A DNA stretch of 64,000 bases from Theocolax elegans (taxonomy: Eukaryota; Arthropoda; Insecta; Hymenoptera; Cerocephalidae). Location of the stretch: positions 45,238,558-45,302,557 of the forward strand of contig CM047427.1 of NCBI GenBank assembly GCA_026168455.1. Direction: 5' to 3'. This document shows positions 1-64,000 of this stretch, piece by piece; the stretch's first letter is position 1, and each line of letters opens with the position of its first letter. Position numbers and translations under genes: made by a program. The notes beneath the pieces were generated by a model. The model made no database searches. It was not told where the DNA came from and saw only the letters and a program-made list of their open reading frames with translations.

Positions 1-977
1 AATTTATTAATAAAACGGGGATAAGGAATAGATAATAAATAATTTAATTTTCTTAATAATTTTTTAATAATAAAAAAATAAAAAAAAAAATACTAAAGCT
101 GCTCGAAATGACGGCCTTCCACCTCCAGAGCTAGCTCTGCTCGCCACTGTAGGCTTAAAACAGCTCTCCCCATTATGTCCTCGTTGTTCCTGACATGTTC
201 GAATGCTGCTTGGATTCTGTCGCAACATTGTTGTTCTTCCCGGACAGGGATTCGGTAAACGATCTCTTTGATACAACCCCATAAGAAATAATCTAATGGG
301 GTCAGATCAGGAGATCGTGGTGGCCATAAAATTGGTCCATTCCTACCAATCCACCGGTCCGGGTATGTGCGATTAAGAAAATCCCTCACAGCATTCGAAA
401 AGTGTGCAGGAGCCCCATCATGTTGGTAAAGCATATTTAGACGTCTATGTAATGGAAATGTTTCCAGTAATCCTGGCAACGTTTCCATTAAGAAGTCCAA
501 ATATGCTTGTCCGTTCAGGCGTGGCGGCAGATAAACAGGACCGATCTGAAAAATAAACACGAGACCAATATTTAATAGATTTAAAACTTATGTACTATTT
601 TTATTGCGGAAAACATTTTTTTATTTTCGATTCAAAATGTTTCCAAGAACTTCATGAGCAAAACTAATATCACGTACAGACGCAAAGATTTTATTTATAA
701 AATAGGCGATTGGTTACATAATAGAGGAATACTTTTTAGGCACGACCGCGTAGCGGAAGAGTCATACATATATTTTCGTTATCAAAAAATCTCTTCTCGC
801 GATAACTCGCTTCCTATTCAACCAATCAGCTCAAATTTTACAGAGATTTTCGTCTCACCAAACTAAAAACTTCCTAGAAATGTGTTTTGAGGGTTTTTTG
901 GATTTCGAATCAGGTGTTGTTAGATCGGCATCAATATTTACATGCTCTATATTTTATGATTCTGAATTCCGGAAAAT
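1..977 (-). mobile_element. Partial Tc1/mariner-type transposon (left copy)
   Basis: This stretch is nearly identical to 3129-4105 inside the complete element to its right. It holds the last transposase exon and part of the intron. The left side runs off the window. Similarity stops at about 977, where a 563-bp inverted-repeat segment begins, so the rest of the intron and the upstream exon are missing here. Small indels separate the two copies, which points to two insertions or an old duplication. Confidence 0.8.
93..545 (-). pseudogene. DDE transposase, C-terminal exon (orphan)
   Basis: The reading frame encodes the C-terminal half of a Tc1/mariner-type DDE transposase. Visible signatures are QHDGAPAHFS, the region around the second catalytic aspartate, then RWIGRNGPI and the PPRSPDLTPLDYFLWG block typical of this superfamily. 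The exon starts just after a TTTTTCAG acceptor at about 546-553 on the minus strand, and the first codons read I-G-P-V-Y. No N-terminal DNA-binding domain or first catalytic aspartate is in the window for this copy, so it cannot make a whole enzyme. The protein is identical to that of the second copy at 3222. Confidence 0.8.
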
Positions 978-978
978 T

Positions 979-1541
979 TGTTATTCTCAAAATTCACATT
1001 TCTTTTGACATTTGTATCTCGTTCTTTTGCAACAATAGGTTCTTTAAAACTAAAATTTAATGTGCATCAAGTTTTACGACCCAAAACTAAACTAATGGGA
1101 CTCATGTGATTACGATTGTTTGATTTCTGATTGTGGACTTGGAGTTTGGAATACGTGGATTTGGCATACTTGGGTTTAGGGATTTCTGATTTAGAGTAAG
1201 AATAATTCTAGACCGTTTTTAGCTATTTTCACCCCCTTTTCACCCAGTTCAAAGTACTAAGGGGTCAGTTTGGGTGTTGGAACTTAGAGTACATCGTCTC
1301 CTTACTCTTAAAAGTCCATTTATATTAATCTATGCCAAAAAGTACGTGGAATGTCAAAAAGTGAAATACTTTTCGATCAATTTCAGCATTATTCGCCCCG
1401 TTTTCACCCCCTTCAAAGTACTTAGGGCTTACTTTTGGGTCGTAAAACTTGATGAACATTAAATTTTAGTTTTAAAAACCTATTGTTGCAAAAGACTGTG
1501 ATACAAATGTCAATAGAAATATGAATTTTGAGAATAACGAA
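979..1541. repeat. 563-bp inverted-repeat (fold-back) segment
   Basis: Positions 979-1087 and 1433-1541 are about 90 percent reverse-complementary, for example TTGCAACAATAGG against CCTATTGTTGCAA. Between the arms a short direct repeat containing TTCAAAGTACT occurs at about 1250 and 1412. It sits where the left transposon copy diverges, so it could be a MITE inserted in or beside that copy. No clear target duplication was found. Confidence 0.65.
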
Positions 1542-2678
1542 ATTGACGAAACTCGAAAACTTTAAAGGAAATATCTCAATGTAGAAATAAGCTATTTGAG
1601 TAAACTCAACGGCATTTAAAAGAACAAGACTTACACGTTAGGGTACTATTGATTGTTTTCTCAGAAAAAAGAATATGATAATGCTACGTAACCTCAAATA
1701 TAGCCAAAAATCGCAATTTTTGCACTTTTAGGTTAAAATATGTCAAAATCCTGACGTGATAGAGCAATCCAGACCCCGGATTTGGTTTTGACATTAAAAA
1801 TTACATCGAAAATAACCCTTCACTTTCTTAGAACAAAACCATGTTGACCTGTGTTATTTAGTCTTTATACAACATGCATATATCATTTAAATCGATTAAT
1901 AATGCATTTTTAACTATTTTACCAATAAACATCTATAAATAAATCGGTAAATATTTATTTAAACAGTGTTTATACCGTTTAATAATAGGGACAGGAACAA
2001 AATCATATGTACGTAGTATGGAACAGCTAATAATTTAATTAAAACAATATTAAAATTGCAAAAACAGTCTATAATCGAAATCTACGATATAGAAACTATC
2101 CCCTAATGCTTAAACGATCATGTATAATCATCTTATTAATGTACTAGAGTTAGAAAATTTTGTGCGGCAATGTCGACTTTTTCCGTCAAAATGTTAATCG
2201 ATCTATGCAATTTTGCCGAGTGCACAGTTTAATATTTTTTCGTAATTTCCCCAGGGCTTCATTCAAATTTATTTCAATTCGTAAACACAGTTAATGGACT
2301 AAATTATTTAATAAAATTTTTCTAATCATTAATATACATATACTTTTCTTTTAATTCATATTACTTTCTCTCTGTTTAGTACGAGGTACACTTTTCTCGA
2401 GGTGTTTATTAATATGGACTTTTACTTTATACAAACAATAATTCTTCTTTTCTTGTTTCATTGTTCTACGAGTCATCAAATTAATTTTTTATACACTGAT
2501 TCAATCGTTTATTATATCAAAAAAGTAATTTGGATTTTTTTTATACAGCACATAAATTCTTCTTATATCTTCTGTTAATTTAACATTTTTCATTTATTAT
2601 ATATTTTTCCAAAATTTGCACACTCTTATTAATCGTACTCAGTACAACAATCAGCAAAGTTTAAGCGAAACTCCGTTA
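1542..2678. other. AT-rich stretch without recognisable gene
   Basis: No open frame of note and no element ends are visible. The sequence is AT-rich with many stops on both strands. It ends at the TA that flanks the complete transposon. Confidence 0.5.
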
Positions 2679-3190
2679 TACAGGGTGTATTGTAATTCGT
2701 ACACATTAACATACCATCGGATAGAGCGCAATATTTTAAGAAAAAAAGCTTTCTTCCATTTTTCGATCTGACCAATAGGAAAGGAGCTATTGTTAATTAT
2801 AAACCGACCAATCAGCGCGCGAGAAGGCCCGGATGGGCGGTGATAAGAGGCGATGGGCGGGACTAATTTTCGTCAGTCAGTAGAGAGGGGAAATAATGGT
2901 CGGTTTCCACCGACCACCGAAATATGGTAGCACCTTGCACATGCGAATAAGGCGCATGTGGGCAGCGAGCGCAATAAATAAATAAATAAATAAATTAATT
3001 ATGTTAATAAATAAAATCATAAATAAATAAATAAATACACTAATTAATTAATAAATTAATTAATAAATAAATACATTATTTAATTAATAAAGTTAATAAA
3101 TAAAAAAAGGTAATAGATCAATTAAATGATAATTTATTAATAAAACGGGGATAAGGAATAGATAATAAATAATTTAATTTTCTTAATAAT
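2679..3190. repeat. Left terminal inverted repeat
   Basis: Matches the reverse complement of about 6190-6696. The outer part includes ACCGACCAATCAGCGCGCGA, the inner part is made of AATAAATA-type tracts that vary in length between the two ends. Confidence 0.8.
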
Positions 3191-3221
3191 TTTTTAATAA
3201 TAAAAAAATAAAAAAAAAATA

Positions 3222-5336
3222 CTAAAGCTGCTCGAAATGACGGCCTTCCACCTCCAGAGCTAGCTCTGCTCGCCACTGTAGGCTTAAAACAGCTCTCCCC
3301 ATTATGTCCTCGTTGTTCCTGACATGTTCGAATGCTGCTTGGATTCTGTCGCAACATTGTTGTTCTTCCCGGACAGGGATTCGGTAAACGATCTCTTTGA
3401 TACAACCCCATAAGAAATAATCTAATGGGGTCAGATCAGGAGATCGTGGTGGCCATAAAATTGGTCCATTCCTACCAATCCACCGGTCCGGGTATGTGCG
3501 ATTAAGAAAATCCCTCACAGCATTCGAAAAGTGTGCAGGAGCCCCATCATGTTGGTAAAGCATATTTAGACGTCTATGTAATGGAAATGTTTCCAGTAAT
3601 CCTGGCAACGTTTCCATTAAGAAGTCCAAATATGCTTGTCCGTTCAGGCGTGGCGGCAGATAAACAGGACCGATCTGAAAAATAAACACGAGACCAATAA
3701 TTTAATAGATTTAAAACTTATGTACTATTTTTATGCGGAAAACTATTTTTTTATTTTCGATTCAAAATGTTTCCAAGAACTTCATGAGCAAAACTAATAT
3801 CACGTACAGACGCAAAGATTTTTATTTATAAAATAGGCGATTGTTTACATAATAGAGGAATAACTTTTTTAGGCACGACCGCGTAGCGGAAGAGTCATAC
3901 ATATATTTTCGTTATCAAAAAATCTCTTCTTCGCGATAACTCGCTTCCTATTCAACCAATCAGGCTCAAATTTTACAGAGATTTTCGTCTCACACAACTA
4001 AAACTTCCTAGAAATGTGTTTTGAGGTGTTTGGATTTCGAATCATGTGTTTTTAGATCGGCATCAAATTTTACATGCATCTATATTTTATGATTCTGAAT
4101 TCCGGAAATTTTTTTTTATTTTAGCCATTTTTTAGCCATTTTTTAGACATTTTTTAATTTTTGCAAATTTTATTTTAATGATATAGTGAATGTAATAAAA
4201 TGATCAATAGTGCACCTGAGCGAGCATTAAATTACCTACATTTAAAAAATAATAAAATTCATAAATTTAGCATAAGTAGGTATGTGATATTTAATAAAAT
4301 TTCTTGATCAGGTGTTTGGAACATGTATCATGACTTTTTATAATATTTTATATGATATTTGAAACAGTAATAAAAGAATTAATATACTGTATATTCAACC
4401 AAAATTTTATTTATTGGAACTACAAATTTAGTTGCAGGAAGCTACGTGCCAATGAATTGGCAGCGGTTTTTTTTTGTTTCCCGATCCTGTGCATTGGCTG
4501 GAAATACGAGCACTTTTTCGTTGAATATAAAGCGGTCGTGCCTATTATGCAAATGCGTAGCAAGTGCATTACGGGGGAAGCTATTTAATTAATATTATTG
4601 AATTGATTATTGTGATTGATTCTAAAAGGATCGCGTGGAATCAAAAACTATTGAAGTAAAGTACTAAATTAAATTAAGAATTTATGTACTTACGATTTGG
4701 CCGTCTATTATTCCAGTCCAGATGTTGATAGACCACGTGTACTGATGCTTCGTTTGCCTAGTGACTCGAGGATTTTCTACGGACCAGTAGTGACTGTTGT
4801 GCTGGTTGACTGTGCCATCTCGAGTAAATGTACTCTCATCCGTCCAAAAGATGTTATTCAGAAAGTCCGGGTTACACGAATTTGAGCCAAGAGGCCAGCG
4901 CAAAAATAAACCCGGGCAGCAAAGTCTTTTGGAAAAAGCTCCTGCACTCTAGTAAAATGGTACGGGTGCCTTCCCGTTCCCCGTATGCTGACATGGACGC
5001 GACTGTGAAATACACCTACTTGACAGCTCACTGCACGAGAACTTGTACTAGGGTCTTCTTCGAAAATCCTCTCGGTCCGCTCCTCCATTGCTGGTCGAAG
5101 AACTCGACGAGCAGGGCCAGCATCCGCACGTCGCGGTGCATATTTCCATTTTCGCGTAAACGTCTATACGTTCGAATGAAAGTTTGCCAATCTGGATGAC
5201 GCCGATTTGGAAATCGCTCACGGTACATACGAGCAGCCACAACAGCATTTCCATTAGCTCGACCATACATAAAAACAATGTCGGCATATTCGCGAAACGT
5301 AAAATTCGGGATACGTCGTACAACACGTCTTTCCAT
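3222..5336 (-). pseudogene. DUF4817-type DDE transposase, two exons, frameshifted
   Basis: On the minus strand the start at 5336 opens with a helix-turn-helix domain recognisable from VRRIPNFTFREYADIVFMYG and RMYRERFPNRRHPD, the DUF4817 N-terminus seen in insect transposases. The frame then shifts near 5080 (HPYHFTRVQELFPKDFA) and again near 4900 to reach FWTDESTFTRDG, the block with the first catalytic aspartate, and RQTKHQYTWSINIW. Exon 1 ends at 4694 before GTAAGT; exon 2 resumes at 3674 after TTTTTCAG with I-G-P-V-Y-L and runs through QHDGAPAHF and PPRSPDLTPLDYFLWG to a stop at 3222. Joining the exons gives the expected family order in phase 0. At least two frameshifts make this copy defective. 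Confidence 0.82.
3675..4693 (-). other. Predicted GT-AG intron in the transposase gene
   Basis: GTAAGT at the 5' side (minus strand, 4693 downwards) and a T-rich TTTATTTTTCAG at the 3' side (ending 3675) bracket 1019 bp with no transposase similarity. The flanking codons Q-I and I-G-P restore the conserved protein block without a frame change. The left copy retains the same acceptor. Confidence 0.7.
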
Positions 5337-5339
5337 TGT

Positions 5340-6190
5340 GAGCTTGAAAGAATCACTGCTTAAAGAAAAGGGGCTAACTTATATGACCTAAGAAAATGAA
5401 ATTCCATTCGAATAGATGTAATTGATGAAAAATAAAAGTTTTTAAATTATTTATTACTTTTTTTTATAGTTATTTATTTCCTTATTTATTTGTTTATTTA
5501 CTTTTGTAGTTATTTATTTCTTTGTTTTTTATTCATTTGTTGGCTCGTTTGGTTCTTTATTTTTTTGTTTTTCTATATATTTATTTATTTAATTATTAAT
5601 TTGTTTAATTATTTATTAGTTTATTTATTTGTTTCGTTACTTATTTGATTGTTTAATCAAGTATTTTTACGTTTATTTACTTATTTATTTTGTTAATTTT
5701 ATTAATTTATTTAATGACTTGTTAATTAATTTACTTACTTAATCATTTCTTTCGTTTATTTATAATTTGTTTATTTAATTAATTGCTTCCCTATGTATTT
5801 CCATGGTTATGCACTTATTTACTTATTTTATTAGTTATTTTTTCAGATTATTATTAATTTGTTTATTATTTAGTAATTCGTTTGTTTAATTATTTGTCAG
5901 TTAATTTTTTTAATTATTTAGTTAACAACATTCCATTTGAATAGGACATCGAGGCCGTACAAAAAGCTGTAAATTATGATGTAATTTATGGAAAATAAAT
6001 AAACTTTAATTGTTTATTCTTTTATTATTTGTAGTTATTTATACCCTTTTTTAATTTATTACCCCTTTTATTTATTTATCCCCGTTTTATTAATTTATTA
6101 CCATTTAATTGATCTATTACATTTTTTATTTATTAACTTAATTAATTAATTAATTAATTAATTTATTTATTAACTTTATTAATTTATTTA
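5340..6190. other. ATTT-rich low-complexity filler
   Basis: About 850 bp built from TTTATT and related words with no coding potential, lying between the transposase start and the inner right terminal repeat. Confidence 0.7.
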
Positions 6191-6696
6191 GTTATTAAAT
6201 TAAATTATTTATTATCTATTTCTTATCCCCGTTTTATTAATAAATTATCATTTAATTGATCTATTACCTTTTTTTATTTATTAACTTTATTAATTAAATA
6301 ATGTATTTATTTATTAATTAATTTATTAATTAATTAGTGTATTATTTATTTATGATGTTGATATTTATTAACATAATTAATTAATTTATTTATTTATTTA
6401 TTGCGCTCACTGCCCACATGCGCCTTATTTGCATGTGCAAGGTGCTACCATATTTCGGTGGTCGGTGGAAACCGACCATTATTTCCCCTCTCTACTGACT
6501 GACGAATATTAGCCCCGCCCATCGCCGCTTATCACCGCCCATCTGGGCCTTCTCGCGCGCTGATTGGTCGGTTTATAATTAACAATAGCTCATTTCCTAT
6601 TGGTCAGATCGAAAAATGGGAGAGAGCTTTTTTGCTTAAAATTTTGCGCTCTATCCGATGGTATGTTTATGTGTACGAATTACAATACACCTTGTA
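6190..6696. repeat. Right terminal inverted repeat
   Basis: Reverse complement of about 2679-3190. The innermost block, with CCCCGTTTTATTAAT, is itself present twice (about 6080 and 6225), so the right arm has an internal duplication. Confidence 0.8.
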
Positions 6697-7328
6697 TATT
6701 AAGGCATATGAGCATCAATCAATAGCAAAAAGAATAATGTCTTGAAAATAACGCAAATATATTTTGATGAGTAGTACACGGAATTTGAGAGATCTTATTA
6801 TCGACAATATATCAAGAAAGGTTGCAAATAAATAAAGACCTTACACCAGGTGAAACCATCTTACGCGATCGTTTAATCCCACTCTTATTTATTGAAAATA
6901 CCCCTGTAGTCAAGTTGAAATTGTATAACTTCAGGCACAACCTCTCTAAAACAAAGTCAACTCAATTTCTAGAAAAAAATATATAAAAAATTTTAATGTA
7001 GACAAGATTTTCAAACGATTAAATGCAACATATGCGATGGTATCCTGCAAAGATATCGGGGTATCTCCACAAATTCAGTGTTTAGCATGCGCTCGAACAC
7101 TGACACACACACAAAGTTAGCTTGCAATCAATCAATTCTCATGCTTCATTCGCAAATACTTTCGGCTGAAGATTTTTTCACCCACTGCTATATATGCTAA
7201 ACTTAACTTTCAATCAATTATAAATAGATAGAATTGCAAGGAAGGCCTCACAAATATGTTAACAGATGCAAAAAATTTTAAGTTTGAATTTTTGATGGTA
7301 AAAGAAGTTATCGTTCGTTCAAAAATTG
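6697..7328. other. AT-rich stretch without recognisable gene
   Basis: No open frame or repeat end identified between the transposon and the Penelope-like element. Confidence 0.5.
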
Positions 7329-7329
7329 T

Positions 7330-7512
7330 TTAATAAAAAATAAGGCTTTACTGATCTCCACGAACAAATTTTTATTAATTGTCGACGTTTCGGACGTACT
7401 TTAGCCGTCCAAAAAACAACGAAAAAAAACCACTTTTAAAATTCAAATTGCAAATATAACATAATAAGATTGATAAATTAACGTACAATACAATGATAAC
7501 CAATAAAAAAGC
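7330..7512. repeat. Left pseudo-LTR of Penelope-like element
   Basis: About 180 bp, reverse complement of 8271-8441. It contains GTTTCGGACG with a flanking inverted repeat, which on the minus strand reads CGTCC then GAAAC (see finding on hammerhead relic). Confidence 0.7.
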
Positions 7513-7840
7513 GCAGAGATATTAATTTACATATTGGATGAACATAAACTTCTCTATCGCACGCAACTGTCAATTAAAATTAATATTAAAAACTATATAT
7601 AAACTAAAGAAAAAATGATATATAAACAATTAAAAGGTTTTTACCACCGCACAAAAACCTCCACTTAACATATCAAAAACGAGAACCTTCCCGAAGGGAG
7701 TCCTGTACACTAGTGAGACTTAATACATATACTATCGTAAATGATATTTATATCCCAACGTCGTCTAGCCACCAACAATATATTCGACACATACATATAT
7801 AAGTGCGTACATATATACATATAGTACATGCACACAACGC

Positions 7841-8268
7841 TTATACGTACAACACGCGCGTATCTTCAATACGGTTTAATGTGTCGTCATGTATATAAAT
7901 CTTCATCATTTCTAAGAACATACGTTTTTTTAAATTATTTTCAATGTCCATGATACTTGTTTTATTAAAATCAATACTATGTCCTGTGTTAATTGTGTGG
8001 AACGCTAAAGCGGATCTGTCATTTCTATTTTTGACGTCATATTTATGTTCTCTTATACGGGTTTTAAGTTTACGCTTACTTGTGCCTATGTATAACGCTG
8101 GGCAGTCCCCACATGGTATCTTATATACAATATTACAAATTTCATTCTTTACTGTTTTATTTTTACCTAATTTTATAATTCTGTTAAATTTATTAATAGT
8201 GCGATTAATCAATAGAAAATCATGTTTCTTAATAAATACGTTCAGTTTCGGGGTTAATCCCTTTATGT
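7841..8268 (-). pseudogene. GIY-YIG endonuclease domain of Penelope-like element (partial)
   Basis: The frame reads without stops from the inner edge of the right pseudo-LTR (8268) to 7841, and lacks an ATG, so it is an internal fragment. It contains VYKIPCGDCPALYIG, the GIY-YIG motif with the Cys pair typical of Penelope nucleases, then a KLKTRIREH block with the catalytic arginine and histidine, and SALAFHTINTGHSIDF. The conserved glutamate is expected in FLEMMKI. The domain would nick target DNA for retrotransposition. The reverse transcriptase that normally precedes it is missing. The C-terminal tail after the domain is short, as is usual for the family. Confidence 0.78.
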
Positions 8269-8270
8269 AT

Positions 8271-8441
8271 GCTTTTTTATTGGTTATGATTATATTGTAC
8301 GTTAATTTATCAATTTTATTATGTTATATTTGCAATTTGAATTTTAAAAGTGGTTTTCTTTCGTTGTTTTTTGTATAGCCTTGAATCGGCAATTAATAAA
8401 AGTTTCTTTGTGGAGATCAATAAAGCCTTATTTTTTATTGA
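8271..8441. repeat. Right pseudo-LTR of Penelope-like element
   Basis: Inverted match to 7330-7512, more diverged in the middle (TGTATAGCCTTGAATCGG instead of the stem-loop seen on the left). Confidence 0.7.
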
Positions 8442-8596
8442 ATTTTTTTAATTTAAATGTTATAAATATCTAATTTCAGCAAAAACAGCAAGCAAACTTT
8501 TTGATCAAATATTACAAAGTAGAATCACAAGCAGTATTATCGCAAAATTCATAGATTGACATCAAACTAGTTTCACAAAATTTTAAATTAAACAAG

Positions 8597-8884
8597 TTGA
8601 TATTATCTCACACATTAAATGAAGCAGAAACGAATCTAGATTTAAAACGAATTGTTCACCTATATGTAATTAACAATGACGACTTTAGATTTGACCAGCT
8701 GACGGTATCTAATTTAAAAAATTTAAAAGCAGTAACCATAAATAATTATAGACACCTAAAAATTACAACGATGTTAGAAACCTTGAGAAACTCGACAAAA
8801 CTGACGAAATTTAGATGCATTAACAGTAACGTGCGTGATCACCACTCGTTAAAGTTATTTAATCATTTTTTCACCAAACAGTAA
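8597..8884 (+). CDS. Unrecognised leucine-rich fragment
   Basis: A 95-codon open frame that uses a non-ATG start. The protein has a pattern resembling leucine-rich repeats (FDQLTVSNLKNLKAVTI, then TMLETLRNSTKLTKFRCI), with leucines spaced about 22-25 residues apart. I recognise no family. Downstream to about 9340 several frames still look coding-like but are full of stops. It may be the remains of a gene or chance; there is no promoter or neighbour that helps. Confidence 0.2.
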   Translation: MILSHTLNEAETNLDLKRIVHLYVINNDDFRFDQLTVSNLKNLKAVTINNYRHLKITTMLETLRNSTKLTKFRCINSNVRDHHSLKLFNHFFTKQ

Positions 8885-9890
8885 AGTAAAAATCTTCGAA
8901 TTTTCTTTTAAACAAACAGTCTTCCCGAAGACCCTTTTTTAGAAAACTATTCAATAGACAAAAATCGGGAATTCTTAGCGAATTAGCTAGAAACATGCTA
9001 AACATTTACAAAGTAAATATTTTAGTCTTGTAAAATTCTGAAAAAACGATATTTCCTGACCTACTAAAAGATCTCCAGCTAGATTATTTTCCAAAAATTA
9101 ACGTATTATTTAATAATTTCAATAATCTTAAATTACGTACATACGTACATACCTGTACGTGTTACGCGTCTTGGGAAGGGAAATGTTGTAAGCAGCAAAC
9201 CATTTACGAAGGCATCTTAACGGGAGAAGTTCTCCACTACCACGCGACAGTAAGAAAACCAATCGTCGTCGTCTTCCATATGCTTGTATTAAGCGTTAGA
9301 GACCTCAATTTCGAGATTCAAATATTTAAATGTACTTTTTAGATAATACTCAATATAAGAATAATTCATTATTTTTAAATGTGTTATCTATTAGATAATC
9401 ACTTCCTATGAAATAAAATAAAGTATTTAACAATCAATTATTCATATTTTGTTACTATTTAAAACATTCTTTTAAGCTTGTTAAGGGTCTGTTTAATGCG
9501 TGATTATACCTTACTGCTTATATCATGAAATGAAATAGAAGGTTTAGTCCCTTCTAAATCTTCCTTATGGCATGGTAAATGTTGTTCACAGCATTGAGGC
9601 TAGATCAACACGTGATTCTAACTTACTGTTTGTATTGTGAGTGATTCATAGCGTTGCTCGGGAGAGACTGTTAACGAATATATGTGATAAAAAACAAGGC
9701 TTTCTACAATAATAAAATACTTCATTGTTTATTTAATAATTCACGCGATGAACAGAGTACCGCGGCTTGTTCATTCATTTGGCTGTTTATGGGAGGGTTT
9801 TCTTTCTCTACCCATAACTGCCAATGAATTAAAAGCATTTTTTTAATTAAACCGATTTAAAATTGCTTTTCGTAGTGTGACAATACAGGG
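8885..9890. other. Stretch without a supported gene
   Basis: A coding-like plus-strand frame at about 9050-9340 includes CCKQQTIYEGILTGEVLHYH but has no start, no recognised family and no continuation. The remainder is AT-rich with no visible element ends. Confidence 0.35.
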
Positions 9891-9894
9891 CCGT

Positions 9895-10510
9895 CCCATA
9901 ATATAGAAAAACAAATTTATGAATCGACAAAAAATATAATATGCTAATATTACATCATTTTTTAAATACATAAATCTACTTATAAATTTATATCCATAAT
10001 TGTAATGGGCTACGGATTGAATATGAGGAATAAGAAAATCAACGATGGTATCGGGACGCGAACCCACGATCCCAGGAGCGCGAGGCAGAAGCCTCACCAC
10101 TGCGCTACCATTCGCAATTATCTCGGCTAATCGACTTGGTCCTATCGACGATCGTCGCTGATAATTTAGGGACCTACCTGCGCCGACACGCGAAATACGT
10201 ACCCGTTATAAAATATATATTTATATTATTATAATAAATAAATTAATAAAAGTACTTTACGTTTATCTTTCCAAAAATAATTAATACGAATACATAAGCA
10301 AATATTACTTACCCATTATTCATCCAATATTGCGGTCCATCATTTAAATTATACAAAATGCACAGAAAGATAAGTTTTGAAATGTATCCTCCAAATTTGA
10401 ACAGCCAAAACTTAAATTATTAAAACATAAATTAATAATTATTTTGAATAAATACTTTTTCTTTTCACTAATTTTAATGTTCACTTTTATTCCGCATTTT
10501 TTTTAGAATT
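9895..10510. repeat. AT-rich repeat module, copy 1
   Basis: Shares blocks with 10778-11070, 11071-11330 and 13905-14290: TCGACAAAAAATATAATATGC, AAAGTACTTTACGTTTATC, ACCCATTATTCATCCAATAT and the GTTCACTTTTATTC block. In this copy a tRNA-like sequence separates the blocks. Confidence 0.6.
10026..10113 (-). other. tRNA-like sequence (SINE head or tRNA pseudogene)
   Basis: On the minus strand the segment has a Pol III A box, TAGCGCAGTGG, and a B box, GGTTCGCGTCC, at tRNA spacing. ATGGTA and TACCAT can pair as an acceptor stem of six bases. The anticodon arm does not fold canonically, so a working tRNA is unlikely. The A box matches the one inside the short LTR at 19818-19890, suggesting the same lineage of tRNA-derived elements. 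Confidence 0.55.
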
Positions 10511-10588
10511 ACACTAAAAATAATTAGAATAAAAGTATAAATTTATAATATACAGAAAATTAAATTTTCTGCCCTCCGGCCAGAAAGC

Positions 10589-10624
10589 GGCAACTTCCCG
10601 GCTGCTGCGCGAATTGAAGTTGCC
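10589..10624. repeat. Short hairpin
   Basis: GGCAACTTC and GAAGTTGCC, nine bases, flank an 18-nt GC-rich loop. It lies in a local GC-rich island in AT-rich DNA. Confidence 0.6.
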
Positions 10625-10662
10625 ATTTTCCGGCAACGTCGAGCAGAAAAATAGTATACACA

Positions 10663-10771
10663 CCTTGGCCAGTAAAAAAGAAAGCCTCAGATCACATGAT
10701 CGTCCACCTCGGCTTCGCCTCGGCCGACAATTACATGTGATCTGAGACATTTCTTATTTTACTGGCCATGG
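10663..10771. repeat. 109-bp imperfect palindrome
   Basis: Arms CCTTGGCCAGTAAA... and ...TTTACTGGCCATGG continue to CTCAGATCACATG / CATGTGATCTGAG, around a loop rich in CTCGGC words. Looks like a minimal fold-back element. Confidence 0.65.
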
Positions 10772-10777
10772 TATGTA

Positions 10778-11070
10778 ATATACTATTACAAATCAACAAA
10801 AAATATGATATACTAATTTTATTTCATTTTTTAAATATATAAATATACTTATTAACTTTATTTGTGTTTAAAATACATTTATATTAGAATAAATTATTAA
10901 TAAAAGTACTTTACGTTTATCTTTCCAAAAATAATTAATACGAATACATAAGCAAATATTACTTACCCATTATTCATCCAATGTTCACTTTTATTCCGCA
11001 TTTTTTTTAGAATTACACTAAAAATAATTAGAATAAAAGTATAAATTTATAATATACAGAAAATTAAATT
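10778..11070. repeat. AT-rich repeat module, copy 2
   Basis: Contains AATCAACAAAAAATATGATA, AAAGTACTTTACGTTTATC, the TTACCCATTATTCATCCAAT block and GTTCACTTTTATTCCGC in order; directly followed by another copy. Confidence 0.6.
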
Positions 11071-11330
11071 TACAAATCAACAAAAAATATGATATACTAA
11101 TTTTATTTCATTTTTTAAATATATAAATATACTTATTAACTTTATTTGTGTTTAAAATACATTTATATTAGAATAAATTATTAATAAACGTACGTCACGT
11201 TTCTCTTTGCAAAAATAATTAATACGAATGCAAAGGCAAATATTATTACTTATCCATTATTCATCCAATATCGCGGCCCATCGTTTAATTTAAAATGCAT
11301 AGAAATTTTTTTGCGAACCAATATGCTTTA
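11071..11330. repeat. AT-rich repeat module, copy 3
   Basis: Tandem to copy 2, then runs on into TCGCGGCCCATCGTTTAAT and the hammerhead-like block at 11415. The same order is seen at 13905-14450. Confidence 0.6.
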
Positions 11331-11411
11331 TCAAGTAAGGCCTTTACTCTTCGTCCACTATGGTTGGTGGAAGTTCCAGAGTAAGCCTTTCCAAAAATTA
11401 AAGATTAAAAT

Positions 11412-11456
11412 TGGCGTTTCGACCACGGTTCCCCAGATTTGGTCTCCTCAGTAAGA
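11412..11456 (-). ncRNA. Hammerhead-like core, Penelope type
   Basis: Minus strand: CUGAGGA (fits CUGANGA), stem II GACCA/UGGUC with a 14-nt loop, then GAAAC. The catalytic core is therefore intact by consensus. I could not identify stem I or the cleavage triplet, so it may be a half-motif. Two further copies lie at 14392 and 14765. Hammerheads are known in Penelope-like elements. Confidence 0.5.
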
Positions 11457-11529
11457 AGCTAGAGCCCTCCTTTAGACGCCGGTCACAGTGGCAAGCGACA
11501 TATAATGGATTTTGCGTTGCACCAAAATT

Positions 11530-12190
11530 AAAACTATATAAAGCGTAATGCCTCTGTCTTTACAGCAGAGTGCATTGCTCTCAATGAAGCTATGGATATA
11601 GCGTTACTAAACGCCGATCGCAATATATTTATCTTCTCGGATTCCTTAAATGCACTACAGAACTTAGAAAATACAAAAATGAATACTGCTACCAACCCGT
11701 ACATACTTCAAATTAAGAATAATAATTGGATGAAAATAAAAAAAAATAATAGAGAACAAAATCTAAAATTCTTTTGGATACCCGCACATTTGGGGCTAAT
11801 AGGAAATGAAAAAGCAGACCACGCTGCTAAAATGACTACTGAAAAAAATACCTTAATTTCCACCTAATCCCTTATACTGACTTATATGAACATTTTAAAA
11901 AACAAGCTTACTCAAGCACTGATCAATATGTGACAGAACAAGTAAATAGAAAGGCAAAAAATATTTTAAAATATATAAAACGGAAACAAAAAAAGCTTGG
12001 TTCATTAAAAAAATCTAAATCGAAAAACTATAGTTTCTATTAATAAGATGCTGTGCCGATCACTATAATTTAACGGAATCTCTTTTTCGAGTACATATCA
12101 TAGCTAATCCTCAATGTAAATGTAGGGAAGCATTTCAAGATTTATCAATATTTTATGGAACTGTCATAAATTTGATTGACAAAGAACACA
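11530..12190 (+). pseudogene. LINE RNase H and C-terminal zinc motif, degenerate
   Basis: The plus-strand frame reads FTAECIALNEAMDIAL (RNase H glutamate), then IFIFSDSLNALQ (aspartate), then KFFWIPAHLGLIGNEKADHAA (the H...GN..AD block with the last aspartate). This is the RNase H domain of I/R1/Jockey-type non-LTR retrotransposons. After a stop at 11865 the coding signal continues in shifted frames (PYTDLYEHFKKQAYS, then CRSHYNLTE and NPQCKCREAFQDL), the CxC part of the terminal zinc motif. No RT or endonuclease is present, so the copy is 5'-truncated and dead. No clear poly(A) follows. Confidence 0.75.
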
Positions 12191-12960
12191 TTTAATAAAA
12201 AATTTGAAAAAATATAAATAATATCCGCCATACACAGTTAAATCCTTCTTGGCCATACTAGATACTAAAATCCTACAAATAATATGTAAATTCTTCGAAA
12301 CATGCAAAATTAAAGTATAATAGACAAATCAAAAACACCTTTCAAAAAGGTGTCAAAACCCGCAAGTATATGTGTTATTCTAATCAAAAATTGTTATCTG
12401 TCTGATAAATTTTAAAGTATAAGATAAAAATATCTTTGATTCTAATTCACATATTTTCTCTACTTATTTATATTTTTATTACACCTTTTCTATATCTAAC
12501 TTATATTCCATATTATTTTTCTGCAATTGAAAGTATTCAATTCGAAAACACCTTCCAAGAAGGTGTCAAAACCCGCAAGAATTGTGCTATTCTAATCAAA
12601 CTTTGAAAATTGTTATCTGATAAATAAATTCTGCAATTCAATCTGACATTGTTATCTGATAAATAAATAAGTTTAATTTTTAACTACCTTATTTTATATA
12701 TTTCTTTGAATTTTAATTAAACATTTTTTTTAAATATTACGAAAATTTCGTATAAAAAATTTCTGCTATTGAAAGAATTGAAATCAAACTGAAATCGACA
12801 AGTATTTTGAATCGTACCCTACATTTATATTTTAAATAAACATTTACTTAAACTTCATAAAAAGTTTCTGCAATTGAAAGCACTGAAATCAAACTGTAAA
12901 CGACAAGTATTTTGAACCATGCAAAAATTTCTACCAATCTGAATACAGATTTTTTTATAT
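12191..12960. repeat. Imperfect direct repeats
   Basis: A ~100-bp unit occurs at 12325-12420 and 12540-12640; each starts with a small hairpin (ACACCTTT/AAAGGTGT type) followed by CAAAACCCGCAAG and ends with ATTGTTATCTGATAAAT. A second pair with GACAAGTATTTTGAA occurs at 12762 and 12868. No coding potential. Confidence 0.6.
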
Positions 12961-13210
12961 GAAAAGTATCTTACACTATTATTTTTCATTTCTGGCCCTC
13001 ACATGTTTTACAGTAATAAATAAATAATATTATAATGATATTAATTTGTGCAAAATTAATTTCTGCAATACTAATAAAATGGACATTTCTTTTTTATTCT
13101 TTTAAATAATAAAATAATACTTGCACCACCGTTGGTTAAACGCTTCATATATGTGTTAATTCTGACTTCCATTCGAACAAACAAATCAAGAAATCCCAGA
13201 GAAATCTTGA

Positions 13211-13408
13211 GTAGAATTACATGCTCCCCGAAAAAAACAAGCGGACTCCGATAAATTACACGCTGAAGAAGATAGTCCACCTGCTAAAATTCTAATGGAC
13301 TATACGGCAAGAAAACGTGAGATACAAGGAGAAGCAGATCCATCAGCGGATTCGGAAAACAATCAATTCGAGGTTCCATTTGTAATATTATACACTAATA
13401 TTCACTAG
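13211..13408 (+). pseudogene. Unrecognised coding-like fragment
   Basis: A 65-codon frame between stops with non-AT-rich codon choice: HAEEDSPPAKILMDYTARKR, then EADPSADSENNQFEVPF. It has no start codon at its beginning. Acidic and serine-rich like a linker from a transposon protein, but I cannot name a family. Confidence 0.25.
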
Positions 13409-13904
13409 AGAAGTAGGCAATTGTCAACCATATGAAGAAGAGCCATTAGTTTCTCATAACACAGTACAATTATTATAATCCACAGATCAAGAAGAAACAG
13501 AAGCAATTTCATATAAAATTTTAGTAAACAGAAAAACACCATATGCGGAATGTTTTCCATAATTCAATTGCGAACAACGGAGAATCAACTTTCGAAAGAT
13601 TAATATCCGCAAATTGTGCTTCGATCTAGTAAAGTACAGACAATTCAAGTATATGGGCCACATAGTAGATAATTTAGTAAAGACACAGATGAATAGAGTT
13701 AATTTCCCTATCAGCACGCAATGTCTAAAATTTCCCGCTCTTTTCATTTCTGGGGTCAAAAGTGGCGATTCCTATTTTTGTCCTTCAAATAACTTTGAGC
13801 CTGCACCTCAGGTTATGATCAACATCACCATCAGTTGACTCCTTAAGAACCCTACAACTTTTGTATAGAAAGTTTATTTCTTTCTTTATGTTTTTTATAT
13901 TTCT

Positions 13905-14330
13905 TATATTCACTTTTATTCATTATTTTTTTTAGAATTACAGTAAAATTAATTATAATAAAAGTATAAATTGATAATAAAGGAAATTAAATTTATAAAT
14001 CAACAAAAAATATGATACGCTAAGATTACATCATTTTTTAAATACATAAATCTACTTATAAATTTACATCCAAAAAAAATATATATTTATATTATTGTAA
14101 TAAATAAATTAATAAAAGTACTTTAGGTTTCTCTATTCAAGACTAATTAATACGAATGCATAAGCAAATATTACTTACCCATTATCCATCCAATATTGCG
14201 GTCTATCATTTAAATTAAACACAATGCACAGAAAGAATAATTTTGAAGTCTTTTTTTCCGATATATAGAATTTATCGAGCTTTGCGAACCAATATACTTT
14301 ATTCAGCAAGGCCTTCACTTCGTCTACTAT
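13905..14330. repeat. AT-rich repeat module, copy 4
   Basis: Same blocks and order as at 10778-11330, then leads into GCGAACCAATATACTTTATT and the hammerhead-like block at 14392, matching the arrangement at 11300-11490. Confidence 0.6.
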
Positions 14331-14391
14331 GGTTAGTAGAAGTTTCAGAGTAAGTCTTTTCATAAATTAAAAATTGAAATTGGCGTTTCGA

Positions 14392-14430
14392 CCACTGCTC
14401 TCTAGCTTCGTTCTCATGAGTAAGGAGCTA
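14392..14430 (-). ncRNA. Hammerhead-like core, degenerate
   Basis: Minus strand GUGGUC GAAAC is kept, but the first box reads CUCAUGA: the invariant G5 is C. Stem II also loses pairing. Probably inactive. Confidence 0.4.
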
Positions 14431-14764
14431 GTGCCCTTCCTTAGACGCCGTCCGCAGATGAAAAGTGATATCAAATGGATGTTACAGCGGCTATACTTAT
14501 GTCTTGTATACGACTGTTTCTCTAGCGGATAGCAAGAACAGTCGGATTCCCTTGGTGGTAAGAACTACAACCAACCAGAGTGCGACGTATTTTCACCCGA
14601 AGTCGCAGACTTTTAAGTATCGTTCGCTAAAGAGATTTTCGATATTTAGAATTTATCGTGCTTTGCAAACTTATATGCTTTATTTAGCAAGGCCTTTACT
14701 TTTCATCCACTATGGTTGGTAGAAGTTCCAGAGTGAGCCATTCCAAAAATTAAAAATTAAAATT

Positions 14765-14806
14765 GGTGTTCCGACCACGACTCTCCAGCTTTGGTCTCCT
14801 CAGTAA
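14765..14806 (-). ncRNA. Hammerhead-like core, degenerate
   Basis: Minus strand CUGAGGA, stem II GACCA/UGGUC, but GGAAC replaces GAAAC (A13 to G). Probably inactive. Confidence 0.4.
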
Positions 14807-14829
14807 CGAGCTAGAGCTTAGGGCTCCGC

Positions 14830-15532
14830 CTCCTAGTTTATACTCTCTATTGTTAATGTCTCTGAATCTCAACAACTCGTAGTATTAACTGGCTGGTAAT
14901 TGGTTGATGCTGGTCTATTATTAGCTTTTTGAATTTAACTGATGAGCGGCTATTTTTATTGTTTGTATATGGTTAAACGTGTGTAGAACGTTTGCGCATA
15001 ATAACTAGCACGAATAAATCTGGGTGCTGATATATAAGAGACATAGCTGACCAGATTTGTAGATCTATTTGACATCGGTTGTGCAAAATATCTTCGTATA
15101 ATGATGCAAACTGGGTTTTTATGTGTTTCTCCAAATATGTTGCCAAACTTTTTGAAAATTGTATTTCTAAGTTATCTATGATTATTACATCTGTATAAGA
15201 GTGGTTTTAGTGCTTAAATACATCTCCTTGACGTTTACCTTGATCATTCAGAGAACCTACGATAACTAACCCTATGCAGCACACAATGTCTTAAAAACGT
15301 TTAAATTACTTTGCGGCTAAAACCTTTAAACGTTAGAATTTAATACTTAAACAACGTTTGACCTACGTTTAAATTTGGTTAAAATGTCCTCTTTAATTTT
15401 AGGAAAGTAATATTTTTTAACGTATTTCAAACGTATTTTTAACGTTGGATAAACAAAATTATCCGATGTATATTATTATGGAGCATGCGCAGTTGTTACT
15501 TATCAAATACTATTTTTTATTTATTTATAAAT
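14830..15532. other. Stretch with one coding-like remnant
   Basis: Apart from the minus-strand frame at 14973-15206 it holds only AT-rich sequence, with repeated AACGTT words at 15292-15460. Confidence 0.4.
14973..15206 (-). pseudogene. Possible endogenous viral glycoprotein fragment
   Basis: A 78-codon minus-strand frame between stops. The segment LYEDILHNRCQIDLQIW followed by a P-D-L-F block resembles, by memory of the pattern only, a conserved region (one cysteine, then L..Q...A, then PD.F) of chuvirus-like glycoproteins that are often integrated in insect genomes. The signal is short, no other part of such a gene is near, and the frame ends at a stop. It is a relic at best; an unrelated origin is possible. 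Confidence 0.25.
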
Positions 15533-17138
15533 TGTCACGCTGCACTGGGGATTAAGGTGCAGGTGATGGGGATAATAAAAATAAGGAGTATATAAAACAA
15601 CTTAATTTATTATCCGATGCGATGCATATAATAATCTGCTTACTTTATGTAATTATTGCGGGTGCCAGTCGCGTCCGTTACGCGGGCTCAAGCTCGGCTG
15701 AGATCGGCTCAGGGAGGGGGCAAATTTACGAAGGCGAAATGCGGCTCACTGCGGATTGCACGAGTGCAATCTATAATTTTAAAATCACGAATCATTAGCT
15801 GAATCGGTGCTACTCGTCCGCGACGAGTTTAATGTTGACCGACGTCGCGGCTGCGCGCGGGTCGAAAGCTGCTCGAAAGAAAGGGGAGGGGAGAAGGGGA
15901 AAACCGCGATAACTCGCACACACACAGTAAGGAAGGTACGGAATTGATTATAATAAAATAAAGGAGGCACAGATAGGAATGCACCAACCTTAGTTACTAC
16001 GCTGCTTTGCTCAATTGCTCCGCACAATACAAATTGGCCCTCTCGCTTCACACTATCGTTAGCACACCGGATCGGACGTCGTGACGCTACGGCGATCGGA
16101 AGAGCTCTGCTCTCCTCGGCGTGGTCGACGCATTGCCCGTGTGCGCGCATGCGTCGCGACGGCCCACTTGCAGTGCGTACGCGGCCTTACTCGAGTGCGG
16201 CTTGAGTAACATGGCCGCCGCATCGTTTCGTAGTGTACGCCTCCTCCGTTACCGCAACAACAATGGTGCCGTTGACGACGACGCAAGCTGCCTGCCAGGT
16301 AATTATTCCTTTCGTTCCTTATTACTCTTGTCAGCTAATAATCTCGGTGCTTACAGGGCTGCGGGAGGTGTGGGTACGCAGCACGTCGCTACGGGCTCGT
16401 GTGTGTTGCCGCGACCGATATCTCCGTCTCTCTCACTCTTCTTCAGGAGCACGGCGTGACAGGTGCAATGGCGGGCTCGAGCTGCTTGGATGGAAACACG
16501 GCGATATTCAGGTAACTATCAACTTGGAAGACGGCTTGCTGTCTTTATTATTAATATTAATATTAATATTGTGTGAGCACTTATAATGCTCACCTAACCT
16601 CTTCACAAGTCCTCTCCTATACACACTTGCTTAGATAAGTGTGTGCTCCTGTCTGCTTCCTTATAATGAATACTACTACATTAACTGGTGCTTGCAGGTT
16701 CCCTGGATTATTGCTGGCTGACGGACCTCCTGGCTACATAGGCTTCTTCTTCTGGCTCGGTCTTCCTTGGCTTGCTGGGTACGCTGCTGCTAGATTCAGG
16801 ACTTTGGAGCTCGCTGTCAACACCTCAGCATGCTGCTTCATTGGCTCTTCGTCAGGCTCTTTCTTAGATTACTTCAAGAGTAATCTATGCTTCGGTGAAC
16901 TCCTTCTGTGTCCTGCTCGACTGCTCCCCTGTGCACCTTTGTTAGTGGGCTCGGTGGTTTATTATATGTGTTAAGGAGCTCGGTTACTGGGAGGGTATTG
17001 TAATTATTATTATAGGCTCTTAGGGAAATTCGAGAAGGATAGGTTTGATAAGGCTTGTATGTGTGTGTTTGCTCCTACAGGGAAATAAGGTTTAGCTATT
17101 TGTCGCTCTTAATGACATGCACTATTTGCATTGTCACA
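15533..17138 (-). mobile_element. Solo LTR of a Gypsy-type element, 1606 bp
   Basis: On the plus strand it starts TGTCACGC and ends TTGTCACA, flanked by a 4-bp target duplication AAAT (15529-15532, 17139-17142). Its first ~1470 bp match 23425-24894, the 3' LTR of the Gypsy element, and its last ~130 bp match the short 5' LTR copies at 30361 and 33270. Orientation follows that element, so transcription would be leftwards. The central 15640-16500 part is GC- and CpG-rich, unlike the surroundings. Conserved splice-like signals lie on the opposite strand. Confidence 0.8.
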
Positions 17139-19330
17139 AAATGTAAATTAATATATATATATATAAATTATTTATATGTGCAAAAATGACAAATGCGCAT
17201 AGCATTTGCTGGTATAAATCTTATAAAAACGACCCATGTCCATTTTTTGAAACGTATACTTGGAAGTACATTATTTCAGTGCCCATCATGCACGTCAACA
17301 CCGCCCATAAATTTGTTGTACAAATGAAAAGCTTGCGGAAAAGGTATATCAGTTTTGGATCGAGCCTCTGAACTATATCTTCTCGAAGTTGATAGTGGAG
17401 TTACACCTGCAGCAGTTGAAGCTATTGAAACGGGCTTCGAATCCATAATAGTGATGAAATTTATGCCACTATTTTGATAATGTTTTACACTATAAGTACC
17501 TCGTGGAGCTTTCTTTTCTTTGACTCGATTGTCTCTGATCGTGCCAGTGCATTTCAAACATAATTTTTGCAAGTGTAAAATCAAATCCATATTTATAAAA
17601 AAATTATCAAAGTAAAAATGAAATGCAGGGATTTTACTATAATTTATTAGCCGAAAAAAGGTTCTAATAAATGCATTACTACACGTGTACCTAAAGCACA
17701 TTTTGCTAATTTATTGCCGTTTCGGGAATTTTTACCGCAATATAGATCTAAATTCAGTAGATAGCCGTCTGAAGTGCATACACCCCAAAATTTTAAACCA
17801 AACCTAATTGGTTTGCCCCGAATAAATTGTTTTAATACAGTTTTTGCATAAGACTTGGCCATCATTTCATCAATACATATAGAAGTATTCCATATTCCAA
17901 CTTTTAGGAGGTTGTTTTGAAAAAGTTTCAACATCGAACGAACCCTCCACCCTCTACTGTTTGAATCCTTGTCTTTAGCTTTTGAATATTTTATTTTAGA
18001 TTTAATTTCTTCAAACTTATCGCAAGTCATTACAGAAGAAACAATATCGTTAGATAAGAATGGATCAGATGACCAACAATCTTTCTGAGACTTTCTTTTA
18101 TTGAATGAACTGAAAATAACTATACCTATAAAAGTGTCAAGATCATGTAATTTTAAATCATAATTATTCTCTTCAGACGCATCAATTATATATTGTTTCA
18201 ATTCGGTGGAAAAAAAGGTTTTAAACAATTGGAAAAGCTCGCACGCCTTTATATTCTTTTTTGCAGCTTCAGATAATAATATTGTTTCTTCACAAGTATT
18301 TGAATATAACTTCTCGCCATCAATCCAAATGAATTCGTGATTTTTTTCAAGTTTATCTAAGTTTTCAGAATAACTAACACAAATCGGAATCAAAATCATC
18401 GGGGCCTGAATTGTCTGCATTCGGAATCAATATGCTTTCGTTGGAATCACGATCCAAATAATCTGATTCATACTCTGGATGTGGTGAAGCAGAAGATTTT
18501 GAACGTTTTCGTGACATAACAAATGTATTGAAAAAGTGAAAACCAATATTTTTATTATATGCTTTACTTATAATTCATGTACAAATTGTATAGAACATAT
18601 GTGACTATGCACAAATGAAAAGATGTACAAGTTTGTTCGTGAATTTTGTAGTGGTAGATAGAAACCAAACTTTATGTACAATTCAAGAAAAATGTTTTTC
18701 TCTAAACCCATATACTTTACAAAAAATTTTTAAGAACAAGAAAGTCTTAAAATTAGTCAAGAAACACTTAAACATTTTTTGAAAACTTTTTTTAGTATTT
18801 TTAAAAAATTGGATTTTTTGAAATTTTTGAAAATTAAAAAATGTCTCGAAAAATTTTGAAAAAATTTGAGAGTATTCTTTGATTAATTTTAAGACATTTT
18901 TGTTTTTAGAATTTTTTTCTTAAAGTTTGTAGTTTTTAAGAAAACGATAGATTAAGATTTCCATAAAATTTTTTATTCTTGCCGCCATTTTAATAAAACG
19001 CGTCGATGAATTTTTCTGAAAAAAATTCCACTTAATGTTCACGTGCTATGATCACCTCTGATCGTAGTATACTGTTGATACTTTTGCGATATCATTGTGA
19101 AAAAAAATGCAAAAAAAATTTTTTTTACAAAATTTTCACGTTTTTTACGTTTAAATCGGCTATATTTTTTTCTCCTTGCTTAATCGAAATTTTGAGTTTA
19201 GATTCTGAAAGAGCATTAAATTTTGCGTAGGAAAAGTGGTATTGCAAATTTATTTTGGTCCGGTAGCATAATAAATAAACACGTTGAAAAGACAGTAAAA
19301 ATTCTGATCACCTCGGCGTTAATGGGTTAA
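17139..19330 (-). mobile_element. piggyBac element remnant
   Basis: The right end reads, inverted, CCCATTAACGCCGAGG and abuts TTAA (19327-19330), the piggyBac target. No matching left end is seen; the left part abuts the solo LTR, which probably inserted into or replaced it. Between the gene and the right end (18518-19285) lies AT-rich, noncoding sequence. Confidence 0.75.
17170..18517 (-). pseudogene. piggyBac-type transposase, broken
   Basis: ATG at 18517 opens an acidic, serine-rich N-terminus (SRKRSKSSASPHPEYESD). A frameshift near 18385 leads to the main frame with the DDE_Tnp_1_7 core: IVIFSSFNKRKSQKDCWSSD, ICIDEMMAKSYAKTVLKQF (first catalytic Asp in IDEM), KFWGVCTSDGYLLNLDLYCG. A second frameshift near 17690 gives FHFYFDNFF (second Asp) and HLYNKFMGGVDVHD (third Asp). 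A stop follows at 17276, after which the frame still reads family-like (IRFKKWTW). All three acidic positions survive but the gene has at least two frameshifts and a stop, so it is dead. Confidence 0.85.
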
Positions 19331-19429
19331 AGAAAAAGAAAAAGCATTTCAATAATTATATTAATTATTAAATTAATTATTTAAACAATGTGATATTTAA
19401 TACCACGTATGCAATTACCACATGTTTAT

Positions 19430-19766
19430 AAATTAAAGATGGCCGAAAATATGGCCACGCAGATTCTTCCTCCTTCCCGTATGTGTGCTTCACGCGGGGG
19501 GAAGGGGAAAATGTCTACGGCTTATTTTTTCCTCACTAATTAAATACGTCACGATTGACGTTCACAATTTTATTTTAATATAAGAATTGATGCTGCTATA
19601 ACACAAATCACATAATCAAAATTTTAATTTTTTTTTTTCAAGTTTTTAATTTTTGCTGCTGTTATATATAAAAATAAATCCCGTAATATCTTTTTCAATA
19701 TCGGCTAGATAACGCGTACGACGCCATTTTAGCACAAAAAAAGCATGTTGCTGATGCTGAAAACCA
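19430..19766 (-). mobile_element. Leader of an LTR element
   Basis: Lies just downstream (minus strand) of a primer binding site. It resembles the Gypsy leader at about 30230-30340 (ATGGCCG, CGTGTGTG and TTCACAATTTT words). The rest of the element is not visible. Confidence 0.45.
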
Positions 19767-19779
19767 CGTTGGGCGCCAA
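19767..19779 (-). other. Primer binding site, tRNA-Lys
   Basis: Minus strand TGGCGCCCAACGTGG, complementary to the 3' end of insect tRNA-Lys(CUU). Directly follows the short LTR at 19780. Confidence 0.75.
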
Positions 19780-19999
19780 TGTGGTATGAGACTTTTGAGT
19801 GCTGAATAAAAAATGAAGCGGGCGTCGGGTCTTGAACACGAGCCCCTTCAGATCCGAAGGCGTTCACGCTAACCACTGCGCTACGCCCACCCTGGTCGTA
19901 GCGCTTCTTATTGCTCTTATATGCTATCGATACCGCGCCACCTCACGGTGTCGGTAATGCTGGTATCTATAGGAAGTGGATTAAATCCACCTTGTCACA
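19780..19999 (-). repeat. Short LTR (220 bp) with an internal tRNA-like sequence
   Basis: Minus strand starts TGTGACAAGG and ends ATACCACA next to the primer site, so it fits an LTR with TG...CA ends. Positions 19818-19890 form a tRNA-like unit inside it. The size is like that of TRIM elements known from ants; whether the unit is autonomous cannot be told. Confidence 0.6.
19818..19890 (-). other. tRNA-like sequence inside the short LTR
   Basis: Minus strand: acceptor arms GGGCGT/ACGCCC-type (six pairs), A box TAGCGCAGTGG, a 5-bp CCTTC/GAAGG stem at the anticodon position with a 6-nt loop, and T loop TTCAAGA with a nearly complete stem. The loop size is wrong for a working tRNA, but both Pol III boxes are intact. 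Confidence 0.6.
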
Positions 20000-20206
20000 T
20001 TCTCTCCCACCAAACCGTCGAGTGTCTGTAAGACATCGAGACGCATTAATAGGATGGAGAGGAGGCATTGCTTTTTCGCTCTTTGCTCTCTAGAAAAATT
20101 CCCCGAATTATTCTAGGAGCTGATGCTGCTGCTAGGAAGGCTGCTTAGGAAGGGGCTGGGGACTATTTACAGGATATATACAGGTTTCATGCAGGTGGGT
20201 TTTTAA
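20000..20206 (-). other. Leader remnant of second LTR element
   Basis: Sequence between the primer site at 20207 and the start of the short LTR. No gag follows, so the element is truncated or interrupted by the short-LTR element. Confidence 0.4.
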
Positions 20207-20220
20207 CGTTGGGCGCCAAT
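20207..20220 (-). other. Primer binding site, tRNA-Lys
   Basis: Minus strand TTGGCGCCCAACGTT, adjoining the LTR at 20221. Confidence 0.75.
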
Positions 20221-21499
20221 GTAATGGTCACGCTGGGGTTAAGGGCGTGGCGTCAAAGGCGAAATAAACGATCTAGTTAAATAAAATAATATTGAATTAT
20301 TGTAATACTAAAATACGGTTTAGGCGCCAGACGCGTACGATCGCGGCGAATGTATATAATTATGCTCGGCTGCATGCGAACTGCTGCTACTTGCTGTGCG
20401 ACGGGAGAGGAGGTGAGGACTGAAGGAAGCACACTTACGAGTTGGAGAGATCGCGGAATAACCGGTGCAGGCGTGCACCCACCTTAATGGAGTGAAGATC
20501 GTCTCCTGAGATTTTACCGCTGCAGTCACTGCTCTCACGTACACACACACACTCGAAATATCGATCGGTAATCGGTTGTAGATCGGTTGGCCAACGTTGC
20601 CTCGATGGCATCCCGATGAGCTCTCTCGAGCTCGGGCTCATTCGCTGCTTCGTTGCTCGGGCCCGACGTGCGCGCGCAGCTTCTCGCGTCGAGTCGCCCG
20701 TCGGCCGCCGTCGTCTCGCGCGCCCCGTCTAGTGTGTGCTCGCGGCCATGTTTACACGAGGCGGACGATGTTGCCTGAGCCGCTGCTTCCCACGGAGAAG
20801 ACGGTATTCCTGGTGATGCTGCCTACAGGTAAGCCCTTAAGATCGTTTCTTTGGTGTTAACTTATCGGCTAATCAGTTCACTCCGTTACAAGTGCAGACG
20901 GGACGGCCGACACTCGACTCTTCTCTCTCACCCGCTCTCACGTTGGCCGCTCAGCTGGTGCGCGTCGGGCCACTTACTGCTGCTCTTCTTCAATGCTGCG
21001 TTGCTGCGGGGATTCTGGCTGATTCCTAGATAATTATCTAGCTCTCGAGGGAGTGAAGCGTATTCAATATTAGTTATTAATTGAGAGTTATGGTAATGTT
21101 ATGATTACCATAACCTCACTTCTATCCTCTCCTAGCATGTAGCTGTCAGTTACTGAGTGCAACTACATGCTTCCTTGTCTTCTCCTAATTGGGACTATTA
21201 TTAACTATATAATGTGTTACAGCTTCCTGGACTCCTTGTTGCTGCTTGTGCTGCTCAGCCTAGCACGCTGGGCCATCGTAGGCAGCTTCACTGGTCCTAG
21301 TGCGATGCCTCCTGGAAGCCGTTTAGCCTCTCCTGATATGCTGCCTCATTGTGCTACGTTGGAGGAACCAGGGGAAGTATTGGGAATTTAGGGAGCTTAG
21401 GGTTTGGTTAGGTAGGTTTAGAGATGTGAGGGTAGGTAGGATAGCCTATATTCGGACTCGCTCGCTTATTATATAACAGATATGAAATACCTTGTCACA
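20221..21499 (-). repeat. LTR of a Gypsy-type element, 1279 bp
   Basis: Plus strand starts TGTAATGGTCACGCTGGGG next to the primer site and ends ACCTTGTCACA. It is a diverged sister of the 1.6 kb LTR at 15533: same order of TCACGCTG, a CpG-rich middle (20320-21050), splice-like words on the plus strand and the terminal TTGTCACA. Confidence 0.65.
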
Positions 21500-21800
21500 A
21501 CGAAAAATAGAATATTGAATATTAATACTTATTAAAATGAAACGAAACAAAATATGTTTATTAATTTTTCCATTACAATAATTTAATTATATTTTTAATG
21601 CAAATGAACATTAAAACCAGATATGTATATTTAAACGAGTCAATTTGTGATAATTATGCACTACATTATTTTATTCACAAAAACCAAAGTATTTTTTACC
21701 AAAGCAACATTTGTATCTCCCTTTTTCATGTATATTGTGATTGATCAAATTAATAACTGAATAAATAATAAGAATTAATTTAAGATTAATAAAAAATTAA

Positions 21801-21842
<42 letters not shown>

Positions 21843-23420
21843 CCACCATACAATAAAGATTTTGTAGAAAAATCGGAATAAAATTAATAACATTAAAATG
21901 CTTAATTAACTTTTAAGGAGATATTTATTTATTAATTATTAGAACTAATATTGATTTGTTACGGCACAATTCTAAATCAATTTTTTCTTTCTCCAGATAA
22001 AACTATATTAGCAAAGACATTTGCCGAACCTTCTGAAATAGATTACTCGGCAGAATGACGGTCCCTTTACTGTTTACAGCGCGTACCGCGGTAGCAAAGA
22101 TAACTAAGATGCTTTAAAATTACTAAATATTTAACCCGGGTTCAAGTACACTCCAAAGAAAAAATTTTTTTACATCGAATTTAATTAACAAGAATAACGT
22201 CCATTATTTATCCTTTATGGTTTAATTTTCAAAATGATTATTAAATTATAAACAAATAAAATAAAAGCTTTCCCCAAATCCTCCTTCGATGATCGTATGT
22301 AACTTCCGAATCATAACATTTAAATATTCTTGTGGTCGTGCGCGTTAAGGCGTATGCAAGTGTTTTGCAGTCCTGTGGTCAAATCCTGCCAAATTTTTTT
22401 TTTTTTTTTAATTATTTAATTTTATGACTACGTATTTGATTTATGTATAATTAATAAATATATTATATTTTTTTATTATGGATTAAAATATTAAAAACAG
22501 AATAAAATAAACAATTACTATAATGTTTAACTATTTCAAGTAGCATATTGTTACTTAGAATTTATTTATTTTCTTATGTAATTAGCTACAGGAATTAATG
22601 AAAAACATATACAAGGAATTTTATCGTTATTCTCGTTGTTGAAATAGGTAAGGAAAGGAAAACGAATAAAATATATCGAATATTATATTTTATTGTATTT
22701 TAATTACTCTTGAAATTAAAACCGGGGGTCGGGCTCGCGGAATTCCGAGATTTGGTATTCGTAGATAAAACATTGACATTCATTTATTTTTCAATTGTGG
22801 AGTAAACGCATGTTTTGTATGCATGTTTTATAGAAGGATGTTCAACAAAAATGAAAAAGAGTGTTAGAAAGGGTGAAGATGGTCTCTTCTCTTTCACGCC
22901 TACAAGTGTTATAGATATATATACCACTTCGCCCCCCTGCGCGCTTCGCGCGCCAACCCCCTATTTTGAATTTCGAAAAAGGTTTTCCGTAATTAATTTA
23001 TTTAAAATAATGTTTTAAATTGTATTATTTTTTCACTACCATGGACGCCTTAGAAATTAAACAGATTCATACAACACCTTGGAGGTACATTGGGTGTATT
23101 GGGTTTTTTACCAAAAATTTAATTTTTTTTTAAATACGATTATAATTTATAAATAAAAGTTTTTACCAACATTTAGTGTAATGAAATCAGAATAAAAATA
23201 ATAAAAATAACGGAGACATATTAAATGATAACTGTAAATTTTAAACTATATGAATTCTTATAAAGTTTAAATTTATATTTTAGTAGCTATAAATGTTAAT
23301 GAAAATTTAACTTACCAAAAATAGTAAAGTGCATATACTTTCTACATTGTAATATTTAGTAACAACTTATTAAAATTTTGGATTATTTTAAACAGATCTA
23401 AATAGAACTTCACCTCCTAA
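21500..23420. other. AT-rich stretch without recognisable gene
   Basis: Contains a (TA)n run at about 21808-21840 and a GC-rich patch at 22925-22960 (GCGCGCTTCGCGCGC). No protein family recognised in any frame. Confidence 0.5.
22332..22392 (+). other. Possible tRNA-derived remnant
   Basis: GTTAAGGCGTATGCAAG and GGTCAAATCCTGCC resemble the D arm and T arm of a class II (Ser/Leu) tRNA, followed by a T run at 22396-22409. Truncated variable arm and imperfect B box; a SINE head or pseudogene. Confidence 0.3.
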
Positions 23421-23424
23421 AATT

Positions 23425-24894
23425 TGTCACGCTGCACTGGGGATTAGGGTGCAGGTGATGGGGATAATAAAAATAAGATATATATAAAATAACTAAATTT
23501 ATTATCTGATGCGATTTATATAATTATGGGTGCCAGTCTCGTCCTTTACGCGGGCTCAAGCTCGGCTGCGATCGGCTCAGGGGGGGGGGGACGAAGTTAG
23601 GAAGGCAAAATGCGGCGCACTGCGGATTGCACGGGTGCTATCTATAATTTAAAAGTCACGAATAGTTAGCTGAATCGATGCTACTCGTCCGCGACGAGTT
23701 TAATGTCGACCGACGGCGCGGCTGCGATATGCGATCGCGGGTCGAAGCTGCTCGAAAGAAGGGGGGGAGAAGGGGGAAACCGCGACAACTCGCACACACA
23801 CAGTAAGGAAGCACGGGATGGAATTGCACAAAAACGGAATAAAGGAGGCACGAAAAGTATCCACCAACCTTTCTTGCTATGCTGCTCTCGATTAATATGC
23901 TCGGCACAATTTCGCATACTCGCTGCACTCTCAATTCGTCCACGGCGACGTATCTATCACGGCGATCGGAAGAGCTCTGCTCTCCTCGGCGTGGTCGACG
24001 CATTGCCCGTGTGCGCGCATGCGTTGCGACGGCCCACTTGCGGTGCATACGCGGCCTTACTCGAGTGCGGCTTGAGTAACATGGCCGCCGCATCGTCTCG
24101 TAGTGTACGCCTTGTCCGTTCCCGCAACAACAATGGTGCCGTTGACGACGACGCAAGCGGCTTGCCAGGTAATTATTAATCTCGTTCTTCTTGTTAATCC
24201 GTCGGCTAATAAGATCTGTGTCTATAGGCTGCGGAAGGCGTGTGTACACGGCACGTCGATACGGCTCTTCGGTGTTGCTGCGGCCGATATCTCTTTCTCT
24301 CTCGCTCCTCTTGAGGCGCACGGCGTGACAGGTGCAACGGCGGCTCGGGCTGCTTGGACGGACACACTGGCGATATTCAGGTAACTATCCACTTGGAGGA
24401 CAGCTTGCTGTCTTTATTATTAATATTAATATTAATATTGTGTGTGTGAGCACTTATAATGCTCACCCAACCTCTTCACAAGTCCTCTCTATACACACTT
24501 GCTTAGGTAAGTGTGTGCTCCTGTCTGCTCCCTTATAATCAATATTACTATATTAGCTGGTGCTTGCAGGTTTCCTGGATTATTGCTGGCTAACGGACTT
24601 CCTGGCTACATTGGCTTCTTCTTCTGGCTCGGTCTTCCTTGGCTTGCTGGGTACGCTGCTACTAAATTCATGACTTGGGAGCTCGCTGTTACACCTCAGA
24701 ATGCTGTTTCATTGACTCTTCGTCAGGCTCCTTATTAGATTACTTCAAGAGTAATCTGTGCTTCGGTGAACTCCTTCTGTGTCCTGCTCCGCTGCTCCCC
24801 TGTGCACCTTTCTTAGTGGGCTCGGTGGTTTATTATATGTGTTAAGGAGCTCGGTTACTAGGAGGGTGTTGTAATTATTATTATAGGTTCTTAG
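23425..24894 (-). repeat. 3' LTR, lacking its first ~125 bp
   Basis: Matches 15533-17010 of the solo LTR. At 24890-24894 (CTTAG) it switches to pol sequence, so the start of U3 is lost with the deletion that removed most of pol. A 221-codon open frame on the minus strand (23656-24321) lies in the CpG-rich part and looks like a by-product of base composition. Confidence 0.75.
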
Positions 24895-25338
24895 ACCATT
24901 CAGACAAAATTTGTTGGTGCTAATAAATCGGCTTTCCCGCAATTGATCCAAAATATCGTCCATATTGCGCATTGGGTATGCTAATTTCTTTGTCACTTCA
25001 TTTACTAACCTGTAATCAATACAAAAGCGGTATTTGCCATTTGCTTTTGGTACGATTACCGGATAGCTGCACCATGGGCTTTGCGAGGGCTCTATAATGT
25101 CTTCTCTTAACATTCGATCTATTTCTTCATAGCCTGCTTGAAGCATTTTTGGCGAATATTTGCGGCGTGGCTGTCTTATTGGCTCTGCTCCTTGCATATC
25201 TAGCTTGAGGCTCGTTAGGTTAGTGACTCCTAAGGTTTGGGGTGTTTGGGGAATTAGTTCATCTAGTAAGCGATGCATTTGATTCTGGATAGAATTGGTG
25301 TATGAGACCTTTGCTTGTCCATCAGGTATCATTTTCAT
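24895..25338 (-). pseudogene. pol: start of reverse transcriptase, truncated
   Basis: The frame contains PRRKYSPKMLQAGYEEIDRM, the entry of Gypsy RT, then IIEPSQSPWCSYPVIVPKA, YRFCIDYRLVNEVT and YPMRNMDDILDQL, all in family order. It stops matching at RFIST, exactly before the first catalytic aspartate block (LDL), and then runs via unrelated sequence into the LTR. The YxDD box, RNase H and integrase are absent. No polymerase activity is possible. Confidence 0.85.
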
Positions 25339-25858
25339 AGTTAATACTCATATTAACTTTACGCTTAAAGTCAATTCCAAGTATGCAGTCATAGTGGAGT
25401 CCATCTGCTACTTGAAATGGCATAGCAACTTCGTCTCCATCGATTCTTATTGTGATGTCGACCATGCCTTGGACAGGTATAACTTTACCATCTGCTACCT
25501 TGACTCCTGGGCATAGAGACGGTCTTAGCTTGTGTTGTAGCAGCTCGCTCATATTGCCTCCTAGGAACGATCTTGTTGCTCCATCGTCTAGGAGTGCAAT
25601 CACCTTGTGGCCGTTTATTTCTAAATTGAAATAATGTCTAGGGTCAATATTGGGTACGTGTTGGATCAGGGATTCGCTCGTTGCTAACTTATATGGCTCA
25701 GACCCTTTGGGGGCTTGGGGCGAGGAAATACGGGTCTTTATCCTCTCTGGTTGTAGTTTCCCGACGTCTGGTGTGGGTTGCATTTCGTGCATTGCCTGAT
25801 GTAAACACCTGGTGTAGCACACCCATGACAGCGTCGGTTGGGGCATTCCGCTGCCCAA
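25322..25858 (-). pseudogene. Retroviral-type aspartyl protease region
   Basis: Contains VIALLDDGATRSFLGG, the flap-side active-site block of retropepsins, and YDCILGIDF, the ILG motif near the C-terminal end of the protease. The catalytic triplet reads D-D-G instead of the usual D-T-G or D-S-G. The frame overlaps the RT frame by 17 bases. In the element it would cut Gag-Pol. Confidence 0.7.
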
Positions 25859-25895
25859 TGGCCTAATTTGTTACAGCTGTAGCACGGCTCTTTTT
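25780..25895 (-). pseudogene. gag zinc knuckles
   Basis: Minus strand CYSCNKLGHWAAEC is a perfect CX2CX4HX4C nucleocapsid knuckle, followed by a second, imperfect one (CHGC...QCTKC). It is in a different frame from both the capsid part and the protease, which may reflect decay or programmed shifts. Confidence 0.75.
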
Positions 25896-26065
25896 GATGA
25901 TTGTATATAATCGGGGCTCTAGCACTGCGGTTCGGATTAAGGCTGCTTACTGTTGGCTGCGGTTGTTGCGATTGCTGCTCTTGCCAGTTGTTTCTGATAT
26001 TAAAATGTTTAGGCTGTTGTGCTGCTGCTTGCTGTTGGCTCGAGTTATTGCTTCTGGCTACTTCG

Positions 26066-27946
26066 CTATACTGCTTCCTGGGGTATTGCTGTTTGTTGCT
26101 CCTTGGGCTGTTGGGTGTTTTTGGGAGGGTTTGGGCTAGCTATCGGAGCTGCTGGCTCTGGTGGGTTTGAAACTTCTGTTGTGCTTTGATTTGGCTCGGT
26201 TTTTATCGCTGCTATTTTTCGTGACTTCGTTTGCGTGGGGTCTACATAAGCAAACCTTTGTAGCCCTGCAATCGTAATTGGCGGAGGTGGATTGTATGCT
26301 TCATCTAAGTAGCGTCTAGCTTCTTCTCTCTTGCCTAATCGTTGTAGCTCGGTAAAATCATTAAAATGATGTCTTTCTATCTTTACTCGATAGCTCGGGT
26401 GCATGTACCTGTATGCTCTATCGAGTTGCTCGTGAATGGACATTGGTGGCTTAAAATGATCAAACATCCCTCTTAACTTTTGTAAGTATGTGGCGATCTC
26501 TTCATTTGCTCCTTGCGTTCTGAGCTCTGCTGTGCGACGTAGGCTTATCTGCGTATCTTCCACTCCATATTGTAATCTAAAAGCTTCCATAAATTCGCTA
26601 AATGTTCTCCAGTTATGTTTTTCTCTCTTAAACCAGTCGTATGATTCATCGTCGAGTACGGCCGGTAGAGAAAGCATAATTTCTTCCGCGGTGAACCCAT
26701 GCGATTCTTTGCATTCCTCTAAGTTACGTAGGAATGTTTCAGGGTCGCCTTTTTTATTGCCCTTGAACGATATGTGCCACCTGTTAAAATTTTCGACCGT
26801 ACGCTTTTCTTGTATAAACGTTGCGTCGTCTAATCTGCTCGTTCTGTAGGTGCTGCTCAGTGGGTGTATTGTATTATAGTCGGGATGCGGCTGGCTTATA
26901 AGCTGGTGGCTATAATATCCATGTTGCTGCGGAGCTTGTTGCGGAATGGCGCTTGCGAATGCTCGCGGGGAATGCTCGTGGGGAATGCTCGTGGGGAATA
27001 GGGGAATATAGAATTTCGTACGTTCTGTCGGTTAATTGTTGGGACGGGGGGGCTATATATGCATTTTGCTTTTGCTGCTGTGGCTGGCTGACGTATTGCA
27101 CTTCATCTTCCCAATGGACGCTTGGTAAATTTCTATTTGATTCTTTTCGTCTCGGGTCGATCTGGTTCGGTGACGTCAAGTATCTCTGCTGCGTTGCTGC
27201 TGATTGGCTTGTGGTGGGTGCTGTGACGATGGGACGGAAGGCTGATTGATGGATGCAATGGGGTTGTCGGGGCTGGGAATTTCGTTCAGAGTTGGTGGTA
27301 TAGGTAGTGGTAGGTGTTGTGCAACTAATGAAGTGATTTCTTATAAGGGATGGGTTATTGGGTAAAGTGGGAGCTATGGCTTGAATAGTGTAATGTGACG
27401 TAGTGTTAACTGTTAAATTCGGCGTGTGATAAATTTCTATATTCGGTGCATCTAATAAATTCAGGCTTGTTGTTATTGGCCTTGGCGTCAGTCTGTATGC
27501 AGTCGATTGTGCTCGTGGGTGATTCGTTTGTCTTCCGGTTGGAATGCTGCTTCGTTGAGTTTGGCTATATGGGGTTGATCGCTGTGTTGGCTGCGTCATC
27601 TCTTGCATTGAAATTGGATCTGCATAGGGGCCACGAGTTTGTCCTGTTTCCAATTCAATAAAATTTGCTTGGCTGCTTGCTTGCTGGAGTAGGTGGGAAG
27701 CTTTCGGAGGTAAAAAATTTGTTCGCTCAGATTGGGTAAGATTCCATTGAGCCGCTGAGTCTCCAAAGTTGCGTCTAATTTCATAACGAGCTACTCTATC
27801 GCGAATAATAGCTATATCGTTATCTAAATTTGAAAATGATGTTCCCGCATAGAAGACAACTCTTCCATCGGCTAATTCATTTATGGCTCGCCTTGGGCTG
27901 CACTTATTTCTACTAATTTTCCGCCTAATCTAAAATTACGGGACAT
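26066..27946 (-). pseudogene. gag (matrix/capsid part), frameshifted
   Basis: ATG at 27946 begins MSRNFRLGGKLVEIS. A frameshift near 27890 continues with INELADGRVVFYAGTSFSNL and IAIIRDRVARYEIRRNFG, then a long Pro/Gln/Thr-rich linker to about 26950. A further shift leads into the retrotransposon gag capsid domain: FNRWHISFKGNKKGDPETFL, ESHGFTAEEIMLSLPAVLDD, YDWFKREKHNWRTFSEFMEA, typical of insect Gypsy elements. The frame ends at 26066 after a Pro-rich tail, just before the zinc-knuckle frame. Function would be particle assembly and RNA packaging. Two frameshifts make it inactive. Confidence 0.8.
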
Positions 27947-28615
27947 TTTAATCAAGTCTCAGGAAAATATTTGCTTAATCACTAGCTCTTGCTCAACAAT
28001 CGAATAGCTCAATGTTTATTTGTTAAATTAATTTTAATATATAATTGATTAGGGAAAGCAAAAAAAACAATGCAAGCTACCAACAAAATAATTATTAGCT
28101 TAAGCAATAAAACAATAAATTTGTTTGCTCCGTTAGTGCAAATCTGAATATTATTACTTGGGAAATAATAAAAAAAAATAATTAATTAAGCTACAGTAAT
28201 CAGGAAAAATAAATAATTTTGCACGGTGCGTTTAGAAATTATTTAAGTGATTATAATTTTTAAAACGTGCGCTAAGGAAAAAATAAGCTGTTAATTTGGT
28301 TAGGGAATGCAATGGCAAACAATGAAAAAAATTTATTCGCTGCTAGTATGGGTTATATAAAAAAAATAATATATGTAGCTTGGTTAAGGGAGAAAGCTAT
28401 AAATTAACCAAAGAATGTGCGTAGGAGGGGGAAATATCGTGCTATGCTATATATAATTGTTAATGGTAAAAAAAAATATAAAAATGCAACCAATGGCAAT
28501 TTTAATATGTAGGGATGATAAGCAATTAAATAAATATATAAGCGTTCAAGCGAAAAATATAGCAAATGCAAATGAATAACAAATTATGTAAATAAATATC
28601 TATATACTATTTGTA
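27947..28615 (-). other. Gypsy leader, inner part
   Basis: Untranslated AT-rich sequence between gag and the inserted inverted-repeat element. From 28178 onwards it is repeated at 31128. Confidence 0.6.
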
Positions 28616-30043
28616 TATGAGCAAATCCACGGAACATTTGATTTTCATTTGAAATTTTTTTTTTTTTTTTTGGGAGGCACATTGATTTTAATGGAGATTT
28701 CTACTTCTTTAGAGGTTAAATAGTAGGAAAATATGAGGACCCCTATTTCTGTTCAAGACTTATCTAAGAAATTGACGATTAAAATATTGATGAGGGGTAT
28801 CATAGGGTAAATTATAAAAAATCACTTCGTAGATAAACAGAACATTTTTTATTCTATAATTTATGAATATAACAACATAATTAAGTCTCTTATTTAACAA
28901 AAATTGAAATATCTAACAACAATTTTTCATATAAAAGGATGTTTTCAAGTGCCGTTACAGTACTGTAATTTTCTTTTCCTAGTAACAATGGTTTTTTTTG
29001 TTTGAGTACTTGTAACAGGAATTTCATTTTTTGCTCCATAAATCTTCCAACTTGAAGGTTTCAATTGGTAATGAGTACATGGCAAATTATTTGAAACATT
29101 CATTACATGATAAATAATTTTCTTTTCGTATACTTCTCTTTAATGGTAAACAAACTACTTGCGTAAGGCTGACTGAATGATATGTGTGTGTATGTGTGCG
29201 CGCACACGGGTGTGTGTGTGCGTGTGTGTGTGTGTGTGCGTGTGTGTATTTATATTAGCTTTTCTGTTGAAATAACCTATTTCGTATAGTCAATTTGGAC
29301 TTCAGTTCACAGTTATAAAATGTTTATACTTTTATACAGCTTATATTATCTAAATTAACAAAAAATTCAATTGAGGTTTTACGTAGATGACTCAATAATC
29401 TACTAAAAAGTAGAGAGATATAGTTTATATATGCTTTTTTGTGAATGTCGAGTGTGCCATGCGAAAATGAAAATTTGGAAGACTAGGGGCCCGAGATTTT
29501 GAAAAGTTTAAGGTAGAATTGCTTGTAAAGAAAAAGAGGCACAGCTAAGCACAAAAAAGAATAAGAATCCTTATTGTAAATCGAAATAAGCAATATTAGT
29601 CACAATAGCTATAAACAAAACTTATCTTTGTATAATATCAAAATTCTAAAATTTCCTAAATTTACAAAAACTGACTTCCTCAAGAGTTGCGATTTTTATT
29701 TTTCTGTATCATGAAGGCACACTATTCTAACACTTTTAGTTTAATAAGGTAGATGGTGTAGGTTGTCAAAAAAAATTTCTGTAACATTTGGTGAAGAATT
29801 ATAACTTCTATAAGCTTAAAAAATAGAAGATGAGTACTACTTCCATCGTCAAAATTGCAAAAATGCAACTTTATGAAGCCTCTAACAAAAAGCTAACGAA
29901 AACAACTTTAAAAAAATGATAAGGACCCTTCATCGAATTACTTTTTCTACCAGAAACCGTTGTTATAATGTTGCTAAGTCTGCTTATTTACTACTATATT
30001 ACCCGCTTCTCCAAAATTAAAGGTTCTGTGGATTTGCTCATAT
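28616..30043. mobile_element. 1.43-kb inverted-repeat element inside the Gypsy leader, copy 1
   Basis: Ends are TATGAGCAAATCCACGGAAC and, inverted, TATGAGCAAATCCACAGAAC. The interior has no protein similarity and includes a (TG)n run at 29195-29255. Superfamily unknown; TA or TAT may be the target duplication. A full second copy lies at 31567-32952 and a right-hand fragment at 30673-31070, both from later duplication. Confidence 0.6.
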
Positions 30044-30346
30044 ACGTATGCTTCATATATACATGCGTTATTATTATGTAATATAAAAATAAAAATATTC
30101 GGTAATATCAATTATTAATAATAAAAAGAAAAAATTTTTTGCAACAGAAAATTATTAAGCTTCAGAAAATTAAATTAGCTGCTCGCAATATAATAAATTT
30201 TAATTTCTACGATACGTGGTCGTATAAGAAAAATGGCCGTGCTTCGCCACCTCGCGTGTGTGTGCGCACGAGGAACGAGAAGGAAAAATGGCTGCTCTGC
30301 GTCTCGCTAGATGCTCACAATTTTTAATCCCAAAAAAAAAATTAAC

Positions 30347-30360
30347 ACGTTGGGCGCCAA
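30347..30360 (-). other. Primer binding site, tRNA-Lys (duplicate)
   Basis: Minus strand TTGGCGCCCAACGTG next to the LTR at 30361. Confidence 0.8.
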
Positions 30361-30479
30361 TGTCTCTTAGGGAAATTCGAGAAGGATAGGTTTGATTAGG
30401 CTTGTATGTGTGTGTGTGTGCTCGTACGGGAATAATTTTACTATTTGTCGCTCTTATGATGCACTATTTGCATGTCACA
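30361..30479 (-). repeat. Short 5' LTR, copy 1
   Basis: 119 bp, plus strand TGTCTCTTAGGG to GCATGTCACA. Corresponds to the terminal ~125 bp of the 1.6 kb LTR joined directly to the last TGT. Confidence 0.7.
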
Positions 30480-30672
30480 ATTAAATTATTTATGACGAAG
30501 GATCATTGCCAAAAGTTCTAGTCGTTAATATTTGTTGTGCATTTGTCATAAAATTTCTTTTTAAATAAAAAATTTTTGTATTTATTTAAAAATTTAACAT
30601 TTATCTTATAAACAAAATCTATTCTACATCTCCATAATTCGATTGCATTTTAAATTGAAAAATCAGAAGAAA

Positions 30673-31127
30673 AACTGACTTCCTCAAGAGTTGCGATTTT
30701 TATTTTTCTGTATCATGAAGGCACACTATTCTAACACTTTTAGTTTAATAAGGTAGATGGTGTAGGTTGTCAAAAAAAATTTCTGTAACATTTGGTGAAG
30801 AATTATAATTCTATAAGCTTAAAAAATAGAAGATGAGTACTACTTCCATCGTCAAAATTGCAAAAATGCAACTTTATGAAGCCTCTAACAAAAAGCTAAT
30901 GAAAACAACTTTAAAAAAATGATAAGGACCCTTCATCGAATTACTTTTTCTACCAAAACCGTTGTTATAATGTTGCTAAGTCTGCTTATTTACTACTATA
31001 TTACCCGCTTCTCCAAAATTAAAGGTTCTGTGGATTTGCTCATATACGTATGCTTCATATACATGCGTTATTATTATGTAATATAAAAATAAAAATATTC
31101 GGTAATATCAATTATTAATAATAAAAA
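30673..31127. repeat. Partial third copy of the block
   Basis: Matches 29663-30120 (right part of the inverted-repeat element and adjoining leader). Joins the first and second full copies; the joint to the second copy lies in an A-rich run. Confidence 0.75.
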
Positions 31128-33255
31128 AAAATAATTAATTAAGCTACAGTAATCAGGAAAAATAAATAATTTTGCACGGTGCGTTTAGAAATTATTTAAG
31201 TGATTATAATTTTTAAAACGTGCGCTAAGGAAAAAATAAGCTGTTAATTTGGTTAGGGAATGCAATGGCAAACAATGAAAAAAATTTATTCGCTGCTAGT
31301 ATGGGTTATATAAAAAAAATAATATATGTAGCTTGGTTAAGGGAGAAAGCTATAAATTAACCAAAGAATGTGCGTAGGAGGGGGAAATATCGTGCTATGC
31401 TATATATAATTGTTAATGGTAAAAAAAAATATAAAAATGCAACCAATGGCAATTTTAATATGTAGGGATGATAAGCAATTAAATAAATATATAAGCGTTC
31501 AAGCGAAAAATATAGCAAATGCAAATGAATAACAAATTATGTAAATAAATATCTATATACTATTTGTATATGAGCAAATCCACGGAACATTTGATTTTCA
31601 TTTGAAATTTTTTTTTTTTTTTTTGGGAGGCACATTGATTTTAATGGAGATTTCTACTTCTTTAGAGGTTAAATAGTAGGAAAATATGAGGACCCCTATT
31701 TCTGTTCAAGACTTATCTAAGAAATTGACGATTAAAATATTGATGAGGGGTATCATAGGGTAAATTATAAAAATCACTTCGTAGATAAACAGAACATTTT
31801 TTATTCTATAATTTGTGAATATAACAACATAATTAAGTCTCTTATTTAGTTTTCAAGTGCCGTTACAGTACTGTAATTTTCTTTTCCTAGTAACAATGGT
31901 TTTTTTTGTTTGAGTACTTGTAACAGGAATTTCATTTTTTGCTCCATAAATCTTCCAACTTGAAGGTTTCAATTGGTAATGAGTACATGGCAAATTATTT
32001 GAAACATTCATTACATGATAAATAATTTTCTTTTCGTATACTTCTCTTTAATGGTAAACAAACTACTTGCGTAAGGCTGACTGAATGATATGTGTGTGTA
32101 TGTGTGCGCGCACACGGGTGTGTGTGTGCGTGTGTGTGTGTGTGTGCGTGTGTGTATTTATATTAGCTTTTCTGTTGAAATAACCTATTTCGTATAGTCA
32201 ATTTGGACTTCAGTTCACAGTTATAAAATGTTTATACTTTTATACAGCTTATATTATCTAAATTAACAAAAAATTCAATTGAGGTTTTACGTAGATGACT
32301 CAATAATCTACTAAAAAGTAGAGAGATATAGTTTATATATGCTTTTTTTGTGAATGTCGAGTGTGCCATGCGAAAATGAAAATTTGGAAGACTAGGGGCC
32401 CGAGATTTTGAAAAGTTTAAGGTAGAATTGCTTGTAAAGAAAAAGAGGCACAGCTAAGCACAAAAAAGAATAAGAATCCTTATTGTAAATCGAAATAAGC
32501 AATATTAGTCACAATAGCTATAAACAAAACTTATCTTTGTATAATATCAAAATTCTAAAATTTCCTAAATTTACAAAAACTGACTTCCTCAAGAGTTGCG
32601 ATTTTTATTTTTCTGTATCATGAAGGCACACTATTCTAACACTTTTAGTTTAATAAGGTAGATGGTGTAGGTTGTCAAAAAAAATTTCTGTAACATTTGG
32701 TGAAGAATTATAACTTCTATAAGCTTAAAAAATAGAAGATGAGTACTACTTCCATCGTCAAAATTGCAAAAATGCAACTTTATGAAGCCTCTAACAAAAA
32801 GCTAATGAAAACAACTTTAAAAAAATGATAAGGACCCTTCATCGAATTACTTTTTCTACCAGAAACCGTTGTTATAATGTTGCTAAGTCTGCTTATTTAC
32901 TACTATATTACCCGCTTCTCCAAAATTAAAGGTTCTGTGGATTTGCTCATATACGTATGCTTCATATATACATGCGTTATTATTATGTAATATAAAAATA
33001 AAAATATTCGGTAATATCAATTATTAATAATAAAAAGAAAAAATTTTTTGCAACAGAAAATTATTAAGCTTCAGAAAATTAAATTAGCTGCTCGCAATAT
33101 AATAAATTTTAATTTCTACGATACGTGGTCGTATAAGAAAAATGGCCGTGCTTCGCCACCTCGCGTGTATGTGCGCACGAGGAACGAGAAGGAAAAATGG
33201 CTGCTCTGCGTCTCGCTAGATGCTCACAATTTTTAATCCCAAAAAAAAAATTAAC

Positions 33256-33269
33256 ACGTTGGGCGCCAA
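33256..33269 (-). other. Primer binding site, tRNA-Lys
   Basis: Minus strand TTGGCGCCCAACGTG, beside the outermost LTR copy at 33270. Confidence 0.8.
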
Positions 33270-33396
33270 TGTCTCTTAGGGAAATTCGAGAAGGATAGGT
33301 TTGATTAGGCTTGTATGTGTGTGTGTGTGCTCGTACAGGGAAATAAGGTTTAGCTATTTGTCGCTCTTAATGACATGCACTATTTGCATGGTCACA
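33270..33396 (-). repeat. Short 5' LTR, outermost copy
   Basis: 127 bp ending GGTCACA, followed by AATT, which matches the target duplication at the other end of the element. Confidence 0.75.
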
Positions 33397-33680
33397 AATT
33401 AAATTATTTAATGACGAAGGATCATTGCCAAAAGTTCTATGTCGTTAATATTTTGTACATTTAGAGTCATAAAACTTTCTTTTTAAATAAACAAAATTTT
33501 TGTATTTATTTTAAAGAACTATTTATAACATTTTAGCTGCATATAAACAAAAATCTATTCTACCATTTCTCCAGTAATTCGTAATTTGCACCCTCTTTTA
33601 AAATTTGCATTTTAATCCAGAATTATATTCAATTTATTTTTCCCTTTAGTTACAGAGCCCATATATTTATTTTGATTATT

Positions 33681-34063
33681 ATAAACTAATTCATTCCTTA
33701 AATAACCTTCTGCAGCGTATAAAAATTATTGATAACTCACAATGTAAATGCGATGAAGAATATCAAGATCTCGACCACATACTGTGGCAATGCAAATTGC
33801 TTGATAAAGAAAGAACAATAATGTTAAAAGAACTCCAAAGGCAAAAAATCTTTCTACCGAATAAAGCGACGTCTGTATTGCAAAACATAAATGTTAGCAT
33901 CAGTAATATCCTGTATAAATTTTTCAAGAAATGTGACTTACAAATTTAAATGTATTGATACAATTGTAAAACCATTTATTTGAATGTATATGATCATGTT
34001 GACAGCTAAATAACCTCGTTAGAGGTTGAAAAGCTTAATAAAAAAAAAAAAAAAAAAAAAAAA
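33681..34063 (+). pseudogene. LINE 3' end with zinc motif and poly(A)
   Basis: The plus-strand frame reads IIDNSQCKCDEEYQDLDHIL then WQCKLLDKERTIM and ends CDLQI-stop at 33949. CxC...DLDHILWQC is the C-terminal zinc motif of I/R1-clade non-LTR retrotransposons. A 3' UTR with CCTCGTTAGAGGTTGAAAAG leads to an A run at 34040-34063. The insertion is 5'-truncated just upstream of the frame (a stop lies before 33681). Confidence 0.8.
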
Positions 34064-34560
34064 CCTTCTGTTTCTAATAAATACATATTTGTTTATTTAA
34101 AATATTGTTTCATATAAATATACATAATCTACTCACTTATATATCTATACAATTTTGAAATTTTAATTTAAATTAAATGCTCCTAAAATAATAATTTTTG
34201 AAAAACTTTTCAAATGTATTTCGTATTCTATATTGCCACTGTTAAAATTTGAATTTTCTTTTGTCATTACTGTTTATAATAGAATTATCTTAAAAATACA
34301 ATAATTAATGTATTTAATTTTTAAACCATTGTATATATCACATATGGATATTTGGAAAACTGTATGTTATACTTGATTAATATTTATTTTATCTTCGAAA
34401 AATTTTGTATCTGTATTTAAAGTATTACGTTGAATTTTAGGTCCGTTATTATTATTGAGTACACATTTAAAAATTTTATGAGTTTTATCATCAGGAATGA
34501 GTAAACTAATACACATTGTTTCAAGTTATATTCACAACATTTTTTTGAGCACGGAAAAAA
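34064..34560. other. AT-rich stretch
   Basis: No gene seen. A 68-bp block at 34268-34335 (TTTATAATAGAATTAT...) is repeated at 35384-35450. Confidence 0.5.
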
Positions 34561-34779
34561 AATATATTATCTATTCTTAAAAAAACATTTTATAATATGT
34601 TTTTTATTTTTTATGGTGGAATAACTCTCAGGCAAATTATTTTTAACACCTAAAATTTTTTTTCTATCTTCTGGAAGATACATCCAGCCTATTTTCAAAG
34701 TTTGGAGCGATTTAAAATTTCCATCATACCACTTGACGTGAAATAGCCCATATATATAATATAAATATTCCGCCGCACA

Positions 34780-35334
34780 CACACATACACTTGCGCCGGG
34801 TTTGCTGGTCCCGCATCGTGGCGCCTCCCCAGGTGGTGTATAGGGGAATGTTTTCCAGATATGGATGGTACCGAAAAAATCAAATATTCGGGGCGAACCA
34901 AAACCAGATAGGGGAAGGCACCCCGAAATTAAACCAATTATGGATAGTGAGGTTAAAACAACCAGGCGGGTGAAAGCCCCAGTGGTCAGTGCTGGTTCCA
35001 CGATTTTGGGGGGACCAAACTCACACCGTTAAAATAGTATGTGCTGTGGAGGTTGGTCACTCGGCCTCTGTAGCATCAAATGCTACGTGAGACCTGCCCT
35101 CGACTGGGATGTCGAGTGACGCTGATGGAGCCTTCCTCCGTCTGCGTGAGAAAATAGACACCCTGGTGGAGTTTGTTCATAACAAGAACAACATTCACTA
35201 AGAGCTAAAGAGTATGGCGAGAGAAACAAGCAGGGCTCTTAATGAATACGCGCGGGTGAACAGTACTGTGTGCTTGACAGCGCCGAAAATTAAAATGGCA
35301 GATGCGCGTAAGGCTGGAATGTGCCAAACGTCGC

Positions 35335-35336
<2 letters not shown>
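34780..35336 (+). pseudogene. LINE 5' end with start of ORF1
   Basis: A GC-richer segment in AT-rich surroundings. ATG at 35109 opens MSSDADGAFLRLREKIDTL, then EFVHNKNNIH, a stop, and ELKSMARETSRALNEYARV. The NNIH.ELK.M pattern is typical of the start of ORF1 (gag-like) in I/R1-type LINEs. The upstream part would be 5' UTR. The reading stops in an (AT)n run at 35337, so only the very start survives, with an in-frame stop. Confidence 0.55.

Positions 35337-35383
<47 letters not shown>
35337..35383. repeat. (AT)n microsatellite
   Basis: About 46 bp of pure AT dinucleotides at the end of the LINE fragment. Confidence 0.9.
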
Positions 35384-35385
<2 letters not shown>

Positions 35386-35445
35386 TATAATAGAATTATT
35401 TTAAAAATGTAATGATTAATGTATTTAATTTTTAACCCATTGTAC

Positions 35446-35505
35446 ACACACGCACGCACGCACGCAAGTACTCACACACACATACACACACATGCGCGCG
35501 CGCGC
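35446..35505. repeat. CA/CG-rich simple repeat
   Basis: ACGC, CACA and CGCG dinucleotide runs. Confidence 0.85.
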
Positions 35506-36253
35506 GGACTCACATATATGTGTATACAGGGTGTCCTAAAAGTAACGATACACCCAATAAATATTCCAGGTAAAAGTTTTGTTAAAAAAGGTGAAGGTCA
35601 TTCCTTAAGTAACTTTTTACGACGAAACCAGTGATGAACTTGGATTTGACCTTCAACTTGTCATTCAAGGTCATTCCAAGGTCAACTTTGTTTTTTTTAA
35701 ATAGGAACCCCTCTTTTTGACAACAGCAATCGAAAGGGCGAGAAATTTTACGTCTAAACATGTACGCAGGTCATAGGTCAAGGTGACCTTGAACCTTCTG
35801 CTGAAGCTTATTAAGTTTTAGGTATGGATCGGCTCCGATCTGTACTTGTTTGACTTAGAGGTATTAAAAAGGTCAAGGGAATTCTTGTAATAATGGTATC
35901 CAATGGTGACCTTGGATTTGACCTAGCGTTAGACCTTGAAGGTCATTCGAAGGTTAACTTTTTTTTTAATGAAAACGGCTATTTTTCACAACAACAATCA
36001 AAAGAGCGGGAAATTTCACTCGACCCTGCTATAGATTAACTCCAATCTGAAAGTTTGAACCTTCAAGGTCATTGCGAGGTCATTTTTTTTTACATTTACC
36101 GTTACCCAGGAACAACGACGTGGACGTAGTAAAATCTGTTCCCTTTGGGGTGCTTGATTAGCGTGAGTCCCCTTGCCTCTCACGTTTGGGGTCCTTGATT
36201 AACGTGAGTCCCCTTGCCTCTCACACTTAATTATTAGCAGTAATAATCTCATC

Positions 36254-37330
36254 TTACTTTAAGTGCTCAAACTGCTCTCCAGTCACTTCTCGACAGTAAG
36301 CTAATTGATGGTAAAACGCAATAACACTATTTTGAATCGTTTCAATAGGAATGAGAGCAGATTCGTCTATGATCCTTTGCCGTAATTCTTCCAAGTTTCG
36401 GGGTTTCGTTTTGTACATCCGATCCTTTAGATAACCCCAATAAAAATAGTCTAACGGTGTCAAATCTGGTGACCTAGCTGGCCATTCAATTGCGCCCCTT
36501 CTTCCTATCCAACGATTAGCAAATATCTCATCTAAGTAAGCGCGAACGTCTCGTGCATAGTGAGGTACTGCACCGTCCTGTTGAAGCCATGTATTTTTGA
36601 AGTTCTCTCCTACTATTTCTCTAATAGCAGGAACTATTTGAGCTCGAAGCATATTTTCATAGTTTTTAGCAGTTAAGTTTCCATCAATGAAAAATGGTTC
36701 TATAATACGGTTATTAAGTATTCCTGCCTAAACATTCAATTTTTGCGGGTACTGCGATTTGTCTTCACGCATCCAGCGAGGATTTTTATCTGCCCAATAT
36801 CTGCAATTATGTCTATTCAAAGTCCCGTCTAGTTAAAAAGTTGCTTCATCTGTAAAAGCTATGTTTTATGGGAGGTTAGGATCTTCAACTATGAGTGCCA
36901 TCATGTTTTCACAAAATTGAACGCGACGATGAAAATCGTCTTCGTTTCATTTGTGAACCAAGTTCACTTTAAATGGATGAAAATTGGATTCTTTTAATAT
37001 TTTGCTTACAGATGATTTGTTTGTGTTATGCTCTTGAGCAATTCTGCGGATGGAAGAATGCGGATTTTCAATAAATGATAATAAAACATTTAGTGACTGC
37101 CCTTCACCCGTTGCTGACCTTGATCTGCCAGACTTAGGTAGATCTCTAACACTGCCAACATTATTAAACTTTGTAATTGTCTTTTGAACGGTTGAGAGTG
37201 CGATTGGAGTTCTACCAACCCTAAATGTTTCATTAAAAACATTCATTACTGCCCTGTACGATCTTTCCATTTGACCCCAGCCTCTCATGATGAGAAGTGA
37301 TATTCTTTCTCTTTCAGTGAGGCGTTGCAT
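36254..37330 (-). pseudogene. mariner-like transposase with in-frame stops
   Basis: ATG at 37330 opens the paired helix-turn-helix domain (MQRLTERERISLLIMRGWGQ, then SVRDLPKSGRSR, the linker between the two helix-turn-helix units). After 36947 the frame shifts and continues FTDEATF-stop-LDGTLNRHN (first catalytic Asp), RYWADKNPRWM, a second stop near 36730, then from 36652 NTWLQQDGAVPHY (second Asp) and PARSPDLTPLDYFYWG (third acidic residue as Asp in this block) to EQFEHLK. Two stop codons and a frameshift make it inactive. Confidence 0.83.
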
Positions 37331-37335
37331 TTTAA

Positions 37336-37756
37336 CCCATTAAGTCCCAACCGACCATATCACAGTCGATTTGTTTTTCGCTTAGAAGAAATAGAGAATA
37401 GACTAGAATAAAGAAGGAAATGACTGTTACTTATGTAAAATTACCTGCTCTATCTGAATTCAGCATCAGATTTTTATTTTTTTTAAATAGTCATTTTACT
37501 ATGTGCATTTGATTTTGTCGTCAAAATTAGAAAATAAAGGCCCACAGTCGATTTTCAAAAAATGGAATTTTTTTTTTACTTTGAGCAGCTATATTTAATT
37601 TTCCGTGGAAAATATCAAAAATCTGATGCTGAATTCAGATAGAGCAGGTAATTTTACATAAGAAACAGTCATTTCCTTTTTTATTCTAGTCTATTCTCTA
37701 TTTTTTCTAAGCGAAAAACAAATCGACTGTAAAATGGTCGGTTGGGACTTAATGGG
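37336..37756. mobile_element. piggyBac-type MITE, 421 bp
   Basis: Starts CCCATTAAGTCCCAACCGAC and ends with its inverse, flanked on both sides by TTAA (37332-37335, 37757-37760). Arms of about 140 bp are nearly complementary over their length, so the unit can fold into one long hairpin. The CCCATTAA end matches that of the piggyBac remnant at 19326. It sits two bases upstream of the mariner transposase start codon. Confidence 0.85.
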
Positions 37757-38440
37757 TTAAGTTGACGGATCAAACCTTACTCAAAAATCAATCAGAATGA
37801 AAAGCTTTTTTTAGCTAAAGCTGTAGCACAATTTTACATGTAAACTAGATTTTTTAAAGATAAAATAATTGGAAATTTAAAACTTGTTTAAGTATTAGTT
37901 TATAAAGTTATTGATCATTAGTTGATAAAGTATTAGTTCTTTTTTTGAGGGTTCAAAGTTTAAGATTAGTGAGATGCGAGTTCATAACATAGAGATTTAT
38001 GCGATATGTTAATAATTACAAGTAAGAACCTGATCAATTCATGTAAATAAAGCATCCCGATCGTGAGAGACGAGGGGACTCATGTAAATCAAGCACCCCA
38101 AAGGGAACAGATTTACTACGTCCACGTCGTTGTCAAAAATAGGGGTTCCCATTTAAAAAAACAAAGTTGACCTTGAAATGACTTTGAATGAAAAGTTGAA
38201 GGTCAAATCCAAGTTCACCACTGGTTTCGTCGTAAAAAGTTACTTAAGGAATGACCTTCACTTTTTTTAAAAAAGCTTTTACCTGGAATATTTATTGGGT
38301 GTATCGTTACTTTTAGGACACCCTGTATATATAATATATATATATATATATATAACACATATAAGTGTATTATTAAACATGTGTAGATAGATATAGGTGG
38401 AATAAAAAATTAATTTTATTTTTTAATAATGCAATGGTAA

Positions 38441-38704
38441 ATGGTGTTAAAGTCGTGGGAAAGTGCAATTCCTCGAGGAAGCTTATTAAGAAAAAATCAT
38501 TTGCTGTGTGAATTACATTTTGCAGATGATCAAATAGAAAAAGAGTTTGTATATTTAATGCCAGGTGGTACTACATTTAAAATAAAAAAAAAGATAGACC
38601 TTCCTTAAAACGCGGTGCAATACCATCAATTTTGCTGCCAGTCAATAAAGCGAGATGTGCAATAGAAAATGCAGTTGGCTTTTCAAACAAATGTATCTTA
38701 GAAA
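38441..38704 (+). pseudogene. THAP domain exon fragment
   Basis: The plus-strand frame reads WESAIPRGSLLRKNHLLCEL then HFADDQIEKEFV; LCELHF is the C..H part of the THAP zinc motif. A homopolymer of A at 38580-38591 shifts the frame by one base, after which DRPSLKRGAIPSILLPVN shows the C-terminal AVPTIF-like box. The exon ends before GTAAGT at 38705. THAP domains occur in P-type and Kolobok transposases and in host factors. The N-terminal cysteines are missing, so this is a fragment. Confidence 0.6.
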
Positions 38705-39590
38705 GTAAGTGTAACTCGAAATGTTTATTTTTCGCGGTTTAGTTCATTAAATTTTATAATTTCAACTTATTAATGCAATTTATTCATTTATAGCTTTTAA
38801 TTCAATTTAAAATCTACTTGATTAATTTGTATAATAAACTAATTATATTTAAAATGTTGTCGATAAAATATAAAACAAAGTTTTTTACATAAATGTTTAT
38901 GATAGGCATAAATAAATAAAATTGATTTGTCTGAAAAGAACGGCAATTATTGACTTCTATAAGCTTCTTGTGCAACGTACAGAAGTTCTAGTAAAAAAAT
39001 CTCCTAAAAAATGTCTCAATTAACGTTTTTCCGTTTATAATTAATAATTCTTAGTATTCCAATGTTGAAAGGTTTAAACGTAATATTGTGTGACAAAATT
39101 TTTGTTTCAACTTCTTTTCTATTTAACGGATTAAGTGTCAAACAGATACAAATTTTGTCAATTTTCGTAGCCGTTTGATTATTAAATTATGTCCTATCAT
39201 ATGATGTTTTCCTGAATAGCTTTCCATCTATTCTTCTATTTCTTCTCAAAAAATTTATGATATTTCTTTTTAATTTACTATTTATTTTTTCTTATGAAAA
39301 AATCCTTAAAATTGGTTCCATTTGAGACTGCAGATAGCAATAATTGCTATCACCGTGAATAATAGTAACACAACATAATACCAAACATTGAAGATTCAAT
39401 TCAAGTTCAAACGAACAACATCATTCAATCATTCAAGAAAATGATTACGAGAAGCAATGGCTAAACGATACAAGTTATTTTAGAAGAGAAGAAGAACGAT
39501 AAACAAGGTTAGAAATAGATTGCAGAGCTTCTACATGTGTACAATTACAGAAAAAAGTGCTAAAGGAGTACGTGTAAATAGTATACCAAT
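38705..39590. other. AT-rich stretch
   Basis: No gene seen. The last 250 bp (from about 39340) are less AT-rich and could be the leader of the gag element that follows. Confidence 0.45.
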
Positions 39591-39596
39591 AGGTTA

Positions 39597-41290
39597 AAGA
39601 AACAGCGAAGCCGATCGAACTAATTTAAATCAGACAAGCAGCGAAAGTCAAGACAAATACGAGTGTGTATCATTGCATACTCCAGTACCCGGTATTCTTG
39701 GTTCTACCCCGCCAAACTACGTATTAGAAGATAAAATGGCTAGAGACGAAATTGAAAATTAAAAGAATGAAGAAGTACTAAAACAAAAAGTTAGTGAAAA
39801 TGCCGAGGATGCACGAAAGAAAGAAAATACAGATGAGAAGAATAAAAGGAGTACAAAGAAAAACAATAAAAAGAAAAGTTCAAGGAAACTCAAGGACAGA
39901 AGCAAAGTGACGATAGCGGAAGAGATGATAGTGACGAATATAGCGATAGCGATAAAGATGAGAGCGCCGATGATAGTAGTAGCAGTAGTGAAGAGAGAAA
40001 TAATGATGATAATACAAGCTCTAGTAGTTCCTATTCGGATGATGATGATGATCAAGAAGAAGATAAAGAAAAAAAGAATAAGAAGATATCAAAAACGAAG
40101 AAGAGTAAGACGAAGAAAGATAAAAATACGATCTGGCAGAGAGCGACAAGAATAATCTGAATTTTCAAAGGATGGGACTTGCCATTCTCAGGCGAAGAAC
40201 GCGATAACGCAGGCGAATTCTTAATGAGGTTGAAAAATTGCAGGAAAAACATTTACATGAAAGCTTCGCATATCTTCCAAGGGTTACCCGGTACTCTGAC
40301 AAAGAGAGCGAGCAAATGGTATAGCGATATACAAGACGAGTTGAAAAAATTGTAAGACTTTGGAAACTCATTCAAAGCGCAATTTAAGAAAAAGCTATCG
40401 GAAACAGATATATGGGAGGAAGCGTGGAAACGTACCCAGGGAAAAAATGAATAGATCACAAATTACATCGGATGTATGAAGCATATTTTTGCACATTTTA
40501 GAAAAGCTCCATGTATAAAAAGACAAATTGAAGTAGTATGCAATCTTAAACCAGATTATCGCAGATATATGGAAAACAAAAAAATAAAAGATTATTAAAA
40601 ATTAGAGAAATATAGTAGAAGAAACGAACATCAAATAAAGTTAGACAAGAGATTTAAACCCCCACCACCTTTAGAAAATTCAAAAATTCCAGATGCAGCC
40701 GCCCCAGAATATACTAAACCGGGAAAAATAGCGGTAATAGATGAAAATAAGAAAGAAGACAATTATGAAAGTTGTGCGATAGAGAGAAATAGTGGTAAAG
40801 GAAGAAGAAATATGAAAGATGCAAAAAAGAATACCGGTAGAGTTAAAGATATCGACGCAAAAGTAGTGGTACCACAACTAGGAATAATAGCAGAAATTTC
40901 AACACCTCCGTCACAATCCAATAACCAATCACGTCTACCAGGCTCCCCACAGCAAAATTGGACATGTAGGCCAAAATCCAATAATTATAAAAGAGAATTT
41001 AATGGCGGAAATATTAATAATAATAATAGAAACAATTACGTTAGTGGCGGAATAAATTATGAAAAAAGGAATGTTGGATATAATAATAGAAGCTTTAGCG
41101 GAAATCCTAGACAATGGCAGACTGGAAGCCAACCTAGGTTTACAACGATTGCACCCCAAATTAGTAATGGAGCAAAACCGCGAATCATGTCAGGGCCACC
41201 CCAAAGGATACAGGCACAATTGACAGGTACCTTCGTGGGAACATGCTTCCATTGCAATCAGGTGGGACATCGTGCAGCCGAATGCCCGAA
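39597..41290 (+). pseudogene. gag of an LTR retrotransposon, degenerate
   Basis: Coding begins RNSEADRTNLNQTSSESQDK and VPGILGSTPPNYVLEDKMAR, then passes a Lys-rich stretch and a Ser/Asp-rich acidic linker (SSSSSYSDDDDDQEEDKEKK). From 40167 the gag capsid domain follows: GWDLPFSGEERDNAGEFLMR, HIFQGLPGTLTKRASKWYSD, then after stops FKAQFKKKLSETDIWEE and NYIGCMKHIFAHFRKAP. The end carries CFHCNQVGHRAAEC, a CX2CX4HX4C zinc knuckle at 41243-41284. At least four stops and one frameshift are present. No pol follows. It belongs to a Gypsy lineage different from the element at 23425. Confidence 0.8.
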
Positions 41291-41669
41291 AAACACATGC
41301 TATTATAGTTATTTAAATAAATTGATTAAATTTACTTTTACATTAGTACATGATTCAGTAATACCCAAGCATAAAACAAAAAGTTTTTTATTGCCGATTT
41401 TAATTATTTCAATTTCATTTTTAATTAACAATTTATTTATTTCAACTTTAATCAACAATTCAGTATGTCTAAAAATGATTTTCTTTCTTTCGAAATAATA
41501 TGAACTATATTATCATTCCTTAAATTAATAGAAACACGACAAAAATTTATAATTTCACATTCTTTTAATATTTTTAACTGCTTATTCTCTTGTATAGAAT
41601 TTTCATTTATTAATAACTTATCTTTCTTATAAGTGCTTTTAGCTGCTTCTTTTTGTTCACCAATTCTTG
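41291..41669. other. Spacer before the satellite
   Basis: AT-rich. A minus-strand open frame (41452-41688) is Lys/Asn-rich and unrecognised. The satellite begins at about 41670. Confidence 0.45.
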
Positions 41670-41942
41670 TAAAATTTGAATTTTCCAACTATTAGAAAAA
41701 TTCGTGAATTTATTGCTTTCTTACACTATAAGTTGTATGATAAATGAATTTATTGATCTTTACAAGCCAAAGAAACATTCCTCACATCTCAAGTAAGGCG
41801 GACTGTAATAATACCAGCAACTTTATAAACCTCACAGGATGAGTGTTTGAAAAAAGACTAAGACAAGCTAAATCAACAAAAATATAAAATTTAGTTGATT
41901 GCAGTATAAAATTAATAAAAACTTAATAAGACGGAAAAAAAG

Positions 41943-42012
41943 TTGTATTTCGCCCTGAGTATGCTTGGTGGGCTCATCAGTAGAGTCCAGGCATCTCGTC
42001 TATAGATACGAA
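41943..42012 (-). ncRNA. Hammerhead ribozyme, type A monomer (weakened stems)
   Basis: Core boxes CUGAUGA and GAAA and stem II GCCC/GGGC are intact. Stem I is UAUAG/CUCUA with a central mismatch, stem III starts CGUAUC so one pair is lost, and loop II reads ACCAAGC, which breaks one loop-loop pair. Equivalent copies: 43026, 46799, 47339 and 48421; with small indels in stem II at 44105, 44646 and 45183; inactivated (CUGAUGG) at 45722. Confidence 0.8.
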
Positions 42013-42484
42013 TGACAGATATAAAAATTTTTGACAACCAACTGTATTCTGACGAGGAAGACATGGGGTATATATGCCCTACCGATAGCAAACTTTAATA
42101 AGTGCCACATATTAACAGGTAGCCCCCTAACGCACTTACATAGAACTAATGCCTTAATCGTCAGAATATTGTTACATAAGGCATATTCGTGATCCAATGC
42201 CATATAATTTTAAAATTTGAATTTTCCAACTATTAGAAAAATTCGTGAATTTATTGCTTTCTTACACTATAAGTTACATGATAACTGAATTAATTGATCT
42301 TTACAAGCCAAAGAACCATTCCTCACATCTCAGGTAAGGCGGATTGTATTAATACCAGCCACTTTATAAACCTCACAGGATGAGTGTTTGAAAAAGGACT
42401 AAGACAAGCTAAGTCAACAAAAATATAAAAGTTAGTTGATTGTAGTATAAAATTAATAAAAACTTAATAAGACGGAAAAAAAAA

Positions 42485-42554
42485 TTGTATTTCGCCCTGC
42501 GTATGCCTGGTGGGCTCATCAGTAGAGTCCAGGCATCTCGTCTCTAGATACAAA
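42485..42554 (-). ncRNA. Hammerhead ribozyme, type B monomer (complete)
   Basis: Minus strand, 5' to 3': stem III strand UUUGUA, with U16.1 and C17 completing the AUC cleavage triplet; stem I UAGAG/CUCUA closing a 14-nt loop; CUGAUGA; stem II GCCC/GGGC closing a 14-nt loop; GAAA; stem III strand UACAA. All joints are adjacent with no extra bases. Stems I and II are closed and stem III open (type III topology). Loop I AUGCCUGG is perfectly complementary to loop II CCAGGCAU. Cleavage is predicted after AUC. Confidence 0.92.
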
Positions 42555-43567
42555 TGACAGATATAAAAATTTTTAAAAACCAGCTGTATTCTGACGAGGA
42601 ATTCATGGGTTATATATGCCCTACCGATAGCAAACTTTAATAAGTGCCACATATTAACAGGTACCCCCTAACGCACCTACATAGAACTAATGTCTTAATC
42701 GTCAGAATATTTTTACATAAGGCATATTCGTGATCCAATGCCATATAATTTTAAAATTAGAATTTTCCAACTATTAGAAAAATTCGTGAATTTATTGCTT
42801 TCTTACACTATAAGTTACATGATAAATGAATATATTGATCTTTACAAGCCAAAGAAACATTCCTCACTTCTCAAGTAAGGCGGATTGTATTAATACCAGC
42901 AACTTTATAAACCTCACAGGATGAGTGTTTGAAAAAAGGACTAAGACAAGCTAAGTCAACAAAAATATAAAATTTAGTTGATTGCAGTATAAAATTAATA
43001 AAAACTTAATAAGACGGAAAAAAAGTTGTATTTCGCCCTGAGTATGCTTGGTGGGCTCATCAGTAGAGTCCAGGCATCTCGTCTATAGATACGAATGACA
43101 GATATAAAAATTTTTGACAACCAACTGTATTCTGACGAGGAAGACCTGGGGTATATATGCTCTACCGATAGCAAACTTTAATAAGTGCCACATATTAACA
43201 GGTAGCCCCCTAACGCACTTACATAGAACTAATGCCTTAATCGTCAGAATATTGTTACATAAGGCATATTCGTGATCCAATGCCATATATTTTAAAATTT
43301 GAATTTTCCAACTATTAGAAAAATTCGTGAATTTATTGCTTTCTTACACTATAAGTTACATGATAACTGAATTAATTGATCTTTACAAGCCAAAGAACCA
43401 TTCCTCACATCTCAGGTAAGGCGGATTGTATTAATACCAGCTACTTTATAAACCTCACAGGATGAGTGTTTGAAAAAGGACTAAGACAAGCTAAGTCAAC
43501 AAAAATATAAAAGTTAGTTGATTGTAGTATAAAATTAATAAAAACTTAATAAGACGGAAAAAAAAAA

Positions 43568-43637
43568 TTGTATTTCGCCCTGCGTATGCCTGGTGGGCTC
43601 ATCAGTAGAGTCCAGGCATCTCGTCTCTAGATACAAA
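43568..43637 (-). ncRNA. Hammerhead ribozyme, type B monomer (complete)
   Basis: Same sequence as the motif at 42485-42554; all stems and core positions intact. Confidence 0.9.
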
Positions 43638-46261
43638 TGACAGATATAAAAATTTTTAAAAACCAGCTGTATTCTGACGAGGAATTCATGGGTTATATAT
43701 GCCCTACCGATAGCAAACTTTAATAAGTGCCACATATTAACAGGTACCCCCTAACGCACCTACATAGAACTAATGTCTTAATCGTCAGAATATTTTTACA
43801 TAAGGCATATTCGTGATCCAATGCCATATAATTTTAAAATTTGAATTTTCCAACTATTAGAAAAATTCGTGAATTTATTGCTTTCTTACACTATAAGTTA
43901 CATGATAATGAATATATTGATCTTTACAAGCCAAAGAAACATTCCTCACTTCTCAAGTAAGGCGGATTGTATTAATACCAGCAACTTTATAAACCTCACA
44001 GGATGAGTGTTTGAAAAAAGACTAAGACAAGCTAAGTCAACAAAAATATAAAATTTAGTTGATTGCAGTATAAAATTAATAAAAACTTAATAAGACGAAA
44101 AAAAAGTTGTATTTTCGCCCCTGAGTATGCTTGTGGCTCATCAGTAGAGTCCAGGCATCTCGTCTATAGATACTAATGACAGATATAAAAATTTTTAAAA
44201 ACCAGCTGTATTCTGACGAGGAATTCATGGGTTATATGCCCTACCGATAGCAAACTTTAATAAGTGCCACATATTAACAGGTACCCCCTAACGCACCTAC
44301 ATAGAACTAATGTCTTAATCGTCAGAATATTTTTACATAAGGCATATTCGTGATCCAATGCCATATAATTTTAAAATTAGAATTTTCCAACTATTAGAAA
44401 AATTCGTGAATTTATTGCTTTCTTACACTATAAGTTACATGATAAATGAATATATTGATCTTTACAAGCCAAAGAAACATTCCTCACTTCTCAAGTAAGG
44501 CGGATTGTATTAATACCAGCTACTTTATAAACCTCACAGGATGAGTGTTTGAAAAAAGACTAAGACAAGCTAAGTCAACAAAAATATAAAAGTTAGTTGA
44601 TTGTAGTATAAAATTAATAAAAACTTAATAAGACGGAAAAAAAAATTGTATTTCGCCCTGAGTATGCTTGGTGGCTCATCAGTAGAGTCCAGGCATCTCG
44701 TCTATAGATACGAATGACAGATATAAAAATTTTTGACAACCAACTGTATTCTGACGAGGAATTCATGGGTTATATGCCCTACCGATAGCAAACTTTAATA
44801 AGTGCCACATATTAACAGGTACCCCCTAACGCACCTACATAGAACTAATGTCTTAATCGTCAGAATATTGTTACATAAGGCATATTCGTGATCCAATGCC
44901 ATATAATTTTAAAATTAGAATTTTCCAACTATTAGAAAAATTCGTGAATTTATTGCTTTCTTACACTATAAGTTACATGATAACTGAATTAATTGATCTT
45001 TACAAGCCAAAGAAACATTCCTCACTTCTCAAGTAAGGCGGATTGTATTAATACCAGCCACTTATAAACCTCACAGGATGAGTGTTTGAAAAAAGACTAA
45101 GACAAGCTAAGTCAACAAAAATATAAAATTTAGTTGATTGCAGTATAAAATTAATAAAAACTTAATAAGACGGAAAAAAAAATTGTATTTCGCCCTGAGT
45201 ATGCTTGGTGGCTCATCAGTAGAGTCCAGGCATCTCGTCTATAGATACGAATGACAGATATAAAAATTTTTGACAACCAACTGTATTCTGACGAGGAAGA
45301 CCTGGGGTATATATGCTCTACCGATAGCAAACTTTAATAAGTGCCACATATTAACAGGTAGCCCCCTAACGCACTTACATAGAACTAATGCCTTAATCGT
45401 CAGAATATTTTTACATAAGGCATATTCGTGATCCAATGCCATATAATTTTAAAATTTGAATTTTCCAACTATTAGAAAAATTCGTGAATTTATTGCTTTC
45501 TTACACTATAAGTTACATGATAAATGAATATATTGATCTTTACAAGCCAAAGAAACATTCCTCACTTCTCAAGTAAGGCGGATTGTATTAATACCAGCAA
45601 CTTTATAAACCTCACAGGATGAGTGTTTGAAAAAAGACTAAGACAAGCTAAGTCAACAAAAATATAAAATTTAGTTGATTGCAGTATAAAATTAATAAAA
45701 CTTAATAAGACGGAAAAAAAAGTTGTATTTCGCCTGAGTATGCGTTGGTGGGCCATCAGTAGAGTCCAGGCATCTCGTCTATAGATACGAATGACAGATA
45801 TAAAAATTTTTTGACACCAACTGTATTCTGACGAGGAAGACATGGGTATATATGCCCTACCGATAGCAAAACTTTAATAAGTGCCACATATAACAGGTAG
45901 CCCCCTAACGCCACTACATAGAACTAATGCCTTAATCGTCAGAATATTGTTACATAAGGCTATTCGTGATCCAATGCCATATAATTTTAAATTTGAATTT
46001 TCCAACTATTAAAAAATTCGTGAATTTATTGCTTTCTTACACTATAAGATTCATTAAGTAACTGAATTAATTGATCTTTACAAGCCAAAGAACCATTCCT
46101 CACATCTCAGGTAAGGCGGATTGTATTAATAACCAGCCACTTTATAACCTCACAGGATGAGTGTTTGAAAAAGGACTAAGACAAGCTAAGTCAACAAAAA
46201 TATAAAAGTTAGTTGATTGTAGTATAAAATTAATAAAAACTTAATAAGACGGAAAAAAAAA

Positions 46262-46331
46262 TTGTATTTCGCCCTGCGTATGCCTGGTGGGCTCATCAGT
46301 AGAGTCCAGGCATCTCGTCTCTAGATACAAA
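46262..46331 (-). ncRNA. Hammerhead ribozyme, type B monomer (complete)
   Basis: Third fully intact type B copy. The fourth B-like copy, at 47883-47953, has CUGAUAA and GGAC in stem II and should be inactive. Confidence 0.9.
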
Positions 46332-48564
46332 TGACAGATATAAAAATTTTTAAAAACCAGCTGTATTCTGACGAGGAATTCATGGGTTATATGCCCTACC
46401 GATAGCAAACTTTAATAAGTGCCACATATTAACAGGTACCCCCTAACGCACCTACATAGAACTAATGTCTTAATCGTCAGAATATTTTTACATAAGGCAT
46501 ATTCGTGATCCAATGCCATATAATTTTAAAATTAGAATTTTCCAACTATTAGAAAAATTCGTGAATTTATTGCTTTCTTACACTATAAGTTACATGATAA
46601 ATGAATATATTGATCTTTACAAGCCAAAGAAACATTCCTCACTTCTCAAGTAAGGCGGATTGTATTAATACCAGCAACTTTATAAACCTCACAGGATGAG
46701 TGTTTGAAAAAAGACTAAGACAAGCTAAGTCAACAAAAATATAAAATTTAGTTGATTGCAGTATAAAATTAATAAAAACTTAATAAGACGGAAAAAAAGT
46801 TGTATTTCGCCCTGAGTATGCTTGGTGGGCTCATCAGTAGAGTCCAGGCATCTCGTCTATAGATACGAATGACAGATATAAAAATTTTTGACAACCAACT
46901 GTATTCTGACGAGGAAGACCTGGGGTATATATGCTCTACCGATAGCAAACTTTAATAAGTGCCACATATTAACAGGTAGCCCCCTAACGCACTTACATAG
47001 AACTAATGCCTTAATCGTCAGAATATTGTTACATAAGGCATATTCGTGATCCAATGCCATATAATTTTAAAATTTGAATTTTCCAACTATTAGAAAAATT
47101 CGTGAATTTATTGCTTTCTTACACTATAAGTTACATGATAACTGAATTAATTGATCTTTACAAGCCAAAGAAACATTCCTCACATCTCAAGTAAGGCGGA
47201 CTTGTAATAATACCAGCAACTTTATAAACCTCACAGGATGAGTGTTTGAAAAAAGACTAAGACAAGCTAAATCAACAAAAATATAAAATTTAGTTGATTG
47301 CAGTATAAATTAATAAAAACTTAATAAGACGGAAAAAAAGTTGTATTTCGCCCTGAGTATGCCTTGGTGGGCTCATCAGTAGAGTCCAGGCATCTCGTCT
47401 ATAGATACGAATGACAGATATAAAAATTTTTGACAACCAACTGTATTCTGACGAGGAAGACCTGGGGTATATATGCTCTACCGATAGCAAACTTTAATAA
47501 GTGCCACATATTAACAGGTAGCCCCCTAACGCACTTACATAGAACTAATGCCTTAATCGTCAGAATATTGTTACATAAGGCATATTCGTGATCCAATGCC
47601 ATATAATTTAAAATTTGGAATTTTCCAACTATTAGAAAAATTCGTGAATTTATTGCTTTCTTACACTATAAGTTACATGATAACTGAATTAATTGATCTT
47701 TACAAGCCAAAGAACCATTCCTCACATCTCAGGTAAGGCGGATTGTATTAATACCAGCCTACTTTATAAACCTCACAGGATGAGTGTTTGAAAAAGGACT
47801 AAGACAAGCTAAGTCAACAAAAATATAAAAGTTAGTTGATTGTAGTATAAAATTAATAAAACTTAATAAGACGGAAAAAAAAATTGTATTTCGTCCTGCG
47901 TATGCCTGGTGGGCTTATCAGCAGAGTCCAGGCATCTTGTCTCTAGATATAAATGACAGATAAAAAATTTTTGAAAACCAGCTGTATTCTGACGAGGAAT
48001 TCATGGGTTATATATGCCCTACCGATAGCAAACTTTAATAAGTGCCACATATTAACAGGTACCCCCTAACGCACCTACATAGAACTAATGTCTTAATCGT
48101 CAGAATATTTTTACATAAGGCATATTCGTGATCCAATGCCATATAATTTTAAAATTTGAATTTTCCAACTATTAGAAAAATTCGTGAATTTATTGCTTTC
48201 TTACACTATAAGTTACATGATAAATGAATATATTGATCTTTACAAGCCAAAGAAACATTCCTCACTTCTCAAGTAAGGCGGATTGTATTAATACCAGCAA
48301 CTTTATAAACCTCACAGGATGAGTGTTGAAAAAAGACTAAGACAAGCTAAGTCAACAAAAATATAAAATTTAGTTGATTGCAGTATAAAATTAATAAAAA
48401 CTTAATAAGACGGAAAAAAAGTTGTATTTCGCCCTGAGTATGCTTGGTGGGCTCATCAGTAGAGTCCAGGCATCTCGTCTATAGATACGAATGACAGATA
48501 TAAAAATTTTTGACAACCAACTGTATTCTGACGAGGAAGACATGGGGTATATATGCCCTACCGA

Positions 48565-48586
48565 TAGCAAACTTTAATAAGTACCA
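48565..48586. other. Inversion point between the two satellite arrays
   Basis: TATATGCCCTACCGA on the left and its reverse complement TCGGTAGGGCATATA on the right flank a 22-bp spacer. From here array 2 continues as the inverted counterpart of array 1. Confidence 0.9.
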
Positions 48587-48659
48587 TCGGTAGGGCATAT
48601 ATACCCAATGTCTTCCTCGTCAGAATACAGCTGGTTGTCAAAAATTTTTATATCTGTCA

Positions 48660-48730
48660 TTTGTATCTAGAGACGAGATGCCTGGAGTCTACTGATGAGC
48701 CCACCAGGCATACTCAGGGCGAAATGCAAT
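48660..48730 (+). ncRNA. Hammerhead ribozyme, array 2, nearly intact
   Basis: CUGAUGA, GCCC/GGGC and GAAA intact, loops I and II fully complementary. Stem I has lost its loop-proximal pair (GUCUA) and stem III has one G-U pair (UGCAA). Confidence 0.8.
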
Positions 48731-49488
48731 TTTTTTTCCGTCTTATTAAGTTTTTATTAATTTTGTACTACAATCAACTAACTTTTATATTTTTGTTGAC
48801 TTAGCTTGTCTTAGTCTTTTTTCAAACACTCGTCCTGTGAGGTTTATAAAGTGGCTGGTATTAATACAGTCCGCCTTACTTGAGATGTGAGGAATGTTTC
48901 TTTGGCTTGTAAAGATCAATAAATTCATTTATCAATATAACTTATAGTGTAAGAAAGCAATAAATTCACGAATTTTCCTAATAGTTGGAAAAATCAAATT
49001 TTACAATTATATGGCATTGGATCACGAAAATGCCTTACGTAACAATATTCTGACGATTAAGACAATAGTTCTATGTAAGTGCGTTAGGGGGCTACCTGTT
49101 AAGGGGGGAGCCTGCTTTAGAGGCTTCAAAAAATCGTTTTTTTTTTTGCCTGAATCTTTTCCTAAACTATCCAAGAATATGTCTCTAAAATTTCAAAACA
49201 AAATTCGGAATATTTTCGGTGATACAGAAGAAATAGTGAGCAAGCGTCGAGCAGGTATCCGAGCGTCCGGGCCGCCCCTCGATCTATTGTGTATATTATA
49301 ATGGAAAGGGACTAACGGTTCTTCAAAACGGTTTAACTGTTTATAGAAGGTCTCTATGAAGCTATGGGAGGGGCAAAAATGTTATTGTAACGGTATATAT
49401 GAGCTGGCAACGTCGGCTCGAACAGAGCTACATTCAGCTTTACTGTTCAGTTTAAATTTGTCTCTCAGTACGTGAGCATCTTAAAAAT

Positions 49489-52014
49489 ATGGAAGCCTAT
49501 CCGAAAATGAGCAAATCTTCGAGTGAGCGTAGTGCAAGGCCACGGAAGCGCAAATTCTACGGCAATCAATTTGTGAATGTTTCTTCATCGGACGATGGAG
49601 AAGCTAATACCAGCCGCAGTGAGCAGAAATTGGCATCGGCGACTACGGACGGACGTTATAGTTTATCCGTCTCATTGTTACCGCATAATCGAGTTTGTGT
49701 CTGTGTTTTTAGCAATTTCGGAGTTAGTTATTTGCAATTTGTGTAAGCAAAAAATAACGTTCGCCGAAAGCAACCATCGAGGTTTAGGATTTAAAATTAT
49801 TTTGTCGTGTCGCTGCGGTAAACGAGAAATCGAATCCGGACCGTTGATTCACACCGGATACGAAATCAACAGAAGAATTGTGTTCGTCATGAGGCTTTTG
49901 GGTGTCGCACGAGAAGGCATAAATATTTTTTGTGGTCTTCTGGATTTATCTCAAGGCATAGGCTTAGCAAAATCGACGTATGACAAAATCGTGGAACATC
50001 TGTATACAGCATCGAAAACGATGTTTGAAAGTGCGTGCAAAAGTGCTATCGAAGAAGTAAACAACTAAATGTGCAAAATGAAAGACCAGCTGACCATTTG
50101 AAAGTTTCGGGCGATGGATCGTGGAAAAAACGTGGATTCACTTTCTGTACGGTGTAACTACACTTATTGGCTACTACAGTGGCAAAGTGATTGATCTCGA
50201 TGTTAAAAGCGGATATTGTCATACCTGCACTCTCAAGAAAATGCGTTGAACGACGACGAGTATGAAGAATGGTATGAAACCATAAAGATAATTGTTCTTC
50301 GAGTGAGCGTAGTGCAAGGCCACGGAAGCGCAAATTCTACGGCAATCAATTTGTGAATGTTTCTTCATCGGACGATGGAGAAGCTAATACCAGCCGCAGT
50401 GAGCAGAAATTGGCATCGGCGACTACGGACGACGTTATAGTTTATCCGTCTCATTGTTACCGCATAATCGAGTTTGTGTCTGTGTTTTTAGCAATTTCGG
50501 AGTTAGTTATTTGCAATTTGTGTAAGCAAAAAATAACGTTCGCCGAAAGCAACCATCGAGGTTTAGGATTTAAAATTATTTTGTCGTGTCGCTGCGGTAA
50601 ACGAGAAATCGAATCCGGACCGTTGATTCACACCGGATACGAAATCAACAGAAGAATTGTGTTCGTCATGAGGCTTTTGGGTGTCGCACGAGAAGGCATA
50701 AATATTTTTTGTGGTCTTCTGGATTTATCTCAAGGTATAGGCTTAGTAAAATCGACGTATGACAAAATAGTGGAACATCTGTATACAGCATCGAAAACGA
50801 TGTTTGAAAGTGCGTGCAAAAGTGCTATCGAAGAAGTAAATCAACTAAATGTGCAAAATGAAAGACCAGCTGACCATTTGAAAGTTTCGGGCGATGGATC
50901 GTGGAAAAAACGTGGATTCACTTTTCTGTACGGTGTAACTACACTTATTGGCTACTACAGTGGCAAAGTGATTGATCTCGATGTTAAAAGCGGATATTGT
51001 CATACCTGCACTCTCAAGTAAAATGCGTTGAACGACGACGAGTATGAAGAATGGTATGAAACCGATAAAGATAATTGTTCTTCGAATCACGCAGGCTCCG
51101 CCGGAAAGATGGAAGTTGATTCAATCACCGAAATGTTCTCAAGATCCATCTAGAAATGTGGAGTAATGTATAGCAATTATATTGGCGACGGCGACTCCAA
51201 AACATTTCTTGGCATCGTGAACAATAATCCATACGGCGACAAGTGTACAGTGACTAAAAACGAGTTCGTGGGACACGTACAAAAGCGCATGGGTACTCGT
51301 CTCCGCAACAAGAGAAAAGAACAGAATCTCGGTGGAAAGAAGCGGCTCACAGAGACTGTAATAAAAAAACTAACAATGTATTATGGTCTCGCGATTCGAA
51401 AAAATTTAAACTCTGTAGAAGGTATGAGAAGTGCAATAATGGCGACACTTGATCACTATTGCTCTACAGCTAAATTGTTTCGCCACGACAACTGCCCCGA
51501 AGGCGCCGAAAGCTGGTGTGAATGGCGCAAAGCAGAAGCAAAAAATACTTTGGCTGATTTTAAAAATCCACCGCGCCTAATTGACGACGATATTGAATAA
51601 CATATTCGTCCTATATACGAGGAATTATCAAAGGATGATTTATTAACAAGGTGCTTGGGTGGACACACGCAGAATGCTAACGAGTCATTCAATTCAACCG
51701 TACGGCGCATGACGACAAACACCTTCATTCGGGGTTTAAAATAGCTCAGACTGCTGCTTTCATCGCTGGAGGGATGTTTAATGAAGGCTACAGTGCAGTA
51801 TTAAAAACTATGCACTTATTAGACTTGAAAATTGAGCTCCAGTGCAAAAATTTTTGCGATAAAGCGGACGAGGATCGCGTCACGCGTCAAAACAGGCGCG
51901 CCACATTGGAGACCAAAGAGGCCAGAACAGCCCGTCGAATGGAGCAATTGACCGAAAACCAATTTTTTGAAGAGTCTGAAGAGCAGTTATATGGAGCAGG
52001 AATCGCTGATTAGC
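49489..52014 (+). pseudogene. Kolobok/Mutator-like transposase, duplicated and broken
   Basis: ATG at 49489 opens a basic, serine-rich start. A zinc-ribbon-like part follows (VICNLCKQKITF, then LSCRCGKRE). Family blocks are KVSGDGSWKKRGFTFLYGVT (first catalytic Asp), YIGDGDSKTFLGIVNNNPYG (second Asp), HVQKRMGTRLRN, and CLGGHTQNANESFN (glutamate), as in the Pfam 'Mutator-like transposase' group. About 780 bp (49519-50298) are repeated in tandem at 50299-51078, so the zinc part and the SGDGSW block occur twice. Frameshifts lie near 49655, 50063 and 51018, and stops near 51150 and 51598. The enzyme cannot be made from this copy. Confidence 0.85.
49519..51078 (+). repeat. 780-bp internal tandem duplication in the transposase
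   Basis: The two halves are about 99 percent alike. The joint carries TCTTCGA, present at both parental sites (49515 and 51080), a 7-bp microhomology. Confidence 0.9.
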
Positions 52015-53251
52015 ATATTAATAGGGTAAGTTCAAGAAATTTACGATTTTTTGTGAACGAAAACTTTGACACGCGATTTCTCGGATTTCTATTTTGACGA
52101 TTTTTTCAAATTGGCGAGCAAGATAGAAAAAAAAGTAAACGTCCTATCGAAACGGGTCGATAGCATTGTATTCAGGATTAAATTCTCTTCTGGGTGAACC
52201 TAAAATACCTTAAGAAAGTTAACATTAACTCGGTTTTTCAACGATCTGAAGTGAATTTTTTTTTTTAATCTGCGAAAAAATGTTGAATTTTTCACTTTTT
52301 GTTGAATTTTCTTGGTTCACCTAGGAATGACACTATTGAAAATAAAAAATTTCTTTGGTTTTTTTGTTTCAGATGAAAATTGCGACCTGCATCTTGCTCG
52401 CCACAAAGAAAGTACACACTCGAGGCGCCTCCGCAAATTTCTTGTAGCATGAAGAATATCTCATGCATGGTAATAAAAAAATTTGAGAAAACTCTTCAAA
52501 TATATAAGAATAAATCCTAAAAGTTTCATTTTAATCAGACATTTCTTTCCTTCCCAATAAAATCCTCGAAAATATCGATTTTTTGAAGCCTCTAAAGCAG
52601 GCTCCCCCCTTAATATGTGGCACATATTACAGTTTGCTATCGGTAGGGCATATATACCCCATGTCTTCCTCGTCAGAATACAGCTGGTTTTCAAAAATTT
52701 TTAAATCTGTCATTCGTATCTAGAGACGAGATGCCTGGACTCTACTGATGAGCCCACCAGGCATACTCAGGGCGATATACAATTTTTTTTCCGTCTTATT
52801 AAGTTTTTATTAATTTTATACTACAATCAATTAAATTCCATATTTTTGTTGACTTAGCTTGTCTTAGTCTTTTTTCAAACACTCGTCTTGTGAGGTTTAT
52901 AAAGTGGCTGGTATTAATACAGTCCAGCTTACTTGAGATGTGAGGAATGTTTCTTTGGCTTGTAAAGATCAATAAATTCATTTATCATATAACTTATAGT
53001 GTAAGAAAGCAATAAATTCACGAATTTTTCTAATAGTTGGAAAAATCAAATTTTAATATTATATGGCATTGGATCACGAAAATGCCTTACGTAACAATAT
53101 TCTGACGATTAAGACAGTAGTTCTATGTAAGTGCGTTAGGGGGCTACCTGTTAATATGTGGCACTTATTAAAGTTTGCTATCGGTAGGGCATACATACCC
53201 CATGTCTTCCTCGTCAGAAAACAGTTGGTGGTCAAAAATTTATATCTGTCA

Positions 53252-53323
53252 TTTGTATCTAGAGACGAGATGCCTGGACTCTACTGATGAGCTCACCAGG
53301 CATACTCAGGGCGAAATACAATT
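53252..53323 (+). ncRNA. Hammerhead ribozyme, array 2, intact core
   Basis: UAGAG/CUCUA, CUGAUGA, GAAA and UUGUA/UACAA all present; stem II is GCUC/GGGC with one U-G pair. Loops remain fully complementary. The preceding copy at about 52714 has GAUA in place of GAAA. Confidence 0.85.
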
Positions 53324-55776
53324 TTTTTTCCGTATTATTAAGTTTTTAATAATTTTATATTACAATCAACTAAATTTTTAGTGCGTTAGGGGGTACCTGT
53401 TAATATGTGGCACTTATTAAAGTTTGCTATCGGTAGGGCATATATACCCCATGTCTTCCTCGTCAGAATACAGCTGGTTTTCAAAAAATTTTTTATCTGT
53501 CATTTATATCTAGAGACAAGAAGCCCGAACTCTACTGATTAGCCCACCAGGCATACTCAGGGCGAAATACAATTTTTTTTTCCGTCTTATTAAGTTTTTA
53601 ATAATTTTATACTAAAATCAACTAAATTTCATATTTTTGTTGACTTAGCTTGTCTTAGTCTTTTTTCAAACACTCATCCTGTGAGGTTTATAAAGTGGCT
53701 GGTACTAATAAAGTCCGCCTTACTTGAGATGTGAGGAATATTTCTTTGGCTTGTAAAGATCAATAAATTCCTTTATCATATAACTTATAGTGTAAGAAAG
53801 CAATTAATTCACGAATTTGTCTAATAGTTGGAAAGATCCAATTTTAAAATTATATGGCATTGGATCACGAAAATGCTATATGTAACAAGATTCTGACGAT
53901 TAAGACATTAGTTCTATGTAAGTGCGTTAGGGGGCTACCTGTTAATATGTGGCACATATTAAAGTTTGCTATCGGTAGGACATATATACCCCATGTCTTC
54001 CTCGTCAGAATACAGCTGGTTTTCAAAAATTTATATCTGTCATTTGTATCTAGAGACAAGAAGCCTGGACTCTGCTGATAAGCCCACCAGGCATACTCAG
54101 GGCGATATACAATTTTTTTTCCGTCTTATTAAGTTTTTATTAATTTTATACTACAATCAACTAAATTTTATATTTTAGTTGATTGAGCTTGTCTTAGTCT
54201 TTTTTCAAACACTCATCCTGTGAGGTTTATAAAGTGGCAGGTATTAATACAGTCCACCTTATTTGAGATGTGAGGAATGGTTCTTTGGCTTGTAAAGATC
54301 AATAAATTCATTTATCATATAAGTTATAGTGTAAGAAAGCAATAAATTCACGAATTTTTCTGATAGTTGGAAAATTCAAATTTTAAAATTATATGGCATT
54401 TGATCACGAACATGCCTTATGTAACACTATTCTGACGATTAAGACATTAGTTCTATGTAAGTGCGTTAGGGGGCTACCTGTTAATATGTGGCACTTATAA
54501 CCTTTGCTATCGGTAGGGCCTATATACCCCATGTCTTCCTCGTCAGAATACAGCTGGTTTTCAAAAAATTTTTTATCTGTCATTTGTATCTAGAGACAAG
54601 ACCCCGGACTCTACTGAGTAGCCCACCAGGCATACTCAGGGCGAAATACATTTTTTTTTTTCCGTCTAATTAAGTTTTTATTAATTTTATACTACAATCA
54701 ACTAAATTTTATATGTTTGTTGACTTAGCTTGTCTTAGTCTTTTTTCAAACACTCGTCCCGTGAGGTTTATAAAGTGGCTTGTATTAATACAGTCCGCCT
54801 TACTTAAGATGTGAGGAATGTTTCTTTGGCTTGTAAAGATCAATAAATTCATTTATCATATAACTTATAGTGTAAGAAAGCAATAAATTCACGAATATTT
54901 CTAATAGTTGGAAAAATGAAATTTTATAATTATATGGCATTGGATCACGAAATGCTATATGTAACAAAATTCTGACGATTAAAACATTATTTCTATGTAA
55001 GTGCGTTAGGGGGCTACCTTTAATATGTGGCACTTATAACCTTTGCTATCGGTAGGGCATATATACCCCATGTCTTCCTCGTCAGAATACAGCTGGTTTC
55101 AAATATTTTTTATCTGTCATTTGTATCTAGAGACAAGAGCCCGGACTCTACTGAGTAGCCCACCAGGCATACTCAGGGCGAAATCCCCATGTCTTCCTCA
55201 TCAGAATACAGCTGGTTTTCAAAATTTTTTTATCTGTCATTTGTATCTAGAGACAAGAAGCCCGGACTCTACTGATTAGCCCACCAGGCATACTCAGGGC
55301 GAAATACAATTTTTTTTTCCGTCTTATTAAGTTTTAAATAATTTTATACTACAATCAGCTAATTTATATTTTTGTTGACTTAGCTTGTCTTAGTCTTTTT
55401 TCAAACAATCATCCTGTGAGGTTCATAAAGTGGCTGTATTATATAGTCCGCCTTACTTGAGATGTGATAAATGTTTCTTTGGCTTGTAAAGATCAATAAA
55501 TTCATTTTACATATAAATTATAGTGTAAGAATCGCATAAATTCACTAATTTTTCTAATAGTTGGAAAAATCAAATTTTAAATTATATGGCATTGGATCAC
55601 GAAAATGACTATACGTAACAATATTCTGACGATTAAGACATAGTTCTATGTAAGTGCGTTAGGGGGCTACCTGTTAATATGTGGCACTTATTAAAGTTTG
55701 CTATCGGTAGGGCATATATACCCCATGTCTTCCTCGTCAGAATACAGCTGGTTTTCAAAAATTTTTTTATCTGTCA

Positions 55777-55847
55777 TTTGTATCTAGAGACAAGAAGCCC
55801 GGACTCTACTGATTAGCCCACCAGGCATACTCAGGGCGAAATACAAT
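55777..55847 (+). ncRNA. Hammerhead relic with G8 to U (representative)
   Basis: All stems are kept but the core reads CUGAUUA; loop I has GCCCGG in place of GCCUGG. The same core occurs at about 53500, 55237, 56315 (with an extra G), 56853, 57395, 58472, 59010, 61247 and 61791. A related core, CUGAGUA, occurs at about 54580, 55122, 57937, 59546, 60082, 62330, 62863, 63398 and 63935; one copy near 54040 reads CUGAUAA. Loss of G8 should abolish cleavage. Confidence 0.8.
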
Positions 55848-58800
55848 TTTTTTCCGTCTTATTAAGTTTTTAATAATTTTATACTACAATCAGCTAAATT
55901 TTATATTTTTGTTGACTTAGCTTGTCTTAGTCTTTTTTCAAACAATCATCCTGTGAGGTTCATAAGTGGCTGGTATTAATATAGTCCGCCTTACTTGAGA
56001 TGTGAGAAATGTTTCTTTGGCTTGTAAAGATCAATAAATTCATTTATCATATAAATTATAGTGTAAGGAAGGCAATAAATTAACGAATTTTTATAATAGT
56101 TGGAAAAATCAAATTTTAAATTATATGGCATTGGATCACGAAAATGACTATACTGTAACAAATTCTGACGATTAAGACAATTAGTTCTATGTAAGTGCGT
56201 TAGGGGGCTACCTGTTAATATGTGGCACTTATAAACGTTTGCTATCGGTAGGGCATATATACCCCATGTCTTCCTCGTCAGAATACAGCTGGTTTTCAAA
56301 ATTTTTTATCTGTCATTTGTATCTAGAGACAAGAAGCCCGGACTCTACTGGATTAGCCCACCAGCATACTCAGGGCGAAATACAATTTTTTTTCCGTCTT
56401 ATTAAGTTTTAATAATTTATACTACATCAGCTAATTTTATATTTTGTTGACTTAGCTTGTCTTAGTCTTTTTTCAAACAATCATCCTGTGAGGTTCATAA
56501 AGTGGCTGGTATTAATATAGTCCGCCTTACTTGAGATGTGATAAATGTTTCTTTGGCTTGTAAAGATCAATAAATTCATTTATCATATAATTTATAGTGT
56601 AGAAAGCAATAAATTCACGAATTTTTCTAATAGTTGGAAAAATCAAATTTTAAATTATATGGCATTGGATCACGAAAATGACTATATGTAACAAAATTCT
56701 GACGATTAAGACAATAGTTCTATGTAAGTGCGTTAGGGGGTACCTGTTAATATGTGGCACTTATTAAAGTTTGCTATCGGTAGGGCATATATACCCCATG
56801 TCTTCCTCTTAGAATACAGCTGGTTTTCAAAAAATTTTTTATCTGTCATTTGTATCTAGAGACAAGAAGCGCGGACACTACTGATTAGCCCACCAGGCAT
56901 ACTCAGGGCGAAATACAATTTTTTTTTCCGTCTTATTAAGTTTTTAATAATTTTATACTACAATCAGCTAAATTTTATATTTCTGTTGACTTAGCTTGTC
57001 TTAGTCTTTTTTCAAACACATCGTTCTGTGAGGTTTATAAAGTGGCTGGTATTAATATCAGTCCGCCTTACTTGAGATGTGAGGAATGTTTCTTTGGCTT
57101 GTAAAGATCAATAAATTTATTTATCATATAACTTATAGTGTAAGAAAGCAATTAATTCACAAATTTTCTAATTATTGGCCAAATCAAATTTTAAAATTAT
57201 ATGGCATTGGATCACGAAAATGCTTACGTAACAATATTCTGACGATTAAGAAAATAGTTCTATGTAAGTGCGTTAGGGGGCTACCTGTTAATATGTGGCA
57301 CTTATTAAAGTTTGCTATCGGTAGGGCATATATACCCCATGTCTTCCTCGTCAGAATACAGCTGGTTTTCAAAAAATTTTTTATCTGTCATTTGTATCTA
57401 GAGACTAAGAAGCCCGGACTCTACTGATTAGCCCACCAGGCATACTCAGGGCGAAATACAATTTTTTTTTTCCGTCTTATTAAGTTTTAATAATTTTATA
57501 CTACAATCAGCTAAATTTAATATTTTTGTTGACTTAGCTTGTCTTAGTCTTTTTTCAAACAATCATCCTGTGAGGTTTATAAAGTGGCTGGTATTAAATA
57601 CAGTCCGCCTTACTTAAGATGTGAGGAATGTTTCTTTGGCTTGTAAAGATCAATAAATTCATTTATCATATAAATTATAGTGTAAGAAAGCAATAATTCA
57701 CGAATTTTCTAATAGTTGGAAAAATCAAATTTTATAAATTATATGGCATTGGATCACGAAAATGCTATATGTAACAATATTCTGACGATTAAGACATTAT
57801 TTCTATGTAAGTGCGTTAGGGGCTACCTGTTAATATGTGGCACTTAGAACCTTTGCTATCGGTAGGGCATATATACCCCATGTCTTCCTCGTCAGAATAC
57901 AGCTGGTTTTACAAAATTTTTTTATCTGTCATTTGTATCTAGAGACAAGAAGCCCCGGACTCTACTGAGTAGCCCACCAGGCATACTCAGGGCGAAATAC
58001 AATTTTTTTTCCGTCTTATTAAGTTTTAATAAATTTATACTACAATCAGCTAAATTATATATTTTGTTGACTTAGCTTGTCTTAGTCTTTTTCAAACACT
58101 CGTCCTGTGAGGTTTATAAAGTGGCTTGTATTAATACAGTCCGCCTTACTTAAGATGTGAGGAATGTTTCTTTGGCTTGTAAAGATCAATAAATTCATTT
58201 ATCATATAATTTATAGTGTAGGAAAGCAATAAATTAACGAATTTTTCTAATAGTTGGAAAAAATCAAATTTTAAATTATATGGCATTGGATCACGAAAAT
58301 GACTTACGTAGCAATATTCTGACGATTAAGACAATAGTTCTATGTAAGTGCGTTAGGGGCTACCTGTTAATATGTGGCACTTATTAAAGTTTGCTATCGG
58401 TAGGGCATATATACCCCATGTCTTCCTCGTCAGAATACAGCTGGTTTTCAAAAATTTTTATATCTGTCATTTGTATCTAGAGACAAGAAGCCCGGACTCT
58501 ACTGATTAGCCCACCAGGCATACTCAGGGCGAAATACAATTTTTTTTCCGTCTTATTAAGTTTTTAATAATTTTATACTACAATCAGCTAAATTTTATAT
58601 TTTGTTGACTTAGCTTGTCTTAGTCTTTTTTCAAACAATCATCCTGTGAGGTTCATAAAGTGGCTGGTATTAATATAGTCCGCCTTACTTAAGATGTGAG
58701 GAATGTTTCTTTGGCTTGTAAAGATCAATAAATTCATTTATCATATAATTATAGTGTAGGAAAGCAATAAATTCACGAATTTTTCTAATAGTTGGAAAAA

Positions 58801-60165
58801 TCAAATTTTTAAATTATATGGCATTGGATCACGAAAATGCTTACGTAGCAATATTCTGACGATTAAGACAATAGTTCTATGTAAGTGCGTTAGGGGGCTA
58901 CCTTTAATATGTGGCACTTATTAAAGTTTGCTATCGGTAGGGCATATATACCCCATGTCTTCCTCGTCAGAATACAGCTGGTTTTCAAAAATTTTTTATC
59001 TGTCATTTGTATCTAGAGACAAGAAGCCCGGACTCTACTGATTAGCCCACCAGGCATACTCAGGGCGAAATACAATTTTTTTTCCGTCTTATTAAGTTTT
59101 TAATAATTTTATACTACAATCAGCTAAATTTTATATTTTGTTGACTTAGCTTGTCTTAGTCTTTTTTCAAACAATCATCCTGTGAGGTTCATAAAGTGGC
59201 TGGTATTAATATAGTCCGCCTTACTTGAGATGTGATAAATGTTTCTTTGGCTTGTAAAGATCAATAAATTCATTTATCATATAAATTATAGTGCAAGAAT
59301 GCAATAAATTCACTAATTTTTATAATAGTTGGAAAAATCAAATTTTAAAATTATATGGCATTGGATCACGAAAATGCTATATGTAACAAAATTCTGACGA
59401 TTAAAACATTATTTCTATGTAAGTGCGTTAGGGGGCTACCTTTAATATGTGGCACTTATAAACTTTGCTATCGGTAGGGCATATATACCCCATGTCTTCC
59501 TCGTCAGAATACAGCTGGTTTTCAAATATTTTTTTATCTATCATTTGTATCTAGAGACAAGAAGCCCGGACTCTACTGAGTAGCCCACCAGGCATACTCA
59601 GGGCGAAATACAATTTTTTTTCCGTCTTATTAAGTTTTTAATAATTTTATACTACAATCAGCTAAATTTTATATTTTGTTGACTTAGCTTGTCTTAGTCT
59701 TTTTTCAAACAATCATCCTGTGAGGTTCATAAAGTGGCTGGTATTAATATAGTCCGCCTTACTTGAGATGTGATAAATGTTTCTTTGGCTTGTAAAGATC
59801 AATAAATTCATTTATCATATAAATTATAGTGTAAGAATGCAATATTCACTAATTTTTTTAATAGTTGGAAAAATGAAATTTTAAAATTATATGGCATTGG
59901 ATCTCGAAAATGCTATATGTAACAATATTCTGACGATTAAAACATTATTTCTATGTAAGTGCGTTAGGGGGCTACCTGTTAATATGTGGCACTTATAACC
60001 TTTGCTATCGGTAGGGCATATATACCACATGTCTTCCTCGTCAGAATACAGCTGGTTTTCAAATATTTTTTTATCTGTCATTTGTATCTAGAAACAAGAA
60101 GCCAGGACTCTACTGAGTAGCCCACCAGGCATACTCAGGGCGAAAAAAAAAATTTATATCTGTCA

Positions 60166-60236
60166 TTTGTATCTAGAGACGAGATGCCTGGACTCTACTG
60201 ATGAGCCCACCGGGAATACTCAGGGCGAAATATAAT
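60166..60236 (+). ncRNA. Hammerhead ribozyme, array 2, intact core
   Basis: Follows a short irregular unit. CUGAUGA and GAAA intact, stem I UAGAG/CUCUA; stem III UAUAA gives one U-G pair. Loop II reads ACCGGGAAU, so loop complementarity is reduced. Confidence 0.75.
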
Positions 60237-60708
60237 TTTTTTTTTCCGTCTAATTAAGTTTTTATTAATTTTATACTACAATCAACTAAATTTTATATAT
60301 TTGTTGACTTAGCTTGTCTTAGTCTTTTTTCAAACACTCGTCCCGTGAGGTTTATAAAGTGGCTTGTATTAATACAGTCCGCCTTACTTAAGATGTGAGG
60401 AATGTTTCTTTGGCTTGTAAAGATCAATAAATTCATTTATCATATAACTTATAGTGTAAGAAAGCAATAAATTCACGAATATTTCTAATAGTTGGAAAAA
60501 TGAAATTTTATAATTATATGGCATTGGATCACGAAAATGCTATATGTAACAAAATTCTGACGATTAAAACATTATTTCTATGTAAGTGCGTTAGGGGCCA
60601 CCTGTTAATATGTGGCACTTATTAAAGTTTGCTATCGGTAGGGCATATATACCCCATGTCTTCCTCGTCAGAATACAGCTAGGTTTTCAACAAATTTTTT
60701 ATCTGTCA

Positions 60709-60779
60709 TTTGTATCTAGAGACGAGAAGCCTGGACTCTACTGATGAGCCCACCAGGCATACTCAGGGCGAAATACAAT
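60709..60779 (+). ncRNA. Hammerhead ribozyme, array 2, intact core
   Basis: CUGAUGA, GCCC/GGGC, GAAA, UAGAG/CUCUA and UUGUA/UACAA intact; six of eight loop-loop pairs remain (loop I AAGCCUGG). Confidence 0.85.
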
Positions 60780-63700
60780 TTTTTTTTCCGTCTTATTAAT
60801 TTTTTAATTAATTTATACTACAATCAACTAAATTTATATTTTTGTTGACTTAGCTTGTCTTAGTCTTTTTTCAAACACTTATCCTGTGAGGTTTATAAGT
60901 GGCTGGTATTAATACAGTCCGCCTTACTTAGATGTGAGGAATGTTTCTTTGGCTTGTAAAGATCAATAAATTCATTTATCATATAATTATAGTGTAAGAA
61001 ATGCAATAAATTCACGAATTTTTATAATAGTTGGAAAATCAAATTTTAAAATTATATGGCATTGGATCACGAAAATGCTATATGTAACAATATTCTGACG
61101 ATTAAGACAATTAGTTCTATGTAAGTGCGTTAGGGGGCTACCTGTTAATATGTGGCACTTATTAAAGTTTGCTATCGGTAGGGCATATATACCCCATGTC
61201 TTCCTCGTCAGAATACAGCTGGTTTTCAAAAATTTTTTATCTGTCATTTGTATCTAGAGACAAGAAGCCTGGACTCTACTGATTAGCCCACCAGGCATAC
61301 TCAGGGCGAAATACAATTTTTTTTCCGTCTTATTAAGTTTTTATAATTTTATACTACAATCAAGCTAAATTTTATATTTTGTTGACTTAGCTTGTCTTAG
61401 TCTTTTTTCAAACACTCATCCTGTGAGGTTATAAAGTGGCTGGTATTAATACAGTCCGCCTTACTTTAGATGTGAGAAATGTTTCTTTGGCTTGTAAAGA
61501 TCAATAAATTCATTTATCATATAAGTTATAGTGTAAGAAAGCAATAAATTCACGAATTTTTCTATAGTTGGAAAATTCAAATTTTAAAATTATATGGCAT
61601 TGGATCACGAAAATGACTTACGTAGCAATATTCTGACGATTAAGACAATAGTTCTATGTAAGTGCGTTAGGGGGCTACCTGTTAATATGTGGCACTTATT
61701 AAAGTTTGCTATCGGTAGGGCATATATACCCCATGTCTTCCTCGTCAGAATACAGCTGGTTTTCAAAAATTTTTTTATCTGTCATTTGTATCTAGAGACA
61801 AGAAGCCCGGACTCTACTGATTAGCCCACCAGGCATACTCAGGGCGAAATACAATTTTTTCTCCGTCTTATTAAGTTTTTAATAATTTTATACTACAATC
61901 AGCTAAATTTTATATTTTTGTTGACTTAGCTTGTCTTAGTCTTTTTTCAAACAATCATCCTGTGAGGTTCATAAAGTGGCTGGTATTAATATAGTCCGCC
62001 TTACTTGAGATGTGATAATGTTTCTTTGGCTTGTAAAGATCAATAAATTCATTTATCATATAAATTATAGTGCAAGAATGCAATAAATTCACTAATTTTT
62101 ATAATAGTTGGAAAAATCAAATTTTAAAATTATATGGCATTGGATCACGAAAATGCTATATGTAACAAAATTCTGACGATTAAAACATTATTTCTATGTA
62201 AGTGCGTTAGGGGGCTACCTTTAATATGTGGCACTTATAAACTTTGCTATCGGTAGGGCATATATACCCCATGTCTTCCTCGTCAGAATACAGCTGGTTT
62301 TCAAATATTTTTTATCTAGTCATTTGTATCTAGAGACAAGAAGCCCGGACTCTACTGAGTAGCCCACCAGGCATACTCAGGGCGAAATACAATTTTTTTT
62401 CCGTCTTATTAAGTTTTTAATAATTTTATACTACAATCAGCTAAATTTTATATTTTTGTTGACTTAGCTTGTCTTAGTCTTTTTTCAAACAATCATCCTG
62501 TGAGGTTCATAAAGTGGCTGGTATTAATATAGTCCGCCTTACTTGAGATGTGATAAATGTTTCTTTGGCTTGTAAAGATCAATAAATTCATTTATCATAT
62601 AAATTATAGTGTAAGAATGCAATAAATTCACTAATTTTATAATAGTTGGAATAATCAAATTTTAAAATTATATGGCATGGATCACGAAAATGCTATATGT
62701 AACAATATTCTGACGATTAATAGTTCTATGTAAGTGCGTTAGGGGGCTACCTGTTAATATGTGGCACTTATAACCTTTGCTATCGGTAGGGCATATATAC
62801 CCTATGTCTTCCTCGTCAGAATACAGCTGGTTTTCAAATATTTTTTATCTGTCATTTGTATCTAGAGACAAGAAGCCCGGACTCTACTGAGTAGCCCACC
62901 AGGCATACTCAGGGCGAAATACAATTTTTTTTTCCGTCTTATTAAGTTTTTAATAATTTTATACTACAATCACTAAATTTTATATTTTTGTTGACTTAGC
63001 TTGTCTTAGTCTTTTTTCAAACACTCAGTCCCGTGAGGTTTATAAGTGGCTTGTATTAATACAGTCCGCCTTACTTAAGATGTGAGGAATGTTTCTTTGG
63101 CTTGTAAAGATCAATAAATTCATTTATCATATAACTTATAGTGTAAGAAAGCAATAAATTCACGAATATTTCTAATAGTTGGAAAAATGAAATTTTATAA
63201 TTATATGGCATTGGATCACGAAAATGCTATATGTAACAAAATTCTGACGATTAAAACATTATTTCTATGTAAGTGCGTTAGGGGCTACCTTTAATATGTG
63301 GCACTTATAACCTTTGCTATCGGTAGGGCATATATACCCCATGTCTTCCTCGTCAGAATACAGCTGGTTTTTAAATATTTTTTTATCTGTCATTTGTATC
63401 TAGAGACAAGAAGCCCGGACTCTACTGAGTAGCCCACCAGGCATACTCAGGGCGAAATACAATTTTTTTTCCTTCTTATTAATTTTTTAATAATTTATAC
63501 TACAATCAACTAAATTATATATTTTTGTTGACTTAGCTTGTCTTAGTCTTTTTTCAAACACTCGTCCTGTGAGGTTTATAAAGTGGCTTGTATTAATACA
63601 GTCCGCCTTACTTGAAGATGTGAGGAAATGTTTCTTTGGCTTGTAAAGATCAATAAATTCATTTATCATATAAATTATAGTGTAAGAAATGCAATAAATT

Positions 63701-64000
63701 CACGAATTTTCTAATAGTTGGAAAAATCAAATTTTAAAATTATATGGCATTGGATCACGAAAATGACTATACGTAACAATATTCTGACGATTAAGACAAT
63801 TAGTTCTATGTAAGTGCGTTAGGGGGTACCTGTTAATATGTGGCACTTATAACCTTTGCTATCGGTAGGGCATATATACCCCATGTCTTCCTCGTCAGAA
63901 TACAGCTGGTTTTCAAAAATTTTTTATCTGTCATTTGTATCTAGAGACAAGAAGCCCGGACTCTACTGAGTAGCCCACCAGGCATACTCAGGGCGAAATA

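Follow-up and report, generated by a model that had tools for sequence, protein, structure and literature searches.

A dispersed insect repeat with a type III hammerhead motif, probably a non-LTR retrozyme moved by Penelope-like elements

The repeat array and its ribozyme copies

Within the window (the whole 64,000-nt stretch of Theocolax elegans DNA that was analysed), positions 41667–64000 contained 38 homologous segments resembling a type III hammerhead, carried by a repeat with a unit of about 540 bp and a GC content of about 33% (31–34% across most of the array). The ribozyme sense was on the minus strand to the left of 48586 and on the plus strand to the right of it. The left part of the array (41667–48586, minus strand) had its left edge at about monomer position 332, near the class of RNA-3′ ends at about 340 (see below), and was followed after the strand switch by 48587–49102 (plus strand), where two units stood head to head with their RNA-3′ ends outward. 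A 3.5-kb transposon interrupted the array at 49103–52609. The right part (52610–64000, plus strand) ran on past the window up to window coordinate 78868, and more pieces of the repeat were found at 91459–91997 and 102039–103043, where the fetched stretch ended. The tandem repeat described in the earlier note was borne out by 32 full units of 532–543 bp, measured between predicted cleavage sites, in addition to three shorter spacings of 251, 120, and 85 bp. Monomers of types A and B alternated as a higher-order structure, and inversions were present too.

The proposal that every monomer carries a hammerhead did not hold, because the core was broken in 24 of the 38 window copies, with G8 changed to U in 18 of them; 12 copies combined an intact core with stems of 4 or more pairs each, and two had an intact core with a weak stem II (12, 3, and 23 for intact, weak, and broken, respectively, by an alternative scoring). 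Elsewhere, 25 of the 32 cores in the array's continuation were broken, and so were 30 of the 46 in a different large array. Intact type B hammerheads were located on the minus strand at 42484–42554 (with 8 nt of loop-loop complementarity and predicted to be cut between 42547 and 42546), 43567–43637, and 46261–46331, all three being recognised by the RF00008 model, a descriptor, and core scoring alike. On the plus strand, an intact core with 4 of 5 pairs in stem I and 8-nt loop-loop complementarity was found at 48660–48730, and an intact type III hammerhead with the same complementarity at 53252–53322, for which a whole-window scan gave no RF00008 match at E ≤ 5. Two further intact plus-strand copies, 60166–60236 and 60709–60779, with loop-loop complementarity down to 3 nt and of 6 nt, respectively, bracketed the unit 60174–60716, which the predicted cuts after 60173 and 60716 would release as an RNA of 543 nt. 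Type A accounted for 5 of the 12 intact copies and had mismatches in stems I and III, as in 41942–42012 (minus strand; intact core, one mismatch in each of these stems), which further copies at 43025, 46799, 47340, and 48421 resembled. Release of RNAs of about 540 nt, as put forward earlier, is possible between intact neighbours on the same strand, but in most of the window array the neighbours were broken. The long window array is best explained as a secondary expansion, most of whose ribozymes have decayed.

The hammerhead motif and its conservation

The complete consensus reported at 42485, 43568, and 46262 was confirmed, with the elements in the right order and all three on the minus strand. 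In type B, UUGUA and UC preceded the predicted cut and were followed by UAGAG, a 14-nt loop, CUCUA, CUGAUGA, GCCC, a second 14-nt loop, GGGC, and GAA plus A plus UACAA, giving 5 bp in stem I, 4 bp in stem II, and 5 bp plus A15.1-U16.1 in stem III. The type III topology, with stems I and II closed and stem III open, was likewise backed by sequence, descriptor, and covariance model, and a predicted type III hammerhead with self-cleavage potential is supported. The covariance search named in the earlier note gave a divided result: the three type B copies matched RF00008 (Hammerhead_3) over its full length with a significant E-value (1.2e-4 within 6.1 kb, 1.2e-3 within 64 kb), but the score of 34.5 bits each was below the gathering cut-off of 48.5 bits. 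Membership of RF00008 by this curated cut-off was thus rejected. Genome-wide, where 68 of 79098 candidates were scored, the highest score was 42.9 bits and came from loci other than these.

A strict descriptor accepted 7 of the 38 window copies (12 qualified with looser stems); on one strand of 1.102 Gb of first-order random sequence it matched a single time, and never with at least 6 complementary loop bases. These frequencies exclude a chance origin; thus, although the score under the Rfam cut-off could be cited for a chance resemblance, that reading has a negligible probability, the E-value of 1.2e-4 also standing against it. Loop I (AUGCCUGG) and loop II (CCAGGCAU) shared 8 nt of perfect complementarity in five of the seven strict copies, 6 nt in one, and 3 nt in one, and intact copies may form up to 8 Watson-Crick pairs between the loops. 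A nested hairpin using the same kissing bases would compete with this contact, being predicted as more stable (-18.2 kcal/mol) than the hammerhead without the pseudoknot (-9.8 kcal/mol). RNA of the unit 60174–60716 showed no unusual stability (z -0.99 sense, -1.60 antisense). An exact 27-mer search of IMG/VR and a degenerate 33-mer search of GTDB genomes each returned 0 matches. Among 120 listed of 242 hits to a Mutator-like transposase, those with a named source came from arthropods, and a gag protein had 13 hits, the one with a name being a weak match to Trichogramma.

Among the window copies, the ribozyme was not more conserved than the rest of the monomer, and among the dispersed copies its conservation was not exceptional (155 of 420 windows lower), so strong purifying selection on it is unsupported. 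The most conserved 60-nt stretch outside the ribozyme in dispersed copies was at monomer positions 382–442 approximately (61098–61158, plus strand). Covariation was weak, with one pair showing a double change versus 0.4 in shuffles and a score matched by 14 of 500 shuffles, values on which clear covariation was rejected; a single compensatory change, G-C to A-U in stem III, was common to four loci.

Dispersed copies and the mode of insertion

The exact 22-base core occurred 1064 times in the 658-Mb genome, and the reversed control 0 times. Inserts were sampled at 40 loci from the first 100 of the 1064 places listed, on one contig and selected by an intact core. In a less ascertained sample, seeded with a 25-mer elsewhere in the monomer, the exact core was present at the expected distance in 44 of 68 places listed, and 21 of 33 loci had at least one exact core. 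The inserts were single, multimeric, or inverted. Target duplications of at least 10 bp were observed in 17 of 41 inserts versus 30 of 1628 mismatched pairs, and those of at least 11 bp in 14 of 41 versus 10 of 1628; the other 24 inserts had no duplication of 10 bp. The duplications were 10–17 bp long with 82% A+T, the genome as a whole being AT-rich as well.

RNA-3′ ends clustered at two sites about 70 nt apart, with 43 of 59 in three narrow classes spanning 23 of 538 positions and 16 outside them, versus 1 of 21 RNA-5′ ends, which scattered. Counted from the cut at 60717, the 'tail' between the end classes (monomer positions of about 270 and about 335–341) corresponds to 60986–61057 (plus strand), and the tail region in a left-array unit folded with a 9-bp hairpin. 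Twenty of the 41 inserts were inverted, all with minus followed by plus (3′ ends outward) and none in the opposite arrangement, and each of the 10 independent inverted inserts whose two ends could both be assigned to a class combined one end at about 270 with one at about 340 (or 306). The insert ends inspected had no poly-A or simple-repeat tail. The dispersed inserts look like products of target-primed retrotransposition. As for the satellite described in the earlier note, the arrays are real, but the genome-wide evidence is that of a dispersed retroelement of which arrays are one form. Plain satellite DNA with a self-cleaving motif, spread by DNA recombination only and leaving fragments as its dispersed copies, would agree with the long arrays, their inversions and A/B alternation, and the decay of their ribozymes; the target duplications, the two recurrent end positions, and the exclusively outward 3′ ends make it very improbable.

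The repeat is best explained, with a probability of roughly 0.7, as a non-autonomous, non-LTR insect retrozyme that carries a type III hammerhead and is probably mobilised by Penelope-like elements (PLEs); the motif, the dispersal, the target duplications, the end positions, and the inverted form are seen in the sequence, and the cleavage, the circularisation, and the enzyme are what we infer from it. Hammerhead cleavage after AUC would resolve multimeric transcripts into units of about 540 nt, which may be closed into circles, and target-primed reverse transcription would then insert copies of the RNA at new AT-rich sites. The two strands of the broken target may both prime, at two fixed RNA positions about 70 nt apart, and such two-strand priming would account for the many inverted inserts, their outward RNA-3′ ends, and a variable central junction. 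The enzyme would most likely be a PLE protein with reverse transcriptase (RT) and GIY-YIG domains.

Several inserts crossed the cleavage site, which fits circles or uncleaved multimers, and none of the 21 outer RNA-5′ ends was at that site, an absence that circles too would explain. It would also be expected if the insertion biology were the same and the hammerhead a passenger or fossil, with cleavage irrelevant to the present spread. Such a role also agrees with the unexceptional conservation of the ribozyme, the weak covariation, and the in vitro insertion of unprocessed RNA by a PLE, which occurs even when the hammerhead is inactive (PMC11167929, in the text available). Retention of the exact core in 44 of the 68 listed places seeded outside the ribozyme and the compensatory change in stem III argue against it, and we regard it as rather unlikely.

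PLEs are present in the genome (150 of 4969 candidates for GIY-YIG matches were scored), with open frames up to 931 aa. Neighbouring PLE genes less than 8 kb apart were arranged minus-plus in 16 cases, plus-minus in 0, and on the same strand in 12, an orientation bias that is the same as that of the repeat inserts. The inserts further shared with PLEs two internal start sites, extension of both strands, and an AT-rich target. No sequence link was found between the repeat and the truncated PLE remnant of the window, the sole PLE compared (best E 0.24). Inverted inserts with 3′ ends outward and target duplications of 10–17 bp are also expected of twin priming by an ordinary LINE, in which the second site is expected to vary. 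The same type III retroelement might thus be mobilised by a LINE, and a LINE-like RNase H sequence was present in the window at 11532–11867. Against this are the fixed position of both ends, one of each being used in the 10 classed independent inverted inserts, the inspected ends without a poly-A or simple-repeat tail, and the orientation bias in common with the PLE copies, these alone having been compared; mobilisation by a LINE is therefore improbable.

As a more specific and tentative proposal, which is somewhat doubtful as a whole, the repeat may be a retrozyme parasitising PLEs, in which a dimeric PLE RT would seat the two ends of a staggered break on two fixed sites of the same RNA, about 70 nt apart, and transcribe from both at once, the RNA being hammerhead-released and circular. 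If true, this would identify a partner for an animal retrozyme and, in addition, an asymmetric mechanism of priming at two sites. Animal retrozymes have been described as type I (PMC7229834, in the part available), and the literature examined does not establish which RT they depend on. Here, a type III version was found in about a thousand copies, with inserts that record where and how reverse transcription started, and the question of the partner is directly testable with resident PLEs having open frames of more than 900 aa. Insect type III hammerheads, so far described in the literature examined as isolated genomic motifs and in delta-like RNAs, would be linked to a mobile element, a connection relevant to how circular RNAs with hammerheads arose.

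Comparison with known systems

The view that type III is unusual for animal genomes was right in degree only, since published cases exist. In the accessible portions of these reports, type III hammerheads with loop-loop pseudoknots are described from toad and termite delta-like RNAs, two termite genomes, Drosophila pseudoobscura, and other Diptera (PMC7936874), and an atypical one from mammalian Clec2 (PMC6155905). Type III hammerhead elements in insects have been mentioned as work in preparation (PMC7761336, available text), and no published description of an insect type III retrozyme was found in a literature search conducted largely without subscription papers. The delta-like RNA, termite, and Diptera hammerheads resemble the present one in type, in a first stem I segment of 5 bp, in Watson-Crick contact between loops I and II, and in their occurrence in insect genomes, whereas the termite genomic motifs are isolated and have longer helices I and II (PMC7936874), in contrast to the simple stems of 5 and 4 bp in a unit of about 540 bp. 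The Dolichopoda satellite pDo500 is likewise an insect satellite, each repeat of which carries a hammerhead; as reported in the sections available (PMC2837043), its ribozyme is more conserved than the rest and has 19 compensatory mutations, neither of which was seen here, and the comparison of topology is indirect (single versus dimeric form).

Plant LTR retrozymes are also non-autonomous retroelements of several hundred nt with a type III hammerhead; according to the available text (PMC7229834, PMC7761336), they possess two LTRs, a PBS, a PPT, and 4-bp target site duplications (TSDs) and measure about 700 bp with a GC content over 55%. The insect repeat has TSDs of 10–17 bp, a GC content of about 33%, and inserts that are inverted or single, and identity with plant LTR retrozymes was rejected on the 4-bp TSD and the two flanking LTRs, the inserts being single, multimeric, or inverted. 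The repeat has the following features in common with the metazoan non-LTR retrozymes of coral, mussel, and axolotl, as given in the parts of the report available (PMC7229834): one hammerhead in every unit of a low-GC, non-coding repeat, single to many tandem copies, no LTRs described, TSDs of more than 4 bp, and PLEs in the same genome. Those retrozymes are of type I and about 170–400 nt, whereas the insect repeat is of type III and about 540 nt, and it is thus a variant of this group and not a plain member; the two RNA-3′ end classes and the inverted inserts are not among the retrozyme features in that text.

With PLEs, the repeat shares two internal RT start sites that delimit an optional tail, target strands that are both cut and extended, AT-rich targets, a nearby hammerhead, and tandem copies (PMC11167929). 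In the available text of the same study, a purified PLE extended both target strands, preferred AT-rich targets, and started internally at two sites, the interval between them being the 'tail'; the hammerhead was dispensable and unprocessed RNA the main substrate. The repeat differs in having no ORF of note across its unit, a type III instead of a PLE hammerhead, and an interval between start sites of about 70 nt versus 30–40 in PLEs (PMC11167929). Each of its inverted inserts draws on both sites, one per end, whereas that text gives the same start site on both strands.

Hammerhead motif of the tandem repeat

By repeat alignment, the unit of approximately 540 bp formed a left block (41667–49102), with a change of strand at approximately 48586, and a right block (52610–64000), the array being split by a 3.5-kb transposon (49103–52609). 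In this array, 38 hammerhead-like segments were located and aligned, with predicted cleavage sites spaced by 32 full units (532 to 543 bp) and three shorter gaps (251, 120 and 85 bp). The transposon possessed 34-bp terminal inverted repeats, a TTAA duplication, an internal duplicated stretch, and a Mutator-like transposase domain (PF20700) with several broken frames; its target site duplication (TSD) makes it look Kolobok-like. At the inverted junction (48526–48624), Rfam returned a plant miRNA family, MIR5274, with E 3.6e-9 and 54.7 bits against a cut-off of 100; this match probably reflects just a long palindrome.

In the three type B monomers singled out in the earlier note, the complete set of type III hammerhead elements was present in the correct order, on the minus strand. 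In the covariance test suggested in the note, RF00008 (Rfam Hammerhead_3) aligned over its full length at 34.5 bits with significant E-values on type B copies (1.2e-4 for 6.1 kb searched, 1.2e-3 for the whole window), but the curated cut-off of 48.5 was not reached. A strict descriptor, for which the core had to be complete and every stem to hold 4 pairs or more, matched 7 window copies; in first-order random sequence (1.102 Gb, one strand) it matched 1 place, and no match there had 6 or more complementary loop bases. Loop I with AUGCCUGG and loop II with CCAGGCAU can form 8 perfect pairs in five of the seven strict copies, the other two having 6 and 3 pairs, respectively. Judged from sequence, the hammerhead motif in the repeat is real. 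Perreault et al. (PMC3088659) put the share of hammerheads with a stem I–stem II pseudoknot at about 40% and show that this contact affects cleavage speed. The loop bases can pair alternatively as a nested hairpin, the minimum-energy fold with pseudoknots ignored; for type B, the calculated energies were -18.2 kcal/mol for this hairpin versus -9.8 kcal/mol for the hammerhead, with -12.8 kcal/mol for the kissing duplex alone. Such a competing fold would pose a real risk to ribozyme activity.

The claim that every monomer carries a hammerhead did not hold, as the core was broken in 24 of the 38 window copies, 18 of which had U at position 8 (9 CUGAUUA and 9 CUGAGUA). An intact core with at least 4 pairs in each stem was found in 12 copies, including five of type A, each mismatched in both stem I and stem III, while two further copies had a weak stem II; alternative scoring gave 12 intact, 3 weak, and 23 broken. 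In the hammerhead of a Penelope-like element (PLE), cleavage is abolished by G8C, the mutant studied being G8C and not G8U (PMC11167929). Broken cores amounted to 25/32 (5 intact) in the right-hand continuation of the array and 30/46 (9 intact) in a second large array on contig C1; all 14 cores were intact in the 14-copy array of locus L027. Intact same-strand neighbours (60166–60236 and 60709–60779) could release a 543-nt unit, whereas in the left part, where other copies lie between the type B copies, the activity of type A would decide whether the predicted product measures approximately 540 nt or some multiple of this.

Genome-wide copies and their conservation

The window spans C3:45238558–45302557 of the assembly (658 Mb, 1277 contigs), and its transposon proteins point to an insect as the probable host. 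Across this assembly, the exact 22-mer CTCTACTGATGAGCCCACCAGG occurred 1064 times (reversed control, 0). Forty stretches (L009 to L048) were sampled around places from the top 100 of the listing, which lie exclusively on C1, and thus constitute a sample neither random nor ribozyme-blind. A 25-mer taken elsewhere in the monomer occurred 907 times (control, 0). At places listed before C1:55.28 Mb, the exact 22-mer lay at the expected distance in 44 of 68, and 21 of 33 loci seeded in this way had at least one, truncated units being scored as misses; thus, the core is retained in most shorter copies, in contrast to the big arrays.

Nucleotide diversity (pi) of ribozyme versus rest was 0.068 versus 0.031 in the left part of the window array and 0.051 versus 0.054 in the right, and no higher conservation of the ribozyme than of the rest of the unit was found among window copies. 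In dispersed copies, the ribozyme minus the ascertained 22 bases differed by 0.035 versus 0.049 in the rest; 155 of 420 windows fell below the ribozyme's value, and the most conserved 60 nt were at monomer 382–442 (counted in the RNA sense from the predicted cleavage site). Four loci (L011, L015, L027 and L045) had A-U in place of G-C at one stem III pair, both bases having been exchanged, perhaps in one event. Under the strict pattern, this A-U lineage comprised 23 copies, including the 14-copy array. Conservation is compatible with current ribozyme function and with its absence, neither proving nor excluding it.

A second, distinct type III hammerhead-like motif was read by eye at 11409–11484 (minus strand), with the putative parts GGCG UC, a bulged stem I, CUGAGGA, GACCA/UGGUC, GAAA, and CGCC. 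It gave E 8.6e-4 with a model built in this analysis and no match in Rfam (RF00163, 15.8 bits, E 0.55). Related copies were observed at approximately 14662–14817, without GAAA, and in L031 (1307–1500), with core and GAAA retained; genome-wide, 4 exact copies of the core were counted (control, 0). Among the candidates scored with RF00008, 14 places outscored the satellite, up to 42.9 bits (e.g., C360:54986–55059, C4:79792325–79792396, and C1:64832144–64832216); none of the 14 exceeded the cut-off, and 14 control genomes gave no matches. These places, as candidates by sequence, may be further type III families.

A tRNA-like match (19817–19890, minus strand; 26.1 bits, slightly below the cut-off of 29), in which ARAGORN found no tRNA, is possibly a tRNA-derived SINE. 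Further transposon remnants of the window (93–587, 3222–3701, 36254–36727, 17276–18426, and 24745–27929) included mariner/Tc-like frames by our own reading, a piggyBac-type transposase (PF13843), and a retrotransposon gag/protease gene (PF13975; PF03732 below cut-off); 93–587 had no Pfam match.

Insert anatomy and proposed mobility

Forty-one inserts had both edges inside the fetched DNA. Flanking direct repeats reached 10 bp or more in 17 of them versus 30 of 1628 mismatched left-right pairs, and 11 bp or more in 14 versus 10; the remaining 24 had none of 10 bp or longer. Owing to the duplication that links L025 and L032, the 17 include one non-independent case; the 16 independent TSDs were 82% A+T in a genome itself AT-rich. 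Outer RNA-3′ ends fell within 23 of the 538 monomer positions (265–276, 334–343, and 306) in 43 of 59 cases, those at 306 belonging to copies without a stretch ahead of the end; some of the 16 outlying ends may reflect BLAST matches cut off too soon. Only 1 of 21 RNA-5′ ends lay inside these classes, the others being spread over monomer 8 to 530, with none of the 21 at position 1, the cleavage site.

Single-strand inserts numbered 21 and inverted ones 20, all with 3′ ends outward and none in the opposite arrangement. The strand switch of the window array at 48586 had the identical orientation, and the left edge of that array was at approximately monomer 332, near the second 3′-end class. Both ends were classed in 11 inverted inserts, ten of them independent (L010, L012, L015, L021, L025, L033, L041, L042, L043 and L045; L032 duplicates L025); each had one end at approximately 270 and the other at approximately 340 or 306, with a variable central junction. 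This anatomy is the signature of target-primed reverse transcription in which both target strands prime on a single RNA, and it reveals the products of insertion, not its steps. Several inserts crossed the cleavage site and covered almost one full turn of the unit (L031, 355 to 335; L035, 252 to 269; L040, 238 to 270), which requires a circular or uncleaved multimeric template.

We propose that the repeat is a non-autonomous non-LTR retrozyme, probably moved by PLEs. Tandem or dimeric copies would be transcribed, probably by Pol II, since 32 of the 38 window copies have 6–11 consecutive T after the ribozyme and a run of such length would stop Pol III. The RNA would self-cleave after AUC, as the motif predicts, and units may be ligated to circles by analogy with known cases (PMC7229834). 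A PLE protein would bind near the 270–341 tail, the interval between the two 3′-end classes, which in one left-array unit is predicted to fold with a 9-bp hairpin. AT-rich target DNA would be cut with a stagger, both ends would prime on the two RNA sites, and repair would yield inverted, single or multimeric inserts. Some loci would expand into arrays where the ribozymes decay, as shown by the broken cores of the window and other arrays.

Comparison with known hammerheads and Penelope-like elements

Type I hammerheads predominate in metazoan genomes, type III being the prevalent form in plants and in plant circular RNAs (PMC7229834, PMC7761336). Type III hammerheads with pseudoknots are reported from delta-like RNAs, termites, and Diptera, no more of that architecture having been found in hymenopterans, hemipterans, and one cockroach (PMC7936874), and type III elements in insects are announced as work in preparation (PMC7761336). 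No description of a type III retrozyme from an insect was found in our literature search, which covered a minority of subscription papers.

A PLE GIY-YIG end was present in the window at 7841–8323 (PF01541, 23.3 bits, cut-off 22.6); comparison of the repeat with this remnant revealed no related sequence (best E 0.24). Of 4969 genome-wide GIY-YIG candidates, 150 were scored, some with open frames of 857–931 aa. Neighbours less than 8 kb apart among these 150 were arranged '-+' in 16 cases, '+-' in none, and on the same strand in 12; in this comparison, which covered PLE copies, the orientation bias matched that of the repeat. In the Anolis PLE, however, the hammerhead is dispensable, the dominant substrate is unprocessed RNA, and the start site shows no strand difference (PMC11167929), features that weaken or differ from the mechanism proposed here. 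The purified Anolis protein cleaves and extends both strands, preferring AT-rich targets, and uses two internal start sites that delimit the 'tail' seen in genomic copies (PMC11167929).
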